Shown here in pieces: positions 1-64,000 of a DNA stretch of 64,000 nucleotides. A program made the translations under genes and the position numbers. The DNA is taken from assembly GCF_004353525.1 (NCBI RefSeq), contig NZ_CP085524.1:2576142-2640141 (forward strand), given 5' to 3'. Positions within the stretch are counted from its first letter, which is position 1; every line of letters begins with the position of its first letter. The notes below the pieces were generated by a model. That model did no database searches, had not been told where the DNA came from, and saw only the letters and a program-made list of their open reading frames with translations. The stretch comes from Zhaonella formicivorans. Lineage in GTDB: Bacteria > Bacillota > DUOV01 > Zhaonellaceae.

Positions 1-189
1 GGGGTTGTTATAGATATCTTCCAACGTAAGGTTGCTTAAAACCAGTTTGGCAGCAACCCGCTCCGAAGCCGAGGTGGCGGCAATCCCTGCCAGGACGTCC
101 CCCGACTTTTCCTCGTTGGCTTTAGCCAGTACTTCTTTGACTGATTTGAAAGCGAATGCTTTATTGTAAACTCTGGCTTTTAAAATCAC
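1..189 (-). CDS. eutB: Ethanolamine ammonia-lyase large subunit, second copy (N-terminal part, runs off the window)
   Basis: The first 63 codons of a second EutB are visible before the window ends. Reading starts at GTG (189-187) behind a GAGGAGG ribosome-binding site 8 bases upstream, and begins MILKARVYNKAFAFKS. It aligns residue by residue with the complete EutB at 2304-3668 (shared KEVLAKANE, KSGD, LAGIAA and LTLED blocks) but clearly differs, so it is a paralogue rather than an assembly duplicate. EutB is the catalytic barrel subunit of the adenosylcobalamin-dependent lyase that splits ethanolamine to acetaldehyde and ammonia. It follows eutP by 25 bases and is probably co-transcribed. 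Whether the full gene is intact cannot be seen. Confidence 0.88.
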   Translation of the reverse strand, partial: MILKARVYNKAFAFKSVKEVLAKANEEKSGDVLAGIAATSASERVAAKLVLSNLTLEDIYNNP

Positions 190-213
190 GTAAGCGACCT
201 CCTCTCAAAGCAT

Positions 214-651
214 TTAATCCCATTCCAGCAACTTTCTAAGCTCGTCTATCCCCTCTCCCGTCCAAGCTGACACGGCAAGTATCGGGCCTTTTAATGCAAG
301 TTTCGTTAAAATCTCTTTAGCCCGCTCCACTTGGGCTTTCGGGTGGTCGGTTTTAGTCACGATTCCTAAGGTTTTTTTCGGAAAAGCCTGGGCAAACCCA
401 GGAGGAAATGAAGATTCCTCCCGCGTGGCATCTTGGATGAACAGCACTGCATCCGCTTCCAGCGAGGTAGCAAAGAGAGCCCGGTAATAAAAAGGGTTCT
501 CCAAAAATTCGCCGGGGGTATCTATGGAGCGGGAGTGATACTCGATGGCCTGGGTCTTGGTAACAGGCCCTTCCTTTTGAGTCAGAGCCTTCATCAAAGA
601 CGTTTTGCCCGATCCCACCGCACCCACCAGCATTACCCGCGGTTTCTTCAT
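214..651 (-). CDS. eutP: EutP/PduV-type small GTPase of ethanolamine utilisation
   Basis: A 145-residue P-loop protein starting with ATG that overlaps the eutS stop by 4 bases (translational coupling). Walker A is GAVGSGKTS near residues 10-18, the G3-like segment is DTPGEF near 44-49, and TKTD near 99-102 fits the G4 specificity motif. The length matches the EutP/PduV family. EutP is found in ethanolamine and propanediol microcompartment operons; acetate kinase activity has been reported for some members, but the role is not fully settled. Position between eutS and the second eutB supports the assignment. Confidence 0.9.
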
Positions 652-992
652 GAGCGGGTCATCCTGGCGGCGGTGAAATTAAGCTGTTCCTCCAGCACCC
701 CGTTGACCTCTTTTAAAGCAGTTTCCACACTGGCCACGTCACCCACAATGACCAGTGTGCCGCTGAACCTGTCCAAAAAGCCGATTTCCACTTCCGATGC
801 CTTTGTGGCAATATCGGCCGCGATTATCACTGTCTCTCCGGGAGTAAGGGTAAGAATGCCAATGGCTCCTTTGTCTTCAAGCCCTAGCTTTTCAAAAATC
901 GCTTTTACCGGATGGGCAATTACATGGGCCAAAGTAACCTGTTTACCAGGTACATACTCTTGAATCAACCGCTGTTTTTTCTCCACGTCCAC
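648..992 (-). CDS. eutS: EutS bacterial microcompartment shell protein
   Basis: A 114-residue single-BMC-domain protein with the family signatures [13 protein letters not shown] at the N-terminus, [12 protein letters not shown] in the middle and [14 protein letters not shown] near residue 70. EutS forms bent hexamers of the ethanolamine microcompartment shell. A GTG start at 992 lies behind GGAG 11 bases upstream; a second GTG two codons later is possible. It is coupled to eutP by a 4-base overlap. Other shell genes (eutL, eutM, eutN) are not in the window and are expected to the left of position 1. Confidence 0.93.
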
Positions 993-1379
993 GACTTACT
1001 CAACTCCTAAGGGCTTAGCCTCTTGGAAACCGCTGCCATAATCCGGAATTTCCTTGCTTGCTAACTAATTTCCCACCTCCCGGTCCGGAACAACATTCAA
1101 GAAGTCTTCTGGCTGCAGTATTATGCCGTAAATTGTGCTTCCTGGTAACGCAAACCGAATTTGCGCCGTACCTCAGTAAAACCCTTGTTCCAACACCGTA
1201 CCTTGCAAGAAGCATGCCACCGGATAGCGTTACCGAAAACCCTCTTAGGACAAGGAAGCAGACTATTGCCGCCGCGGCACAATGAGTCAAATTTAACTTA
1301 CTTAAGTCACCGGTGCTCCGGCTGGTAATAAATTTGCCGGAGCAGCACAAAGGAGGTCGCTTTTTAATCCTATTGCCAA
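993..1379 (-). other. 387-base gap between eutC and eutS, no convincing gene
   Basis: No protein with recognisable features is encoded here. A reading frame of 111 codons exists on the minus strand but has no ribosome-binding site and unlikely composition (rich in Cys, Arg and Gly). On the minus strand the region shows a stem (TGCTCCGGC paired with GCCGGAGCA, 1313-1344) and a long-range inverted repeat GGTAACGC/GCGTTACC spanning about 1144-1234, so a structured leader ahead of eutS is possible. I looked for a cobalamin-riboswitch B12 box and did not find one. Confidence 0.4.
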
Positions 1380-2294
1380 CTATTCCAAATTCACTCCTGA
1401 GGCTTTTTTATCCAAAACCTTCTTCAATAGGGTGACTAAATATGCTCCCGCTTCCGGCGCAGGGGTACCGCCTTTGTGGATGTTGCTGACTACCGTTCTT
1501 TCGCTTTCGATCATTCCCTGTCTCGGGTTATAGGCCAGATAAGCGCTTAAGCTTTCAGCGGTGCCAAGTCCCGGTCTCTCACCCAGGAAAATAATGGCAA
1601 CTTTAGGTTTCAACTCTTCTCCGATGACATCCATCACCGCTACCCTCCCGTATTTGACAAAAACAGGAGTGCCAATCTTTATACCCATACCACTTAAACC
1701 TTGCATTAAAGCAGGGAGCAAATCGGGGAGATTTGCCTCCACGGCCTTGCTGGATAACCCGTCGGAGACAATGATTTGTACATCGGCTCCTTTTTGAAAT
1801 GACTTTCGCAGCTTTTCCAAACTCTCCGTCGACAACTTCCTGCCCAGGTCCGGTCGGGTCAAATATTCATCCTTATCCCGGCAGGCGCTTTGCAGCTTGA
1901 CTAAGTTTAACTTTTGAATAAATTCCTCTGAAACTTCACTCAGCACGGCATCCTGGGCGGTAGCATGGTCAGCCCGGAAGCGCAACAGAGTTTCTGTCAA
2001 GGGTCGGGAACCGGTTCGCCAAACCCCAATCCTGGCAGGGGTTGCCATTTTCATTTCCTCATAAAGTGTTTTATTGACCGGATTAGGTACTTGAAGGTGC
2101 TTTTGCAGGTCGATCGCCGTCAAGTCCTTGAGCCTCGTCTCCTCCCATCCCCCGTTTTGAGCCGGAGCCGGATCGTCAACCGGCTTCCCCGGGATATAAC
2201 CCGCAGTCGTAACCGGGGCACGAAAATTTTCTGACTTTGACATTTCGGCTAAAACCTGTTCAACCACCAGCCTGATATTGTCTTCCAAACCCAT
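1380..2294 (-). CDS. eutC: Ethanolamine ammonia-lyase small subunit
   Basis: A 304-residue EutC. It closes the adenosylcobalamin site of the (EutB-EutC) lyase. Visible family signatures include the cobalamin-contacting region VSDGLSSKAVEANL (about residues 176-190), GRVAVMDVIGE (about 214-224), ERPGLGTAESLSAYLAY (about 238-254) and the terminal RTVVSNIHKGGTPAPEAGAYL. The N-terminal 60 residues form the usual variable linker. Start is ATG with GAGGTGATC upstream, 9 bases after the eutB stop, so the two subunits are made from one transcript. Confidence 0.95.
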   Translation of the reverse strand: MGLEDNIRLVVEQVLAEMSKSENFRAPVTTAGYIPGKPVDDPAPAQNGGWEETRLKDLTAIDLQKHLQVPNPVNKTLYEEMKMATPARIGVWRTGSRPLTETLLRFRADHATAQDAVLSEVSEEFIQKLNLVKLQSACRDKDEYLTRPDLGRKLSTESLEKLRKSFQKGADVQIIVSDGLSSKAVEANLPDLLPALMQGLSGMGIKIGTPVFVKYGRVAVMDVIGEELKPKVAIIFLGERPGLGTAESLSAYLAYNPRQGMIESERTVVSNIHKGGTPAPEAGAYLVTLLKKVLDKKASGVNLE

Positions 2295-2303
2295 AGGATC
2301 ACC

Positions 2304-3668
2304 TCATCTTGTAAAAATAGTTGCATCTCCGGCCAGGGAAGTCAGTTTGCCGTGCTGCATAATGCCCATTTTTTCCAGCCAGGCCTCAAATTCCGGCAGA
2401 GGTCGCAATTTCAAAAGTTCCCTTAAAGCCGCCACATCATGGTAGCTGGTGCATTGATAGTTAAGCATCACATCATCACCCATGGGTATCCCCATAAAGT
2501 AAGTACACCCCGCATTTGATAAGAGAACCGCCAGGTTTTCAATATCATTCTGATCAGCTTTCATGTGGTTTGTATAGCAGGCATCACAGCCCATGGGAAT
2601 ACCAGTAAGCTTGCCCATAAAATGGTCCTCCAGGCCGGCCCTGATCACCTGGCGGGAGTCATACAAGTATTCTGGACCGATAAATCCGACTACCGTATTG
2701 ACCAAAAAGGGCTTATAGTGCCGCGCCAGGCCATAGCACCTGGCTTCCATTGTCACCTGATCGGCACCATGATGGCCGTCCGACGATAGTTCCGATCCTT
2801 GCCCTGTTTCAAAGTACATAATGTTGGGGCCGGTAGCCCTGCCTTCCTTCAAACCCAGCTCGTATGCCTCATCCAGGATGGCTTTACTCACTCCAAAAGC
2901 TTCATTGGCTTTTTGACTACCCGCTATAGATTGGAAGAGGCAGTGAACCGGTGCCCCTTGCCGTAATGCTTTCATTTGGGTGGTAATATGAGCCAGCACG
3001 CAAATCTGGGTAGGAACATTCCACTCGGTGACAAAATTATAGATGGCCTCCAAGCTGCGCATGGTAGCAGGTACTGAATCATCCACAGGGTTCAGGCCTA
3101 TCACTGCGTCACCGGTACCGTAAGCCAATCCTTCCCTGATACTGGCGATTATCCCTTCCGGCGAATCAGTTGGATGGTTAGGCTGCAGTCTTGAGGCCAG
3201 GGTGCCGGGCAAACCGATAGTTGTATTGCAGTGGGCTGTTACTCGCATCTTTGATGCTCCCAGGATCAGGTCCAAGTTGCTCATCAGCTTGGCAACAGCA
3301 GCCACCATTTCTGCGGTTAAACCCCGGCTGATGCGCCGTATATCTTCTCCCGTCGTCTCGGAACTCAGGATATACTCTCTGAAATGGGCAACAGTCCAGT
3401 TTTTAATGCTGCTGTAGATGAACTCATTAACATCGCCGTCAATAATCCGGGTCACCTCATCCTCCTCGGGCGGCACCACCGGATTTTTCCTCAGGTCTTC
3501 CAGAGTTAATTCCGACAGTACGTATTTTGCCGCAATCCTTTCCTCAGCGCTATTAGCGGCAATTCCCGCCAATGTGTCCCCTGATTTAAGTTCATTTGCT
3601 TTGGCCAGAACCTCTTTCACATCTTTAAAACAATAGGTCTGTCCAAAAAGGCGCGTTTTTAAAATCAT
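2304..3668 (-). CDS. eutB: Ethanolamine ammonia-lyase large subunit (complete copy)
   Basis: A 454-residue EutB, matching the usual family length. The TIM-barrel signatures are present, including HCNTTIGLPGTLASRLQPN (about residues 146-164), GLNPVDDSVP, FETGQGSELSSDGHHGADQ and GCDACYTNHMKADQND. EutB binds ethanolamine and the adenosylcobalamin base-on cofactor. I chose the ATG at 3668 because AGGGGGATAAAAAG precedes it; an upstream GTG would add six residues without its own site. It follows the permease by about 170 bases and precedes eutC by 9, consistent with an operon with leader control upstream. Confidence 0.96.
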   Translation of the reverse strand: MILKTRLFGQTYCFKDVKEVLAKANELKSGDTLAGIAANSAEERIAAKYVLSELTLEDLRKNPVVPPEEDEVTRIIDGDVNEFIYSSIKNWTVAHFREYILSSETTGEDIRRISRGLTAEMVAAVAKLMSNLDLILGASKMRVTAHCNTTIGLPGTLASRLQPNHPTDSPEGIIASIREGLAYGTGDAVIGLNPVDDSVPATMRSLEAIYNFVTEWNVPTQICVLAHITTQMKALRQGAPVHCLFQSIAGSQKANEAFGVSKAILDEAYELGLKEGRATGPNIMYFETGQGSELSSDGHHGADQVTMEARCYGLARHYKPFLVNTVVGFIGPEYLYDSRQVIRAGLEDHFMGKLTGIPMGCDACYTNHMKADQNDIENLAVLLSNAGCTYFMGIPMGDDVMLNYQCTSYHDVAALRELLKLRPLPEFEAWLEKMGIMQHGKLTSLAGDATIFTR

Positions 3669-3791
3669 CTTTTTATCCCCCTGCACCTACTCTATAGTGA
3701 ACATTTTCCAGTAGTTCTGTAATAAGATTAAATATTTTAAAAACAAATTTAGATACTACAAAACCGAATACATCTACAGATCCTTTTTTCA

Positions 3792-3810
3792 GGGGCAGCA
3801 TTGCTGCCCC
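3792..3810. repeat. Perfect palindrome between the permease and eutB
   Basis: GGGGCAGC and GCTGCCCC face each other around a 3-base centre. In the direction of the eut transcript the stem is followed by TGAAAAAA rather than a U-run, so it is not a normal terminator. It may act in mRNA processing or stability, allowing different amounts of permease and lyase from one message; that is inference. Confidence 0.5.
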
Positions 3811-3841
3811 CACTTGGAATATGTTTCTATAACTTGGAAAA

Positions 3842-5206
3842 TTACAACTCATCCAACACGCCAAATTCTTCTTCAAAAGGCCTAAGCTCTTTTCTGCCCT
3901 CCACCAGGTACCAGAGAATTGCCAATCCGTATATTAACGCGACCCATTTAACAGCGGTGAGGTTATAAACAATTACACTGTATAGGCAAAACAGACCGGC
4001 AGCAAAACTTATTCCCCCTACCAACGGACCATTGGCCACCTTGAATGGTCTCTTCAGGTCAGGTTCCTTCTTGCGCAACACAAAGAAACTTATTAAGCTG
4101 ATAAGATAGAGTGCCACTGCACCAAATACTGAAATAGTTATGACCACTGATGTCAACCCGGTGACAGCAGCCCCAATGCCTATAAGACCTGGGACTAAGA
4201 GTGCCCAGTGGGGTGTATGATACCTGGTATTGACTTGTGACAAAAACTTAGGCAGGTATCCCGTACGGGCCATGGCATAGGTCTGGCGTGAATAACCCAC
4301 GATTATGCCGTGGAGTGAAGCTATCAGGCCGAATAAACCAATAAAATTAACCGCCAGCACAACAAGATTTCCCTGTCCATAAACCTGGGCTAGAGCAATA
4401 GGCAGCGGGAAATCAACTGCAGTTACCAGATTGTAGTCCGCAATTCCTGCAGTTAAGAACAGTGTTAAACACATCATCACCACCAAGGTGCCCATGCCGC
4501 TTAGGAAACCCTTAGGAATATCTTTCTGCGGGTTGAGCATTTCTTCCGCCGCCATGGCACCGCCTTCAATGGCCAGGTAAAACCAGATAGCAAACGGGAT
4601 AGCAGCCATGATTCCTCCATAACCGTTAGGTAAAACCGGCTCCTGGGCTACTCTGGCCCAGCTGAAATGAGGGGCTGCCGCAATCCAAAAGATAGCAAGG
4701 CCAATTAAGGCAATTATTGTTACAATCAGTTCAAATGTGGCCGAAGTCTTCATCCCCAAAAAGTTAATAAAGATGAAAAACAAAAAGGCAACCACCGCAG
4801 CGGCCAGTGTCGGAATTTGAGGGACCATATAGTGGATATATCCACCTACAGCAAGCGCAATGGCGGGTGGAGCAAACATAAATTCAATCAGACAGCTGAT
4901 GCCGTTCATATATCCCCAAAATGGTCCAAGTGCCCGCCTGGCATAGGCCGAAGGGCCCCCGGCATGAGGAATGGCTGTAGCCAGTTCCGAATAGCAGAAG
5001 ATAAAGGTTGCATAAAAGATGATTACAGGAATCGTGGAAATGGCCAGGCCAATAGGTCCTCCGGCCCCAAAACCATAGCTCCAGCCGAAATAATTACCGG
5101 AGATGACCAGGCCTACAGCCAGTGCCCATAAATGAATTGGTTTTAACGATCTTGCCAGTTTAACTTCCTGATGTGCCGTGCTTAGATTGTTCTCCAATTG
5201 TGCCAT
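3842..5206 (-). CDS. APC-superfamily amino-acid/ethanolamine permease
   Basis: A 454-residue membrane protein with about 12 hydrophobic segments, of the amino acid-polyamine-organocation superfamily. Early TM motifs ALAVGLVISGNYFGWSYGF and GGPSAYARRALGP resemble the ethanolamine permease (Eat) group, and its place directly upstream of eutBC supports ethanolamine import; substrate is inferred from context. The ATG at 5206 is chosen because GAGGAGAAATCTT precedes it, rather than the upstream in-frame start at 5221. It is the first gene after the terminator-bearing leader at 5296-5340, so its expression probably depends on EutV antitermination. Confidence 0.85.
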   Translation of the reverse strand: MAQLENNLSTAHQEVKLARSLKPIHLWALAVGLVISGNYFGWSYGFGAGGPIGLAISTIPVIIFYATFIFCYSELATAIPHAGGPSAYARRALGPFWGYMNGISCLIEFMFAPPAIALAVGGYIHYMVPQIPTLAAAVVAFLFFIFINFLGMKTSATFELIVTIIALIGLAIFWIAAAPHFSWARVAQEPVLPNGYGGIMAAIPFAIWFYLAIEGGAMAAEEMLNPQKDIPKGFLSGMGTLVVMMCLTLFLTAGIADYNLVTAVDFPLPIALAQVYGQGNLVVLAVNFIGLFGLIASLHGIIVGYSRQTYAMARTGYLPKFLSQVNTRYHTPHWALLVPGLIGIGAAVTGLTSVVITISVFGAVALYLISLISFFVLRKKEPDLKRPFKVANGPLVGGISFAAGLFCLYSVIVYNLTAVKWVALIYGLAILWYLVEGRKELRPFEEEFGVLDEL

Positions 5207-5295
5207 AAGATTTCTCCTCACTTTCTTTAAAATTTGTTAGCATCATGAAACGGACAAAATTACCCAGGTCCCTCCTTTCTTTTGCATGGCGCAGA

Positions 5296-5350
5296 ACAAA
5301 AAAGCCCTTATCCTACCCGCAATCCGGGTAGAATAAGGGCCCTTTTGCCC
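5296..5350 (-). promoter_or_regulatory. Attenuator in the leader of the permease-eutBC operon
   Basis: A strong stem (GCCCTTAT...ATAAGGGC with an inner CTACCCG/CGGGTAG arm, 5304-5340) followed on the minus strand by TTTTTTGTT forms an intrinsic terminator between eutV and the permease start. This is where EutV-type ANTAR regulators act in other Gram-positives, by stabilising small hairpins that exclude the terminator. The segment 5337-5350 can fold as GGGC-AAAAGG-GCCC overlapping the terminator arm, a candidate regulatory hairpin. It does not match the known A1/G4 loop rule well, so the terminator is seen but the antitermination is inferred. Confidence 0.65.
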
Positions 5351-5468
5351 GCTATTCCTTTGTCAAGCTCGTGATACTTAAATACTTATTTCGACAAGCA
5401 AGAAAAAATTCCTGTTGTTATAGAAAATCTCAAAATATTTTTTTGTTTTTTTAAATTCAGGTCTAAAA

Positions 5469-6056
5469 TTACATGTCAGCCTTCTCCTTCTCCTCTTTAA
5501 CTATCTGAGCAGCCCTTTCCGCCAGTGTCATTCTTAGACTCATAGCTTCCTGCACCAATTTGTGGTGAGCGTCATACTCGGAAATATTACACTTCTTGGC
5601 CAAAATTGCCCGGGCATGGGCAATAATTTTCTGCCCTTTCAACTTGTTCTGCGTATCCTTCAACTCCTGCTGCATGCTTTGCATTTCCTTCCAACGGGCA
5701 TAAGCAATTTGTACTGCTGGCAGCAAATCCCGCTCCGTTATTGGTTTAACCAGGTAGCCGTATACTGCTACTTTTTCCGCCCGGCTGATAAAGTTGGGCT
5801 GGCTATAAGCCGTTAAGAGAATTACAGGGATGTTCATGGTCTGCATGATCTTGGCCACTTCCAAACCGTCTAGACCCGGCATTTTTACATCCAGAATAAC
5901 CAGGTCTGGCTGTAGTTGTTTGGCCAAATCAACCGCTTTCAACCCGTTGTTTACTTCCCCGCACACCACATGCCCTGCCGCTTCCAGCATTTCCTTAAGG
6001 TCCAGTCTGGTCAGGGATTCATCCTCAGCTATCATGATAGAAAGTTTCCTCATCAT
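5469..6056 (-). CDS. eutV: EutV-like response regulator with ANTAR RNA-binding domain
   Basis: A 195-residue two-domain protein. Residues 5-120 are a receiver domain with the acidic pair (AEDE), phosphoacceptor in LVILDVKMPGLDG (about Asp55) and the switch Thr and Lys in LLTAYSQ and LVKPI. After a short coiled linker the C-terminal ~55 residues (QKIIAHARAILAKKCNISEYDAHHKL) match the ANTAR fold. ANTAR regulators bind paired hairpins in nascent RNA and prevent termination. The start overlaps eutW by 4 bases. The obvious target is the terminator leader at 5296-5340 immediately downstream. Confidence 0.93.
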   Translation of the reverse strand: MMRKLSIMIAEDESLTRLDLKEMLEAAGHVVCGEVNNGLKAVDLAKQLQPDLVILDVKMPGLDGLEVAKIMQTMNIPVILLTAYSQPNFISRAEKVAVYGYLVKPITERDLLPAVQIAYARWKEMQSMQQELKDTQNKLKGQKIIAHARAILAKKCNISEYDAHHKLVQEAMSLRMTLAERAAQIVKEEKEKADM

Positions 6057-7468
6057 TCTTCCTCCAGACTATGTTTTGGAAAGCATACCATGGCCCGGGT
6101 CATCCCGCCGATGCGTTCCAAACGGAAAAAGCCGTCCAGCTGTTCCCTGACAAGGGAGTTGACGATTTGTAATCCCAGTCCACGTGTTAAACCCGGTTCC
6201 GGCCCGGCACCGCTGTCACTTACCGTTAAATGGATCATTCCGCTGTGCTCCTTCAAATGAATAACGACTTCCCCGGCTCCCTGCGGTCCCACCCCATGTT
6301 TCAGGCTGTTAGTAACCAGTTCATTGATTACCAGGGCCAGGGGTACGGCTTGCCGGCTGGGCAGGTGCACAGACTGCCCCTCTACCCGGGTTACTATTTT
6401 ATCCCTGGCAAGAGCAGTGCTTTCAATCAAACAATCCAGAAGGCGATGGGACAACTCGATTAAATTAATAGTTTCCCAGGTTTGGCGGGCAAATACATCA
6501 TGGACTAAAGCGATGGAGATAATGCGGTTAATGCTTGCTGCAAATTCGGCCTTAACTATTTCCGATATGGAACGGCGCATCTGCAGCCGGAGAAGGGCAG
6601 CGATATTTTGCAGGTTATTTTTTACCCGGTGATGGATCTCCCGGATAATAATGCTCTTGGCATTCAGCTCCTGCTCCTTTTTCCTCAGGTCAGTAACATC
6701 CTGAACGGAAATGGCGCAGCCGCTCAATTCCCCCCGGGTCACCAGCGGGTAGGATTGCAGGCGATAACATTTTTCTCCCATGGTCAGTTCCACAGGACTC
6801 TGCAAATGCTCCAGAAGATCTTCCAGAGACGAGCAACCCTGAAAGAAATTAAAAAAATCACTACCCAAAGCCTCGGCTGCACAGTGGGTTTTATATACCC
6901 TGGCCGCATCCTTGTTAGCGTAAGTAATCTTGCCCTGTTGATTGAGAACAAAAATTCCATTGCCAAGCCAATCTTCAAAGGTTGATTCAGTCATGGATAA
7001 ATACATCAAGGTACTGCTCAACTGCTCAGCTGTATGGCTTAAAAACTCCACCCTTTCTTCCTGCTGCAGTTCCTTGGAGATATCCCGCTCCATAATCAAA
7101 ACGCCTATGATCTTCTCTTGGCCGTTGGTAATAGGTACCACCGTCTGAGCGATAGGCACCCCTTCCTGGCTGACACCTCTCACATCCCTGGTAGTTTCCC
7201 CGGTTTTCAATGTCCTGTAAACTGCCGGTTCACTGGTAGGATAAGCCAATTGCCCCACAACGCTGGTGGAGTAAAGGGACTTGTTCCTAGGTCTGGCCCA
7301 AGCCAGTACTATGGCATCAGTTTGGTTTTTAGTCAAGGCATCAATAAAAATATCATTGCCTGTTAGCTCTGCAATACCGGGCAACTGGACAGCGACACTT
7401 TCCAAAATTTCAATATCGTTCCCGCTCAGGTCAGTATATTCCCTACATAACTCCTTAATAGTACTCAT
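6053..7468 (-). CDS. eutW: EutW-like sensor histidine kinase
   Basis: A soluble kinase of about 471 residues with no membrane segments. The N-terminal region (MSTIKELCREYTDLS) resembles EutW and carries the family's ethanolamine-type GAF/PAS-like sensory region, followed by a PAS region near the middle. The HisKA_2/HWE-type phosphoacceptor is EIHHRVKNNLQNI and the ATPase shows NELVTNSLKHG and GLGLQIVNSLV. It should sense ethanolamine and phosphorylate EutV. I chose ATG 7468 by homology to EutW proteins; the longer frame starting at 7525 has no ribosome-binding site. A sigma-54-like promoter lies at 7564-7581. Confidence 0.9.
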   Translation of the reverse strand: MSTIKELCREYTDLSGNDIEILESVAVQLPGIAELTGNDIFIDALTKNQTDAIVLAWARPRNKSLYSTSVVGQLAYPTSEPAVYRTLKTGETTRDVRGVSQEGVPIAQTVVPITNGQEKIIGVLIMERDISKELQQEERVEFLSHTAEQLSSTLMYLSMTESTFEDWLGNGIFVLNQQGKITYANKDAARVYKTHCAAEALGSDFFNFFQGCSSLEDLLEHLQSPVELTMGEKCYRLQSYPLVTRGELSGCAISVQDVTDLRKKEQELNAKSIIIREIHHRVKNNLQNIAALLRLQMRRSISEIVKAEFAASINRIISIALVHDVFARQTWETINLIELSHRLLDCLIESTALARDKIVTRVEGQSVHLPSRQAVPLALVINELVTNSLKHGVGPQGAGEVVIHLKEHSGMIHLTVSDSGAGPEPGLTRGLGLQIVNSLVREQLDGFFRLERIGGMTRAMVCFPKHSLEEE

Positions 7469-7563
7469 CGCCAGAACCCCCAAGTGTAGCTGTTCATATT
7501 TCCATGTGCAAGGGACATAGGCCATATTTTTACTGTAATATTCTGCTATTTTTCGAAAATTCC

Positions 7564-7581
7564 TGCTATTACCTTGCCAAT
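7564..7581 (-). promoter_or_regulatory. Probable sigma-54 (-24/-12) promoter of eutWV
   Basis: On the minus strand TTGGCAAGGTAATAGCA matches the RpoN consensus with exact GG-N10-GC spacing; the -24 half is strong and the -12 half (TAGCA for TTGCA) is weaker. It lies about 95 bases before the eutW start. Confidence 0.5.
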
Positions 7582-7625
7582 AAAAACAGCCAGCGGCTAT
7601 CAGAATAAGATGACTGATAACCGCT
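7582..7625 (-). terminator. Intrinsic terminator after the HAD gene
   Basis: AGCGG-TATCAG arms (7592-7603 and 7614-7625) form a 12-base stem followed on the minus strand by GGCTGTTTTTATT. It separates the HAD phosphatase from eutW. Confidence 0.7.
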
Positions 7626-7691
7626 CCTTTATTAAAACTGCTTTATGGCTCCCCCTCGACTTATTGCTTTCATAATCGCTCAGCCGACAGG

Positions 7692-8309
7692 CTACCCGTT
7701 TAAGACTTCAACCAATTCCTCCGGGGTATGCACAATGTAGTCGGGGTTGCCTTCCTGCAGCTTTTGAACCCCGTGCCACCCCCAAGCCACACCTATGGTC
7801 TTGGCCCCAGCCTTTTTACCCTCCAGCATGTCCCCTTTAGTGTCCCCTATATAATAGGCCGGCAGATGGGGAAAGATGCTTATGGTATTCCGGATTTTTT
7901 TGATTTTGCTTATTTCCTTTTCCGCGCCGATTACATCCACAATACAGTCAATTCCAAAGCGCTGCATCACTTCAAAAATAGCGTTGGAAAAATTTGAAGT
8001 AATGATAAAAAGCTTATGCTTTTTTCCTATGCTTGCCAAAGCTTGGGCCATGCCATCGAAAAGGTTGACTTCTGCAAGATGCTTAGCCTGTTTTATTGCG
8101 TAACTGTCCATTATTTTTTCAATCTTCCCGGCATCAAGCCCCATTTCCAATAAGGAAGCATACACATTGCCATCATATAAGGCCAAAAGTTCCTCCGTTG
8201 TATTTACCCCATAAAAGCCGTTATCATGAAAAGCCGCGATAAAATCCTGGCAGTGAAAATCAAGGGAATCTGCAATAACGCCGTCGTAGTCAAACATGAC
8301 AAGAGCCAA
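7692..8309 (-). CDS. HAD-superfamily phosphatase (phosphoglycolate phosphatase-like)
   Basis: A 205-residue HAD hydrolase. Motif I is FDYDGVIADS (residues 6-15), motif II is IITSN (about 100), the conserved Lys lies near KEISKIKK, and motif IV is YIGDTKGDMLEGKKAG. The cap insertion follows motif I (C1 type). The start is TTG behind GGAGGG 8 bases away. It stands alone between two terminators, downstream of a methyltransferase and a choline-kinase-like protein, so a phosphorylated amino-alcohol is a conceivable substrate, but nothing in the sequence fixes this. Confidence 0.85.
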   Translation of the reverse strand: MALVMFDYDGVIADSLDFHCQDFIAAFHDNGFYGVNTTEELLALYDGNVYASLLEMGLDAGKIEKIMDSYAIKQAKHLAEVNLFDGMAQALASIGKKHKLFIITSNFSNAIFEVMQRFGIDCIVDVIGAEKEISKIKKIRNTISIFPHLPAYYIGDTKGDMLEGKKAGAKTIGVAWGWHGVQKLQEGNPDYIVHTPEELVEVLNG

Positions 8310-8332
8310 TATGCTTTCCCTCCTATGTACTT

Positions 8333-8369
8333 AAAACAACCCTTCCTCTATTAGGAAGGGTTGTTTTTT
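8333..8369. terminator. Bidirectional-looking terminator after the non-Pyl MttB homologue
   Basis: AAAACAACCCTTCCT and AGGAAGGGTTGTTTT form a long stem around a short loop, with U-runs on both strands. On the minus strand it ends the methyltransferase gene at 8382. Confidence 0.85.
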
Positions 8370-8381
8370 GTTCAAGCTAAT

Positions 8382-9830
8382 CTACGCTATACCCTGCCAA
8401 ACGGAATCCCCTGCTACTAAACCGGGGAAGTGCTCCCGAATCTTAGCATCGAGTTCGGGGGAAAACTTGGCTTTATTTTCCTGAGAAAGAATCCTGTCAG
8501 CCTCTTGCAGGGCACGGGCGTGAGCATCCGGTCGTCCCGCACCTTCCCACTGGCTGCGCATTTCGCGGTTGGCAATTTTAGGCAGGACTGCGGTGCTGCG
8601 CATATTGAGCAAGGTGTGCTCCAGTTCCATGTAGGAGCCTCCCGGACCAACTTGCTTAATCAAATCAAGGCAAAGGTTTTCTTCACTAAACTCTATGCCC
8701 TTTTTCAGGTGCTTCAGCATCAAAGCTATTTCATTGTCGATTACAGCCTTGGCAAAATCGAATGCCATTAGGCTTCCCAAGAGCCCTCCCATATTAAACA
8801 GGTCAGCCCCTGCCAGCAAGGCAGCTGTGGTGTTCATGCCTGTCTCGTAGCCGCACTGGGCGTCATTGGAGTGGGAGTTGGTCAGGCCGATATAGCCTCC
8901 CGAAGGCACATTGTAGAAGCGTGCCATCTCCGTATGGCCCATCTGCAAAATACCTGTTTCGATGGCACCCGGCGCATAAGCTCCTGTACGCATATCGGCT
9001 ACTGTTGATAAGACCGCATAAATCATGGGGGCACCCGGACGAATCAGTTGAATCAAGGTAGCCAAGGCTAAAAACTCGGCATTACCCAGAGTCAGTGTCC
9101 CCAGCAAGCTCATGGGTGAAGTCAGCCCGGCGTTGGGAACGATAGTCCCGTAGACGGGGAGCCCCTGTTCCGTCAAATAGATCACCGCTTCAGTTGATTC
9201 CACGTCCATAGTCAAGGGGGAAACTACCGGGCAGTAGTGGTGGTTAATGAAAGGACGCTCCCTGTATGCTGCTTCACTTCCTGCAATCAAAGCCCCCAGC
9301 TCCAGCACCTGATGCAAATCATGCATATTAGGGGTGTTGCTCCTGACTGGTTTCAGGCAGTTTTTCAAGGCAGGGTAGAAACGGGACAAACTAAACTGCC
9401 CTTTTGGTGCGTCATCGGCTAAAGTGGAGATGGAAAAAACATCGAAACCAGGCAGTTCATTAATTAGACGGGCTATGTTTGCTATATCGGTGGATGTAGC
9501 CCGCCTTTCTTTGCCTGTTTTGGGATCGATGATATTGGGGGCCGAACTTCCTGTAACAACCACAGGCCTGTCCCCGGGCAAAGTCACATCGTATTCCGGA
9601 TCCCGGGCAGTAAATCTATAAGTGGGCGCAAAGGATTTGCGGCACTCCTCCACAACATTCCTGGGGATTTTCACCAGACCGCTTCCATTGTCCACTTTAC
9701 AGCCGTGTTTAGCATATATAGCACGAGCCTTCTCGTTATGCACCAGTAAGCCCACGTTCTCCAAAATTTCCAGAGAAGCATCGTGAATTTTTTCCACTTC
9801 AGCTTGAGTAAAGAATCTTGTAAATTGCAC
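8382..9830 (-). CDS. MttB-family methyltransferase without pyrrolysine
   Basis: About 482 residues, full length for the trimethylamine methyltransferase (MttB/COG5598) superfamily. Aligned to the pyrrolysine MttB at 14963-16474 the region around the amber codon reads GGYIGLTNSHSNDAQ, so it has an ordinary residue where MttB has Pyl. Non-Pyl members such as MtgB, MtcB and MtpB demethylate glycine betaine, carnitine or proline betaine to a corrinoid protein; a quaternary amine is therefore the likely substrate, but which one is unknown. GTG 9830 has GGGG 8 bases upstream; the alternative ATG is at 9851. No corrinoid protein gene accompanies it. Confidence 0.88.
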   Translation of the reverse strand: MQFTRFFTQAEVEKIHDASLEILENVGLLVHNEKARAIYAKHGCKVDNGSGLVKIPRNVVEECRKSFAPTYRFTARDPEYDVTLPGDRPVVVTGSSAPNIIDPKTGKERRATSTDIANIARLINELPGFDVFSISTLADDAPKGQFSLSRFYPALKNCLKPVRSNTPNMHDLHQVLELGALIAGSEAAYRERPFINHHYCPVVSPLTMDVESTEAVIYLTEQGLPVYGTIVPNAGLTSPMSLLGTLTLGNAEFLALATLIQLIRPGAPMIYAVLSTVADMRTGAYAPGAIETGILQMGHTEMARFYNVPSGGYIGLTNSHSNDAQCGYETGMNTTAALLAGADLFNMGGLLGSLMAFDFAKAVIDNEIALMLKHLKKGIEFSEENLCLDLIKQVGPGGSYMELEHTLLNMRSTAVLPKIANREMRSQWEGAGRPDAHARALQEADRILSQENKAKFSPELDAKIREHFPGLVAGDSVWQGIA

Positions 9831-9851
9831 ACTTACATCCCCTTTTTGCAT

Positions 9852-10056
9852 TTTTAATATTTTAATATACAGTTAGTTATTCCTTCCGGCTGTCTTCAAT
9901 CACCAGCAGTTTGTCAATAAACTGGGGACACGCTAATTACTGCCCCGCCGTTTCCAGAAGCACACAAACAATCACAAATTGATAAATAACCACCGGCGCC
10001 GCACCTGTTTGCTGCGGCGCCGGCAAATTATCCAATGTTGACTTTTATAAATTTAC
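9852..10056 (-). other. 205-base intergenic region with strong hairpin
   Basis: The stem CCGGCGCCGC/GCGGCGCCGG at 9993-10023 lies just after the small HTH gene. On the minus strand it is followed by TGGTTATTTATC, a poor U-tract, so it may be a leaky terminator that lets some transcription pass into the methyltransferase gene. No sigma-54-like site was seen here. Confidence 0.5.
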
Positions 10057-10353
10057 TTAACTGATTTTCTTCCAAGCATCGGGCAGATACTTTAACCTGT
10101 CCATGCCGTAATCGGTAATCTTATACTTTATAACCAGCTCATTATTGGCATCCAGTTCAGCATCGGCAATCTCAAGCATTCCCACAGCGCGCAATGAATC
10201 CAGGTGGAGTTGGGCCATCCCTTTGTTGAACTGCCCTTCGCCGCCATATTCGTCTTTTAAATCTTTGAGGATATCATGATAGGAAAAACTGTCCTTTTTC
10301 TGGGCAGCATAGTGCAGAACTCTAAACCTCATCGGCAGTACTTCTTTAGCCAT
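10057..10353 (-). CDS. Small winged-helix-type protein of unknown role
   Basis: A 98-residue protein with an N-terminal helix-rich region that resembles a PadR/ArsR-like winged helix (MRFRVLHYAA...SYHDILKDLKDE) followed by a beta wing (ADAELDANNELVIKYKITDYGMDRL). It is probably a transcription regulator, but I do not recognise a named family. The ATG at 10353 has AAGGAGTGAGACTG ahead. It sits 12 bases after the transporter stop, so it belongs to the kinase-transporter unit and may regulate it. Confidence 0.6.
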   Translation of the reverse strand: MAKEVLPMRFRVLHYAAQKKDSFSYHDILKDLKDEYGGEGQFNKGMAQLHLDSLRAVGMLEIADAELDANNELVIKYKITDYGMDRLKYLPDAWKKIS

Positions 10354-10365
10354 CAGTCTCACTCC

Positions 10366-11430
10366 TTAGTTTCTTAATTTTAACAACTCTTTAGGATTGG
10401 CCACAACCAGGATGGTCCCAGTGGTAATAATTAAGGCGCCAATGATACCCAGATTAGTCACAGTGTATTGGGTGCCTTGAAGCATAGCCAGCATCCAGCC
10501 AAAGGGAATGCTCCACAGGGCATAGGTGACATTAAATGCCATGGCACGGCCCACACCGGTCATGTTGAGAGCCCTATACCAGGCTAAGTAAGAAAGCCCG
10601 CCGGCCAAGCCCGCTACTGCTACCCAAAAGGCCGGTTTGCCTGCTGCCAAAGCTTGGGCAAAAATACTCCAACCGGCCGTTAGCCCCGCGCCTCCAACTA
10701 CTCCTACAACGGTCACAATCAAGATCATAAAGACCACAAAAGAAAAAGTTTCCCTGATGCCGATGGCAATGTCCGGATCTACCATGTCCATGCCGTAGGT
10801 GGAAATAACCCCTTCAATAGCCCAACCGATAGCTGGCAGGAAAGATAATGCAATACCTAGATAAAAATGAGGATAGGCCTCGATACCGCCTTCCGGAGGA
10901 AGATATCCCACGATAAATGCACCAATAGTACAAGCTATTATGCCTATCCAAACACGGGGCTGAATTTTTTCTTTGAGGATAAATACCCCTAAGATAGCTC
11001 CCAATGCCGGGTAAGTAGCGGAAATGGCTAAGGCATAAGTTGGGGTGGCCAAGTTAATACCGATGAGGTATCCTGCCATTCCCAGGGGGCCGCCAAACAG
11101 GGCAGCCAAGCAAACCATCATGCCAGGTTTGGTCCTAAGCGTCCTGCCATATTCCTTCCAGCGACCGGTGAAAAGGTTGATCAGCGCCAGCCACAGCCCG
11201 GCAAAACCGTCGTGCATGGCCGCACCCACCAGAGAACCCAGGATGATCATCCACAAGCCGTAACTTTCGTTCCAAAAAGGCGCCATGGCCAAAGCTACAT
11301 AATAAAGAATGGTTCCAGACAGTCCCCAGGTTGCTCCGGAAAAAACTCCCCAGCCCAAACCTTTTTTAGCGTAATTGAGCTGGTGGTTTAAAAGCGCCTG
11401 CTGCGCATTTAAATTCGAACCTATTGCCAC
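10366..11430 (-). CDS. DMT/EamA-type transporter
   Basis: A 354-residue integral membrane protein with about ten hydrophobic segments arranged as two EamA-like halves (GWGVFSGATWGLSGTILYY at the start; AAVAGLAGGLSYLAWYRALN and SIPFGWMLAML in the second half). EamA-type proteins export or import small metabolites. Its place between a choline-kinase-like gene and an MttB-type methyltransferase suggests transport of a methylated amine or its product, an inference from context only. The GTG start follows AGAGGGGAAGAAA. Confidence 0.75.
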   Translation of the reverse strand: MAIGSNLNAQQALLNHQLNYAKKGLGWGVFSGATWGLSGTILYYVALAMAPFWNESYGLWMIILGSLVGAAMHDGFAGLWLALINLFTGRWKEYGRTLRTKPGMMVCLAALFGGPLGMAGYLIGINLATPTYALAISATYPALGAILGVFILKEKIQPRVWIGIIACTIGAFIVGYLPPEGGIEAYPHFYLGIALSFLPAIGWAIEGVISTYGMDMVDPDIAIGIRETFSFVVFMILIVTVVGVVGGAGLTAGWSIFAQALAAGKPAFWVAVAGLAGGLSYLAWYRALNMTGVGRAMAFNVTYALWSIPFGWMLAMLQGTQYTVTNLGIIGALIITTGTILVVANPKELLKLRN

Positions 11431-11482
11431 TTTCTTCCCCTCTTTCTCCTAGAAATTTTTATAAACCGACTTTTTCCCGTCC

Positions 11483-12721
11483 TTACGCGGGGCACTTTTC
11501 AGTAACTGCAATAGACCTTGCCATCTCGGCAATTTCCGCTTTATGGGCTTCAATATACCTCATCAGTTTTACTTGGTGGGACAGGTAAGCAGTGTATTCA
11601 TAGACGTTCAGGTTAAGGATTTCAGGGTAATAGGCAGCTACCGCCCAATTGATCAGGTAGATATTTCCTGCCTGGATCATAGCAGGCAGGCATTGGATTT
11701 CAGTTTCGTTTAACGGTGGCAGCCCTCCCAACTCCTGCAGTTTCTTCTGGTAAGCATCGAGAAAAACAGCGCATTTATCAATGCGTAGTACCCCGTCGCT
11801 TTCAGGTTCCCAGGAGCTACAGAAGTAAACAAGCCCCAGACCCAAATCAAAGAGCCGTAAGTCGATCTTGGCCCAGTCAAAATCAAATATTCCCACAGCC
11901 TGTTCGTTTTCGTATTTAAAGTTGCCGGGGTGAAGATCGCAGTGAATAGGGTTCATGGGCATTTTGTTAATTGCTTCTTCCGGTATGGACTCGACGGTTA
12001 GATCGATTACTTTCAAAATGTCATCAAGATTTTTTACGAAATAATCGTGAAACTGGTTTCCTGTCAGGTCTTGTTCTGCGTAATCCCTAAAGGTTTGCTT
12101 CAATGTCGGAAGAAATTCCATGATTTTAGGCTCGACCCTTTCCAGCCCTTTGGGGTCAAAGTTTCTTGTGGAATTATGGAAAGTGGCCAGCACTTCCGCT
12201 GAACTGGCATATTCTTTGTCAGTCAAATAAGGAGTAACCCAGGTATACTTATCTTCCCCTGAAAGATATTCATAAATGGCATAATACCGGTCCTGAGAAG
12301 TGCCGTTTAATTGTTCCGGCATTTTGACAAAAGTGTGGCCTTCTTTAGTATGGATAAGTCCGGCAGCAATTGTTAAACCATTGGCAATAGCGCACTCGAT
12401 CATCGAATGCTCCAGCATTATCTCTTTTTCAGTAATTCCTTTTTTGTACTTTCTCACAAAATATTCATGCCGCTCTCCGTCTTTTTCAACATAAATTCCA
12501 AAACTTTTATTAACATACCCGCCGAAAATTTCAAACACATCTATAACTTTACCTATGTCATAATGGTTCACCAGGTCTACTACCTGGCTCCGCACCAGGG
12601 CCCTTTCCATGGTGTCGTAAAAATTAACGGCGATCTCCTTCAATTTTTCGCTTTGGGAAAATAAAGCAAAGATTTGGTTTGTGCTCAGCTCTTTAAGATG
12701 CAGCATCCTGCTAGTATCCAT
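11483..12721 (-). CDS. Choline/homoserine-kinase-like phosphotransferase (APH fold)
   Basis: A 412-residue APH-family kinase. The nucleotide-binding N-lobe contains GGYVNKSFGIYV (about residues 67-78) and the catalytic loop is HCDLHPGNFKYE (Brenner motif HxDxxxxN) followed by the metal-binding IFDFDWAKIDLRLFDLG. Such enzymes phosphorylate hydroxyl groups of choline, ethanolamine, homoserine or aminoglycosides. Given two methylamine methyltransferases and an ethanolamine operon nearby, an amino-alcohol substrate is attractive but unproven. ATG follows AGGAGGACACAAG. It is the first gene after the minus-strand sigma-54 promoter at 12928-12945. Confidence 0.75.
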   Translation of the reverse strand: MDTSRMLHLKELSTNQIFALFSQSEKLKEIAVNFYDTMERALVRSQVVDLVNHYDIGKVIDVFEIFGGYVNKSFGIYVEKDGERHEYFVRKYKKGITEKEIMLEHSMIECAIANGLTIAAGLIHTKEGHTFVKMPEQLNGTSQDRYYAIYEYLSGEDKYTWVTPYLTDKEYASSAEVLATFHNSTRNFDPKGLERVEPKIMEFLPTLKQTFRDYAEQDLTGNQFHDYFVKNLDDILKVIDLTVESIPEEAINKMPMNPIHCDLHPGNFKYENEQAVGIFDFDWAKIDLRLFDLGLGLVYFCSSWEPESDGVLRIDKCAVFLDAYQKKLQELGGLPPLNETEIQCLPAMIQAGNIYLINWAVAAYYPEILNLNVYEYTAYLSHQVKLMRYIEAHKAEIAEMARSIAVTEKCPA

Positions 12722-12927
12722 CTTGTGTCCTCCTTACGCAGTATAGTCCTACCGGTTAGCAGACTGTAGGGTTCACCTCCCTCTTATATTCACCTGGGTG
12801 CCAGCATTATCTATCAACCCCTCCTTTACACGTGGTTTTTCCTATTAAAAATTGGAGATATTAACAGAGCAGGCGAAAAATTCTTTGTTGTCAGAAATTT
12901 TAATCGAACTTATTTCATGCTCTTTTA

Positions 12928-12945
12928 TAGCAAAAACCATGCCAA
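12928..12945 (-). promoter_or_regulatory. Sigma-54 (-24/-12) promoter of the kinase-transporter-HTH unit
   Basis: On the minus strand TTGGCATGGTTTTTGCT carries GG and GC exactly ten bases apart and matches YTGGCACGNNNNTTGCW at nearly every position. It lies about 200 bases upstream of the kinase start. The neighbouring sigma-54 activator at 13303 is the likely activator. Confidence 0.75.
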
Positions 12946-12969
12946 CAGCAGATTCTCTGGGATTAAAGC

Positions 12970-12985
12970 ATTTGCAGGCGCAAAT
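12970..12985. promoter_or_regulatory. Inverted repeat ATTTGC-AGGC-GCAAAT
   Basis: A 16-base dyad placed about 27 bases upstream of the minus-strand -24/-12 promoter. It could be part of an upstream activator site for the adjacent enhancer-binding protein; the distance is short for such a site, so the call is weak. Confidence 0.35.
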
Positions 12986-13302
12986 AAAGCCAACTTTTTA
13001 CCAGATAAGTCATTCTTGACTGGATTAAGTCAGAAATACATTATAGCTTTATTGTTAAAAGCTAGTAGAAAATAACAACTGTTTACAGGGGATGTTCTAA
13101 AATTATAGCAGAATCCGCATGGGAATTGTTGTAGAAAAATGTAGCTTTAAGGCATTTTTATCAGGAAGGAAATGGGCCGAGAGTGTAGAACTTATTTTAA
13201 TATACTGAACCTTCTGGATAGATTGGTCTGTCAAAAATTGTAAGTCACTGCAATATTGCCTGAAAAAAATTATTGCTTTCAAACCAACGGAGGTAAAACG
13301 AA

Positions 13303-14721
13303 GTGACTGCAAAAAAGAAAAGCAAAGCTAAAACTGACTTGGATTACGATACCCTTAAAAAGATTCTTGATTATTCTCACGATGAAATTTATGTTACTAA
13401 TGCCGAGGGGATTGTAATCTACGTCAACAAGGCGTGCGAAAGGCATTACGGGGTTAAAGCTGAAGAAATAATCGGGAAAAGCTCCAAGGAACTCTCGGAA
13501 AAGAAGTACTGGACTCCCAGGCTAAGCCCCATCGCCCTGGAAAAGAAAAACAGCTTCACCTTGGAACAGAAAACTTGCCTTGGCAAAACGCTTTTGACAA
13601 CAGCCACCCCCGTTTACGACAGCAACGGCAATATTGAACTGATCATAGAAAATTCCCGGGATATAACCGAATCGGAAGGACTCAAACACCAGCTGGAAAT
13701 CAGCAAGCAATTGTTGAAACGCTACAAACTGGAAGTGGAGGAACTGCGTAAAAAAGAAGTAAGCATCCCAGACTTCGTATCCCAGAGCAAAAAAATGACC
13801 AACTTGCTTGGAATGGCTACACGTATTGCCCAAACAAATTCAACGGTTTTGCTGCTGGGCGAGTCGGGGACCGGCAAAGGCGTGCTGGCCAAATATATTC
13901 ACAACAACAGTGCCCGTAAAGACGGCCCATTTATCGCCATCAACTGTGCCGCGATCCCGGCAGAACTGATGGAGTCAGAACTGTTCGGCTACTCCAAGGG
14001 TACTTTCACCGGTGCCAGCGAAAAAGGAAAAATCGGTCTGATTGAACTGGCCGACGGAGGTACCCTGTTCCTGGATGAAATTGCCGAAATACCCATCAGG
14101 CTTCAGGCAAAACTGCTGCAAGTGCTGCACGAGAAACAATACTACAAGGTTGGGGGCAGAGAAGTGAAAAAGGTCAACTGCCGGATTATTGCCGCCACCA
14201 ACCGTAATTTACAGGAAATGATCCAGAAAGGGGAATTCAGGGAAGACCTCTATTACCGGCTAAATACCTTTGAAATAGAAATTCCCCCGCTCCGGGAAAG
14301 GACAGATGATATTCCCCACCTGGTTGATTATTTCCTTAACAAGCATGATCAAAAATACAATACAGCCCATCAAATTACGCCTGAGTGCATGGACATCTTG
14401 ATGCACTATCCCTGGCCAGGCAACGTGCGCGAGCTGGAAAACACCATTGAGCGGCTGGTGGTAATGGTACAGGAGAAAATCATCGATGAATGCCACTTGC
14501 CAAAAACATTTAAGCACCAGGCCAAGCCTGATTCTTTAATCATATTTCCCAAACAGCTTCCGCTGGAAGAAGCCATTAACGAAGTTGAAAAAAATTTAGT
14601 GATCAACTTATACAAGGAGCTGGGCAGTTCCTACAAAGTGGCCAAGGCTTTGAAAACCAGCCAGAGTAAGGCCAGCAGGCTGATCAGGAAATACTGCGGC
14701 AGTCAATCAAAAAAAACTTGA
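13303..14721 (+). CDS. PAS-sensing sigma-54-dependent transcriptional activator
   Basis: A 472-residue bacterial enhancer-binding protein. Residues 20-130 form a PAS domain (DEIYVTNAEGIVIYVNKACERHYG), then a short coiled coil, then the AAA+ domain from about residue 165 with Walker A GESGTGKGV, the sigma-54-contact loop GTFTGA (GAFTGA with Ala to Thr), Walker B GGTLFLDEIAEI and the arginine-finger region YYRLNTFEIEIPPLRER. The C-terminus is a Fis-type HTH (SSYKVAKALKTSQSKASRLI). The GTG start follows GGAGGTAAAACGAA. Near-consensus -24/-12 promoters on both sides (12928-12945, 14847-14863) make it the likely local regulator of methylamine genes. Confidence 0.93.
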   Translation: MTAKKKSKAKTDLDYDTLKKILDYSHDEIYVTNAEGIVIYVNKACERHYGVKAEEIIGKSSKELSEKKYWTPRLSPIALEKKNSFTLEQKTCLGKTLLTTATPVYDSNGNIELIIENSRDITESEGLKHQLEISKQLLKRYKLEVEELRKKEVSIPDFVSQSKKMTNLLGMATRIAQTNSTVLLLGESGTGKGVLAKYIHNNSARKDGPFIAINCAAIPAELMESELFGYSKGTFTGASEKGKIGLIELADGGTLFLDEIAEIPIRLQAKLLQVLHEKQYYKVGGREVKKVNCRIIAATNRNLQEMIQKGEFREDLYYRLNTFEIEIPPLRERTDDIPHLVDYFLNKHDQKYNTAHQITPECMDILMHYPWPGNVRELENTIERLVVMVQEKIIDECHLPKTFKHQAKPDSLIIFPKQLPLEEAINEVEKNLVINLYKELGSSYKVAKALKTSQSKASRLIRKYCGSQSKKT

Positions 14722-14753
14722 TAAATCAAAGCTGACTTAAATAAAGAGCAATG

Positions 14754-14781
14754 CTTGCCTGCGCCGCGCGGCGGTTGCAAG
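14754..14781. promoter_or_regulatory. GC-rich dyad upstream of the mttB promoter
   Basis: A 28-base imperfect palindrome with arms CTTGC/GCAAG around a GCGCCGCGCGGCG core, 67 bases upstream of the -24 element of mttB. Its place suits an enhancer site for the activator just upstream. No identical copy was found near the other promoter. Confidence 0.45.
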
Positions 14782-14817
14782 TAAAAAATACACTGAAAAA
14801 TAAGCACTAGCGATATT

Positions 14818-14845
14818 AACCGGGTTTTGCCCGGTTTATTTATTT
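14818..14845 (+). terminator. Terminator of the sigma-54 activator gene
   Basis: AACCGGG-TTTTG-CCCGGTT followed by TATTTATTTT. It ends directly before the -24/-12 promoter of mttB, insulating it. Confidence 0.8.
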
Positions 14846-14846
14846 T

Positions 14847-14863
14847 CTGGCACAGAAATTGCA
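14847..14863 (+). promoter_or_regulatory. Sigma-54 (-24/-12) promoter of mttB
   Basis: CTGGCACAGAAATTGCA is almost the perfect RpoN consensus, with GG (14849-14850) and GC (14861-14862) ten bases apart. It lies about 100 bases upstream of the TTG start at 14963. Confidence 0.85.
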
Positions 14864-14962
14864 ATTATAATCGGCATTAACATCTCCAGCTTTTCGGAGG
14901 AGGTGAGGTATAGCCTTTTACAGCATTGTCTCACTTTTTATATTACTACGGAGGTGAATAGA

Positions 14963-16474
14963 TTGGCAAAATGGGGAATTCACGCCGGTTCCCGACGCAT
15001 GGAAGGAATCGGCCTGAACATGTTCACAGATGATGAATTGTTTGACATCCATTGCGCAACCCTGGATGTCCTCTGGAACGTAGGCATAAAAATGGAGAGC
15101 GCTAAAGGACGCCAAATTTTCGGGGATAATGGCTGTCACGTAGATGAGGAAACTCACATCGTGAAAATTCCGGCCTACCTGGTGGAGGATGCGCTGCGCT
15201 CCATTCCGAAAACCTTCCGGGCTTGCGGAAGAGACCCGGAAAAAGACTGGATTTGCGAAGGAAATAGGACAGGCTTCGTCAACTTCGGAGAAGCTGTGAA
15301 AATGATCGACCCCTGGACCCGGGAAATCAGAAAAGCCAAAAGAAAAGACGTTGATGACGTAACCAGGATCTGCGATTATTTAGATAACATCGTGGTGTTT
15401 GAAAGGGCAATCGCTCCGTCGGAAGTGGATCCGGACGTGGCCCAGGTGCATATTGCCGAATCCTTCTACAACAATTGCACTAAGCACGCCTACATCGGCA
15501 TGAACCGTCCCGAAAACATCCGGGCTGCCTTCAAGATGGGAGCTGTGGTAGCCGGCGGGGAAGACAAGTTCAGGGAGAGACCTCTCTTCTCCACCAGCTG
15601 TGACCCCATCGCTCCACTGGTGCAATCGGAAGGTGCCACTGACTCCCTAATTCAGGCCATTGAGCTCGGGGTTCCTGCAAAGATTAACTCCATGGGTTTG
15701 GCCGGGGGAACTACCTGCGTACACCTGCAGAGCACTTTGGTAACACATAATGCTGAGATTTTAAGCATGTTTGTTTTATCGCAGCTGGTGCGCAAGGGCC
15801 ATCCCATGGTTTACGGAACATCAACCGCCATGATGGATCTCAGGACCACCCTGGCTTCCGTTGGAACTCCGGAGCTGGCGCTTTTCAGCGCTGCGGTGGC
15901 TAAGCTCTGTCAATATTACATGATACCCAGCTGGGTTGCCGGTGGGTAGACTGACAGCAAATTACCTGATGCCCAAGCAGCCCACGAGTTTACCTTAACC
16001 GCTATGTTACCAGCGTTAGCAGGTGCTAACATGATCTATGGTTTAGGTATGCTCGAAGGCGGTCTGACTTGGGACTACGCTCAGTTGGTGATGCAGGATG
16101 AAATGGCAGAAATGATCCTGCACTGCGTCAAGGGAATGCCTGTCAGTGACGAAAAAATGGCTATGGAAGTTATCAAGTCGGTAGGGCCCGGCGGAGAATT
16201 CCTAAGCCATGAGCACACTTACAGGACTTTCCGGGAGCTTTCCGCACCCAAACTTCTGGACCGCTGGAACCGGGATACTTGGGAGGCCAATGGCAGCAAG
16301 GATATTGTGGAAAAAGCTTACGAAAAGGCTATCAGTATTCTGGAAAACCACAAGCCTGCTCCGCTGCCGGAGCATATCCAGAAGCAGCTGAAGGATATCG
16401 TAGCCGAAGCTGAATTGGAAACAGCGGAAATCAAAGCCAAAGAAAGAGAGAAATTGATGAAAAGGTCGGGTTAA
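14963..16474 (+). CDS. mttB: Trimethylamine methyltransferase MttB with in-frame amber codon (pyrrolysine)
   Basis: One 503-residue protein if the TAG at 15947-15949 (codon 329) is read as pyrrolysine. Both halves lie in the same frame and the join reads IPSWVAGG-Pyl-TDSKLPDAQAAHE, the active-site context of MttB, where Pyl is expected near residue 330. MttB transfers a methyl group of trimethylamine to the cobalt of its corrinoid protein MttC. The TTG start at 14963 follows GGAGGTGAATAGA; the longer frame from 14903 has no site. It is preceded by a sigma-54 promoter and followed by the pyl genes. mttC, mtbA and ramA are absent from the window. Conventional gene callers would split it into two pieces (14903-15949 and 16004-16474). 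Confidence 0.96.
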
Positions 16475-16475
16475 A

Positions 16476-16505
16476 GAAAAAGGCTGGCGAGGAGCCAGCC
16501 TTTTA
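16476..16505 (+). terminator. Terminator of mttB
   Basis: AAAGGCTGGC and GCCAGCCTTTT form the stem directly after the mttB stop. The terminal-repeat element described next begins immediately after the U-run. Confidence 0.85.
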
Positions 16506-16642
16506 GACCGTCGATAAACTCTTATTAGCCCGCATGTATTATTTCGCTCTGGACACGCTCGCACGCGTTGACCTTTAACAAAGCTGCCAGCTAGAGCGAA
16601 ACAAGTCCCGCTCCATAATACATACGGGCTTTGTCTACAAGG
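16505..16642. mobile_element. Terminator-associated short inverted-repeat element, copy A
   Basis: About 138 bases bounded by AGACCGTCGATAAAC at the left and TTTGTCTACAAG at the right, the two related end types seen in the copies at 28682-28825 and 35421-35687 but in the opposite orientation. Inside, GCATGTATTATTTCGCTCTG and CCGCTCCATAATACAT form an inner inverted repeat shared with copy B. It has no protein-coding capacity. It occupies the space between the convergent mttB and pylSn 3' ends. Confidence 0.7.
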
Positions 16643-16644
16643 GG

Positions 16645-17010
16645 TTACAAATCAGATCCCCAGTGCTGGTTTAAATAAGTAGCAGAGTATTTTTCCAATT
16701 TCCAAGAGGGAATCCTGCATTTAGGGCATACCCCAAAAAACCACTTATTGCGCAGCCAACGGGCAGCACGGCAGTTTCTGGAATTATGAATGATAAAACT
16801 CTCATTGCAATGGGTAACCACTTCCGCCGAGTTTCCCCTGATCTTCATGGATTTAATCCCGTGCAGCATGCCGCTGCGGGATGGCCAGAGCTTGATCTTC
16901 TCCACCAGCTTAAAAAAATTGACATTTTTGCGATAATAGCGTTTTTTTTCCTTCTTCTCCGCCTGCTGCTTAGGATTATCGGAGGATGCCCTATTTTGTT
17001 CTGTGTTCAT
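16645..17010 (-). CDS. pylSn: Pyrrolysyl-tRNA synthetase N-terminal domain protein PylSn
   Basis: A 121-residue basic protein matching bacterial PylSn, the separately encoded tRNA-binding domain of pyrrolysyl-tRNA synthetase. The first 30 residues are charged and probably disordered; the folded part includes WPSRSGMLHGIKSMKI, the histidine/cysteine cluster VVTHCNESFIIHNSRNCRAARWL and CPKCRIP, which form the zinc site. It binds the T-arm/variable-arm side of tRNA-Pyl. It follows pylSc by 57 bases in the same transcript order (pylT-pylSc-pylSn), differing from Desulfitobacterium, where pylBCD lie between the two. Confidence 0.9.
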   Translation of the reverse strand: MNTEQNRASSDNPKQQAEKKEKKRYYRKNVNFFKLVEKIKLWPSRSGMLHGIKSMKIRGNSAEVVTHCNESFIIHNSRNCRAARWLRNKWFFGVCPKCRIPSWKLEKYSATYLNQHWGSDL

Positions 17011-17067
17011 TCAGGTAACACCTCTTCGCTGCCGGTAGATTGACTTATCGTTACAAACTCCTTCTGT

Positions 17068-17931
17068 TCAAATGTTCAAACGTACTCCGTCAAGGTAGGT
17101 GATGCTTTTGGCCATTCTTTGTATGTTCTGCCCGCCTTCCCTGACCATGAGCAAACGCTCCAGGCCAAACCCTATACCTACCCATGGGTCAACAATACCC
17201 CACTTGTCATCTAAGGGGTGCGGCCCCATGGCTCCGGAACCCAATTCGATCCCGGCTATCACATCCACGGTGTCGCCGTAGACAACCGACTTTTCCGTTA
17301 CTAATTCATAATTGCCAATACCCGCAACCTCCATCACAATAGCAGCCAGCTCCTTTAGCCGACGATGGCGCTGCTCCAAAGGGGTGCCCAGTTCCGTAAG
17401 GTTAAGCATGGTAAACTCATTTAAATGGTGGGCACCTTGGGATTCCTTGCGAAAGCAGGAGCCGATTTCGAAGATCCTGATGGGTTTTTCCCAGAGGCGC
17501 ACCAGCTCTTGCCAGAGGGCATAAAGGTTGGGGGCAAGCATAGGCCGCAAGCATTTCTTATCGTCAACCCAAAACACCTGGGAAAAAAGCGGGTGCTCAT
17601 CGGTGATAGTCATTTTGGCCAGCTGTCCTTTCGATATGATGGTCGGAGTAACTACCTGGACAAACCCCTGGCCTGTTAATGCGTCAACCAGTTTGCTCTC
17701 CAGCTCGCATAAAGCGGGCCGCCTTCTCGTCTCCCGCAATTCCGCCAGTCGTTTTTTCCCGCGGTTGACCAAGAACTTTTCCAGCTTTTGGAAAGCCCGG
17801 TCTCTTTCCCCCGAATCGGGAAAAGTCATATTCTCATGTTCTGCGGGAGCATTTAATTCCCGCAGCCGTTGCCTTTGCACCGCAGTCCAGGTTACGCTCA
17901 ACGAAGCTACCTCCACTTGCTTTTTGAACAC
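17068..17931 (-). CDS. pylSc: Pyrrolysyl-tRNA synthetase catalytic domain PylSc
   Basis: A 287-residue class II aminoacyl-tRNA synthetase catalytic domain, the length of bacterial PylSc. Motif 1 region is VVTPTIISKGQLAKM, motif 2 is FEIGSCFRKES with HHLNEFTMLNL, and motif 3 is GIGFGLERLLMV. It charges tRNA-Pyl with pyrrolysine using ATP. It begins 40 bases after tRNA-Pyl on the same strand. The start is TTG- or ATG-proximal MFKKQVEVASL at 17931. Its substrate must come from PylBCD, none of which lie in this window. Confidence 0.95.
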   Translation of the reverse strand: MFKKQVEVASLSVTWTAVQRQRLRELNAPAEHENMTFPDSGERDRAFQKLEKFLVNRGKKRLAELRETRRRPALCELESKLVDALTGQGFVQVVTPTIISKGQLAKMTITDEHPLFSQVFWVDDKKCLRPMLAPNLYALWQELVRLWEKPIRIFEIGSCFRKESQGAHHLNEFTMLNLTELGTPLEQRHRRLKELAAIVMEVAGIGNYELVTEKSVVYGDTVDVIAGIELGSGAMGPHPLDDKWGIVDPWVGIGFGLERLLMVREGGQNIQRMAKSITYLDGVRLNI

Positions 17932-17971
17932 TCAGCAGTCACGCCAGCTAGCTGCACCGTCGTTAGTCGTT

Positions 17972-18043
17972 TGGCGGGGAGTCCGGGAGTTTCACCCGGC
18001 TACGCGAATTTAGAGTCCGCGCGATCCATGCGATCCACCCCCC
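17972..18043 (-). tRNA. pylT: tRNA-Pyl, anticodon CUA
   Basis: A 72-base tRNA gene with encoded CCA. On the minus strand it begins GGGGGGTGGATCG, has the anticodon loop CTCTAAA (anticodon CUA) and ends GGGTGAAACTCCCGGACT then CCCCGCCA. The acceptor pairs GGGGGGT-like with ACTCCCC. The tight architecture (a very short D-arm and one base between acceptor and D stems) and the sequence around the anticodon are close to the known Desulfitobacterium tRNA-Pyl. It sits directly upstream of pylSc. Confidence 0.97.
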
Positions 18044-18217
18044 GTGAAGTTGAGCAAAACTATGTACTTTGACTCTGACTATCGACAAACTTAGTCTGCA
18101 AGTTCAGCCAAACTGCATTCTGGCTTTACAGTCAGCAAACTGCCTAAACTGCCTATAGAAAGTATTCTACATCCGAAACGTTTCCCCCTTTCCCCTGGGG
18201 AAAAAATTTCAAACAAC
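18044..18217 (-). other. Leader region upstream of tRNA-Pyl
   Basis: No gene. A possible promoter on the minus strand (TTGTCG ... TACATA, about 18060-18085) would start transcription just before the tRNA; the match is modest. At 18075-18092 GACTATCGACAAACT resembles one end of the terminator-associated elements and may be a solo end. Confidence 0.35.
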
Positions 18218-18261
18218 AAAGATGGGGTCACGGACTACCAACAGTCCCGACCCCATCTTTT
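18218..18261. terminator. Bidirectional terminator
   Basis: AAAGATGGGGTC and GACCCCATCTTTT form the stem, with an inner GGACT/AGTCC pairing. It ends the ferredoxin gene on the minus strand and faces the pyl leader. Confidence 0.85.
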
Positions 18262-18272
18262 CTTTCTTTTGC

Positions 18273-19049
18273 TTACAGTCGTTCCGCGGTTATTTTCTCG
18301 CCGCCAATGCCAATTTTTACTTTATGGACGGGAATGTCTTTACCCGAGTTGGCAAGGGCTGTTTCCACGGCACGCACAATTCCGGTACAGCAAGGAACTT
18401 CCATAAAAGCCACGGTTATGCTCTTCAAGTCATTTTGTTTGAACATGGCAGTCAGCTTTTCCACGTAGTAGCCAATATCATCCAGCTTAGGGCAGCCCAC
18501 CACCACTTTTTTGCCTTTCAAAAGATCCAGATGGTAATTTGGATAGGCAAAAGGCACGCAGTCAGCTGTGACCAAAAGATCTGCGCCAGGCAAATAGGGG
18601 GCTGAAGGAGGTACCAGCTTGAGCTGCACCGGCCATTGGGTTAACTGAGATTTAATCTTTACTTCAATATCACCTGAACTTACCCGACTTGCTTCCACCG
18701 GTTTTTCCTCTTCCAGGTTTCTGAGCCTACTGCCCGGACAACCGCCAGCATGAGGCCGATGGTGTTGGGGGTTATGAACCTCCGGATGGTGATGGCCATT
18801 GGCTCTTTGACTCGCTAAAAGTTCCTCCACCGCTTGTTCATCAAATTCATCGGCTTCCCGCTCAATTAACTTGAGTGCATCCTGGGGGCAATGTCCCAAG
18901 CAGGCGCCCAAACCGTCGCAATACTTGTCGTGAATCAGTTTTGCTTTGCCGTTAACTATTTGAATGGCTCCTTCGGCGCAGTTAGGAATGCACAGCCCAC
19001 AACCGTTGCACTTTTCTTCATCAATCTGAATAATTTTTCTTATTGCCAC
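18273..19049 (-). CDS. Two-cluster 4Fe-4S ferredoxin domain protein
   Basis: A 258-residue protein. Residues 13-60 carry two ferredoxin-type motifs (CNGCGLCIPNC and CDGLGACLGHC, each with a trailing Cys-Pro), a His-rich linker follows (HHHPEVHNPQHHRPHAGG), and the C-terminal half has extra cysteines in VVGCPKLDD and EVPCCTGIV. The layout fits the iron-sulphur proteins that accompany hybrid-cluster protein regulons in anaerobes. It probably transfers electrons in the cytoplasm. GTG start after AGGAGGTAAAATCC. A perfect CRP/FNR-type dyad lies 90 bases upstream, so redox or nitrosative-stress control is likely. Confidence 0.85.
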   Translation of the reverse strand: MAIRKIIQIDEEKCNGCGLCIPNCAEGAIQIVNGKAKLIHDKYCDGLGACLGHCPQDALKLIEREADEFDEQAVEELLASQRANGHHHPEVHNPQHHRPHAGGCPGSRLRNLEEEKPVEASRVSSGDIEVKIKSQLTQWPVQLKLVPPSAPYLPGADLLVTADCVPFAYPNYHLDLLKGKKVVVGCPKLDDIGYYVEKLTAMFKQNDLKSITVAFMEVPCCTGIVRAVETALANSGKDIPVHKVKIGIGGEKITAERL

Positions 19050-19138
19050 GGATTTTACCTCCTACATTAGATTTTGTGGTTTTGTTTTATTGTAACGTAC
19101 AATTCCCAGGGGGTACAGTGATGTGCATCGCAGACGGA

Positions 19139-19154
19139 TGTGAAATACATCACA
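19139..19154. promoter_or_regulatory. CRP/FNR-family operator TGTGA-N6-TCACA
   Basis: A perfect 16-base dyad upstream of the ferredoxin gene. A -10-like TACAAT lies at about 19091-19096 on the minus strand, which would place the dyad near -61, a classic activator position. The cognate regulator (HcpR or another CRP/FNR member) is not in the window. Confidence 0.6.
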
Positions 19155-19190
19155 GTGGCCTTAGGCATGATTACTGACCTGAGGGTTAAA

Positions 19191-19216
19191 TAAAAAAACA
19201 CCCCGGCAGGGTGTTT
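19191..19216 (-). terminator. Terminator of the 74-residue gene
   Basis: ACACCC-TGCC-GGGGTGT followed by TTTTTTTA on the minus strand, directly after the stop of the small gene at 19244-19468. Confidence 0.75.
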
Positions 19217-19243
19217 AAGATGCATTGGATATAAGTCTTTGCT

Positions 19244-19468
19244 TCAGGATACCGCTTTATCCGCGTTATACCCCAGGAGAAAGATTTTGTACGCTGAGCC
19301 CAAAAGTTTACTGAGAAATTCGTTCTCCGTTTGCTCATCCAATTCTACTTTAACGCTTTTCAATGCCCTCTTTACGTCATAAGCGAAAAGCTGGGCCAAC
19401 CCATAACGAAGTTTATGGTCCTGCCGCAGTTTTTCTAGGCCCGCAGCACTAAACCAGGAAATATTCAT
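19244..19468 (-). CDS. Hypothetical 74-residue protein
   Basis: A short, probably alpha-helical protein (MNISWFSAAGLEKLRQD...) with no recognised family. It has a GGAAGGGAGTGGA site before the ATG and its own terminator, which supports a real gene. The acidic and hydrophobic pattern of the second half (KVELDEQTENEFLSKLLG) suggests two amphipathic helices. Function unknown. Confidence 0.65.
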   Translation of the reverse strand: MNISWFSAAGLEKLRQDHKLRYGLAQLFAYDVKRALKSVKVELDEQTENEFLSKLLGSAYKIFLLGYNADKAVS

Positions 19469-19728
19469 TCCACTCCACTCCCTTCCTTACCCTCTATTAT
19501 TAACCATTTTCTTCCATAATATACATAATATACATGCAGGCCCTGTCTGCAGGATAAGAAAAACATTTTATAGCTGGATTTCCCCCGGACAACCCCCACG
19601 TCCAGTAAATTTATGCAAGCAGAATTTCCCAGCGGGGATAAAGGATGTTTACAAGCTGTTGGACATACACCCGCTTTTGAGTACAGCCATAAGATGTAAT
19701 GAAAACAAAGGGATGGCGGAGGACAGCT

Positions 19729-19944
19729 ATGGAAGTTGGGCAAGATATTTATTTAAATTTAAAAAACCATCCATTTACCATACTGGGTTTTTCGACTGAT
19801 CGCAACACAACCAAAATTGCCATTTTACAGTCTAAAGAAGATAACAGGATCATCTTATTCATCCCCGTGAGTAAAATAAGCTTTACCACCCCTCTGGAGA
19901 TCGATCTGGAAGAATACCCCGAAGTGTACTCCATGATCGATTAG
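19729..19944 (+). CDS. Hypothetical 71-residue protein
   Basis: A small soluble beta-rich protein (MEVGQDIYLNLKNHPFTILGFS...) ending in an acidic tail. I chose ATG 19729 because GGAGG lies 6 bases upstream; an in-frame ATG at 19699 has no such site. It is followed by a terminator at 19993-20028. No family recognised; the region between it and the minus-strand 74-residue gene (19469-19728) contains only their divergent promoters. Confidence 0.6.
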   Translation: MEVGQDIYLNLKNHPFTILGFSTDRNTTKIAILQSKEDNRIILFIPVSKISFTTPLEIDLEEYPEVYSMID

Positions 19945-19992
19945 CGTTAATTTATCGCCATGTCCCAAGCAGTATTTCTCAACACAACCTAA

Positions 19993-20028
19993 AAAACGCT
20001 TAACAGCAAAGATCTGTTAAGCGTTTTA
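19993..20028. terminator. Bidirectional terminator
   Basis: AAAACGCTTAACAG and CTGTTAAGCGTTTT around a 7-base loop, between the 71-residue gene and the convergent diguanylate cyclase. Confidence 0.9.
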
Positions 20029-20041
20029 TTCATTTCCCCTA

Positions 20042-20707
20042 TTAACAAACCAATTCATAGGAGATGACAGAATTTTTATTGACTTTAGCCTCGTACAAAG
20101 CTTTATCAGCTTGTTTCAATAAATTTTCGGCTTCAATCCCATTCACATCGCTACAGCGTACTACGCCTGCGCTCAGCGTGATACCGGCCAATGCATTAAC
20201 CTCCTTGCGAATACGGTCCAACACACTCTCCGCCCCTTCAATAGATGCATTATGTAAAATAAGGATAAATTCCTCGCCGCCCCACCTGCAGGCAAAGTCA
20301 GTAGCCCTGATATTCTTTTTGATAATATAAGAAACCTTTTTTAGGACCTTATCCCCTACTAAATGGCCCTGCTCATCGTTTATTTCCTTAAAATTATCAA
20401 TATCCAGGATGGCGAGACTAAAGGACCCCTCCTTGCGTTTAGCCATACTAATTGCCTTCTCCAGGTTGGCATAAAGGTAGCGGCGGTTATAAAGTCCCGT
20501 TAGCACATCAACAGCCCCGCTCCTGTGCAGCAACGCTATATAGCGACCGAAGGCTAATCCGACAATAAAATTAATAACGCCCAATATTAGCCAAAAGGTA
20601 CCGTGCTGGTAATAAGTCTTCAGATGAATAAGGTAAAAAACTGCGGTGGCGGCTAAACCCATGGCTCCAAATAACAGCGGAGTATATATGAAGTAGAAGT
20701 TGCGCAT
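20042..20707 (-). CDS. Membrane-anchored diguanylate cyclase (GGDEF)
   Basis: A 221-residue protein. Two transmembrane helices in the first 60 residues are followed directly by a GGDEF domain: DVLTGLYNRRYL, DIDNFKEIND, and the active-site loop RWGGEEF (GG[D/E]EF type, so catalytically plausible). An RxxD inhibitory site is not clear. It should make c-di-GMP at the membrane, and no separate sensory domain is present. Monocistronic, between two terminators/leaders. Confidence 0.9.
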   Translation of the reverse strand: MRNFYFIYTPLLFGAMGLAATAVFYLIHLKTYYQHGTFWLILGVINFIVGLAFGRYIALLHRSGAVDVLTGLYNRRYLYANLEKAISMAKRKEGSFSLAILDIDNFKEINDEQGHLVGDKVLKKVSYIIKKNIRATDFACRWGGEEFILILHNASIEGAESVLDRIRKEVNALAGITLSAGVVRCSDVNGIEAENLLKQADKALYEAKVNKNSVISYELVC

Positions 20708-20949
20708 AACCGGTACCTACTTTCAAAAAATACCCTTCTCCTATATCCTAACACAAAAATTTCCATTTGCAAGGTCGATTCAGCCGATATGCGCAGATAA
20801 TTGTAGATAATTTTCGACAAAGAAAAAAGAACCGACTTGTAAAATTTCAAAAATATTTACTTTACATCATAAAAAAATCGTAGTAAAATATTATATATCT
20901 TATTGCTTGAAAATTTTTCCTGCTGTAAGTACAATTCTATACAATTCCT

Positions 20950-21130
20950 TAGCGCTGAATTTTTGCCTGAAAAGCGGGGGAACCAACTTCTTGGGGTGAA
21001 TCCTTTGTTCGAAGTTAGAAGTGCGAAGTTCGAAGTGTGAAACTTCATCCAACCTCTGACTTTGTAAAAGGTAGGGCTATCTTTCGGTCCGAACCCGTCA
21101 GCTAACCTCGTAAGCGTGGAAAGGGAGTAG
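20950..21130 (+). ncRNA. c-di-AMP riboswitch (ydaO/yuaA type) with an enlarged variable stem
   Basis: The conserved blocks of the ydaO aptamer are present in order: AGCGCTGAATTTTTGCCTG, GCGGGGGAACCA, GGGGTGAATCC, GGTAGGGCTATC, CCGAACCCGTCAGCTAACCTC and GTAAGCG. Between the second and third blocks lies an insert (about 21008-21050) made of degenerate copies of GAAGTTCGAAGTGC. It precedes a terminator at 21191-21222 and an amino-acid ABC transporter operon. c-di-AMP binding normally favours the terminator, so the transporter should be shut off when c-di-AMP is high. Confidence 0.92.
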
Positions 21131-21190
21131 CTAAATATACATAATCTACCGCTGTTTAATTACAGTGGATGGTAATTATTGCTGTCTTTT

Positions 21191-21222
21191 CACCCCGCAT
21201 TTCTCATGCGGGGTATTTTGTT
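21191..21222 (+). terminator. Riboswitch-controlled terminator
   Basis: ACCCCGCAT-TTCTC-ATGCGGGGT followed by ATTTTGTTTTT, 60 bases after the aptamer and before the first transporter gene. Confidence 0.8.
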
Positions 21223-21304
21223 TTTAAATAATCATTAAGTCCCATTTGGAGGTGAGTTGCAAGCAGGGACTAAAATATTTTAAATAAGGGGGAACCAAAG
21301 AATT

Positions 21305-22102
21305 ATGAAACGCAAGTTCATATGTTGGCTGGGAGGGTTAATATTAACAACAGCGCTAGTCACAGCAGGCTGCAGCAGTGCCAACACGGAAACTACCAGA
21401 GGAGATCGGCAGGCTATGGAGCAGGAAAAACCGGTGTTTAAATTCGCTATGTCAGGGCAATATAAACCTTTTAATTACTTTAACGAAAACAACGAGCTAA
21501 CCGGATTTGATGTGGAAATCGGTAAAGCAATCAGCGAAAAGCTGGGAATGGAGCCAGAACCTATTGCCACTCCATGGCAAGGGATTATTGCCGGTCTGAA
21601 AAACGGACGCTACGATGCCATCATCGGCAGCATGACGATCACCGAAGACCGGGAAAAAGAAGTTGATTTTAGTGAACCCTACTATGTATCAGGCGCCCAG
21701 CTGTTTGTGGCTCCCGGTTCCAATATTAAAAGCATTGAAAACGTTAACGACAGCGTTACAGTAGGAGTGACCATTTCCACCGTATATGAGGAAAAAGCCC
21801 GGGAATATACCAAAAAAATCAAAACTTACGACAGCGATGTAACCGCTCTCCGGGACCTGGCCGCAGGTCGGACTGATGCAGTAATCACAGACCGCTTTGT
21901 GGGACTAATTGCCGCTAAAGAGTCGGGAATAAACGTGCAGCCCGCCGGAGACCTGTTATTTGTAGAAAGGATAGGAATTGCAGTGCGGCAAGGCAATGAT
22001 GAATTAAGGGAAAAAATAAACCATGCTCTTAATGAAATCAAAGATGAAGGGACTTATTTGAAAATCAGTCTGTCCTACTTTGACCGGGATATCAGTGAAT
22101 AA
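21305..22102 (+). CDS. Polar amino-acid ABC transporter, substrate-binding lipoprotein
   Basis: A 265-residue periplasmic-binding-protein type II. The signal peptide ends in the lipobox LVTAGC (Cys23), so it is lipid-anchored outside the membrane. FAMSGQYKPFNYFNENNELTGFDVEIGKAIS and the DAIIGSMTITEDREKEVDFSEPYY block are typical of glutamine/cystine/arginine receptors. First gene of a three-gene operon governed by the c-di-AMP riboswitch and terminator upstream, which links it to osmotic balance. Confidence 0.92.
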   Translation: MKRKFICWLGGLILTTALVTAGCSSANTETTRGDRQAMEQEKPVFKFAMSGQYKPFNYFNENNELTGFDVEIGKAISEKLGMEPEPIATPWQGIIAGLKNGRYDAIIGSMTITEDREKEVDFSEPYYVSGAQLFVAPGSNIKSIENVNDSVTVGVTISTVYEEKAREYTKKIKTYDSDVTALRDLAAGRTDAVITDRFVGLIAAKESGINVQPAGDLLFVERIGIAVRQGNDELREKINHALNEIKDEGTYLKISLSYFDRDISE

Positions 22103-22161
22103 AGACCTGCCGGGAAAAGGTGCGCAAAAATCAGCGCACCCTTTATGATGGGAGGTATAAG

Positions 22162-22839
22162 ATGACATTTTTTAACGACTTATTACGAACATGGCCCATC
22201 TTTTTTCAGGCGGCGCTAGTTACAGTGCAGCTGACCGCAGTGGCCCTGGCAATGGGAACCGCCATCGGGCTTGTTTTTGCCCTTTTGAAAATCTCTAAAA
22301 ATAAATTGTTAATCGGTATTGCCAACGGATACATCACCGTTATCAGGGGCACTCCACTGATTGTGCAGATTTTCTGGATTTATTACGGCCTGGCGAGCGT
22401 TGTAGATGTGGGAGGATTTTGGGCAGCTATCCTGGCGTTGGCAGTACATAACGGGGCATATATCGCGGAAATTTTCCGGGGAGGCATCGAATCCATCGAC
22501 CGGGGGCAAATGGAGGCTGCCCGGTCGTTGGGAATGCCCTACGGCCTGGCTATGCGCCGGATCATTCTCCCTCAGGCTTTCAGACGTATAGTGCCGCCCC
22601 TGGGCAACCAGTTTATTATCGGCCTTAAAGACTCATCGCTGGCCGCTTTTGTGACCATTGAAGAACTTTTCAACATTTCCATGCGCATGGCCTCGGCTAC
22701 ATTCCGGGACATCCAGTATTACACTATTGCCGGTCTTTATTATTTGGCACTGGTTGTTATCTTCAGCTTTTTAGTAAATAAACTGGAACAGCGGCTGGCT
22801 GCAGGCAGCTCCGGTATGGTCAAGGGGGTAGGGTTATGA
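22162..22839 (+). CDS. Polar amino-acid ABC transporter permease
   Basis: A 225-residue HisM/GlnP-type permease with five membrane spans and the EAA loop [30 protein letters not shown] start at ATG 22162 behind GGAGGTATAAG; an upstream GTG at 22120 lies within an intercistronic hairpin (GGTGCGC/GCGCACC, 22119-22141) and is unlikely. It ends with a 4-base overlap into the ATPase gene. Confidence 0.93.
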
Positions 22840-23558
22840 TGATCAAGATCAGAAATTTGCATAAACATTTCGGGGAACTGCATGTTTTAAAAGGTATAAA
22901 CATGGAAGTCAAGGAAAAAGAGGTAGTTTGCCTGATCGGTGCCAGCGGTTCCGGCAAGAGCACTCTGCTGCGCTGCATCAATTTCCTGGAAAGATCAGAA
23001 GGTGAAATCTGGATAGAGGGAAGAAAAATTGACCGTCAGACCATGGATTTGAATAAGCTGCGCCAGGAAGTAGGCATGGTTTTTCAACACTTTAATTTGT
23101 TTCCCCATATGACTGTCCTGGGCAACGTTATTGAAGCCCCAATTCATGTCAAAGGCTTGAGCCGCAAAGAAGCTGAAGAAACTGCAATGCAACTGCTGAA
23201 TAAAGTAGGCTTGGCAGACAAAGCTAACGTCTACCCCTCTCAGCTTTCGGGTGGGCAAAAGCAGCGTGTAGCCATTGCCAGAGCCCTGGCCATGCAGCCT
23301 AAAGTAATGCTGTTTGATGAGCCCACATCGGCCCTGGATCCGGAACTGGTGGGCGAAGTCCTGGCTGTAATGAAGCAGCTGGCCAAGGAAGGAATGACTA
23401 TGGTAGTTGTTACCCATGAAATGGGCTTTGCCAAAGAAGTAGGCGATTGGGTTGTTTATATGGATGGCGGCAATATCATTGAAATCGGCCGGCCAAGCGA
23501 CATTTTCAACAACCCGCGGAACCAGCGGACCAGGGAGTTTTTAAGCTGTGTGCTGTAG
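22836..23558 (+). CDS. Polar amino-acid ABC transporter ATPase
   Basis: A 240-residue GlnQ-type ATPase. Walker [11 protein letters not shown]-loop [12 protein letters not shown], signature [15 protein letters not shown], Walker [13 protein letters not shown] and the switch His in VVTHE are all present. ATG overlaps the permease stop. Third gene of the operon; there is no clear terminator before the next riboswitch. Confidence 0.95.
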
Positions 23559-23782
23559 CCCAGCCCTACCAATTCCAAAGCTGTGTTTACCTGCTCCTTT
23601 GGCGAACATAAATTTTTCGGCCCAAAGCCCCATCTTCAGCCTCACTTAAATGGAAAAGCTGTTTTTGACTGGAATTGCCGCCTTCTTTATTTATTTGGGG
23701 TTTAATGATAGCTAAATTTCTAATCAAACTGCTTTAAAGCAGGAATTAGTAAAAAATTGGCGAATTAAATGCGTTAGTAAAA
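23559..23782 (+). other. Intergenic region after the ABC operon
   Basis: About 220 bases with no gene. A short dyad AACTGCTTTAAAGCAGG lies near 23728-23744. The region presumably contains the promoter of the riboswitch-controlled hydrolase. Confidence 0.4.
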
Positions 23783-23896
23783 ACGCCTAATTTCACCAGA
23801 AAACGGGGGACCCAAGTTCAGGGGTGAATCCATATGGTAGGGCTAGCTTTCAGCCCGAACCCGTCAGCTAACCCCGTAGGCGTAGAAGGCGAGGTA
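23783..23896 (+). ncRNA. c-di-AMP riboswitch (ydaO/yuaA type), aptamer running into the ribosome-binding site
   Basis: Conserved blocks: ACGCCTAATTTCACCAG, ACGGGGGACCCA, GGGGTGAATCC, GGTAGGGCTAGC, CCGAACCCGTCAGCTAACCCC and GTAGGCGTAGAAGGC. The 3' strand merges with GGCGAGGT, the only ribosome-binding site of the hydrolase, and no terminator lies between, so control is probably translational. Cell-wall hydrolases are among the most common ydaO targets. Confidence 0.93.
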
Positions 23897-23901
23897 AAAT
23901 A

Positions 23902-24585
23902 TTGGCTCTACACAGGAAAATAATTGCGACAGCCGGTACAGTATGCCTCACAGCCTTGCTGTGGACAGGTTCCGCCCTGGCGGCAGAGATTACTGTGCAA
24001 AAAAACGATACCCTTTGGTCCCTTGCCCGCAAACACGGGACCACCGTACAAACCATTAAGCAATTAAATAAACTGAACAGCGATCTAATCCACCCCGGTC
24101 AGGTATTACAACTTCCAGACAAAAAAGCAACACCGCTTTCCAAAAGAGAAACGGCTTCAAAGCAGCAGGCCTCGAGGGGCGGCACAGATCGGATTGAGGA
24201 AATGCTGGAATTTGCCCAAAGCTTCCTGGGAGCAAAGTACCGTTACGGCGGTGAAACTCCGGCAGGCTTTGACTGCTCAGGCTTTGTACGTTACGTATAT
24301 AAGCGTTTCGGCATAGAGCTTCCCCATTCATCTGCCGAACAGTACAATAGCGCAGGCACGGCGGTGAAAAAAGAAGATTTACAGCCTGGCGATTTGGTCT
24401 TTTTCAATACCTCCGGCAAAGGAATCGGCCATGTTGGTATTTACCTGGAGAACAACAAGTTTATTTCCGCATCCTCTAACAGCAGGGGTGTTACCGTTGA
24501 CAGTTTGGAAGACCGGTATTGGGGACCCAGGTACCAGGGTGCCAAGAGAGTAATTTCCGGGCAAGAAGAGAATACTAAATCATAA
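23902..24585 (+). CDS. LysM plus NlpC/P60 cell-wall endopeptidase
   Basis: A 227-residue secreted protein. After a signal peptide (ending LAAE near residue 29) come one LysM domain (ITVQKNDTLWSLARKHGTTVQTIKQLN) and a C-terminal NlpC/P60 domain with the catalytic Cys in GFDCSGFVRYVY, His in GIGHVGIYLE and a third polar residue near the end. It cuts peptide stems of peptidoglycan. Start is TTG 23902 with GAGGT 7 bases upstream, part of the c-di-AMP aptamer 3' end. Confidence 0.92.
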   Translation: MALHRKIIATAGTVCLTALLWTGSALAAEITVQKNDTLWSLARKHGTTVQTIKQLNKLNSDLIHPGQVLQLPDKKATPLSKRETASKQQASRGGTDRIEEMLEFAQSFLGAKYRYGGETPAGFDCSGFVRYVYKRFGIELPHSSAEQYNSAGTAVKKEDLQPGDLVFFNTSGKGIGHVGIYLENNKFISASSNSRGVTVDSLEDRYWGPRYQGAKRVISGQEENTKS

Positions 24586-24586
24586 T

Positions 24587-24612
24587 AACCCAGGGCAACC
24601 TGGGATTCTTTG
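24587..24612 (+). terminator. Terminator of the hydrolase gene
   Basis: CCCAGG-GCAA-CCTGGG followed by ATTCTTT. The U-run is short. Confidence 0.6.
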
Positions 24613-24652
24613 CTGCCACTTTTAAGGAGAAATTAAGCTCAAAATTTACCTC

Positions 24653-24682
24653 TTGACAAAACCGCTTGCGCCTAGATAAAAT
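24653..24682 (+). promoter_or_regulatory. Sigma-A-type promoter of the NiCo riboswitch transcript
   Basis: TTGACA (24653-24658), 18 bases, TAAAAT (24677-24682). Transcription would start near 24690, just before the aptamer. Confidence 0.6.
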
Positions 24683-24703
24683 ACTTTATAAAGATAAATA
24701 TTT

Positions 24704-24783
24704 TAGGAACTAGAGCAGGCGATCTCTATGGAGATGGGGCCGGGCCTATTTCGGGCAGCAGGTTAAGCGCCTGTGGGACTAGA
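24704..24783 (+). ncRNA. NiCo riboswitch (czcD motif)
   Basis: The conserved core reads ACTAGAGCAGGCGAT, a hairpin CTCTATGGAG, GGGGCCGGGC, GGGCAGCAGG and GTGGGACTAG, the four-way-junction pattern of cobalt/nickel-sensing NiCo RNAs. Its 3' end overlaps the terminator stem at 24765-24804, so metal binding should release the terminator and switch on the exporter. It is placed directly upstream of a CDF exporter, the usual partner. Confidence 0.9.
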
Positions 24784-24804
24784 AGTCTCACAGGCGCTTT
24801 TGTT
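24765..24804 (+). terminator. NiCo-controlled terminator
   Basis: AAGCGCCTGTG and CACAGGCGCTTTTGTT with inner GAC/GTC pairing. The 5' arm is shared with the riboswitch, so the two folds exclude each other. Confidence 0.85.
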
Positions 24805-24822
24805 ATCACGGAGGTTATTATA

Positions 24823-25785
24823 ATGGACGAACAACAACATGTTTCGAGGTTGGACCCAAGAGTAAAGGCCGCAAGAGTCTCAGTGTTAAGCAACACTATT
24901 CTGGTAGCTCTTAAACTGATTGTAGGAGTGCTTATCGGTTCTGTAAGCGTTATCTCGGAAGCCATTCATTCCGCCCTGGATCTGGCGGCGGCATTAATTG
25001 CTTTCTTTTCGCTGAAAAAAGCCGCCAAACCGGCAGATGAACATCACCAGTACGGTCATGGCAAAATCGAAAATATTTCCGGCCTTATAGAGGGACTGCT
25101 AATCTTTTTTGCCGCCATTTGGATTATTTTTGAAGCCTACAAGAAACTTATTTCCGGTGCCCATGTAGAAGGTATTGGTTTAGGTATGGCGGTAATGGCC
25201 GGAGCCGCTACTATCAACTATCTGGTCTCCCGCTACCTCTTCCGGGTGGCGGAAGCTACCGATTCCATTGCCCTTAAAGCTGATGCCCTGCACCTTTCTA
25301 CGGATGTAGTAACCTCTGCCGGGGTAATGGTGGGGCTTGGCCTGATCAAACTGACAGGAATAGAACTGCTCGACCCTTTGGTAGCTGTAGCGGTAGCATT
25401 GTTAATTCTCAAAGCTTCTTTTGAGCTCACTAAAGAAGCATTTCTGCCCCTTTTAGATGTGAAGCTCCCGGAGGAAGAAGAGCGGGCTATAGTGGAAATC
25501 ATTCAGCGCCACGAGGCAAATTACGTGGAATTTCATAAACTTCGTTCCCGCAAAGCAGGGGCGGAACGCCACATCGATTTGCACCTGGTCGTTCCCGAAA
25601 ATAGGCATATAAGCGATATCCACCATATGTGTGACCAAATCGAGCAGGAAATTAAGGAACGTTTTCCTACTTCTCACGTACTAATTCATGCTGAACCATG
25701 CGATCAGGTATGCGTACAGTGCACTTCGCAAGGTCTATGCTCCGATCGGGATCAGGTAAAAAAGCTGTTGCAGCGAAAAAATTAA
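24823..25785 (+). CDS. Cation diffusion facilitator exporter, likely Co/Ni
   Basis: A 320-residue CDF protein with six membrane spans. The metal site signatures HSALDLAAAL and HHQYGHGKIEN in the early half and DALHLSTDVVTS in TM5 are present, followed by a cytoplasmic dimerisation domain ending in Cys-rich CVQCTSQGLC. CDF proteins export divalent metals by proton exchange. The NiCo riboswitch indicates cobalt and nickel as substrates, which fits a cell that uses much corrinoid. ATG after GGAGGTTATTATA. Confidence 0.93.
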   Translation: MDEQQHVSRLDPRVKAARVSVLSNTILVALKLIVGVLIGSVSVISEAIHSALDLAAALIAFFSLKKAAKPADEHHQYGHGKIENISGLIEGLLIFFAAIWIIFEAYKKLISGAHVEGIGLGMAVMAGAATINYLVSRYLFRVAEATDSIALKADALHLSTDVVTSAGVMVGLGLIKLTGIELLDPLVAVAVALLILKASFELTKEAFLPLLDVKLPEEEERAIVEIIQRHEANYVEFHKLRSRKAGAERHIDLHLVVPENRHISDIHHMCDQIEQEIKERFPTSHVLIHAEPCDQVCVQCTSQGLCSDRDQVKKLLQRKN

Positions 25786-25809
25786 AAGAGCCGTCCGGCT
25801 CTTTTTTTT
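25784..25809 (+). terminator. Terminator of the CDF gene
   Basis: AAAAGAGCC-GTCC-GGCTCTTTTTTTT, directly after the stop. Confidence 0.9.
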
Positions 25810-25857
25810 GCTGCTAACGCGGCATGCAACAGGATAAAAATAGGACTGAACAAAAGC

Positions 25858-25882
25858 AAAGACCCCCTGCCGGGGGTCCCTT
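25858..25882 (-). terminator. Hairpin after the HxlR gene
   Basis: GACCCCC/GGGGGTC stem, followed on the minus strand by TTTG. A weak terminator for the HxlR gene. Confidence 0.55.
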
Positions 25883-25907
25883 GAAAAACTATGAACTTAA
25901 TACAAAA

Positions 25908-26225
25908 TTAGTTGCAGCTTTGATTGTACCGGCTGCCCCATTCATGCATAGCTTCCAATATTGGTTTTAAACTTTGTCCCGTCTCAGTCAATGAATATTC
26001 CACCCGAGGCGGTATCTCAGCAAATACCTTGCGATTGACTAAACCATCCCGTTCCATTTCCCGCAAATGTTGTGTTAACATCTTTTGACTAATACCTTTA
26101 ATTCCCCGGTGAAGCTCTCCAAAACGCTTCGGGCCTCTAAGCAAATCCCGTAAAATCAAAACCTTCCATTTGCTTCCAATTAAATTCAGTGTAATTTCCA
26201 CAGGACAGGACATCTCATTCGTCAC
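25908..26225 (-). CDS. HxlR-family transcriptional regulator
   Basis: A 105-residue winged-helix protein with the family hallmark CPVEITLNLIGSKWKVLILRDLL and KGISQKMLTQHLREMERDGLV. HxlR proteins sense electrophiles or redox signals, often through the N-terminal Cys seen here (Cys7). GTG 26225 or ATG 26213 may be the start. Divergent from a flavin oxidoreductase gene with a perfect palindrome between them, a typical repressor-target pair. Confidence 0.9.
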   Translation of the reverse strand: MTNEMSCPVEITLNLIGSKWKVLILRDLLRGPKRFGELHRGIKGISQKMLTQHLREMERDGLVNRKVFAEIPPRVEYSLTETGQSLKPILEAMHEWGSRYNQSCN

Positions 26226-26250
26226 TCCCTTACCTTCGTTGCTTTAATAG

Positions 26251-26264
26251 TTACCAATTGGTAA
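26251..26264. promoter_or_regulatory. HxlR operator candidate
   Basis: Perfect 14-base palindrome TTACCAATTGGTAA in the divergent region between the HxlR gene and the oxidoreductase. Confidence 0.65.
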
Positions 26265-26441
26265 GTATGGAACATTAAAGTGCCTACTTGCCATATCTCC
26301 GTACCATATATAACATAATAAATAAAAGTCTGCTCAACTACAAGCAGATGGTGCTAAAAACCCGATTGCACAGGCTCTGTTTGCCTGCAGTTTTCCTACC
26401 ACTTGATATGTAAAAGATATTTAACTTCAAGGAGGTTTTTT

Positions 26442-27017
26442 ATGAAGACTTTAGTTGTATTCACCCATCCCAATCCTAAAAGTTTTAATGCAGCAATTCT
26501 GCAAGTTGTACAGGAGGAACTGGCAACAAAAAGCGCCGAAGTAAAAGTCAAAGACCTTTACGCCATAAATTTCAACCCTACCTTGGCTGCCCAGGATTTT
26601 GTCAACTTGCAAAGTGGCAAACCTTCTCCCGATGTGGCAACAGAACAGGAAGATGTAGCTTGGGCAGATACACTGATCTTTATCTACCCTATCTGGTGGC
26701 ATGAGCGCCCAGCCATGCTCAAAGGCTGGATCGACCGCGTCTTCAGCTATGGGTTTGCATACCAATACGGAGAGCAGGGATTTGAAGGGCTTTTGAAAGG
26801 TAAGCGGGCTCTAGTCTTCACCACTTCAGGAGCAGACGAAAAAACTGCCCAAGAAACTGGTCAAGCTGAAGCCATCAAATCTATGCTCTATGGTACTCTT
26901 AGCGCCTGTGGCATTGAAGTATTAAATCATATTAACTTCTACGCTGTGCCTACAGTCTCCGATGAGGATAGAAAAGCAATGTTGGAAAAAGTACGGAATA
27001 TGATTAAAGGAATTTGA
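26442..27017 (+). CDS. NAD(P)H oxidoreductase, flavodoxin-like fold (KefF/MdaB type)
   Basis: A 191-residue flavin reductase of the NQO-like family. FTHPNPKSFNAAI near the start binds the FMN phosphate, and FIYPIWWHERPAMLKGWIDRVFSYGFAY is the family signature. It probably reduces quinones or electrophiles in the cytoplasm. ATG 26442 follows AAGGAGGTTTTTT; an upstream in-frame start would precede that site. Regulated by the divergent HxlR protein by inference. Confidence 0.9.
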   Translation: MKTLVVFTHPNPKSFNAAILQVVQEELATKSAEVKVKDLYAINFNPTLAAQDFVNLQSGKPSPDVATEQEDVAWADTLIFIYPIWWHERPAMLKGWIDRVFSYGFAYQYGEQGFEGLLKGKRALVFTTSGADEKTAQETGQAEAIKSMLYGTLSACGIEVLNHINFYAVPTVSDEDRKAMLEKVRNMIKGI

Positions 27018-27094
27018 CGGGAAATCAAAGCTTTCTTCAATGGGGTTCAAATTGCAAGTTACACGTTTATTGTAAATGCTTAAATGCCTAGTAT

Positions 27095-27126
27095 AAAAGA
27101 ACCGGCCTTGGCGGCCGGTTCTTTTA
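27095..27126. terminator. Bidirectional terminator
   Basis: AAAAGAACCGGCC-TTGGC-GGCCGGTTCTTTT, between the oxidoreductase and the convergent methylglyoxal synthase gene. Confidence 0.9.
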
Positions 27127-27159
27127 TACTAACTGCTGCTATTGACTGACCTGTGCCTT

Positions 27160-27537
27160 TTACATCTTTTGTCCTTGCGCCAGATAGGCCAGAAAAATTT
27201 CGGCGCTGTTTTCATTGGTAGCACAGGGGATTTTGTGTACATCACAAAGGCGCAGGAGAGCGGTCACATCTGGCTCATGGGGCTGGGGAGTGAGCGGATC
27301 CCGGAAAAAGATCACCATCCCTACCTCTCCGGTGGCAATTTTTGCCCCGATCTGCTGGTCTCCGCCAAATCTCCCGCTTAAACACTTCTCCACCTTTAAC
27401 CCGGTATGGGTTTCAATTAAGGAGCCTGTAGTACCTGTGGCCACTAATTGGAATCGTTCCAATACATTTTTATGCCGGTTGGCAAATTCAATGATGTCAT
27501 CTTTTAAATCGTCATGGGCGATAATAGCTATTTTCAA
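27160..27537 (-). CDS. mgsA: Methylglyoxal synthase
   Basis: A 125-residue MgsA that converts dihydroxyacetone phosphate to methylglyoxal and phosphate. [19 protein letters not shown], the catalytic block [13 protein letters not shown] and [14 protein letters not shown] are all conserved. I choose the TTG at 27537 because GGAGGTAGCAC sits immediately upstream; the longer frame to 27621 lacks a site and adds unrelated residues. Confidence 0.94.
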
Positions 27538-27692
27538 AGTGCTACCTCCTGCAGAATGCTGATTTATTTTTCTACTGCCATCATAACCTAAGGGTCCTGC
27601 CACGGCAACCGCCCCAGGCACGGAATAGCCATATTTAACACAGATTTAACAATGCTGTTGGCCAGACCGCCCTGCGTCGAATTGACCATTTC

Positions 27693-28511
27693 CTAACCCC
27701 CAGCAAACAACGCCAACACCTCATTGGCTTTATTGCGGTTTGCGCCGTCGCAACTGATAAACCGCTGCACAGAGAAAAAATCCAGCAGCTTGGCAGACTT
27801 ATAAGCCTGCTGAATAAATTCAGTATCATGATTGGATATGACTACGGTAACACCTCGCTGCGCCAGCTCCTGCGCCAAATCGGCCAGCAACTGCTGTTCT
27901 TTAAAGCCAAACCCGCCAGAGCTGTAATTGGTGAAATTAGCCGTATCCGATAGCGGCACATAGGGCGGATCGCAGTAGACCACGTCCCCAGGTCTTGCCT
28001 GCTGCATAATAGCTGCGAAATCTTCATTGCGAAAAACTGCATTTTGGGTTTTACGATAAAAATAAAGCATCTCCTTTTCGGGGAAATAAGGCCTTTTATA
28101 TCTACCGTAGGGCACATTATACTTGCTGCTGGAGTTGTACCGGCAAAGCCCGTTGTAACCGTGTTTGTTGAGATACAGAAATAAAGCCGACTTCAGCCTC
28201 ACATCCTTGGTACAATTAAATTGATCCCTCAACTCATAATACCTCTCGGTCCTGTTGTTTTCCCCCGAAAAAAACTGCCTGCAGTAATCGATAAAGCTCT
28301 CCCCTTCCGCTTGCAAGGTCCGGTAAAGGTTAATCAAATCAGTGTTTATATCCGATAACAGGTATTCCGGATACTCGGTATTCAAAAAAACCGCCCCGGA
28401 GCCTAAAAAGGGCTCAATCAAGCGGTTGCCTGCAGGCAATATTGCCTTGATCCGGTCAATTATTTGATATTTATTGCCAGCCCATTTTAAAAAAGGCTTC
28501 AATCCGATCAC
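27693..28511 (-). CDS. dam: Dam-type DNA adenine methyltransferase (orphan)
   Basis: A 272-residue N6-adenine methylase of the Dam/DpnM (alpha) group. Motif X is LKPFLKWAGNK, motif I is LIEPFLGSGAVFLN, the catalytic motif IV is DVVYCDPPYVPL. GATC is the usual target of the group. No restriction enzyme gene is next to it, so it is either a solitary regulator/mismatch-repair methylase or the remains of a restriction system. Confidence 0.92.
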   Translation of the reverse strand: MIGLKPFLKWAGNKYQIIDRIKAILPAGNRLIEPFLGSGAVFLNTEYPEYLLSDINTDLINLYRTLQAEGESFIDYCRQFFSGENNRTERYYELRDQFNCTKDVRLKSALFLYLNKHGYNGLCRYNSSSKYNVPYGRYKRPYFPEKEMLYFYRKTQNAVFRNEDFAAIMQQARPGDVVYCDPPYVPLSDTANFTNYSSGGFGFKEQQLLADLAQELAQRGVTVVISNHDTEFIQQAYKSAKLLDFFSVQRFISCDGANRNKANEVLALFAGG

Positions 28512-28515
28512 TCCG

Positions 28516-28660
28516 AAAAGATTTGCTGTATTTTATTTCTCCTTTGCAGGCCCTAAATCCTGCTGCTAGCGCTGCCCTTAGCCGGGAGAACTTCATGCTA
28601 GTATTATACAATGTATACTCCGATCCGAAAATGCGTTTGGCCAATTTATTCAGAATACAC
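28516..28660. other. Intergenic region before dam
   Basis: About 145 bases with no gene recognised. A -10-like TATACA lies near 28604-28612; otherwise nothing distinctive. Confidence 0.4.
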
Positions 28661-28847
28661 TAAAAGCCTGCGAAAACAGGCCCAGCTTGTAGACAAGGCC
28701 AGCATGTATTATTTCGCTCTGGACAAGCTCCTACGCCGTTGCCGGCAGCACAGCTGCCGACGGCTGTGGAAACCAGTCCCGCTCCATAATACATGCTGGC
28801 TGTTAATAGTTTGTCGACGGTCTGAAGCCTGCGAAAGCAGGCTTTTA
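28661..28847. terminator. Duplicated terminators flanking element copy B
   Basis: The hairpin AAGCCTGC-GAAA-ACAGGC (28664-28681) and a second nearly identical one, AAGCCTGC-GAAA-GCAGGCTTTT (28825-28847), lie on the two sides of the element. The latter ends the lipoprotein gene on the minus strand. Confidence 0.75.
28682..28825. mobile_element. Terminator-associated short inverted-repeat element, copy B
   Basis: A 144-base element from CCAGCTTGTAGACAA to TTGTCGACGGTCTGA; the ends are imperfect inverted repeats. Inside is an inner inverted repeat (GCCAGCATGTATTAT / ATAATACATGCTGGC) and a GCCGGCAG/CTGCCGAC stem. The internal part matches copy A closely. No protein is encoded; the whole element would fold as a long hairpin. 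Confidence 0.75.
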
Positions 28848-29219
28848 CATCTCGCCGATATTCTTCCACAAGTCCCGGATGAGCATAATGAGCGACAGTG
28901 AGTCCGGTTTTTCCTCAGTTTCGATGTATCCCTTGAGCAGTATAAAATTGCCCTCAATGTCATTGACATAATCATGATCAATGTCGATCTGCAAAAACGG
29001 TTTTACTTTTTTCCAGGACTGCTGGGCCTGTTTTAAGCTCTGGGCCGCATTTTTCCAGTCATCCTGGCGAATGTAGTTTTCGGTTTCTTGTAGGTATCTG
29101 GAAAAGCCAACCCTTTCGTCCAGCGGTTTTTTAACAGGGGCACAGGCAATAATGAGCAACAGGAAGACTAGGAGCAAAAGAAAAAGTTTAGTGGTTCTTT
29201 TCAAGGCTGCGCACCTCAT
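28845..29219 (-). CDS. DUF4363-like lipoprotein
   Basis: A 124-residue exported protein. A hydrophobic signal segment ends in the lipobox LIIACA, followed by a helix-rich domain (YLQETENYIRQDDWKNAAQSL...). It starts with the ATGA overlap on the DUF421 stop. DUF421 and DUF4363 genes occur together in spore-forming Clostridia; the function is not established. Confidence 0.75.
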   Translation of the reverse strand: MRCAALKRTTKLFLLLLVFLLLIIACAPVKKPLDERVGFSRYLQETENYIRQDDWKNAAQSLKQAQQSWKKVKPFLQIDIDHDYVNDIEGNFILLKGYIETEEKPDSLSLIMLIRDLWKNIGEM

Positions 29220-29932
29220 TTCCCTTGGATATTGATTGTGATGCAATTCTGCTCCCCCTGCAAGTCCACATACAGATTGCCGTTTGTATCCAGTTGAGCC
29301 AGGGAAACATCTTTAACATCACGGATATTGTGCTGCTGCAGCTGGTAGATCAGCCAGGCTTTACTAAGGCTTAGATTTTTTAAGGCGTCAGTCAGGATAG
29401 TGCCGTCTTCAATCAAATTGGTCGGCATTCCTTCATACTGTGTAGAGAGTTGCAAATCCTCAGGGGTAACAGGACGCTTTTGAGAGCGCTTTTGCACACT
29501 TAACTTGCCGTTGGCTTCAAACAAGGCAAATTCAACATCAGCGATGTTGAAAACCCCCTGTGCTCGGAGCATGGAAATCATATCATCAATGGACAGCCGC
29601 AGCTTTCTTAAATTTTTTTCTAAAATCTTACCGTTTTGAATTACTACCGTTGCTTCCCCTTCCACGACCTTGCGCACCCAGACACTGTGCAGGCTGAAAT
29701 AAGCCAATAGCACCGGCAAAACAGTCCAAATTGCCATTCCGATTAATGTAGCAAGCGTATTCTGGTTTACCTGAACTGAAAGGGTAGCAGCAATGGAGCC
29801 GATAGTAATACCTACCACATAATCAAAAAAAGTTAGTTCCGCAACCTGTTGTTTGCCCATTAGGCGGACAAGAAGCAACAAAGCAAAAAAGGAGATAAAT
29901 GAACGAATAACTACTACCAGTACTATGGACAA
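29216..29932 (-). CDS. DUF421 (YetF/YdfS-like) membrane protein
   Basis: A 238-residue protein with three N-terminal membrane helices (IRSFISFFALLLLVRLMGKQQVAELTFFDYVVGI is the family hallmark) and a C-terminal soluble domain with a repeated beta-alpha pattern. YetF-type proteins are found in Bacillus spores and envelopes; the biochemical role is uncertain. TTG start 29932 follows GGAGGACGGGTTA. It is translationally coupled to the lipoprotein. Confidence 0.85.
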   Translation of the reverse strand: MSIVLVVVIRSFISFFALLLLVRLMGKQQVAELTFFDYVVGITIGSIAATLSVQVNQNTLATLIGMAIWTVLPVLLAYFSLHSVWVRKVVEGEATVVIQNGKILEKNLRKLRLSIDDMISMLRAQGVFNIADVEFALFEANGKLSVQKRSQKRPVTPEDLQLSTQYEGMPTNLIEDGTILTDALKNLSLSKAWLIYQLQQHNIRDVKDVSLAQLDTNGNLYVDLQGEQNCITINIQGK

Positions 29933-30119
29933 TAACCCGTCCTCCTTCCACCAAAGCCATTTTTATTCTCACCATTAAAATTCCCCAATTTGTTAAAAAC
30001 ATGAAGGATCTATAAATTTCCAAGATCACGACGGAAGGGAACAAAGTAATGACAAGTTGCATTCACTGGGTCACCAGCATAAGGTAATACTGGATTAAAA
30101 TTCTAGGAGGTGATTTTGG

Positions 30120-30464
30120 ATGTATAACTATGCCAACAATGAGGAAATGTGCTGCCGCCATGTTCACGACCATACCGGAATAACATCGTGCAGCCACGAA
30201 CATTGCCATATCCATCCCGGCGTTACCGGCCCCCCCATCTACGACGGAAAAAGCCATTACCATGAAATTACGGGAGCAACAACTTTTGAACACGGCCATT
30301 ACCACACTTACCGTGCCATGACCGGCCCGGCAATACCGCTCCCCCACGGCCATCATACTCACCACGTCTCGTTTAAAACCAGCTACTGTGAAGGGCATAA
30401 CCACCTAATCAGAGGGTTTGGGCAGGCGGCTCCTTCTGAGGCCCCTCCGCACTACAAGGGCTGA
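30120..30464 (+). CDS. YmaF-family histidine-rich protein
   Basis: A 114-residue protein made of repeated His-rich segments (HVHDHTGITS, HEHCHIHPGVTG, HYHEITGATT, HGHYHTYRAMTG). The spacing is that of the YmaF repeat in Bacillus. The role is unknown; the histidines suggest metal binding. ATG follows CTAGGAGGTGATTTTGG. The reverse-strand reading frame here (30063-30404) is a shadow. Confidence 0.85.
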   Translation: MYNYANNEEMCCRHVHDHTGITSCSHEHCHIHPGVTGPPIYDGKSHYHEITGATTFEHGHYHTYRAMTGPAIPLPHGHHTHHVSFKTSYCEGHNHLIRGFGQAAPSEAPPHYKG

Positions 30465-30503
30465 AAAGCCCTGGATTTGACTAGTATCGAAAGAAATAGC
30501 AAG

Positions 30504-30545
30504 CAAAAAAAGCATAAGTTGCTCACCGCAACTTATGCTTTTTTG
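30504..30545. terminator. Bidirectional terminator
   Basis: AAAAAAAGCATAAGTTG-CTCACC-GCAACTTATGCTTTTTTG, shared by ymaF-like and arsM genes. Confidence 0.95.
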
Positions 30546-30575
30546 AAAATCAGCCATAAATATCCGATAATATCT

Positions 30576-31391
30576 TTATTTCCAAGCTTTTATATGGGCC
30601 CCGGCAAAAGCCCTGTCAACCAGATCCAAATCTATGCCCATACTACCCAGTAGTTCTTTCTTCTCCTCAATCAACCCCTCGATTACTTCTTTTGTATACA
30701 CATTTACGGGTTCAATCTCTACTTTTTGGAAGCCTACTTTTTCTAATATCCTCGTATACTCTTCAACACTTAAGGAACCGGCTATACAGCCAACCCAGGC
30801 TTCTGCCATGTCCCTGACTTCCTGCGGAACTTCCTTCAGAGACACAATATCAGCTATAGCTAAACGCCCACCGTTCTTTAACACCCGGTACGCTTCCGCC
30901 ATGGCTTTTTCCTTGTCTTCTGACAAATTAATAACACAGTTGGACATGATCACATCCACTGTTTCATCCCCTAAGGGTATATCTTCAATGTAGCCTTTAA
31001 TGAATTCTACATTTTGCACTCCCATCTTTTGCTTGTTATCATTAGCTAACTTCAGCATTTCGTCAGTCATGTCAAGTCCGTAGACCTTGCCACTGTCGCC
31101 AACATATTTGGAGGCCAGAAAAACATCAATCCCGCCGCCGCATCCCAAATCCAAGACAATTTCCCCCTCTTTCAGCTCAGCAAATGAAAGGGGATTGGAG
31201 CAGCCTAAAGATGCGTTAATCGCTGTAACCGGCAGTTCATGCAGGTTTTCCGCGCTATAAAATTCTGTAGTTTTAGTGATGCCATCACAGCATGAAGATC
31301 CGCAGCAACAGCTGCCCTTGGAGTCAGCGCTCACAATACTTGCTATGCGTCCGTAAAAATCTTTTACTTTTTCTTTCACTTCAAAATCCAT
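30576..31391 (-). CDS. arsM: Arsenite S-adenosylmethionine methyltransferase
   Basis: A 271-residue ArsM. The Cys-rich N-terminal loop SKGSCCCGSSCCDG, the SAM motif VLDLGCGGGIDVFLAS and the arsenite-binding cysteines in GCSNPL, SNCVINLS and WVGCIAG are present. It methylates As(III) to mono- and dimethylated forms. ATG 31391 (GAGAGGAG upstream) is chosen over TTG 31409. It is co-transcribed after the MarR-type gene; ArsP nearby would export the methylated product. Confidence 0.95.
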   Translation of the reverse strand: MDFEVKEKVKDFYGRIASIVSADSKGSCCCGSSCCDGITKTTEFYSAENLHELPVTAINASLGCSNPLSFAELKEGEIVLDLGCGGGIDVFLASKYVGDSGKVYGLDMTDEMLKLANDNKQKMGVQNVEFIKGYIEDIPLGDETVDVIMSNCVINLSEDKEKAMAEAYRVLKNGGRLAIADIVSLKEVPQEVRDMAEAWVGCIAGSLSVEEYTRILEKVGFQKVEIEPVNVYTKEVIEGLIEEKKELLGSMGIDLDLVDRAFAGAHIKAWK

Positions 31392-31409
31392 TTTAGTACT
31401 CCTCTCCAA

Positions 31410-31853
31410 TTAACAACACTTATAATCATCCATTGCCTCAAGCAGCAATTTAAGACTTTCTAAGACCTGTTCCCGTTTACCCAAAGGTATGGCATTGTAA
31501 ATCTTACTAAAATACCGATCCATGCTTTCTTCAATTTCTCTTAGCATTGCGTCTCCTTTATCCGTCAGTTTAAGCTGTAAATATCTTCTGTCCTCCGGGC
31601 AAGTTTCTCTTTCAACCCAATTATTTTCCACCAAATTATTAATTGTTCTGCTCATAGTGCTTTTATCCAAATTTAGAAGTTCTGCCAACTCATTTAATGA
31701 TATTTCCTGATTGGACTTAATTTCAAGCAAGGCATGACACTGGCCAAGGGTTATACCGCAGCAAGATGCTTCGCTTTTCTCAAAAAACCCTATTTTTCTG
31801 GCAAACAGGCGGATTAATTTGCGCAGCTCTTTTATCTTATCCGTATCTGTCAT
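31410..31853 (-). CDS. MarR-family regulator with two Cys-Cys pairs
   Basis: A 147-residue MarR protein with the winged-helix core ISLNELAELLNLDKSTMSRTINNLV and DRRYLQLKLTDKG. It has a CC pair near residue 31 (EASCCGIT) and a terminal KCC. These are unusual for MarR proteins and, in an arsM operon, suggest a thiol site for As(III); that is inference. First gene of the MarR-arsM transcript, with operator-like repeats at its promoter. Confidence 0.88.
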   Translation of the reverse strand: MTDTDKIKELRKLIRLFARKIGFFEKSEASCCGITLGQCHALLEIKSNQEISLNELAELLNLDKSTMSRTINNLVENNWVERETCPEDRRYLQLKLTDKGDAMLREIEESMDRYFSKIYNAIPLGKREQVLESLKLLLEAMDDYKCC

Positions 31854-31872
31854 TTAATCACCTCTCGGATAT

Positions 31873-31904
31873 ATTGTATCATGCAACTGTTGTTTTATGC
31901 AACT
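31873..31904 (-). promoter_or_regulatory. Promoter and operator of the MarR-arsM unit
   Basis: On the minus strand TTGCAT (revcomp 31897-31902), 18 bases, TACAAT (31873-31878). The word AGTTGCAT occurs twice 16 bases apart, overlapping the -35 and spacer, a plausible autorepressor site. Confidence 0.5.
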
Positions 31905-31972
31905 ATATATTAACGATTCTCCTTCTTTAGCCAGTTCCTATTGAATAAAGTATTTTTACTATTCAGGAGTTT

Positions 31973-32013
31973 GTAAAAACAAAAGTGGTATAAAAGCTCA
32001 TCTTCTATACCAC
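31973..32013 (-). terminator. Terminator after the thioredoxin-like gene
   Basis: GTGGTATA and TATACCAC stem, followed on the minus strand by TTTTGTTTTTAC. Confidence 0.8.
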
Positions 32014-32050
32014 GATTTAAATAAATCTTTAAGCTGCAACTTGCTATTTT

Positions 32051-32293
32051 TTACTCCATTTCTTCCTGAATATATTTTTTGATTTCTTCTACGCCAGGCA
32101 CTTTGCCATATACTTTAACTTTCTCGTTAATTACAAGACCTGGCGTGCGCATGATGCCGTAGCTCATAATCTCTTTCAGATCTTCCACTTTAACCAGCTC
32201 TGCTGGTACGCCCAGTTCCATCGCCGCTTGACTCGCTGCCTCGTAAAGTTTCTTGCAATTCATGCAACCGGAACCAATGATTTTAATAAGCAA
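32051..32293 (-). CDS. Small thioredoxin-like redox protein
   Basis: An 80-residue thioredoxin-fold protein with the active pair CMNC (residues 10-13) and cis-Pro region MRTPGLVI. Such proteins (redox-active disulfide protein 2 group) occur beside arsR and metal permease genes and may reduce or hand over the substrate. TTG start after AAGGAGAATATATT, 28 bases after arsR. Confidence 0.88.
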   Translation of the reverse strand: MLIKIIGSGCMNCKKLYEAASQAAMELGVPAELVKVEDLKEIMSYGIMRTPGLVINEKVKVYGKVPGVEEIKKYIQEEME

Positions 32294-32321
32294 AATATAT
32301 TCTCCTTTCCCCCAATGGAAT

Positions 32322-32657
32322 TTATTTGGGCTTATTCTCCGCTAATTTGTGCAAAAGTGACACTGTGTTCTCGGCCTGTAGTACAATGATCTCACCTATA
32401 AGATCCAGGACTTTAAAAATTTCGGGATGGGTCACAGAATAAATTACCTTTAGGCCTTCTTTGCGGCTGGTGATTAGATCCTGCCTCTTTAATATGGCTA
32501 AATGCTGGGAAACGTTAGACTGTTCCAGATCCAGACTTTCTGTAAATTCACAGACACATTTTTCTCCTTCCCGCAAAAATTCCAAGATCTTTACCCTTGA
32601 AGGATGGGCTAACGCTTTAAAAAGGTCTGCCTTAATCTGGAAGATTTTTTCCTGCAT
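32322..32657 (-). CDS. arsR: ArsR/SmtB-family repressor
   Basis: A 111-residue ArsR. The metal-binding segment is EKCVCEFTESL (helix 3) followed by the recognition helix QSNVSQHLAIL. It should leave its operator on binding As(III). ATG follows GGAGGTAAAT. An AT-rich dyad (TATATTATAATA, about 32693-32706) upstream is the probable operator. The permease gene is upstream on the same strand. Confidence 0.9.
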   Translation of the reverse strand: MQEKIFQIKADLFKALAHPSRVKILEFLREGEKCVCEFTESLDLEQSNVSQHLAILKRQDLITSRKEGLKVIYSVTHPEIFKVLDLIGEIIVLQAENTVSLLHKLAENKPK

Positions 32658-32843
32658 ATTTACCTCCGAAATTAAGCTGAGTTATAATTTTGGTATATTA
32701 TAATACATTTCCCAAAATTCCTAAAGTACCGCCAACAACCTTAACTTATTTCTTTTAAGTCATTAGATATATTACCTCTTCCTTAAATGGACGTCGGCAG
32801 AACCAGTTAATACATCTGTCTCTCCACTTCAGTAAAGAAGGCT

Positions 32844-33821
32844 CTACAATATGGAGTTAAAAAGATATCCGGTAAATAAGATGCCTGAACCTACTATGGC
32901 GATAAAAATTGCGAGCAACCTTGGTTTCAATACTCTTCGCAAAAGGATCATTTCCGGTACACTTAGAGCCGTTACTGCCATCATGAATGCCAGCGCTGTT
33001 CCCATGGCCACGCCCGCTCTGGTTAGTTCACTCACCAACGGTATAACCCCCGCCGCATTAGAATACAGAGGAATACCCACAGCCACAGCGATAAATACTG
33101 CTAGCGGGTTATCTTTACCTGCATATTTAGCTAAGGCGTTAGCTGGAATCCACCCGTGCATAAAGCCTCCAATGGCGATACCTATAATGACGTAGAACGA
33201 AATCTTCTTAAATAAATCCCTGGTAAACACCCAAGAATCGTACAGTCTCTCTTTAAATGTGGGTTCGGGTAAATCTAAAGCCGCATTACCTACTTTCATC
33301 TGGTAAACATATTCTTCCACATATTTTTCCAGTTTCAATTTACCGATAAGTATACCACTCACAATGGCTATGATTTCACCGGAAGCAATGTAAATTATGG
33401 CCGTCTTTAAGCCAAACATGCCGTATAAAAGCCCCACAGCCACTTCATTGACCATCGGTGCGGCAATCAGGTAGGAAAAAGTTACCCCCAATGGGACTCC
33501 AGCCTCTACAAAGCCGATAAAAAGAGGTACTGCGGAACAAGAACAGAATGGCGTAACTATGCCTAAAAGGGCGGCTAAAATATGTCCGACAAACGTGCTC
33601 CCTTTCTTTTTGGCAAGTATTTCCCTGGTTTTTTCCGGCGGAAAAAAACTTCTAAAAAAAGTAATAATATAGATGATCAAGAGCAATAAAATGAAAATCT
33701 TAATGGTGTCATAAATAAAGAAGTTCAAGGCGTCGCCAATTTTAGAACCATGGGCTATCTTAAAAACCTCATATACCAGCCAATCGGCCAATTTCTGCGT
33801 CCACGTGAACACAACAATCAC
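32844..33821 (-). CDS. arsP: ArsP-type permease (organoarsenical efflux)
   Basis: A 325-residue membrane protein of about eight helices with the ArsP signature VTPFCSCSAVPLFIGFVEAGVPLGVTFS and a second APMVNEVAVGLL block. ArsP exports trivalent methylated arsenicals using the conserved cysteine pair. The presence of arsM in the region supports this over general metal export. Start GTG 33821 or GTG 33812; AAGGAAG lies before both. The opposite-strand frame is a shadow. Confidence 0.88.
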   Translation of the reverse strand: MIVVFTWTQKLADWLVYEVFKIAHGSKIGDALNFFIYDTIKIFILLLLIIYIITFFRSFFPPEKTREILAKKKGSTFVGHILAALLGIVTPFCSCSAVPLFIGFVEAGVPLGVTFSYLIAAPMVNEVAVGLLYGMFGLKTAIIYIASGEIIAIVSGILIGKLKLEKYVEEYVYQMKVGNAALDLPEPTFKERLYDSWVFTRDLFKKISFYVIIGIAIGGFMHGWIPANALAKYAGKDNPLAVFIAVAVGIPLYSNAAGVIPLVSELTRAGVAMGTALAFMMAVTALSVPEMILLRRVLKPRLLAIFIAIVGSGILFTGYLFNSIL

Positions 33822-34075
33822 TTCCTTATATACGCTGCATTCTATATTTGTTTGGTGTTCTTCATTTCAACTGTTCTAGGTCATTTGAATCACTTTTTAC
33901 GTAATTTACAGGTAGCTACATTACAATTTTATAATATTATATATCTGTTATAAAGGTCAAGATAATTTATTTATCTTTATACGTTATTAGTCAATTACCT
34001 CTACTGTTACTAACAGGTAAAAATTGAGCATCTACGCCGACCAAATTAAAAATAAAAAAACCCTTTCGAATTAAA
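33822..34075. other. AT-rich intergenic region
   Basis: About 250 bases of very AT-rich sequence with no gene, presumably the promoter of the arsP unit. Several TATAAT-like words are present and no single promoter stands out. Confidence 0.45.
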
Positions 34076-34107
34076 CAAAGCGCCCAGGAGATATTTCCGG
34101 GCGCTAA
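34076..34107 (-). terminator. Terminator of the metallophosphoesterase gene
   Basis: AGCGCCC and GGGCGCT stem; on the minus strand it is followed by TTGTTTAATT. Confidence 0.7.
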
Positions 34108-34110
34108 AGT

Positions 34111-34830
34111 TTAGCCTTTTCCTTCCCGTAAAAGCTGTGCAAATTCATTGGGAAGACCGCTTTTTTCTATTGCTTGAGCCACATATTCCACATCATAAGG
34201 AACTTTGACAAAATCAACTTTTAAGTCATCGCCTTCCACGCCCAAAATGGCGTAAACTGCATTAGGGTCTCCGTGTTTGGGTTTGCCTACGCTTCCGGCG
34301 TTGACCAGGTGCTTATCTCCTAAAACTTTGTAAAAATGCTTGTGGGTATGACCGCACACCAGAATATCTGCTCCGCTCTGGTCAACAATCCTCTTCAACG
34401 TCTCTTCCGGCTTATCCTCAAAAAGGTATTCATTGATTTTCCTGGGGCTGCCGTGGACAACTTTTACCTTTAAGTCTCCCAGCTTGAAATCAATACTGGA
34501 GGGGGAGGCCTGCAAATATTTCTTGTTCTCTGCTGTAACTACCTTTTTCGTCCAATCTATAGATCGCTGCCCTAATTCTTTTGAATGGGGATCAGTATAA
34601 GCACAGCCGCATTCAGGTTTGTCAAAGCCAACGCCGTCATCATAGTTACCCATCACACAGGGGAGATTTTCCTTTTTGATGAGTTCAATCACTTCATTGG
34701 GGAAAGGCGCATACCCCACCAAATCCCCAGCGCAGTACACTTCCCTTATGCCCCGTTTTTTAATATCCTCTAGAACCGCTTCCAACGCTTTAATATTGCC
34801 ATGAATGTCCGAAATAATAGCCACTGACAT
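34111..34830 (-). CDS. Metallophosphoesterase
   Basis: A 239-residue calcineurin-like phosphoesterase. The dimetal ligands are seen in SDIHGN, AGDLVGY, MGNYDDG, VVHGSP and CGHTHKH. Proteins like this occur in ars clusters of Clostridia but their substrate there is unknown. It lies after an arsR and before the terminator at 34076. Confidence 0.88.
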   Translation of the reverse strand: MSVAIISDIHGNIKALEAVLEDIKKRGIREVYCAGDLVGYAPFPNEVIELIKKENLPCVMGNYDDGVGFDKPECGCAYTDPHSKELGQRSIDWTKKVVTAENKKYLQASPSSIDFKLGDLKVKVVHGSPRKINEYLFEDKPEETLKRIVDQSGADILVCGHTHKHFYKVLGDKHLVNAGSVGKPKHGDPNAVYAILGVEGDDLKVDFVKVPYDVEYVAQAIEKSGLPNEFAQLLREGKG

Positions 34831-34841
34831 AAGATCACTCC

Positions 34842-34946
34842 TCAGGGATATATGTAAAAGTTATGCTCTTCCAATTTAAAGATTAGCAAGTGACCGCCTT
34901 TATTTTTTATTTGCTCTTGTGCTTCTCGAGAGATTTCAATTTGCAT
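34842..34946 (-). CDS. Possible 34-residue peptide in the arsenic cluster
   Basis: MQIEISREAQEQIKNKGG then a short hydrophobic stretch and stop. AGAGGTG lies 5 bases before the ATG, and the reading frame fits between arsR (stop 34951) and the phosphoesterase start (34830). The opening resembles the start of HesB/CC-motif small proteins seen in such clusters, so it could be a real peptide or a truncated one. Confidence 0.4.
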   Translation of the reverse strand: MQIEISREAQEQIKNKGGHLLIFKLEEHNFYIYP

Positions 34947-34950
34947 TGCA

Positions 34951-35340
34951 TCACCTCTGACAGTTTTTCTCAGCACGCTGTTCCAAATGTTTACAAAGAG
35001 GAAAATCGGCACGCTGTTTAGGGCGTTGCTTTATAAAATTTTGTAAAGGAAGCCCGATAGCATGGGTGTAAATCGAGTTAAAACGCTCCAATTTGTCCTG
35101 TTCCAGTGAATAGTAAATCCACTTCCCATCCCTGCGGTCTTTCACTAGACCGGCTTCTTTCAGTATTCTCAAATGGTGGGAAACAGCAGGCTGGGACATC
35201 TGTAAAAATTCCATTAACTCGCACACACACATCTCCTGTTCAAAAAGCAACTGAATGATTTGGCAACGTGGTTCCTCCGACAGCGCCTTAAAAAATAAGG
35301 ATAGTTCCTGACATAAACTTTTATTTATTTCCTGTGGCAT
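34951..35340 (-). CDS. arsR: ArsR/SmtB-family repressor, second copy
   Basis: A 129-residue ArsR with the arsenite-binding CVCELMEF and recognition helix QPAVSHHLRILKEAG. The tail has extra cysteines (FPLCKHLE, KNCQR). I start at ATG 35340 behind GGAGGGAAGGCAT; the longer frame from 35364 adds unrelated residues. Located 380 bases after acr3, from which it is separated by a duplicated terminator and an inserted element. Confidence 0.9.
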   Translation of the reverse strand: MPQEINKSLCQELSLFFKALSEEPRCQIIQLLFEQEMCVCELMEFLQMSQPAVSHHLRILKEAGLVKDRRDGKWIYYSLEQDKLERFNSIYTHAIGLPLQNFIKQRPKQRADFPLCKHLEQRAEKNCQR

Positions 35341-35393
35341 ATGCCTTCCCTCCTTCTGAGGCATACTGCAGCAGTATTTTTATATTTTATGAA

Positions 35394-35716
35394 AAACGCT
35401 AACAGGTTACACTGTTAGCGTCAGCTTGTAGACAAATGAAAAATTGTAACCCATTGTGCATAGCTGCGACATATGACAAGCCATAGAGCGCTCTGTGAAG
35501 AGTTTGACTGTAAGCGGACGAGCAGCATGGATGCTGCGAGAGCGGTGGAGCGATAGGACGTCGCGTCACCGCGTGCCGCTGGAAGTAAAACGCTGAAGAG
35601 AATCAGCGCTCTTGGCGATAGTCTTTGGAGCAGCGGCACAAGGGTAAACATTTTCAGAGGGCTAATAGTAGTTTGTCGACGGTCTGACACTAACAGCTTT
35701 ACACTGTTAGCGTTGC
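35394..35716. terminator. Duplicated terminators flanking element copy C
   Basis: AACGCTAACAG-CACTGTTAGCGT (35396-35422) and CACTAACAG-CACTGTTAGCGTTGCTTTT (35688-35717) are near-identical hairpins on the two sides of the element. The right-hand one terminates acr3. Confidence 0.75.
35421..35687. mobile_element. Terminator-associated inverted-repeat element, copy C
   Basis: A 267-base element from TCAGCTTGTAGACAAA to TTTGTCGACGGTCTGA; the two ends are imperfect inverted repeats (12 of 16 match). The interior differs from copies A and B and holds several strong nested stems (GCAGCAT/ATGCTGC, GCGGTG/CACCGC, GTGCCGCT/AGCGGCAC, CGCTGA/TCAGCG). No protein is encoded. It lies between the acr3 3' end and arsR. 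Confidence 0.75.
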
Positions 35717-35720
35717 TTTT

Positions 35721-36776
35721 CTATTCAGCGGCTTGGGCATAATACTTCTTTCTAAAGCCAAGGGCTACGTTAACCAGCCAGATCATAACAGGCACTTCAA
35801 TCAACGGACCGATAACAGCCGCAAATGCCTGTCCGGACTCTATGCCGAACACCGCCACTGCTACAGCTATGGCCAATTCGAAATTGTTGCTGGCTGCTGT
35901 AAAAGATAAGGTGGTAGTCTGCTCGTAATTTACTCCGACCTTATAACTTACCCAGAAAGATACCAGGAACATGGCAAAGAAGTAAATTACCAGCGGGATA
36001 GCTATCCTGACTACATCCATCGGTAACTTGATAATGTAATTGCCTTTCAGGGAGAACATGACAACAATCGTAAATAACAAGGCAATAAGTGCCAACGGAC
36101 TGATTTTGGGGACAAAAGTTTTTTCGTACCATTCTTTGCCCTTTGCCGGAACGAGGAAGTACCGGGTCAGGAAACCGGCCACAAAGGGAATTCCCAGGTA
36201 GATGGCAACGCTTTTAGCCACTTCCCCCATGGAGATATGGACTTCCATGCCTTTCAGGCCCAACCACTCAGGCAAGACAGTAATAAAGATATAAGCATAA
36301 ACGGAATAGAACACTACCTGGAAGATGGAGTTTAAAGCTACCAAAGCTGCGGCATATTCGGCATCTCCTTTAGCCAAGCTGTTCCAGACTATAACCATGG
36401 CAATGCAGCGGGCCAGACCGATTAAAATTAAGCCTACCATGTACTCGGGATAATTTTGCAGAAAAACTATAGCCAGAATAAACATGAGGATGGGACCAAT
36501 GATCCAGTTCTGCAGTAGGGAGAGGGATATCACCTTGCGGTTCTTGAATACTTTCCCCAGTTCCTCATATTTAACTTTGGCTAACGGCGGGTACATCATT
36601 ATAATAAGTCCGATTGCAATGGGTATGGAAGTTGTGCCGACAGACAGTCTATCCAGTAAGTCCGCCACTCCCGGAAACACATAGCCCAGACCGACGCCAA
36701 AAGCCATGGCAAGAAAAATCCACAGGGTCAAGTACCTGTCCAGGAAACTCAACTTTGCCGAAACCTTTTCAGCCAT
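35721..36776 (-). CDS. acr3: Arsenite efflux permease Acr3
   Basis: A 351-residue Acr3 with ten membrane spans. [18 protein letters not shown] carries the essential Cys of TM4, and [20 protein letters not shown] the TM9 motif. It exports As(III) by proton-motive force. ATG follows AAGGGGGTAAGATA. A perfect 9-base dyad at 36791-36814 is just upstream, the expected ArsR operator. Confidence 0.94.
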
Positions 36777-36790
36777 TATCTTACCCCCTT

Positions 36791-36814
36791 ACATATAAAA
36801 CATCGTTTATATGT
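36791..36814. promoter_or_regulatory. ArsR operator candidate of acr3
   Basis: ACATATAAA and TTTATATGT, a perfect dyad with 6-base spacer, 15 bases before the acr3 start. Confidence 0.65.
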
Positions 36815-36849
36815 ATTCTACTATGCTCGAGAAATGCAGTCAATATATT

Positions 36850-37420
36850 ATAATTTAATTATATTCTAGACTTATTATGAAGCGCCAACTTAGTTAAAAT
36901 ACCATTTTATCAGGCAAGGGGCGCAAGATGGACAACATCAATCAGAATAAACTGCAAAAGCAGATGTAAACTGAGTTCTGGATTGCATATTTTACGCGGT
37001 ATTTTCTAATACCGCTAATTCCGTAAAGTCTTATAAAATAAGGCTCTCCGGCCAGGACACCTTTTTGGTTTTTCCTTCCAATACCCTCGTTTCCGCATAG
37101 TCCGTGACCAAATGTGACCAAAAGTTAAAAAGTATCTTTGGAATATATACTGCTTTTTTTACAGTTCATCCTCACTATCGCTCCCCTTAGAAACTTCTTT
37201 TTCTCACGCCGCCCAACATGAGCGGCGCGAGAATTTGCCGGCATGTCCGGTACTATTTGCCCAAAAAAGTTGAGCGAGCAACCTCCGCCATAGGCTGCTC
37301 GCTCCGTAGGATAAACCCGTAAACGCTGCTGTTTTTATTCTATGCCAATAAAAGGCTTTTACAACCTTTACCACCCTGCCAGCGACATGAGTATTATTGT
37401 TCAGGCTAAAACAGGTCCGC
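36850..37420. other. 570-base region between the arsenic and defence clusters
   Basis: No gene supported. It contains the direct repeat GTGACCAAA/TGTGACCAAAA near 37106-37124, comparable to GTGACCAAACGGTGACC after the integrase at 55866, and GC-rich segments near 37205-37320 with short repeats (GAGCGAGCAACC). It may hold degraded remnants of the left end of the island. Confidence 0.4.
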
Positions 37421-37640
37421 TCACACCTCTTTGAATTGGGACCCGCGGGCCACCTTGCCATTATTCCCGTCCGAATAAGCATAAAAATCCGCAAGCTCAA
37501 TGGCTCTGGTCGTTGGCCACATTTCTCCCAGCACTAAAACAAGGGCACTGAGAATGTTGGACTTACCAGCATCATTAGGACCAATCAGGGCGCATTTTTG
37601 TCCATGCGGTACTTGAGGTTTTGATATCTATTCAATTACC
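37421..37640 (-). pseudogene. Remnant of an OLD/RecF-like ATPase
   Basis: On the minus strand the frame reads KCALIGPNDAGKSNILSALV..., the Walker A segment of OLD-family nucleases, with HLSVIE before and FYAYSDGNNGK after. An amber codon lies 8 codons before the Walker A region, a stop follows at 37421, and the rest of the protein is missing. It is best read as a truncated pseudogene overlapping the end of the large NTPase gene. Confidence 0.7.
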
Positions 37641-37650
37641 GAAAGATGGG

Positions 37651-40600
37651 TTAACGGAGTGCCGCATTTAGAATAAAGGCTCTTATTCGCACCCCTTGCC
37701 TTGAAAGTTCTTCAGCCTGGGCTTCAAACTTAGCCTTTGCTTCTGCCCTGCTTAGTTGGGGCACTTGGCTCTTTCGAGGATCATTGCTATCCCACTGGAC
37801 GCAATCGAACCACCCGATAAGGTATAGTCCGTGTTGGCAGCGGTTATCTTTAAGGTAGCGGTCCACAAGCTGAGTTTTCATCGCGTGATATAGTTCGGGG
37901 TGCCAGCAGCCTTTAACTTCAATGATGGCCGACACACGATCATATACATCGCCGTTCAAACTGCGAAGGACGGCGTCCACGTGAATATCTGTTCGTTCCC
38001 CGGTTCCTGGTCCTGCGCCACGGCGGATTTCAACCTCACGGTTAAAAATGATACCTCTCTGCCTGAGGTCCTCATCCAGATACCTCTTGACGTAATCAGA
38101 CAATCTGTTCTCGTCTTTTGGGCGGTAAATAGTTTTGTTATTTACCTTACATTCGTTCCATAGGTCGATTGCAGCGGGTGTTTCGTCTTGAAGTTTCATA
38201 TCTAGACGCTCCAGCGATTCTATCAGAGCTTCTAAAAGTTGATCTCCGTTTTGGACTAGGCGAACCCGCTTATCGGCCACGATTTGTAAAATATACTTTG
38301 GCTGAAGTGGTGTCCATGTTTGGCGAAGGAAAATCTCCTTGGCCGTCAGCAGCGAGTATTTCAGCCAGCTAATTTCGGGCAACTCGCGGGCAACCCTTCT
38401 AATTTCCTCACAGGCTTTACAAGTGCTGCGATTTTTAAGATGGTTCAAGATGGCGTTCCTCCACTCGGCAACGCTCTCCCTAGGACCAACCCAGTGAGCC
38501 TCTTCATCAACGGGATCTTCGGTATATGGGAACTGGCGCACAAGCCAGATGTATAAATCCGCAAGTTGCTCCTCTGTAAGCTTTGGTCCGACAGTAGTAG
38601 CATGCCAATCATCCTCTTGTACTACGGCCAAAATCACCTCGCGTCCAAAGTTAGCATCCCCTTGAATGGCCGGCCAAACGGTTAGCCAGCTAGCGTTCTC
38701 AGTATGGTTTATGAGCGCGCAGGCCGCCACAACCGCCCTTGAACGTTCTTTCTCCTCAGAGGAAGCTGGTATAGATATAAGTGATTCGGCGAAAGCCCTG
38801 GCTTCGTCAACCCCGTGGTCCAGCAAATCACTGAGCAGGCAGCCCATGCACCTGGGCTTTAACTCCTCGTCCTTTGCTTTGTCTAGCAGTGCTTTAGCAA
38901 GTCGTTCGTCCCAGCACTTTTGCACCTTGCGGGTAATAAAAATATGATCACCTTCCGCATTTTCCTTATCAATCATTAAAAGGACAGTTTTGATTATCTC
39001 TTCCGGGGCGTAGCGGTAGGCCATTTCGACCAGTGTTAGATGTAGGCTTTCGTCTCCAAAGTTGCTTGGTACAGGGTAGGCGATGATAATCGGCGCCCAC
39101 TTCTGCCAAACGTCGGCGGGCAGTTCGGAAAGAAAATGAGGTTCTTCTTGCAAAAGAAGCAGCAGAGCCCTGTAGCCAGCAAACGCCGGACGGTACAGTA
39201 TATTTTCCCCCAGCCATTCGGAGGTTCTAGGGTCCTGTTCATGCACATATCTCTTTGCTGCTTCGACTATTCTCTTCCTGGTTGTCTGGTCAGCAGCCTT
39301 CCAACCAGGCAGAGCGGTGAGATTTGGTTCAAGCTCATCACCATAGTGAGTGCTGTCGGGCTCGAGGGTCATCTCCCTGTTCAGCTGCCACCATGCCCCT
39401 ATGTTTCCAGACTCGTATTTTTCCAAGAGCACGGCAATGCGCTCTGCCGGAGGCGGTTTTAAAAGCGGCCGAGTTGGACGTCGTTCCCGCCATTTTTCCC
39501 TTACCTGGTACGTTCTTCTCATATCTTCTGCTTCCGGCGAATTCAGTTTAACTGGCTTAAAGAACCCTGAGAATATTTCGGCCAAAGCCGGGCAGCTTTT
39601 GCTGGCAAGATAGATGGCCTCTAAGTGCGCCACATCGCCTTCGTCAAAAACCCTCTCGATCAAGTGAGCCCAGGCTCGCTGCTCTTTTTCGGTCTTTGAT
39701 TCTTGCAGGCGCTCGATCATCCATGGAAGGTCTTTGCTTAGAGCAAACGGCACTTCGTAAATCATCAGAAAAGATTCTTTCTTGGGATCTTCGAGTATGG
39801 GAACTACCGTTACTAGGAATTTACGGCGCTTGTGGTCGTCACTACTCACCATGGTTTTCAGCTTTTCTAATTTCGACTGATCTTCTACGATACTAACGTA
39901 ATCTTTCATTCGCAAAAAGGCCATCTTCACAAAAGCATCCAACACGCCTGGTGAATCGAGTGCATCCCATGCTCGCAGAATTATTTCGTCCGCAAGACCT
40001 TCGAAAGGCGATAGCGACGCCCTCTCCGGCCGATGTTTCTCAACCCACTCGAGCGCCACTGGTAAATCGGAAGGTTTAAGGTGCCGGGCAACTTCGTGCG
40101 AAAGAAATGTACTATAAGCCCCAATAAAAAATTTTTTCTTAGGCGGAGTAAGGCTGGCGAACAATTCTTCTGCCGTAATATGATCTGGCCATAGTGCCCG
40201 CAGCGCGCAGCCTTTCAGTTCGTCTTCTGGATCGGCTTCGGCATCACCGACGGCCAGGGGTTTTAGCTTTGCCTTTGTTGGCCCATCCCCGATGCGGCAG
40301 ACGGCATAAGCAGCGTTGACCCGTACTGGCAGCTGTTCGGTCGAATCTAATGCAATCTCCACAAGTTCTTCTTGAAGTTCTCTTAGACCGCAGGCCTCTG
40401 CGATATCCACTGCTACCCGGCGCACGATGATGCCTTTAGTGTTGTCGCGAATATAAGGTCGGAGTTGCCTGGCCAAACCGGGATGGATTAGCTTCCCATA
40501 TTGCCTTCGAAGATCCAGGTCGAGGTCCAAAAGATTTTCTTCGTCATAAAGTTTTAGAAGGGCTCCTACCAGGAGTTCGCGTTCTTTTACATTTACGGTC

Positions 40601-41886
40601 GCGACATCGCTGCGAAGTAATACTTCGGGGTCGGTCTTCATGATCTCCGAAAACACGCGGGGCTCCATGCTGGCCAGCCAGGCCGCTGTTTCACGCAGTT
40701 GTGGGACAATTTTTCCCTCTGGTGTGCCCGGGTGGACAATCAGGCTCATTATTTGGGTGAGTGGGGCCTCATGTTGGCGGAGATACCACGCCGCGAGGAA
40801 CTCCGCGTAGGTCTGGTGCGCCCAACCCAGGCGATTCGGGCCACGTGAAGAAAATAGTCCAGTCCCCAGAGTTTCCCTAATGGCCGCTTCGCTGACTTCA
40901 AATTGTCGACCGTTTGAACTCTCGCTCCCCCCTATAAGATCTCTTATCGTGGCATCTCCATCAGGAACATCGCCTCTATCCATGCCGACCCAGACAGCGT
41001 TTTTGCCGGCAAAGATAGAAACGGCTGCGATGCGTGCCGCCACCATTAAGCGCTGCTCAGATTCGAATTCGCCAACCAGCCGTGCCTCACGACGACTCTC
41101 GCTTGGCTCTTCGCAGAGCCGAAGGCAGCCATCATAGTACAATTCCGCTTGGGTGGGCGGGAACTTGCCTTTACTCCTATAACTGTTAATTAGGAACTGC
41201 AACGTAACTGGTTTAATCGCCAGCGGTACGGCTTCCCTTCGGTCGATTTCTTCCAGGAAGGCTTCTGGATCCAATCCGCTGCTTTTTGCGGCCTCAACCA
41301 CGTCAACCCGACGGAGCGGGGCCAGTTCATAAGCGCCTACGGCATCTTTGCCCCACAGTTGCTTTAACCGGTTTTCTAAGCTATTTGGCCAGTCCGCTGT
41401 CCGGCAAATGATGCGCAAGAAAAGCCGGTCAACGGGGCAATTCTTAAATTCTTCGCCCAGCTTGGCTACCACCGTATTAATTGGTAGCGGACACTCATCA
41501 AGGCTGTCGAGGAACAGGTGCAACGGATGGTTCCCACTCAGCCAGGATTGAAAAACGGGGTTTTCAAAGAGCAGCTTACACAGACCTTCGTCCGTTGAGC
41601 AAGCTCGTAGGTCAACCCAGAGAGTCTTTCCTCCCGCTTTTGTAACCTGCTCGTCAATCAAACTTCTTTGCAGTTCCATCGCAGTTGACTTTCCGATCCC
41701 CGGCTCGCCAAGCAAAATAAGGCAGGAGAAATCCATTATGGCTTCAAATGGGACCAGATCATGGTTAAAAAACATTCCAACCTCTGAATCTGGGTCAAGT
41801 AAATAGCCTCCATCGAGCAAGCTGATGTTGCCTGTACGGGGACACCAGAAACGTTTCCAGTTATATTTATCACCTGTCACCGGCAT
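37651..41886 (-). CDS. Large NACHT-like NTPase with HEAT-type repeats and C-terminal PD-(D/E)XK-like domain
   Basis: A 1411-residue soluble protein. Residues 55-70 hold Walker A ILLGEPGIGKSTAM and residues 122-131 the NACHT-type Walker B LHLFLDSLDE. About residues 430-1150 are helical repeats (VRVNAAYAVCRIGDG, LVARQLRPYIRDN). The C-terminal 150 residues carry RTDIHVDA (Asp near 1300) and AIIEVKG (Glu 1323, Lys 1325), a PD-(D/E)XK pattern with a following Q...Y pair. It fits a defence NTPase with a nuclease effector. It lies directly downstream of the DUF499-DUF1156-helicase genes. I do not recognise a named family. Confidence 0.8.
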   Translation of the reverse strand: MPVTGDKYNWKRFWCPRTGNISLLDGGYLLDPDSEVGMFFNHDLVPFEAIMDFSCLILLGEPGIGKSTAMELQRSLIDEQVTKAGGKTLWVDLRACSTDEGLCKLLFENPVFQSWLSGNHPLHLFLDSLDECPLPINTVVAKLGEEFKNCPVDRLFLRIICRTADWPNSLENRLKQLWGKDAVGAYELAPLRRVDVVEAAKSSGLDPEAFLEEIDRREAVPLAIKPVTLQFLINSYRSKGKFPPTQAELYYDGCLRLCEEPSESRREARLVGEFESEQRLMVAARIAAVSIFAGKNAVWVGMDRGDVPDGDATIRDLIGGSESSNGRQFEVSEAAIRETLGTGLFSSRGPNRLGWAHQTYAEFLAAWYLRQHEAPLTQIMSLIVHPGTPEGKIVPQLRETAAWLASMEPRVFSEIMKTDPEVLLRSDVATVNVKERELLVGALLKLYDEENLLDLDLDLRRQYGKLIHPGLARQLRPYIRDNTKGIIVRRVAVDIAEACGLRELQEELVEIALDSTEQLPVRVNAAYAVCRIGDGPTKAKLKPLAVGDAEADPEDELKGCALRALWPDHITAEELFASLTPPKKKFFIGAYSTFLSHEVARHLKPSDLPVALEWVEKHRPERASLSPFEGLADEIILRAWDALDSPGVLDAFVKMAFLRMKDYVSIVEDQSKLEKLKTMVSSDDHKRRKFLVTVVPILEDPKKESFLMIYEVPFALSKDLPWMIERLQESKTEKEQRAWAHLIERVFDEGDVAHLEAIYLASKSCPALAEIFSGFFKPVKLNSPEAEDMRRTYQVREKWRERRPTRPLLKPPPAERIAVLLEKYESGNIGAWWQLNREMTLEPDSTHYGDELEPNLTALPGWKAADQTTRKRIVEAAKRYVHEQDPRTSEWLGENILYRPAFAGYRALLLLLQEEPHFLSELPADVWQKWAPIIIAYPVPSNFGDESLHLTLVEMAYRYAPEEIIKTVLLMIDKENAEGDHIFITRKVQKCWDERLAKALLDKAKDEELKPRCMGCLLSDLLDHGVDEARAFAESLISIPASSEEKERSRAVVAACALINHTENASWLTVWPAIQGDANFGREVILAVVQEDDWHATTVGPKLTEEQLADLYIWLVRQFPYTEDPVDEEAHWVGPRESVAEWRNAILNHLKNRSTCKACEEIRRVARELPEISWLKYSLLTAKEIFLRQTWTPLQPKYILQIVADKRVRLVQNGDQLLEALIESLERLDMKLQDETPAAIDLWNECKVNNKTIYRPKDENRLSDYVKRYLDEDLRQRGIIFNREVEIRRGAGPGTGERTDIHVDAVLRSLNGDVYDRVSAIIEVKGCWHPELYHAMKTQLVDRYLKDNRCQHGLYLIGWFDCVQWDSNDPRKSQVPQLSRAEAKAKFEAQAEELSRQGVRIRAFILNAALR

Positions 41887-41977
41887 ATCTCCCCTAAAAA
41901 AAACTGCATATTTGAATCAATCCATAGTGAGTGAACTTTCTCAACGTGCCGAAGTATAAATTGCTGGAGCCGAATTG

Positions 41978-42088
41978 TTACTTGACTTCGTTAGCCCCAG
42001 GAATAATATGGTCTACATGAACTGAGTGGATAGCAGGATCCAACGGCTCCTCACATATAAAACATCGCAATTTTATCGGACAAGGAGC
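41978..42088 (-). pseudogene. HNH endonuclease fragment
   Basis: A 36-codon stretch between stops reads RCFICEEPLDPAIHSVHVDHIIPGANEVK, the CxxC and HVDHIIP part of an HNH nuclease. No start and no downstream N motif, so it is a leftover. It lies between the large NTPase gene and the DUF499 gene. Confidence 0.65.
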
Positions 42089-42173
42089 CTACCAATGAGT
42101 TCCTCCCTATCCGAAAGGTGGCATCTCCTTTCATATTGCTTTAATCCGCCCTTACTTCAAGGGGTCTATGTTT

Positions 42174-44891
42174 TTAGCCTTCATCCCATTCCACTATGCT
42201 TGACCCCAGTTGCTGTAATGTTTCTTTTACCTTGCTGTCAAGGGTAGTACGATCAAAGCCATCTTCGCTCTCAGCTCTTATTTCAATAGTAATCTCAGGG
42301 TCAGAACCACACGCTTTCAGCGGTCGAATGACACCGGTAACAACATGCGACAGTTTATCCCAGGGTACGGAAGCTTTGATGCTTACTCGCTTAATTTTAG
42401 CTGACGCCGCTTTACGGGAACCATCCGCACTACCGGAAACAATCCGTATTCCACCTTTGTCCGAATCGATTGTCTCATCTTTTAGCGTATCATCCTTACT
42501 GCCACTACCTGCAGCAGGATAACTGCCACTAAAACCGCCGTCAGTATCAATCGACTTGCCTATACTAATCTTTTTCTCCTCTTCAGCTTTCTCTGCACGT
42601 ACAATGACAGCATCCAAATTCAAATCTGGCGGGGTTTCGCCAAAATAGAGGGTAGAACCTATGCGTGCCCCCAGCAGGCCGGTCCTTACACCCTGCCTGA
42701 CCGCCTCGAGCAGCACTTTTTCGCTTTCCAGGCAGGGCAGGCCGGGAGTTTTGAGGAAAACATCGTAAACTTCCTGGATGGTTTTTTCTGTTTCTTCTTT
42801 ACCAAAAGCCCGGTCCAAAATCAGTTTAGGTGTCAGGGAAGATAAAATGCGTTCCTCGTCTTTTAAATACTGCCAGACACGTTGGCTTAAGGAGGGATTT
42901 TGCCCTACGGTAGGGATCCCCATATCCCGCCAGATTATGTCGCCGTTGCTGCGCCAGCCCACGTGGCGGTAGGCGGCCATAATTGCATAAGGAAGGTCTT
43001 TCTTGGCATCATCGAGTTTATTCTTCAATTCTTGCCGGGTGCCGGCTGTCAGAGAGATGTCCGCATCGCCCGAAATGTCCTGTAGGGCCAGGAAACGCCT
43101 CAATTGCTTTTCTAAACCAGCATACGTACCCGCATCCAAAGCGACAACAAACAACGTGTTGCGGTAAATGCGAAAAGTAGCCCCGGCATTATCGAAAATC
43201 TCCCGGGCAAACTGCCCGGTTTCCTTTTCCCCGTATTTCTGCCCAGGCACCAGCAGGATGAGTTTCAACCGCCGGTTGTCGGGTACGTCCCCTGAAGTAT
43301 CCGGCCACAGGTAGACGTCAAAAACAGCCCCTTTGGCCAGCCTGTTCAGATGCTCATAAAGGCATTCACGGACCTGCTCAGGGTCGATGGCCTCTTCTTT
43401 ATCGACAATGATGCGGTTAAGATTCGGCTGGTTCTTGAAGCTGTAGAAGCGTTTTTCGGTATGGAAATACCAGAGAGAATCTTCGAGCTTGCTTACCGCA
43501 TCGCCGACAATAGTGGAGGGAACGCCTTCCCTCAGGAGGGCCACCCTGAGCCAGGGGAGATTTACCCCCCGGCGCTCCCCACCGCTGAAGGAATAGAGAA
43601 AGACCGCTGTGGCAATCCCTTTCGCTATGCCGTACCTCTCATATTCGCTGCCCATCTCCTGGTCTATCCGCCGGGCTTTGCCGGCAATGTCAGCCGAAAT
43701 GATGCTGTCATACTCATTGCCGAGGTGCTTAATGAACTCCCGGCGTACAGGGGCATAGGCCAGTTCCACCAGAGAAGACTGGATCAGGGGTGCTGAGACC
43801 TTGCGGTCATACAGGTCCCCAATGACCTGGGCCAGGAGACGCAATACCCCCCGGGTACGCTGGAAGGTGGGGAAGGAACCCCATCGCTCGTATAAGACGT
43901 CAATAAATTCCGGGTGAAAGGGATAGGCCCGCTCGATCTTCTCCCGGTAGGCCGTCTCCCGCACCTCAGCAGGTACATCGCTGCCCAGTCCTTGATAGAG
44001 ACGAAAATAGGCTTCCGCTATTTGGCGGTGAGTTCTGGGGTCACCCAGGTTTTCAAATAGCCGCTTGCGGATGACTTCGTAAATCTCCACCCCTTCTACC
44101 GGCACGTAGATGCTTTCTACCCGGCCTGATACCTTTTGCAACTGGGCCAGGGCCTTCTCGGCCTCTTCGTCGTACTGCTCAAGAATGCTCGCGGGCAGCG
44201 TGAGCACCAGGACGGACTTCTCAGAAGTAGCCACCGCTTCCGACAGCTCCTGCAGGAAAGCCAGAGTCTGCCCCTGGGTGATTTTCTCCACTTTTTCAAC
44301 CTGGTTGGCCTTGACTATGTACTGCAATAATTCATCCATAAGAATTAAGGTGGGGCCACTTCTTTTCAATATTTCCTTGAGCCGCTCTTTCCCCGGCGCC
44401 ACCCGCCTGATGTCATGTTCCTTGACGATTTCATAGCAGCCAAGCTGGTAAGCGATCTCGCCCCAGGGCGTCCTGCCCTTGATGGGGTCGGCTGTTGTTC
44501 CGGCAAAGGCCGCCACCCTGGCGCCGGAAAGGTTACGCCAGTCTGCCAGCAATCCTTGAAGCTGCTCCAGGTGGGTAACCTGGCCGCAGGACCTTACCAG
44601 GTGGTACAGGGTTAAAAGAGCATGGGTCTTGCCGCCACCAAAGGGCGTCTGCAGCTGGATGACGGGGTCGCCTTTCCCCGTGCAGAGGCGGGAAAGGACG
44701 TTTTGTGCCAGGTGTTTTAAGCCCTCTGTCAGGTAGGTCTTGGCAAAGAAAAGCCGCGGGTCACGGTATTCCTCGGGCGCCATGCCGCTTAACACATCGC
44801 CCAGGTCGGCGGCGAAGACCGCCTCACTAAAAGATTTCGCCCGGATGTCTTTATGGGGTGTCACTACCTGCCACCAGGTTGGAAGAGTCAT
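42174..44891 (-). CDS. DUF499 P-loop ATPase of a DNA-methylase defence module
   Basis: A 905-residue AAA-type ATPase: Walker A TPFGGGKTHALL (about residues 82-93), Walker B TLILMDELLQYI (about 180-191). DUF499 proteins accompany DUF1156 methylases and SNF2-type helicases, as here. The last 120 residues (SDPEITIEIRAESEDG) resemble a small accessory domain. ATG follows GGAGGCGACTAT, 39 bases after the methylase stop, so the three genes form one operon. Confidence 0.88.
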   Translation of the reverse strand: MTLPTWWQVVTPHKDIRAKSFSEAVFAADLGDVLSGMAPEEYRDPRLFFAKTYLTEGLKHLAQNVLSRLCTGKGDPVIQLQTPFGGGKTHALLTLYHLVRSCGQVTHLEQLQGLLADWRNLSGARVAAFAGTTADPIKGRTPWGEIAYQLGCYEIVKEHDIRRVAPGKERLKEILKRSGPTLILMDELLQYIVKANQVEKVEKITQGQTLAFLQELSEAVATSEKSVLVLTLPASILEQYDEEAEKALAQLQKVSGRVESIYVPVEGVEIYEVIRKRLFENLGDPRTHRQIAEAYFRLYQGLGSDVPAEVRETAYREKIERAYPFHPEFIDVLYERWGSFPTFQRTRGVLRLLAQVIGDLYDRKVSAPLIQSSLVELAYAPVRREFIKHLGNEYDSIISADIAGKARRIDQEMGSEYERYGIAKGIATAVFLYSFSGGERRGVNLPWLRVALLREGVPSTIVGDAVSKLEDSLWYFHTEKRFYSFKNQPNLNRIIVDKEEAIDPEQVRECLYEHLNRLAKGAVFDVYLWPDTSGDVPDNRRLKLILLVPGQKYGEKETGQFAREIFDNAGATFRIYRNTLFVVALDAGTYAGLEKQLRRFLALQDISGDADISLTAGTRQELKNKLDDAKKDLPYAIMAAYRHVGWRSNGDIIWRDMGIPTVGQNPSLSQRVWQYLKDEERILSSLTPKLILDRAFGKEETEKTIQEVYDVFLKTPGLPCLESEKVLLEAVRQGVRTGLLGARIGSTLYFGETPPDLNLDAVIVRAEKAEEEKKISIGKSIDTDGGFSGSYPAAGSGSKDDTLKDETIDSDKGGIRIVSGSADGSRKAASAKIKRVSIKASVPWDKLSHVVTGVIRPLKACGSDPEITIEIRAESEDGFDRTTLDSKVKETLQQLGSSIVEWDEG

Positions 44892-44930
44892 ATAGTCGCC
44901 TCCTTAAAAATCACATTGCGCTCAAAGTTG

Positions 44931-47639
44931 CTATTGAAAAAGTTTTAGTTGCCCGCCATTATGGCCACCGTTAGTCACCTTCTGGTAACTCTCCCGCCCG
45001 TACAAGAAGCCCTGGAGCATCTGTTTTTCCTTATCTCCGGGCGGCAGTACTTCAGAGAGGGCCTGGGCCACCTGCCAGAAGGCGTTATTGTGCAGATGCC
45101 CTGTAGTAGTGAGGATTTCAGTGATCTTCTGACGCTGGTTTTTCTCCCATAGAATCAGGCAAGCATGGAGGACATCCACCATATTGTCCAGCTTTCCCTT
45201 TTCCAGGAACTTTGTACCTCGCTCCTTTGGTCCCAGCACACTTATAAATTCTTTGTCCTTCTTAATAAAACCGTTGTTCCAGTACTGAGTGAGCTCGATC
45301 CCCACAGCGCTGGCCAGCTTCCTGGCTTCATCAAAGAGGACTTTGGCCCCGTTGTAGGTCCAGCGCCAGAGGAGGTAAAAGCGGGTTTCGGCGTCAATGC
45401 CGCCCAGGTGGCTGTCCTTGAGGATTTTGGTTAAAGCATATTCACTCACTGTTTTGCGAATAAAATCCAAGAGCTCTGCTGCATTCACTTCCTCGCCCGA
45501 GTAGGTTTCCACCCGCTCGTACCGGCCGAAGACTTCCATGGCCGGGCCGATGGCGGATATGAAGAAGTCGCTGCCGCCGATGCCTTCGTTCCAGAACTGG
45601 TCGAGCTTTTCCTTGATCCTTTCCTCAACCAGGGGCTTGATCTCGTTAAAGTAAGCAGTTTCCTTTTTCGTCCGCTTGCGGCAAACCATGTAAATGGACG
45701 AAGCCAGGGCCGCGGATTCTTTAGCCCTAAGGCGGGCCTGCATCTCTGTATTCAGGGGCCAGGAGGCGGTGAGGTAAAGACTGGAATTCAATATTGCGTT
45801 GATAATTGTCTCCCAGGCGTCGGTGGTTTTGTGGGCAAAGACAATGACGGCAATGCCTTCGGGTTTCAGGACGCGGGAGATTTCCCGGAAAGCTTTGGCG
45901 ATCATCTCCTCAAAAAACTTCTTGCCCCCCTCAAAACCGCCTTCCTCATGGGTGTAAGCGACAATTTCTTCGGACTTGGGGGTCAGCGGGGTGGCAAACA
46001 GTTCAGGGTATAAATCTCCCACCGTGCGCTTGAGCCAGACGTAGAAGAAATCCGAAAGATAGGAATAGGGTACGTTGTCGTAGTACGGCGGGTCGGTGAC
46101 CACGGCGTCGAAGTAGTTATCAGGATAGGGCAGGGCGGTGGCGGAGGCCTGGGTGACGGTGGTGGCGGTATGGTTCGTTTGGGAGCAGTGCTCAATAATT
46201 CTCAAAACCCAATCCTGCATGTTCGGCCAACCAACATCAGTGAACGGATTCACTTCTATGTAGTCCCACACCATTGGCAAAGCCTGACGACCGAAAACAT
46301 GTTCGATCTTTTCTCCTACGACGTTGTATACGACTAAGTTGGCGTTCTTATCCGCCAATCGGTCGAAAATAAGGGCTAAATACGTCACCACCGCCCTGGT
46401 GTACTCCTCCCCATATCCCTCCGCCAGCATCAACTCATACGCCTCCCGCACCTTTTCCGCGAAGGTGATTAGGGCCAGCTTCTGGCGGGGGTTGAATAGG
46501 TCGCCCCAGGTGGTCATCCCCCAGTTGTAAACTGAAAAAGCCCGTTCAGCCCCAGTCCCTCCTCCTTTTGGAGTTGACTCATCCGGCACCGGCTCAAAAC
46601 TCCACTTATCCCACAACTCCTCCCGCTTTTGTTCCAGATACCTCACGGCTTCCTGGAAAACCTCCATGTCCTTTTCCGTGGTCAGCCGGTAGGTCTTGCC
46701 CTGCCGTTCCGGGTGATGCAGGACTACCGCCACCATCCGCTGGCCGGCCCTGCCCTCCTGGAACTGCCGGCGCACCTCTTTGTCGGTCAGGCCACTACCG
46801 CAACAGGGGCAGATTGCTTTAGCCCGGGCCACAGTGCCTTCCCCGGGGTCAAAGTCAATCTCTTGGCCTTCAGCAATTTCAAAACCTACATTTCTACCCT
46901 GCGGCACAATCCGCAGGGTCACTCGCTTCTTCTCCTTCTTGGCCAGCCAGGTCTGGCGCATAAGAGGGATTTCGGTGCCACAGGCCGGGTTCTGGCACTT
47001 CACCGTCCGTGCCCAGATATATCCCACCAGGATGCTCCCATCGGGTTCGGCGGGATAAAAGCGCCCAATTTCCTTCCTGGCCTCCTCCAGCACCCAGTTT
47101 CCCCAGCGCTTAACATCCTCAAGCAGGGGATTGACCTCTTGCTCCACTTCGCCCACCGGCGTTCGCACTTTCCGTTTCTCCGGCCGGCCATATTTCTGGG
47201 GAAATTCCAGCGTGGCCTTTTCGATCAACACGGCCACCGGGTTAAGGTCGGAGGCATAGGTTTCGCAGCCCAGGCGCAGGGCTTCCAAGGGAATGGCTCC
47301 GCCCCCGGCAAAGGGGTCCAGAACCCGGGGTGGATTGCCATTATTGGCCGCCAGGATTTCTTTTCTCGCCCGCTCGATGTAATAGGAATTCAAGGAGTTT
47401 TCCCATTTGGAAAGGTCAGCAATAAAATTTGCCCGTGCCAAGCGCTCTACTTCGTCTTCCGGCTCCGGGGTCAGGGCGGCATAGATAGTGGCCCGCGAAG
47501 CTGCCAGCGGCCGCCTGGCCCACCAGATATGTAACGTGGAAATGTGGCCGTGACGGATATTTTTCTCCCGGGCCGATTGTTCGCTTACGGCTTTGACCGG
47601 AAAAGTGGTTTCTATAAAAGCCTTTTTAGTACCCAACAT
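44931..47639 (-). CDS. DUF1156 DNA methyltransferase
   Basis: A 902-residue adenine-specific methylase. It starts with the DUF1156 domain ([41 protein letters not shown]), then SAM motif [17 protein letters not shown], two CxxC zinc pairs (CQNPACG, CPCCG), and catalytic motif [25 protein letters not shown] 47639 has GGGGAG upstream; the alternative is ATG 47654. It probably marks self DNA for the linked helicase/ATPase. Confidence 0.9.
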
Positions 47640-47680
47640 CTGTACACTCCCCATATTGGAATAAACAGGTACCGGCTAGC

Positions 47681-50600
47681 TTAAGCTCTCCTGGCTGCCG
47701 GCCGCCAGTTCCTGACCACATAACGTACGATTTCCACCTGCTCATCGGGTTTCAAACAGGCTGCCGGGTTCTGGATCAGGTAGAGCTGCGGGTTAGCTGC
47801 CGCCTGCTCCACCACGTACAGCCAGTACTCCTCTCCCAGGCGGTTGGCCATCACCCACTCGTTGGGAGTCAGGGCGATGGCGCCGGTCCTTGCCCGGGCC
47901 TTAACCTCGATATAGCGGTAATTGCCCTCCCTGTCGACGGAGCGGATATCATAACCCAGGGCCTGAGCGGACACGTCTTCCGGCTGCCGGCCCTGTTCCT
48001 GCTCAAATTTCATGGCCAGGTCCATGCCCACCTGCTCAATAGCCGCATCACTGGCCATTTCATCCGATAGAGTGCTCCCCGGCACCACCCGGACTATGGC
48101 AAGTAGAGCCGGCTCAGATGGATAGAGACTTGTCTCGACGCGAATGTCTTCTAAAAGCCGTTCCTTTTTTCGCTCCAAGTCTTCCCGTTTCCGTTGTTCC
48201 TGGATCATAGTTACATCCGGAATTTTCTCGCCTTTAAGCCTCCTTATTTCATAGTCGGCCAACTTGGCTTCCGATTCGAGGATTAGCGATTCGATAGACC
48301 TTAGTCCGTATTTTTCTTTGAGGGCTGCATCCCGCCGCCTCTGCTCGAGCAGTTCCTCCCTGTAAGACAGTAGCTGCTGCTCCAAAGCGAAAGCAATAAC
48401 ATCGTCCTGCGATACAGGCATAACCTCCGCTCCCAAATCATGAGAACCACTTTTACCCGGTTTAAGGTCCCAGATAAGCGAAGGACTAACATCAACCAGC
48501 CGGCCATCGGCACCCTGATAAATGCAAAACAGCTTGCGGCCGGCTATATCACCTCTTCCGTCTTTTATCTCTCCGGTCATAAACCAGAGCAGCCCGTTCT
48601 TTTTGCCGTCAGGATCGACAAATATGGCGCCGCGGGAAGCATCCTGCCGGTATTTCTTAAATACGGTCTCCAAAACCGCCTCCATCAATGGATGGCCAAT
48701 AGAGACAAATTCGGCTTCCCCTTCAGATGCCTTCTCTTTATCAAAGGATATCTTCAGGTACTCCCGCTGTACTTCACCGTATTTAATCTTGAACTCATAA
48801 GGCTGGTTGCGCACTTCAAAGGGAACCGAGGCTACCCGCCAAAATCCGTCCTGACGCTTTTCTATTTTGAATTCAAGTTTTTGGGCGGCCCGAAGGAAAA
48901 ACTTTTCGATATACTCCGGTACCAAACGGTTCTCCCGGGCAATGCGCTGCTCCCCGATGATGCGGGAAAGATCGATGTGACGCGTAGCCAGCGCTTCCAG
49001 GGTTGCCTCCCTGACCCTTTGGATGGCCTCGGCATCAGGGATCCGTTCCATCTCGGACAGAATATCTTCCATAGTCCGGCGGTTAGCAATAGCTTCCAGG
49101 ATAAGGTCTTTCAGGCTGGTCCCTGGCAGGATGTCGCCAATGACATCAAAGACCCGGTCGGATCCCAGGTGTTCTTTCATGCGGTTCAGTTTCTCAAAAA
49201 GCTTTTCTAAAATCTTTCCCTCCCGGGTATCCACTGCCACCAGGTTGTAAATATGGACTTCGTTCCGTTGCCCGTAGCGGTGAACGCGTCCCATCCTCTG
49301 CTCCAGGCGGTTGGGGTTCCAGGGGATGTCATAATTAACCATCAACCAGCAAAATTGAAGATTTATGCCTTCACCGGCCGCTTCCGTAGCCACCATGACC
49401 TGGGCCCTGTTCTTGAATTCGTGTTCCGCCCTGATACGGGCATCCATGCCCATCCCACCGTGAATAGTGGTGATGTAATATCCCCATTTCTTGCCGATCT
49501 TCTCTGCTAGGTACTCCAGTGTATCCCTGGATTCGGTAAAAATCAGGATCTTAGCACCGGTTTCTTTGACCCTCTCATTTTCGATGACTTCCCTGAGTCG
49601 GTTAAGCTTGGTTTCGATCTCTTGCTTTTCGACCTCTCTAGCCAGCAGAACAAGTTCCTTCAACTTATCGATTTCAACCTTCAGTTCATCCAGCGTTTCT
49701 GCAGAAGTCAGTTTTTCCAAAAGCTCTTCTTCTTTCTGCCACCGCTGGTTCTCTTCCAGGTCTTCCAAATAATCCTCCGTATAACCGACTTCCTGAAGCA
49801 ACTGCCCCTTTTTATACAGCTCTTCCAGACGACTGCACCGGCGCTCTAAAGATTTGCGTGCCGCTCTGACGCTAGAGGCTAACCTCCGCTGCAGGATGGT
49901 CAACGCGAAGGCAACATTGCGTTTCTCCTTCTGCAGAGCCTTATTGAAGTGTTGCTCCACATAGTCGGTGACTGCGTTATAAAGCATCTTTTCGGCATCA
50001 CTCAGCCGGTATTTCACTGTCTCTACCTGGCGGGGAGGGAAAAGGGGATTATTGTCAAACCCTTTAAGGTCTTCTTTAAGCCGCCTTAAAAAAAGCGGGT
50101 TATCCTGATTTTGAATCGAGGCGGCCAGCATTTCTGTACTGGCAAAAAAGCCAGGCTGCAGAAGGTCCAAAAACAGGCGGAAGTTTTCCGGATCTCCGCG
50201 ATGGGGTGTGGCAGTAAGAAAGAGGAGATATTTAGTAATCTGGGAAATGAGCTCGCCGAACTGGTAGCGGACGGTTTTGCTGATTTTTTCCCCGTATTTA
50301 TAGGCGGACATCTTATGGGCTTCGTCCACAATGACCAGATCCCAAGAGGAATCCTTTAGAGCAAACATAACGTCATCCTGTTTGGCAAAATCCAGGGAAG
50401 TTATGATTTGATGGCGCTCAGTCCATACGTTTTGGCCCCAGCTGGCGTTCATTACACCTCGGTCGACAATTATAAAACTCTCCTGAAAGCGCTCTTTCAT
50501 CTCGCGTAACCATTGTTCCTTTAGATGCCCGGGCACGATAATAAGGACTCGATTAACCAGACCTCTGTATTTCAACTCTTTCAATAATAGCCCGGCCATT

Positions 50601-51001
50601 ATAGTCTTGCCGGCACCGGGATCGTCGGCCAGCAGGAAACGAATACTGGGATTCTTGAGAATGTGATGGTAGACGGCTTCGATTTGGTGCGGCAAAGGGT
50701 CAACCTGCGAAACGCTCACGCCGTATAGCGGGTCAAACTGGAAGGCATTACGGATTCGCATACCTTCCAAGTAAAGAAATACATGCTCGGCTTCACCTGA
50801 GAGCACTAGATGGTGTTCAGAAGATTTGACAATAGTTGCTAGCTCATCAGGGCCCAGGATGGGATCATAATATCTCCTGGAATTAACACCGACAGCCTCG
50901 ATTTTGACCATCTTCGAACCTATATCTCTAACAGCCACCACTTTAACCGGTTCGGGAAAAATTGGGCCACTTACTATATCACCAATTTCAAGAGTCACCA
51001 T
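47681..51001 (-). CDS. SNF2-family helicase with C-terminal DUF3883
   Basis: About 1106 residues. Motif I LADDPGAGKTIMAGLLL, motif II IVDEAHKMS, motif III LFLTATPHRGD, motifs V-VI QVMVATEAAGEGINLQ and EQRMGRVHRYGQ. The last 100 residues (YDIRSVDREGNYRYIEVKAR) are DUF3883, a PD-(D/E)XK-like fold. First gene of the module. Start GTG/ATG around 51001-50998; the longer GTG at 51028 is possible. DUF3883-SNF2 proteins are frequent in defence islands. Confidence 0.9.
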   Translation of the reverse strand: MVTLEIGDIVSGPIFPEPVKVVAVRDIGSKMVKIEAVGVNSRRYYDPILGPDELATIVKSSEHHLVLSGEAEHVFLYLEGMRIRNAFQFDPLYGVSVSQVDPLPHQIEAVYHHILKNPSIRFLLADDPGAGKTIMAGLLLKELKYRGLVNRVLIIVPGHLKEQWLREMKERFQESFIIVDRGVMNASWGQNVWTERHQIITSLDFAKQDDVMFALKDSSWDLVIVDEAHKMSAYKYGEKISKTVRYQFGELISQITKYLLFLTATPHRGDPENFRLFLDLLQPGFFASTEMLAASIQNQDNPLFLRRLKEDLKGFDNNPLFPPRQVETVKYRLSDAEKMLYNAVTDYVEQHFNKALQKEKRNVAFALTILQRRLASSVRAARKSLERRCSRLEELYKKGQLLQEVGYTEDYLEDLEENQRWQKEEELLEKLTSAETLDELKVEIDKLKELVLLAREVEKQEIETKLNRLREVIENERVKETGAKILIFTESRDTLEYLAEKIGKKWGYYITTIHGGMGMDARIRAEHEFKNRAQVMVATEAAGEGINLQFCWLMVNYDIPWNPNRLEQRMGRVHRYGQRNEVHIYNLVAVDTREGKILEKLFEKLNRMKEHLGSDRVFDVIGDILPGTSLKDLILEAIANRRTMEDILSEMERIPDAEAIQRVREATLEALATRHIDLSRIIGEQRIARENRLVPEYIEKFFLRAAQKLEFKIEKRQDGFWRVASVPFEVRNQPYEFKIKYGEVQREYLKISFDKEKASEGEAEFVSIGHPLMEAVLETVFKKYRQDASRGAIFVDPDGKKNGLLWFMTGEIKDGRGDIAGRKLFCIYQGADGRLVDVSPSLIWDLKPGKSGSHDLGAEVMPVSQDDVIAFALEQQLLSYREELLEQRRRDAALKEKYGLRSIESLILESEAKLADYEIRRLKGEKIPDVTMIQEQRKREDLERKKERLLEDIRVETSLYPSEPALLAIVRVVPGSTLSDEMASDAAIEQVGMDLAMKFEQEQGRQPEDVSAQALGYDIRSVDREGNYRYIEVKARARTGAIALTPNEWVMANRLGEEYWLYVVEQAAANPQLYLIQNPAACLKPDEQVEIVRYVVRNWRPAARRA

Positions 51002-51053
51002 GCCGGTCACCTGCCTCGTATATACCACAACATTATCTTTTTATTGTCTAGTC

Positions 51054-51248
51054 TCATTGGACGTGAAACCCATCTTTTTCACTGGCGGGAATAATTATCG
51101 CCTTCTCCAGGACGACCTTCCCATCGTCTTCGATTCTAAGAAGAACCCGGTCGCCCTCTTCTATTTCAAGAGCAGTCCGTATTTCTTTTGGCAACGTCAT
51201 TTGACCTTTCGGTCCCATTTTGGGTGTAAAAATTTTCTTCTGGACCAA
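51054..51248 (-). CDS. AbrB/SpoVT-type DNA-binding protein
   Basis: A 64-residue swapped-hairpin AbrB protein: KMGPKGQMTLPKEIRTALEIEEGDRVLLRI. TTG 51248 follows AGGTGG; the longer frame to 51344 has unrelated N-terminal residues. Such proteins act as antitoxins or transition regulators, and it may regulate the helicase operon that begins 50 bases downstream. Confidence 0.8.
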   Translation of the reverse strand: MVQKKIFTPKMGPKGQMTLPKEIRTALEIEEGDRVLLRIEDDGKVVLEKAIIIPASEKDGFHVQ

Positions 51249-51474
51249 GAAAACCACCTGCCAGGAAGTATGGAAAACTGGATATGAGGATTTATTCGGC
51301 AAGAAAACATGAAAATCCTGCCAATTGAAAAGAAAACCCTGCAAAATCTATTTATACTCATGCATTTAACCCTTTCTTCATCCTATCTGGCTCATGGCTA
51401 CAAACTCCATTGGCTAAAAATTTAACAGCCGGTTTTCGCAGCAAAACCGGCTGTTTTCATCCTAATCTATGTAA

Positions 51475-51702
51475 TCAGATTAGGCCCTTTATAATTCCGG
51501 CAGCGATACTCCAGCGTTCGCCAGTCGCCTTTTTCTCGACAACCACGTGCGTCTCGGGAAAAAGAGAGCATACTCCTACGACCTCAATAATTCCGCCGTC
51601 TCTATCGAGATAAGTTTTACCTACCAAATTTCTGTTATTGGGCAAGGGCTTTCCGGTTTTAATATCAATTTCCACCCAATTTACGAACTTGCGCTCAGTC
51701 AT
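51475..51702 (-). CDS. Hypothetical 75-residue protein
   Basis: A small beta-rich protein (MTERKFVNWVEIDIKTGKPLP... GGIIEVVGVCSLFPETHVVV). Good ribosome-binding site GGAGGAACGCTG before ATG. No family recognised. Stands alone between the AbrB gene and a repeat-rich area. Confidence 0.6.
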   Translation of the reverse strand: MTERKFVNWVEIDIKTGKPLPNNRNLVGKTYLDRDGGIIEVVGVCSLFPETHVVVEKKATGERWSIAAGIIKGLI

Positions 51703-51885
51703 CAGCGTTCCTCCACAAGGTAAAAATCAGGACAAATCCTTTTGCTTTCCGACTATCAGTTTTTCGTCCCAATAGCTCGCGCCTCCAATAGACTGACATC
51801 ATACAGCGCACGGCGTGAGTCCCACGCCGCCAAGGGTAATTTGCTATAATTTCCGATATTCAACGATATTTTCGTTTTACCATCG

Positions 51886-52010
51886 CTAGTTTTATGTTTT
51901 GATAGAATAAGTTGTCATAGCTTAGATTTACTCGATATTGCTTATAAAATAACTGTCAGGTAATTGATTTGCAAAGCGGTGCCTTAGAAAATATTTTCTA
52001 TCAGGTGTTC
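51886..52010. repeat. Repeat R1 of a duplicated ~120-base unit
   Basis: Starts near AGTTTTATG, then GATAGAATAAGTTG, CATAGCTTAGA and ends in a palindrome TAGAAAATATTTTCTA and CAGGTGTT. The second copy is at 52571-52695; distance between the shared words is 84 and 86 bases. Together they bracket a 560-base segment. Confidence 0.7.
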
Positions 52011-52051
52011 TGGGGAATCCCGTTCATGGATAAGCACGCGCTTTCATGCGG

Positions 52052-52186
52052 TGTGACACAGCCCGATCCCTTGGCTCTCCAAGGCTGTTCGGCGCTTGTG
52101 TGACACAACAACTGTCTTTTGCAAAATTAGTGTGACACGTCTTTATCCTTTGCTCCGCAAGGGAACTCCGGCCTTTCTGTGACACA
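52052..52186. repeat. Four TGTGACAC direct repeats
   Basis: TGTGACAC at 52052, 52099, 52131 and 52179 in the same orientation, with spacings 47, 32 and 48. Between them lie short stems (TTGGCTCTCCAAGG). Spacing is uneven for a replication iteron array or CRISPR. Confidence 0.6.
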
Positions 52187-52212
52187 CGGTTTTTGATGGA
52201 AATTCTTCCTGA

Positions 52213-52404
52213 TCAGGGGTGCCTTGAGCCTCTGCTTACGGTTTCTTCGATTATGCTCAGCTGTCTATCGATTTCAATGAGCATTTCCTGGATGGTCCGC
52301 CAGCGAACCGGGTGCAGTCGAATTTCGCCCAGCCGGGCCTCAAGGTTAACAAACCTCTCTTTAAGACCCTGGCACAGGGTTAATGATTTTTGAATTGCCT
52401 CCAT
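52213..52404 (-). CDS. Hypothetical 63-residue coiled-coil protein
   Basis: MEAIQKSLTLCQGLKERFVNLEARLGEI... a heptad-rich helical protein without recognised family. AGCGAGGTGAAAAATC before ATG makes a good ribosome-binding site. It lies inside the segment bracketed by repeats R1 and R2. Confidence 0.55.
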   Translation of the reverse strand: MEAIQKSLTLCQGLKERFVNLEARLGEIRLHPVRWRTIQEMLIEIDRQLSIIEETVSRGSRHP

Positions 52405-52570
52405 GATTTTTCACCTCGCTTTAAGTTAAATTATAGCTGCCAATTGCTTGCTTACAAGATCAGCGGAATGCCGGACACATCAGCGCGTGTCAAGTAACGA
52501 TGGTGCTTTGCACGGCTATTTCCGATGCAATCCGGTTCGCAAATCAGCCGGATCTCAGTCAAAATGAACG

Positions 52571-52695
52571 CCAGTTCTATGGTTCGATAGAATAAGTTGC
52601 AATAGCTTAGACTTGCTCAATCTAGCTTAGAAATAATAAGGAAAATAAAAAATCATCCTAAGGGGAACCCATAGAAAATAATTTCTATGGTGTGT
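52571..52695. repeat. Repeat R2 of the duplicated unit
   Basis: Reads CAGTTCTATGG, GATAGAATAAGTTGC, AATAGCTTAGACTT and ends with ATAGAAAATAATTTCTAT then GGTGTGTT. It is about 80% similar to R1 over the conserved words. Confidence 0.65.
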
Positions 52696-53085
52696 TACCT
52701 CTCTTCAATTTTTGTCCCTTTAATACGGGAAAATGATACGTAAAATTTTTTAATATGCTACTCCAATAGGCTGAAATTATTTCTATTCCGGTCAAACTTT
52801 GGGCGGGGCGCCACCGTGCCGTCTGCCCTGACGTCCCGCGTTTTCCTGCCGTTTGCCGAATGAGGCGGTGCTGCGAAAAGTGCGGCCTTCATGTTCAGTA
52901 TTTCTCACGGATTTTCACCCCTTCCAAGGACAGCTCTCGTCACGTAAGCTCCTGGACTTCCTCCGCGGTTACAGATTTTTTCAAGGTGACAATACCACAG
53001 ATGGATTATAATAAATATAAAGTTGAGGACGTGTATCTCTTATGGTATGATTTTACTAAAGTTGGTATTACCGGGAGGCGAGAAA
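52696..53085. other. 390-base region before the toxin-antitoxin pair
   Basis: No intact gene. On the minus strand a short frame reads VTLKKSVTAEEVQELT, stop, RELSLEGVKIREKY (about 52900-53005), which looks like the end of a broken protein. The remainder is GC-rich and featureless; the antitoxin promoter is probably near 52995-53050. Confidence 0.4.
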
Positions 53086-53376
53086 ATGCCTGACCAAACT
53101 ATAAGGATTGATCTCGAGTTGCCAAAAGAACTGTTCATCAAAGGCCGGGAATCGGCTCAACGGGTAAAAATGGAGGCCTTGAAGAGGCTGGCGGCAACCT
53201 TTTACGCAGATGGGAGTTTATCCCTGGGCAAGGCGGCGGAACTGGCCAACGTTTCCAAACAGGAATTCCTCGATTTCTTGGCCGCACATAACATTCCTCT
53301 CAACTATGATCTCGACGAGCTAGAGGAAGACTTGGCGACCGTTAAGGAGTTTTTGCAAAATGAAAGTGGTCTCTAA
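53086..53376 (+). CDS. UPF0175 antitoxin
   Basis: A 96-residue protein with the UPF0175 HTH-like core KRLAATFYADGSLSLGKAAELANVSKQEFLDFLAAHNIPLNYD. ATG 53086 follows GGGAGGCGAGAAA. It overlaps the next gene by 17 bases, the usual arrangement with DUF3368 PIN toxins. Confidence 0.88.
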   Translation: MPDQTIRIDLELPKELFIKGRESAQRVKMEALKRLAATFYADGSLSLGKAAELANVSKQEFLDFLAAHNIPLNYDLDELEEDLATVKEFLQNESGL

Positions 53377-53842
53377 CTCGACACCACTTATTGCTTTAGC
53401 CCGGATTAAGCAAGTAAACCTCCTGCATGCCGTATTTGGACGAATTATTATTCCTCAAGGTGTATACAATGAAGTGGTACTACAGGGAACTGAACTTCCC
53501 GGTGTGAAAGAAATCAGAGAAGCTACCTGGATCGAGACCCTCCAAGTACAAAACGTTCTGGCGGTTTCCTTACTTAGAACCGACCTTGATCGGGGAGAAG
53601 CGGAAGCCATCGTTTTAGCCAAGGAAGTTAAGGCGGATTATCTTTTAGTTGATGAGAAAAAAGCCCGACGTATCGCCAGAAACTCGGGCTTAAGGATTAT
53701 GGGTACCTTAGGCGTTGTGGCGCTTGGTGTAAAAAAGGGGTTATTGCCTGCTATTGACCCAATCCTCGATAGCCTGGAACAGAATGGGTTCCGCTTTAGC
53801 GAAAGGGTAAGAACAAAAATTAAGGAAGAAATTAGGAAATAA
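53360..53842 (+). CDS. DUF3368 PIN-domain toxin
   Basis: A 160-residue PIN-like nuclease. Acidic residues are in VVSNSTPLIALARI, DRGEAEAIVLA and YLLVDEKKARRIA; the first position is Asn (SNST) where many PIN proteins have Asp, as is common in DUF3368. It should cut RNA when not held by the UPF0175 partner. Confidence 0.88.
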   Translation: MKVVSNSTPLIALARIKQVNLLHAVFGRIIIPQGVYNEVVLQGTELPGVKEIREATWIETLQVQNVLAVSLLRTDLDRGEAEAIVLAKEVKADYLLVDEKKARRIARNSGLRIMGTLGVVALGVKKGLLPAIDPILDSLEQNGFRFSERVRTKIKEEIRK

Positions 53843-53867
53843 ACTGACAGCGGAAACTTATACCAGA

Positions 53868-53897
53868 CCCTTCACCAGTAAGGTGAAGGGGTTTTTG
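53868..53897 (+). terminator. Terminator of the toxin-antitoxin unit
   Basis: CCCTTCACC-AGTAA-GGTGAAGGGG followed by TTTTTG. Confidence 0.9.
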
Positions 53898-54360
53898 TTG
53901 TCTCCGCCTTGCCGTCTCAACGATCTAAGGCTTAAGAATGGTAATTATTTCTCCCAAGATCGTCCATGGCCGCTTTGAGCAATTAATGAAAAGGTGCAGT
54001 TTTTTTGCTTGATAGTTTGGAATTGCTCGGAGATACCGGTAAACTTAGAGATGGAAGGGTTTTTGCCCGGCCTTCGGGCCTTAATAGGAGGTGGGGGCCA
54101 TGTCACCCGGCATTTAACCCATGGACCGGGGTGACGATATCCATGACAGCAAAACGTCCGGCATTGCGGATTGCAATCTTTCGGCCGCGCTTTAACTTTT
54201 TTAACCCCCTACGCCGCTCGAAAACTGCTGGGATAGAATATTTCTAAAAAGTCAAGCTTTCAAGTGAAATATGCTTAAAAGTCCCGTTTTCTTTTGTTTC
54301 AAATGAAAGTTTTACACCAACTTGATACTCTTTTCTTAATAGGATAACGAGGAAAGGAGC
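53898..54360 (+). other. 460-base region upstream of the excisionase
   Basis: No convincing gene. It contains an inverted repeat GTCACC-CGG/CCGGGGTGAC (54102-54135) and GCCCGG-CCTTC-GGGCC near 54065-54080, and becomes AT-rich before the excisionase. The frame 54005-54247 is Arg-rich and lacks a plausible start site. Confidence 0.45.
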
Positions 54361-54582
54361 GTGAAAATCGTGCTTGAACTTAAAAAGCAAAAAAGCATTA
54401 TGGCAGAAAATTTACCGTTAGTATTAATCGTTCAAGAAGTTGCCCGTTACTTGCGAATAGGAAAAAGTCTCGCCTACGAACTAACTAAACGCAAGGACTT
54501 TCCCGCGCTTCGGATAGGTCGCACTGTTCGAGTGCATAGAGACGCTTTTTTGCTCTGGCTGGAGGAAAACCTCAAAAAGTAA
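54361..54582 (+). CDS. Excisionase-type helix-turn-helix protein
   Basis: A 73-residue protein (possibly starting later, at 54370 or 54400) with the MerR-like excisionase fold: LIVQEVARYLRIGKSLAYELTKRKDFPALRIGRTVRVHRDAFLLWLEE. It is 90 bases upstream of the integrase on the same strand, the usual xis-int order of an integrative element. Confidence 0.88.
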   Translation: MKIVLELKKQKSIMAENLPLVLIVQEVARYLRIGKSLAYELTKRKDFPALRIGRTVRVHRDAFLLWLEENLKK

Positions 54583-54672
54583 AAAAAATAGAAGGCATTC
54601 TCCCCGATCAACAAGAAATATATATTGTTTTGGCCGGGGAGCCCCGGAAGGGGAGTAAGTGTAAACAAGAAA

Positions 54673-55869
54673 ATGGGAGGGAGTATAGAAAAAAGAGGAA
54701 AAAATACCTGGCGAATCAGGTATGAACTGCCGCGAGACCCCAAGACCGGCAAGCGGCGTCAGGGGTCCAAAACCGTTCATGGAACGAAAAAAGACGCTGA
54801 AAAAGTTCTTAGAGACATACTTACTCAAATTGACCAGGGAACGCATATTGAGCCTTCTGATTTGCCTTTAGAGAAATTTCTCAATCAGTGGCTCCAAATG
54901 CACCGCGCCAACATTCGAGATAAAACTTTCTATCGCTACGAAAGCATAATCAGAAATCATATCAATCCAACGCTGGGGAAAATACCTCTCAGTAAACTAA
55001 CACCATATCATATTCAGTGTCTATACACTGAAAAACTAGCGGGAAACAGGTCAGACGGGGAAAAAGGCAGTTTAAGCAAGGCCTCAGTGCGTTACATTCA
55101 CAGCGTTCTCCATAAGGCACTGGAAACTGCTGTAAATCTGGACATGATTTCACGAAATCCGGCGGATAAAGTTCATCCGCCGTCGCCGGAAGACATTGAA
55201 ATTACCCCGCTGATGGAAGAGCAAATAGCACGTTTCTTAGACGCAGCCAAAGGAAACCGTTTTGAGGCGCTGTTCATCACGGTCCTGGGAACCGGCTTGA
55301 GAAGAGGAGAAGTGTTGGGCTTACGGTGGGAGGATATTGACCTTCAGAACGGACTTTTGACAGTCCAGAGGACGCTTGAAACGGCAAAAGGGAAGCTCCA
55401 ATTCGTTCCACCAAAAACTAAAACCTCTAAGCGAACAATTTCACTGCCGCCATCCGTCGTTGAAGCACTAAAAAAACACCGCATACAACAAATGCAGCAT
55501 AAACTCCGCCTGGGACCGCTGTATGAGGACCAAGGGCTGGTATTCCCCAGCGAAACGGGTACACCTTTTAACCCCGACAACCTGGACCGCTACTTTAAAC
55601 CAATCCTTAAAAAAGCAGGGCTGCCGGACATCCGCTTTCATGACTTAAGACACACCCACGCAACCCTGCTTATAAAGCGCGGTGAAGACATAAAGATGGT
55701 GAGCCAGCGTTTGAGCCACAGCGACGTAGCTTTTACAATCAGGGTTTATCACCACGTAATGCCCAATGTCGAACGCGAGGCCATGCTCCGCTTCGACGAA
55801 GTGCTCCAAGGAAGCGGGCAAAAAAAAATAGGACAGGATATGTCCCTGTCCGCTCCTTGCGGCTCGTGA
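54673..55869 (+). CDS. int: Tyrosine recombinase (phage/ICE-type integrase)
   Basis: About 398 residues: N-terminal AP2-like arm-binding domain (GSIEKRGKNTWRIRYELPRD), SAM-like core-binding domain (PLEKFLNQWLQMHRANI), and catalytic domain with the R-H-R-H-Y set: GTGLRRGEVLGL, HDLRHTHATLL, LSHSDVAFT, and Tyr in VYHHVMP. ATG 54673 is the first methionine in frame near a purine-rich stretch; there is no strong ribosome-binding site. It ends 80 bases before the tRNA-Thr fragment that is its likely target. Confidence 0.92.
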   Translation: MGGSIEKRGKNTWRIRYELPRDPKTGKRRQGSKTVHGTKKDAEKVLRDILTQIDQGTHIEPSDLPLEKFLNQWLQMHRANIRDKTFYRYESIIRNHINPTLGKIPLSKLTPYHIQCLYTEKLAGNRSDGEKGSLSKASVRYIHSVLHKALETAVNLDMISRNPADKVHPPSPEDIEITPLMEEQIARFLDAAKGNRFEALFITVLGTGLRRGEVLGLRWEDIDLQNGLLTVQRTLETAKGKLQFVPPKTKTSKRTISLPPSVVEALKKHRIQQMQHKLRLGPLYEDQGLVFPSETGTPFNPDNLDRYFKPILKKAGLPDIRFHDLRHTHATLLIKRGEDIKMVSQRLSHSDVAFTIRVYHHVMPNVEREAMLRFDEVLQGSGQKKIGQDMSLSAPCGS

Positions 55870-55949
55870 CCAAACGGTGACCCAAAACCATTTCCTTCCA
55901 AGTTAGTCACCGCTCCGCGTCTCGAAAGCCGCACCATTATTAGCTTTCC

Positions 55950-55995
55950 TGGAGCTGATGGAGGGATTCGAACCCTCGACCTGCGCATTACGAGT
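55950..55995 (-). other. 3' half of tRNA-Thr, probable attachment site
   Basis: On the minus strand CTCGTAATGCGCAGG, GGGTTCGAATCCC and CATCAGCTCCA give the anticodon loop (CGU), T-arm and acceptor end of a threonine tRNA. The 5' half and the paired anticodon stem strand are absent. The truncation point in the anticodon loop, next to a tyrosine integrase, is the pattern of an att core left by integration. Confidence 0.85.
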
Positions 55996-56000
55996 TTGAA

Positions 56001-56081
56001 GGTCATGTTGATTTTTCCGGTTCTTTAGTATTGCCAAAAGAAGCAGTCGAAATCCTGGGATTAGGCGCCCTTTTATCTTAA
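56001..56081 (+). pseudogene. C-terminal remnant of an unknown protein
   Basis: A 26-codon tail reads GHVDFSGSLVLPKEAVEILG and then GLGALLS before TAA. It begins right at the att side without start, so integration probably cut a gene here. Family not recognised. Confidence 0.45.
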
Positions 56082-56110
56082 TGACGCTTAAAAAATAAAG
56101 TGACTTTTCA

Positions 56111-56578
56111 CTATTCTCTTAATGTGGCAACAAGCCTTTTGGGATATAAAAGCAAATCCAAACCATCGTTAATATCCTTCACCAAAACATCTGCCTGCTG
56201 CAATGCTTTTACAGCTGCCCCCTCTGGACCTAAAACTATAATTCCCAGAGCCGCCTTGGCAAGCATTAGGCCATCATTGCTGCCATTTCCAATAGCCACA
56301 ACATTCCCGCTTCCCAACGAGATTACGAACTCCTCTTTTTCCCTTGCACCTAAAGGCTTTTTAAGTATTTTTATTTCTGCCTTTATCCCACTGCATTGCT
56401 CCCGGCATTTGCCAAAAGTATCTGCGGTAATAATGTAAACAGACAACTGTTCAGCCAGTAAATTAAGTTTTTCTTTAACGCCAGGCAACACATTGCCGTC
56501 ACAAGCCAGGGTTCCGTTATAATCCAGGACTAAATGCTTTAATTGCAGTTCCCCTTTGCCAGGAATATCAACTTTAAT
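56111..56578 (-). CDS. HAD-family phosphatase related to P-type ATPase domain
   Basis: A 155-residue soluble HAD enzyme. Motif I is LVLDYNGTLACDG, motif II ITADTFG, motif III around KKPLGAREKE, motif IV AIGNGSNDGLMLA, like the phosphorylation domain of P-type ATPases without membrane parts. Substrate unknown. ATG 56578 follows GGAGAGGAAAGAAG; the longer frame from 56626 lacks a site. Confidence 0.88.
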   Translation of the reverse strand: MKVDIPGKGELQLKHLVLDYNGTLACDGNVLPGVKEKLNLLAEQLSVYIITADTFGKCREQCSGIKAEIKILKKPLGAREKEEFVISLGSGNVVAIGNGSNDGLMLAKAALGIIVLGPEGAAVKALQQADVLVKDINDGLDLLLYPKRLVATLRE

Positions 56579-56755
56579 CATCTTCTTTCCTCTCCTTATA
56601 AGCACTCTTAAATTTAAAATTAACATAACAGTTCATGCATTAATGAGCAAGGGGGATATTGTGGTAAAGTTTGAACAGGAAATTTTGTTGCACGTTAATA
56701 ATTATGATAGAATTATGATATACTATATATAATTAGTGCAGTAAGGAGTGATTTG

Positions 56756-57082
56756 ATGTACAAAATAATCCCCAGTACAAACTTGAGAAATAAATATAAC
56801 CAGATTTCAGAGTTGGCTAGAAAAGAACAAAAACCGATTGTTCTTACAAAAAACGGAGAGGGAGACCTGGTTGTAATGAGCATCGAGCTTTTTGAAAAAA
56901 AGGAACTGGAGTATGAGGAGAAAGAGATGGAGCTTGAGTTTTATAAACAGCTTTTTGAAGACGAGAAAGATATTGAAGAAGGCAAGTTTTTCACAGGCGA
57001 TCAAGTCTCTCAAATGCTTTCCAAATTTATCAAAGAAGATTTGCCTGAAGTAAGGGAAAAAATTAGAAAACAGTATTCTTAA
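56756..57082 (+). CDS. Phd/YefM-type antitoxin
   Basis: A 108-residue protein with PSTNLRNKYNQISELARKEQKPIVLTKNGEGDLVVMS, the YefM fold, and an acidic C-terminal tail that would wrap the toxin. ATG behind GGAGTGATTTG. Upstream repeats ATTATGATA (about 56700-56720) overlap the -10 region and may be the operator. Confidence 0.85.
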   Translation: MYKIIPSTNLRNKYNQISELARKEQKPIVLTKNGEGDLVVMSIELFEKKELEYEEKEMELEFYKQLFEDEKDIEEGKFFTGDQVSQMLSKFIKEDLPEVREKIRKQYS

Positions 57083-57105
57083 GATAGTTGGGAGCAAGGG
57101 ACGGT

Positions 57106-57405
57106 ATGTATAAGGTTATAGTAGGGATAAGGGCGACGTCACAGATTCAGCGAGAACTCTTTTTTTGGGCAAACAAAAGTGAAGGTTACGCCAACCGAAT
57201 AGCTATTGAAATAGACGAACTTATTAATTATGTATTAGTTAATAACCCCCATCGGGGAAGTAATTCGTTAAAGAAACCAGGTTATAAACTTTTGTACCCT
57301 GGGGATGGGGATTTTAAACTAGTTTATAAAATTAGTGAAAAAAATAAAATTATTACTGTAACTCATTTCTTTCATTCAAGCAGAAAGATGTCAAACTACA
57401 TTTAA
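57106..57405 (+). CDS. RelE/ParE-type toxin
   Basis: A 99-residue protein (VIVGIRATSQIQRELFFWANKSEGYANRIAIEI ... FKLVYKISEKNKIITVTHFFHSSRKMSNY) of the RelE/ParE superfamily, following the antitoxin by 23 bases. ATG 57106 preceded by AGGGACGGT. The intergenic region up to selC (57406-57645) has no gene. Confidence 0.85.
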   Translation: MYKVIVGIRATSQIQRELFFWANKSEGYANRIAIEIDELINYVLVNNPHRGSNSLKKPGYKLLYPGDGDFKLVYKISEKNKIITVTHFFHSSRKMSNYI

Positions 57406-57645
57406 CTTTTCAATGCTGTCAAGCCGCCACTGCCTCTGACCGGGCAATATGTAACAGCCATTGCAAGCCCAAAACATCTGCTCCACAAAAAACCCCTTTC
57501 ACGTTTTTTGCATAGTGATAAGGGTTAAATCCAGTTAAGTATTTATCAATTAATTAGCTTTATTGGACTAGGGCGCTTTGCACTTGCTAATTTAGCAAAG
57601 TGAAGTTTTAACCTAATCCGTAAAAGCCTTGGTATTACTAAAGTT

Positions 57646-57742
57646 TGGCGGGAATGGGTGCGAATCGAACACACCAGACGCAAGGTCATTACGTCCCACT
57701 GGATTTGAAGTCCAGGCGGGCCACCAGGCCCAATCCACTCCC
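57646..57742 (-). tRNA. selC: tRNA-Sec, anticodon UCA
   Basis: A 97-base tRNA with an 8-bp acceptor (GGGAGTGG / CCATTCCC), extended D arm, anticodon loop CTTCAAA (anticodon UCA, 57706-57708), a long variable arm (GGGACGTAATGACCTTGCGTC) and T-arm GGTGTGTTCGATTCGCACC, with encoded CCA. Downstream of selB on the same strand. Confidence 0.97.
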
Positions 57743-57819
57743 ATGCTGGTAACACAGATGATATTGTACCATAATGATTAATCATTGTCCACTGAACGCT
57801 TAGATTCTAATTTTTTTAC

Positions 57820-57862
57820 AAGGAAACAGCGTGACAACCTAATAATCTTGCCACGCTGTTAT
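57820..57862 (-). terminator. Hairpin between selB and selC
   Basis: AACAGCGTG and CACGCTGTT stem; on the minus strand it is followed by TCCTTGTAAAAAAA, so its U-run is poor and readthrough to selC is likely. Confidence 0.4.
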
Positions 57863-57868
57863 AAAATG

Positions 57869-59773
57869 CTAAAATAATATTCTCTTATCCTGAACCCGCT
57901 TGGTGAATTTAATTTGGTCGAAATACTCCAGAAGCGGCAAAACATATTTACGTGAACTATTGAGCAGATCCCTTACCTCACCCAGCTGGACGGAGCCATG
58001 CTCTTTGATATAGGAGGCTATCAAATCTTTTGCTTCTTCAAGAGCAACTCTATGAAAATAGAGTTCCTCATTAATTTTATAGAGGATACCCTTCCAGAGC
58101 AGGTATCTTAGCAGTTCGCCGGCTGTTTCCTCATTTAACTTCAGCCGACCGGTCAGCTCGCTCCACTCAGCCGGCTGAAACTTGTTGTCCAGGAAATGCC
58201 GCTCAATTTGGGAGAGCAGTCTTTGCTCCGCTTCATCCGGAGTTGGAGTGAAGCTTTGTAGTGCTATATAGTTCCCGTCCACTCGAAGGAAACCCGTCTC
58301 AGTCCAAGTCTGCAGCAGAGCATTAAAGAGCTTAGCTCCCCATTGGCTAAATTTGCGGGAGCGCAGTTCCTCCTTTGGCAAACCGGGCCGAAGCGGATGC
58401 CGCTGATGATACTCACCTAACATCTGTCTAACCTGCTCCACAATGTCCTCATAGCGCAGGCGGGCCGCTAACCAGCAGCTGCCCTCGGCAGCAATCTCCG
58501 TAACTTTTTGCGCCGCTTTGAGCGCTTCCGCTGTTTCATCGACTGAGGGCAGCGGCAAATTAGTCTTTTCAGCCAGTGCTTCACGTGTCAAAAATGCAGG
58601 TTCGCCTGCATTTAAAGCTTCCAAAATCAATTCCTCAGGTGTTCCCTGCAGCTTTGTGGCCAGCATATCCAGGACCTGCCGGTTGAACCTTTTGTGTCTT
58701 TCAGCTTTTGGCTCAATAATTACCCCGCCGCCTATAGTATGCATGGGAGAATAAGATCTGATTACAAATCTGTCCCCTTTGGCGGAAACCAGTACATTTT
58801 CCAACTGCAGTTGAACGAATGCGGTCTCGCCGGGCTGCAGCTTTTCACGGTCCAGAAGCACTACCCGCCCCAAGACCTCGCTGGTCCCTACATGAACCCG
58901 AACCCGGTCCCTGTTTTCCAGTTCCGTTGCATGCTGTAACAAATGCAGTTCAGCATCAATTCTATGGGAGGGGAAAAGGGCCCCTGGTGATACCACCACG
59001 CTTCCCCGCGCGATCTCCGAAACCTCTATTCCCGCCAGATTAATTGCCACCCGCTGCCCTGCCAGGGCTTCTTCTACCTGCTGGCCATGTACTTGTAGAG
59101 AGCGCACCCTTGTCTGCAGACCTTCGGGGAGAATTTGCAAAGTCTCTCCCAGTTTAACTTTGCCTGACCAGAGAGTGCCTGTTACTACGGTGCCAAAGCC
59201 GGTAATGGAAAAAACGCGGTCTATAGGCAGCCTTACCTTGCCTGCCAAGGATTTAGGTGGTGTTTTTGCTACCATTTCCTGCAGCAGGGATTTAAGTTCA
59301 GGAATCCCGTGTCCGGTTAGCGCTGAAACTGCAATCATTGGTGCTTCTTCCAGTACCGTACCTCTCACCGCCTCCCGGACTTCTTCCCGTACCAGTTCCA
59401 GCCAATCCGCATCTACCAAATCCGATTTGGTGATAACAATTATGCCCTTTTTAATTTGCAACAAATCAATAATATCCAGATGCTCCTGGGTTTGGGGCAT
59501 CACACCTTCGTCAGCAGCTACAACCAGCATGACCAAATCCATGCCGCCCACACCGGCCAGCATCTGTTTGATAAATTTTTCGTGGCCGGGAACATCAACC
59601 AGCCCTACCCGCTGGCCATTGGAAAACTGCAGCGGAGCAAAGCCCAGTTCTATTGAAATGCCCCGTTCCCTTTCTTCTTTTAAACGGTCGGTATTAATAC
59701 CTGTCAGTGCTTTTACCAGCTCAGTTTTTCCATGGTCAACGTGTCCTGCGGTCCCTACAATTACGTAATCCAT
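57869..59773 (-). CDS. selB: Selenocysteine-specific elongation factor SelB
   Basis: A 634-residue SelB. The GTPase begins [20 protein letters not shown], with [10 protein letters not shown] and ITKSDLVD, followed by domains II-III and the C-terminal winged helices that bind the SECIS hairpin. ATG 59773 follows GGAGGGGTAAC, one base after the selA stop. Upstream residues in the same frame belong to the selA overlap and are excluded. Confidence 0.97.
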
Positions 59774-59774
59774 G

Positions 59775-61184
59775 TTACCCCTCCTGCACTGACTTAAAAG
59801 CTTGACTGCACGCCTCGACCAGAAGTTCTTCTTCGCCGGGGAGGATTGTCCTGACATCCAGGATGATCTTTCCCTGAGCAATTCTGACCAGCACAGCCGG
59901 CTCCCCTTGTCTCAATTTTTCGGCAACCTTATCCTCCGAAATAGCTTCTGAATGTAGGGTAACCAGGTAAGTGGGGATATCGGTGGTGGGAAGCGAGCCG
60001 CCGCCGGCCTGGGAGTAACCTTGTTCCACTGCTACTTCCACGCCCGGAAGCTCTTTTTGAAGCAGTTTTTTCATTTTTTCTGCTTCTTTCTTCAACTGCT
60101 CAGCAGGCGTAGTCAGCATGCGCAGCGTAGGATTATCCTGCAGTACCCGGTCGGAATCCAAATACTCCCTTAAGGTTGCTTCCAAAGCGGACATGGTTAA
60201 TTTATCTACTCTCAGGGCCCTGGTTAACGGATTTTTTTTCATTAATGAAACATATTCTTTCCGTCCTACAATAATGCCGGCCTGTGGTCCGCCCAAAAGT
60301 TTATCGCCGCTAAAAGTAACTACATCAACACCCTGGCGGACCAGTTCCTGGACGTTAGGTTCCCCTGTGATTCCATAGCTCTCCAAGTTAACCAAAAAGC
60401 CACTGCCTAAATCCTCAACCACGGGAATACCTCTTTCCTTCCCCAAAGCTACTAACTCGGCAGTGGAAGTTTCGTGGGTAAAACCTATTACCCGGTAATT
60501 GCTGGTGTGCACTTTTAAAAGTACTGCAGTATTTTCAGTGATGGCACTTGCGTAATCCTTCAAGTAAGTTTTATTGGTGGTCCCGACTTCAACCAGTTGG
60601 GCACCGCTGGCAGCCATCACTTCAGGCACCCGGAAAGAACCGCCGATCTCCACCAATTGCCCACGGGAAACAATTACTTCTTTCCCTTTGGCTAAGGTAC
60701 CGAGCGTGAGCAATACAGCAGCCGCGTTATTGTTCACCACCAGTGCGTCTTCACAGCCGGTAAGCACCTTTAGCAGGTCCACCACATGGCTGTAGCGGGA
60801 GCCTCGTTCACCTGTGGCCAGATCCAGCTCCAAATTGTTATAGCTGCCGGCTACCCTGTTGATGGCCTCTTTAGCTTTAGCGCTCAGCACCGCCCGGCCA
60901 AGGTTAGTATGCAGAATGATACCTGTAGCGTTAAGCACAGGCCGCAAATTATATTTTTCTTTCTGACGGGCTATAAAGAGGGTTCTGGCAATCACCTGGG
61001 CCTTAAGCCCGTCATGCCCAACGGGTTGACCTGCTAAAATTTGTTTGCGAATTTCCCCTATGGCTTCCCTGATGCAATTTACTATTATGGACCTGCCGCT
61101 TTTCGCCATAGCCGCCTGTATTTCATCGGCCTGCAGCACTTCATCCACAGCAGGGAGACCCCGCAGTAATTCCTTTGCCTGCAA
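59775..61184 (-). CDS. selA: L-seryl-tRNA(Sec) selenium transferase SelA
   Basis: A 469-residue PLP enzyme that converts Ser-tRNA-Sec to Sec-tRNA-Sec. The PLP Lys is in VVTFSGDKLLGGPQAGIIVG; NNNAAAVLLTLG and HTNLGRAVLS are further signatures. First gene of selA-selB-selC. A promoter probably lies in 61185-61430, which holds no gene. Confidence 0.97.
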   Translation of the reverse strand: MQAKELLRGLPAVDEVLQADEIQAAMAKSGRSIIVNCIREAIGEIRKQILAGQPVGHDGLKAQVIARTLFIARQKEKYNLRPVLNATGIILHTNLGRAVLSAKAKEAINRVAGSYNNLELDLATGERGSRYSHVVDLLKVLTGCEDALVVNNNAAAVLLTLGTLAKGKEVIVSRGQLVEIGGSFRVPEVMAASGAQLVEVGTTNKTYLKDYASAITENTAVLLKVHTSNYRVIGFTHETSTAELVALGKERGIPVVEDLGSGFLVNLESYGITGEPNVQELVRQGVDVVTFSGDKLLGGPQAGIIVGRKEYVSLMKKNPLTRALRVDKLTMSALEATLREYLDSDRVLQDNPTLRMLTTPAEQLKKEAEKMKKLLQKELPGVEVAVEQGYSQAGGGSLPTTDIPTYLVTLHSEAISEDKVAEKLRQGEPAVLVRIAQGKIILDVRTILPGEEELLVEACSQAFKSVQEG

Positions 61185-61431
61185 GCATATTCACCTCAGT
61201 CCTCTTTTTGGGTATTTCTTTATAGAAGTTGTTAGTTATTGGTTGATGGTTTTCATTACCTATTATAACCCTTTTAAGAATATATCGCAGTAGCCAAAGA
61301 ATATTTTGTGTCAAATAAGCATAAAAGTAAAGCCGGCCAATGCCGGACTCCAACAAACTTATATTTAGCTTCCAGTAAAAGCTGCAAACTGATGGCTGAC
61401 AGCTGATAGCTAAAAACAACTGCATGCATAC
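61185..61431 (-). other. Region upstream of selA
   Basis: About 245 bases without a gene. GCCGG-CCAATG-CCGGAC at 61333-61350 is a short stem, perhaps the terminator of the CBS/ACT gene. The frame 61141-61425 overlaps selA and has no support. Confidence 0.4.
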
Positions 61432-62100
61432 CTAATTGGGTTGAAACTCCTGGTAATTGACCACCGAATGAATACTGTAACCATGCTGCTTCAACACTTC
61501 CACAATGGGCGCCACGTCGGCAGTATTCAGTCGGATCACCACCAGGGTCTTATCCCCGCCGTTTCTGAAAACGGCCACCCGCAAGATATTAGCGCCGTAG
61601 TCCCGGATCACTTCGGTTACATCGGCCAGCACGCCTGGCTTATCCTCCACCTCAATAGTAATCCTGGTACCGGCATCCCGGACACCCAAAAGATCGATAA
61701 ATGCGTCAAAAATATTAGTTTCAGTAATGATGCCTACCAGCTTACCATCCTCCATGACCGGCAGGGCGCCTATTTTATGCTCCCGCATCAGTAACGCCGC
61801 TTCTTCCAAAAATGCATCGGGATGAATAGTAATCACTGTCTGGTTCTTAGGCAAAACATCGCCAATTTTCATTTTTGCCAACAAATAATTGATCTCAAAA
61901 ACACTGAGAGAAGTGGCCGGAGACGGAGACACCTCACTTAAATCCCGGTCGGTCACAATTCCGATTAATTTGCCATTTTCCATTACGGGTAAGCGACGCA
62001 CACTGCTCCGGCGCATCAAATCCAATGCTTCCGCAATGGTAGTTTGGCGGGTAATTGTAATTGGGTTTTCAGTCATCCGCGTGCGTACGTACAACTTCAT
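61432..62100 (-). CDS. acuB: CBS-pair plus ACT domain protein (AcuB-like)
   Basis: A 222-residue protein. Two CBS motifs (residues 1-60 and 75-135; RRLPVMENGKLIGIVTDRDL and GALPVMEDGKLVGIITETNI) are followed by an ACT domain (ITIEVEDKPGVLADVTEVIRDYGANI). It probably senses adenosine nucleotides and an amino acid. ATG follows GGGAGGAGGA, 14 bases after livF, so it belongs to the liv operon. Confidence 0.9.
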   Translation of the reverse strand: MKLYVRTRMTENPITITRQTTIAEALDLMRRSSVRRLPVMENGKLIGIVTDRDLSEVSPSPATSLSVFEINYLLAKMKIGDVLPKNQTVITIHPDAFLEEAALLMREHKIGALPVMEDGKLVGIITETNIFDAFIDLLGVRDAGTRITIEVEDKPGVLADVTEVIRDYGANILRVAVFRNGGDKTLVVIRLNTADVAPIVEVLKQHGYSIHSVVNYQEFQPN

Positions 62101-62114
62101 TCCTCCTCCCAGAC

Positions 62115-62819
62115 TTACCCTCCCAGGTAAGCTTTTTTAATTTGCTCGCTCTCGGCAAGCTCCTTTGCCGGACCCGACGCTACAATCCGCCCTGTTTCCA
62201 GGACATAGGCGCGGTTGGCAATGGATAAGGCCATATGTGCATTTTGTTCTACTAAAAGTATAGTAGTTCCTGCTTCATTTATTTCCTTGATAATCGAAAA
62301 AATTTCTTTTACCAAAATCGGAGCCAAGCCCATAGAGGGCTCATCCAACAACAAGAGCTTTGGGCGCGACATCAACGCCCTGCCCATGGCCAGCATCTGC
62401 TGCTCACCGCCGCTCAAGGTACCTGCCCGTTGACCAATTCTTTCTTTCAGCCGTGGAAATTTGGCAAATACCTTGTCCAGCGTATCCTTAATCCCGGCTT
62501 TATCGGTGCGCAGGTAAGCACCGAGCTCCAGGTTCTCCAGCACAGTCAGGTTAGCAAAAACCCTTCTGCCTTCAGGGACTTGTGAAATGCCTTTTTTCAC
62601 GATCTCCTGTGCCGGTGCGGAAGTTATTTTTTGCCCCTCAAAAAAGATTTCGCCTTTTTTGGGCCGGATTAACCCGGAAATAGTTTTGAGAGTAGTGCTT
62701 TTTCCTGCTCCGTTTGCGCCAATCAGGGTTACTATCTCTCCCGAATTCACCTCCAGGGATAGTCCTTTTAAAGCGTGGATGGCCCCATAATAAACATCTA
62801 CATTTTCAATCTTTAACAT
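62115..62819 (-). CDS. livF: Branched-chain amino-acid ABC transporter ATPase LivF
   Basis: A 234-residue ATPase. Walker A GANGAGKST, signature LSGGEQQMLAMGRAL, Walker B LLLDEPSMGL. ATG 62819 begins one base after the livG stop; upstream residues in frame belong to livG. With livG and livM it imports branched-chain amino acids. Confidence 0.95.
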   Translation of the reverse strand: MLKIENVDVYYGAIHALKGLSLEVNSGEIVTLIGANGAGKSTTLKTISGLIRPKKGEIFFEGQKITSAPAQEIVKKGISQVPEGRRVFANLTVLENLELGAYLRTDKAGIKDTLDKVFAKFPRLKERIGQRAGTLSGGEQQMLAMGRALMSRPKLLLLDEPSMGLAPILVKEIFSIIKEINEAGTTILLVEQNAHMALSIANRAYVLETGRIVASGPAKELAESEQIKKAYLGG

Positions 62820-62820
62820 C

Positions 62821-63579
62821 TTAAGCCTCCTCTCCCAGGTAGGCTTCAATCACCCGCGGGTTATTTTTAATCTCGTCGGGAGTGCCGTGGGCGATAATCT
62901 TGCCGTAATCCAAAACGTAAATACGCTCACAGATGCCCATAACCAGGGACATATCATGCTCAATTAAGAGAATTGTAAGCCCAAACTGCTCCCTGATTTT
63001 GGCGATTAATTCCATCAGCTCATGGGTCTCATGGGGGTTCATCCCTGCAGCAGGCTCATCCAAAAGAAGAAGTTTAGGTTTGGCTGCTAGCGCCCTTACA
63101 ATCTCCAGTCTGCGCTGCTCCCCATAGGGCAGGTTTTGCGCCAATTCATGGCACTTATCTTTTAGGTTAAACATCTCCAGTAGATCCAACGCTTCCCGGG
63201 TCATTTTATCCTCACCGGAAAAAAAGGTGCCAAGGCGGAAAAGGGCGCTGGTTACAGGGTATTTACCGTGCCAGTGATAGGCAACCTTGACGTTATCAAG
63301 CACTGACAGAGAATGAAATAAACGTATATTTTGAAATGTCCTGGCAATTCCCCTGGCTGTGATTTGATATGGTTTCAAATTGAGCAGACTTTTACCCTCC
63401 AGTGTAATTTCGCCCTCAGTAGGGATATAGACTCCGGTGAGCAGGTTAAATACAGTGGTCTTGCCGGCTCCGTTAGGGCCGATTAATCCCACCAGTTCTC
63501 CCTGGTTTAACTCAAGATCCAGGTTGGAAACGGCGGCTAAACCCCCAAAAGTTTTAGTTAAGCGGTTGGTTTTTAACAC
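62821..63579 (-). CDS. livG: Branched-chain amino-acid ABC transporter ATPase LivG
   Basis: A 252-residue ATPase. Walker A GPNGAGKTT, signature LPYGEQRRLEIVRAL (variant typical of LivG), Walker B LLLDEPAAGMNP, switch His LIEHDM. GTG 63579 follows AAGGGGGATGCGAGC and overlaps livM by 26 bases. Confidence 0.95.
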   Translation of the reverse strand: MLKTNRLTKTFGGLAAVSNLDLELNQGELVGLIGPNGAGKTTVFNLLTGVYIPTEGEITLEGKSLLNLKPYQITARGIARTFQNIRLFHSLSVLDNVKVAYHWHGKYPVTSALFRLGTFFSGEDKMTREALDLLEMFNLKDKCHELAQNLPYGEQRRLEIVRALAAKPKLLLLDEPAAGMNPHETHELMELIAKIREQFGLTILLIEHDMSLVMGICERIYVLDYGKIIAHGTPDEIKNNPRVIEAYLGEEA

Positions 63580-64000
63580 GCTCGCATCCCCCTTCCTTTT
63601 CCCTAAAGAGGGTTTTTAATGTAAACTCTTTGGTGCCCAGTAAGCCTTGGGGACGAAAAACCATGATGATTATGAGCAGTACCGCATAAATGATCATCCG
63701 CAAGGCACCGAAGTCAATCAACGCAGCGTTTAAACCTGTAACAGCCATGGCAGCAATAATGGACCCGGTCAAGCTCCCCAATCCTCCGAACACCACCATT
63801 ACCAGCGCATCAAAAGAACGCATAAAGGAAAAAGTTGTGGGTTGAATTAGGAAAAAATAATGGGCGTAAAGGGCGCCGGCAACACCGGCAAAAAAGGCAC
63901 CCATGCTAAATGCCATTACCTTATATTGAGTTGTATTGATCCCCATGGTTTCAGCAGCTATTTCATTATCCCGGATAGCAATGCAAGCCCGTCCGTGGGT
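63554..64000 (-). CDS. livM: Branched-chain amino-acid permease LivM (C-terminal part)
   Basis: The C-terminal 148 residues are visible; the gene continues beyond the window. Frame at the edge reads THGRACIAIRDNEIAAETMGINTTQYK, the LivM EAA-type loop, then GGLGSLTGSIIAA and the terminal membrane segments. Start is outside the window. Confidence 0.92.
   Translation of the reverse strand, partial: THGRACIAIRDNEIAAETMGINTTQYKVMAFSMGAFFAGVAGALYAHYFFLIQPTTFSFMRSFDALVMVVFGGLGSLTGSIIAAMAVTGLNAALIDFGALRMIIYAVLLIIIMVFRPQGLLGTKEFTLKTLFREKEGGCERVKNQPLN

Follow-up and report, generated by a model that had tools for sequence, protein, structure and literature searches.

Does the genome of Zhaonella formicivorans decode pyrrolysine without the means to make it? 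The window analysed here, a stretch of 64,000 nucleotides, contains a trimethylamine:corrinoid methyltransferase gene (mttB) with an in-frame amber codon, beside genes for an amber-reading tRNA and its synthetase, while pylB, pylC and pylD are found nowhere within its 64 kb. Pyrrolysine is a rare amino acid, the 22nd, read from UAG. Our analysis makes it very probable that the locus is part of a functional bacterial pyrrolysine (Pyl) system, whose genes are split over two places and which decodes UAG codon 329 of mttB, with a probable sigma-54 control of mttB itself.

The amber codon of mttB

The mttB frame (14963-16474, + strand) begins at a TTG codon (14963), preceded by a ribosome-binding site (ggaggtg, 14950-14956), and runs to a TAA stop (16472-16474). 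It contains a single internal stop, the TAG at 15947-15949 (+), which is codon 329 and the predicted pyrrolysine position, and no frameshift. The flanking residues are IPSWVAGG and TDSKLPDAQ, as the original prediction had stated; the frame does remain open beyond the TAG, but over 174 sense codons, the 175 first counted including the stop. With the TAG read through, the protein matches TIGR02369, the model of Pyl-type MttB, over its full length (654.3 bits, for a curated cut-off of 525).

We found 19 genes of the MttB family in the genome, and exactly four of them, the window mttB included, have an internal stop, in each case a single TAG. These four TAGs fall in one alignment column, which is shared with the orthologues described below and is where the Rfam model PYLIS_3 (RF02510) begins to match; the codon thus occupies the known Pyl position of MttB, as first proposed. 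In the window mttB the PYLIS_3 match extends from 15947 to 16046 (+), starting exactly at the TAG, with 96.4 bits. Within the genome, the four TAG genes score 79 to 96 bits and the TAG-free paralogues 30 to 67 bits. Since PYLIS_3 contains few pairs, and paralogues that lack the TAG match it too, though more weakly, we attribute most of this match to coding conservation and see in it no evidence for a Pyl-specific mRNA structure at the codon, an idea that we set aside.

Could the TAG instead be a premature stop that has turned mttB into a pseudogene, or the boundary between two proteins, the adjoining pyl genes being there by coincidence? TAG does often serve as a genuine stop here: it terminates 103 of 362 long open reading frames (28.5%) sampled from 499 kb. 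Given that this share is close to the 31.5% expected from base composition, and above those of relatives (24% in Candidatus Formimonas warabiya, 18% in genome G385, 11% in a lower-GC relative that gave no pylS match), we see no hint of TAG being avoided as a stop. TAG being an ordinary stop here, termination must compete with decoding. However, the mttB orthologues of F. warabiya and Sporomusa acidovorans, each 77% identical to the window MttB, contain TAG at the same codon, as do the three paralogues. Moreover, constraint does not relax past the TAG: amino-acid identity with the two orthologues is 0.77 before it and 0.77 to 0.78 after it, and dN is 0.16 to 0.18 on either side, compared with a dS of at least 1.6. 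Purifying selection on mttB is therefore equal on both sides of the TAG. The frame is free of frameshifts, and both the Rfam model and TIGR02369, which describe Pyl enzymes, match across the TAG. We consider a pseudogene or a pair of proteins very improbable. Decoding of the amber codon as pyrrolysine, the central claim of the original prediction, is well supported by the profile match, by the TAG of orthologues and paralogues and by the equal constraint. In the related F. warabiya, a proteome study has detected Pyl-MttB proteins (PMC9768040).

One TAG also lies within mtbB, which encodes a dimethylamine methyltransferase (TIGR02368, 546 bits for a cut-off of 369). At about 404-408 kb, this gene is grouped with one TAG-containing mttB gene and a gene for a corrinoid protein. 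Five Pyl enzymes are thus predicted in the genome, four MttB and one MtbB; no mtmB was found there.

Decoding and synthesis genes in two places

The decoding genes lie on the opposite strand to mttB, convergent with it and separated from it by 170 bp, in the order of transcription pylT (18043-17972), pylSc (17931-17068) and pylSn (17010-16645). The first (17972-18043, - strand) encodes an amber suppressor tRNA-Pyl with a CUA anticodon and an encoded CCA end. Its sequence is close to that of other tRNA-Pyl, with a compact body that aligns with nine of them over 72 gap-free columns. PylSc (17068-17931, -), the catalytic half of pyrrolysyl-tRNA synthetase, scores 389 bits with TIGR02367 (cut-off 178) and aligns over the whole catalytic domain with the solved PylSc chains 3dsq and 2zni; the pocket motifs are conserved, the window protein keeping LNLTELG, VYGDTVDV and GFGLERLL of 3dsq. 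PylSn (16645-17010, -), the N-terminal tRNA-binding half, scores 143 bits with TIGR03912 (cut-off 51) and aligns with 5ud5 and 5v6x. A catalytic half with a conserved pocket and a separate tRNA-binding half are what is expected of a split bacterial PylRS, as which we class the pair on sequence grounds. Both pylT and pylSc are present in one copy genome-wide, a second copy of either having been sought in the genome and not found. The predicted local arrangement, with pylSn directly after pylSc and no pylBCD between them, was thus borne out.

An imperfect inverted repeat with 16-nt arms (16527-16542 and 16615-16630; AGCCCGCATGTATTAT and ATAATACATACGGGCT) lies between mttB and pylSn, past an apparent terminator hairpin. 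We also considered a mobile-element origin for the cassette and rejected it: no convincing repeats flank it, and the 16-nt inverted repeat is confined to the mttB-pylSn gap.

The absence of synthesis genes from the 64-kb window raised another possibility, that of an orphan decoding cassette, supplied with pyrrolysine from outside or using a tRNA charged with another amino acid. We searched the whole genome, a single contig of 3,314,304 bases that is 99% complete, and found pylB (512 bits), pylC (468 bits) and pylD (289 bits), all over their curated cut-offs, in a tight pylB-pylC-pylD operon at about 698,412-701,590, which is 1.42 Mb from the window cassette if the contig is circular. The claim that pylBCD is missing therefore holds as a local fact only; for the organism it does not, and a genome devoid of pylBCD, the finding that was to count against pyrrolysine decoding, is not what we observe. 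Unless this operon is inactive, it refutes the orphan cassette, to which we give hardly any credence. Judged by gene content, the headline of decoding without synthesis is wrong at the genome level: the pyl gene set is complete and merely split, and does not form a contiguous cluster of the pylTScBCDSn or pylSnScBCD type. Annotation by gene neighbourhood can thus wrongly call a pyl system incomplete.

In the split system that we favour, pylT, pylSc and pylSn would provide tRNA-Pyl and its two-part synthetase, and the distant pylBCD operon would produce pyrrolysine from lysine. We infer that the tRNA is charged with this pyrrolysine and reads UAG codon 329 of mttB, as well as the amber codons of the three mttB paralogues and of mtbB. 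Pyrrolysine in the active site would then allow the methyl group of trimethylamine, the presumed substrate, to be handed to a corrinoid protein.

Gene order in other genomes

For comparison we took 31 further pyl+ genomes, 21 of them out of 398 spread across the phylum and ten obtained by scanning species genomes. In each, pylC, pylD and pylSn were sought, and the order was read from the retrieved stretches. Gene orders vary greatly among them, as already reported for bacterial pyl genes (PMC3941956). The window's genome is the only one of the 32 in which pylT and both synthetase halves are together and all three synthesis genes elsewhere, a count that is approximate, several genomes being drafts.

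This layout is rare, yet it has a precedent. The original prediction had taken known bacterial clusters to place pylBCD between pylSc and pylSn. This is right for the Gram-positive type, pylScBCDSn, exemplified by Desulfitobacterium hafniense, which has the same gene set and the same PylSc family as the window and differs from it in precisely this placement (PMC2933860); as a general rule it is too narrow, since a pylTScSn cassette with a separate pylBCD was published in 2010 for a deltaproteobacterial symbiont of a worm (PMC2933860). There, too, the tRNA and both synthetase halves are together and the biosynthesis operon apart, but that symbiont belongs to another phylum and the two parts are on different contigs of a genome that is not closed, whereas the window lies on a single-contig chromosome and its cassette is convergent with mttB. 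The present genome thus adds a single-contig example of the pylTScSn/pylBCD split.

Relatives exhibit partial versions. F. warabiya DCMF, which has the closest PylSc found (77% identity), shares with the window the TAG-containing mttB orthologue and an adjoining orthologous sigma-54 activator, but its order is pylT-Sc-B-C-Sn, its pylD and a second pylT lie 1.18 Mb away, and a sigma-54 site precedes its pylT. The second tRNA-Pyl of this genome (9760-9831 of the retrieved stretch L204, at about 5.058 Mb) is more diverged and comes immediately behind the detached pylD; next to it, in turn, are genes for a sigma-54 activator and two MttB proteins. In S. acidovorans, mttB is likewise convergent with pylSn and keeps its TAG, but the pyl genes form two adjacent units, pylB-C-D-Sn and pylT-Sc; each of the two is preceded by a separate sigma-54 site, and mttB has one as well. 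In Chloroflexota metagenome-assembled genomes (L069-L073), pylSc is the only pyl gene of its contig, and pylC and pylD are together on another, which in three of these genomes also contains pylSn; no tRNA-Pyl was detected by ARAGORN in the stretches retrieved from them.

The question arises as to how the two groups of genes came to be apart. They may have come from separate donors rather than from one split cluster, a scenario that concerns origin and is compatible with a functional split system. It would fit the grouping of PylSc with Formimonas, G059 and a Desulfitobacterium-like/Sporomusa set, compared with that of PylC with G059 only (support 91/83). However, in the trees of PylSc, PylB, PylC and PylD the organism falls in or near the same broad relatives each time, with no strongly supported conflict, and partial splits exist in relatives, as with the lone pylD 1.18 Mb off in F. 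warabiya. Because the four trees do not conflict in any well-supported way, we tend to favour, without regarding it as proven, the splitting of one inherited set, and hold two acquisitions to be rather unlikely.

Sigma-54 sites and a candidate activator

A sigma-54 (-24/-12) promoter of exact consensus (TGGCACAGAAATTGCA, 14848-14863, +) precedes the mttB start by 99 bp. It directly follows a gene for a PAS-AAA+ sigma-54 activator (13303-14721, +), a candidate regulator of mttB whose best NCBIfam match is PrdR, below the cut-off of that model. Some 66 bp upstream of the promoter, a 28-nt interrupted palindrome (CTTGCCTGCGCCGCGCGGCGGTTGCAAG, 14754-14781) is a candidate activator-binding site; a search for it before pylT of relatives did not find it there. 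The site and the nearby activator suggest that mttB is turned on by sigma-54 RNA polymerase together with this PAS-type protein, and the signal would be trimethylamine or a related amine. Orthologous activators (583 to 700 bits) are present near mttB orthologues and pyl genes in F. warabiya, G059 and Sporomusa.

Sites scoring at least 19.5 of 21 were found no more than 250 bp upstream of nine of 28 pyl transcription units of relatives, for 0.29 expected from the background of the same loci with scoring weights of our own. The corresponding binomial probability of 7e-12 is overstated, as the genomes are related, the weights are ours and we devised the test when the first sites were already known to us. 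In five relatives a site lies 17 to 48 bp before pylT, that of G059 being weaker (18 of 21). Upstream of pylT and pylB of the window organism no sigma-54 site was found, the best scores being 14 and 15 of 21, nor was a sigma-70 promoter recognised before either gene.

It is possible, although we put this forward tentatively, that in many Bacillota pyrrolysine decoding is switched by sigma-54, the pyl units and mttB sharing promoters under an amine-sensing activator, so that the meaning of UAG would depend on diet. Sigma-54 would once have governed the whole system; in the window organism the split would have been accompanied by its loss from the pyl genes, mttB having kept it, and UAG, which still closes 28% of the genes, might then be always ambiguous. 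In the literature searched we found no paper that connects pyrrolysine with sigma-54 or rpoN. The sites before the pyl units of relatives offer a testable mechanism for an expansion of the genetic code that depends on the growth substrate, of which we saw no description there.

A second strong sigma-54 site (TGGCATGGTTTTTGCT, 12929-12944, -) precedes, by about 208 bp, a series of leftward genes: a kinase-like gene (11483-12721), an EamA transporter, a 101-aa ORF, a non-Pyl MttB homologue (8382-9851) and a HAD phosphatase. The position of the activator gene (13303-14721), between this site and that of mttB, means that it may control both.

Adjoining the methyltransferase genes is an ethanolamine utilisation-like region (214-7525, -), with EutC-like (1380-2294) and EutB-like (2304-3686) genes, a permease (3842-5221), an ANTAR response regulator (5469-6056) and a histidine kinase (6053-7525). 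Farther on, a tRNA-Sec (57646-57742) is accompanied by selB-like (57869-59881) and selA-like (59775-61184) genes (57646-61184, -), so that the window has decoding genes for selenocysteine as well as for pyrrolysine. Three riboswitches (20943-21132, 23774-23898 and 24701-24783, +) comprise two of the c-di-AMP type and one NiCo, the latter upstream of a gene for a likely cation efflux protein (24823-25785).
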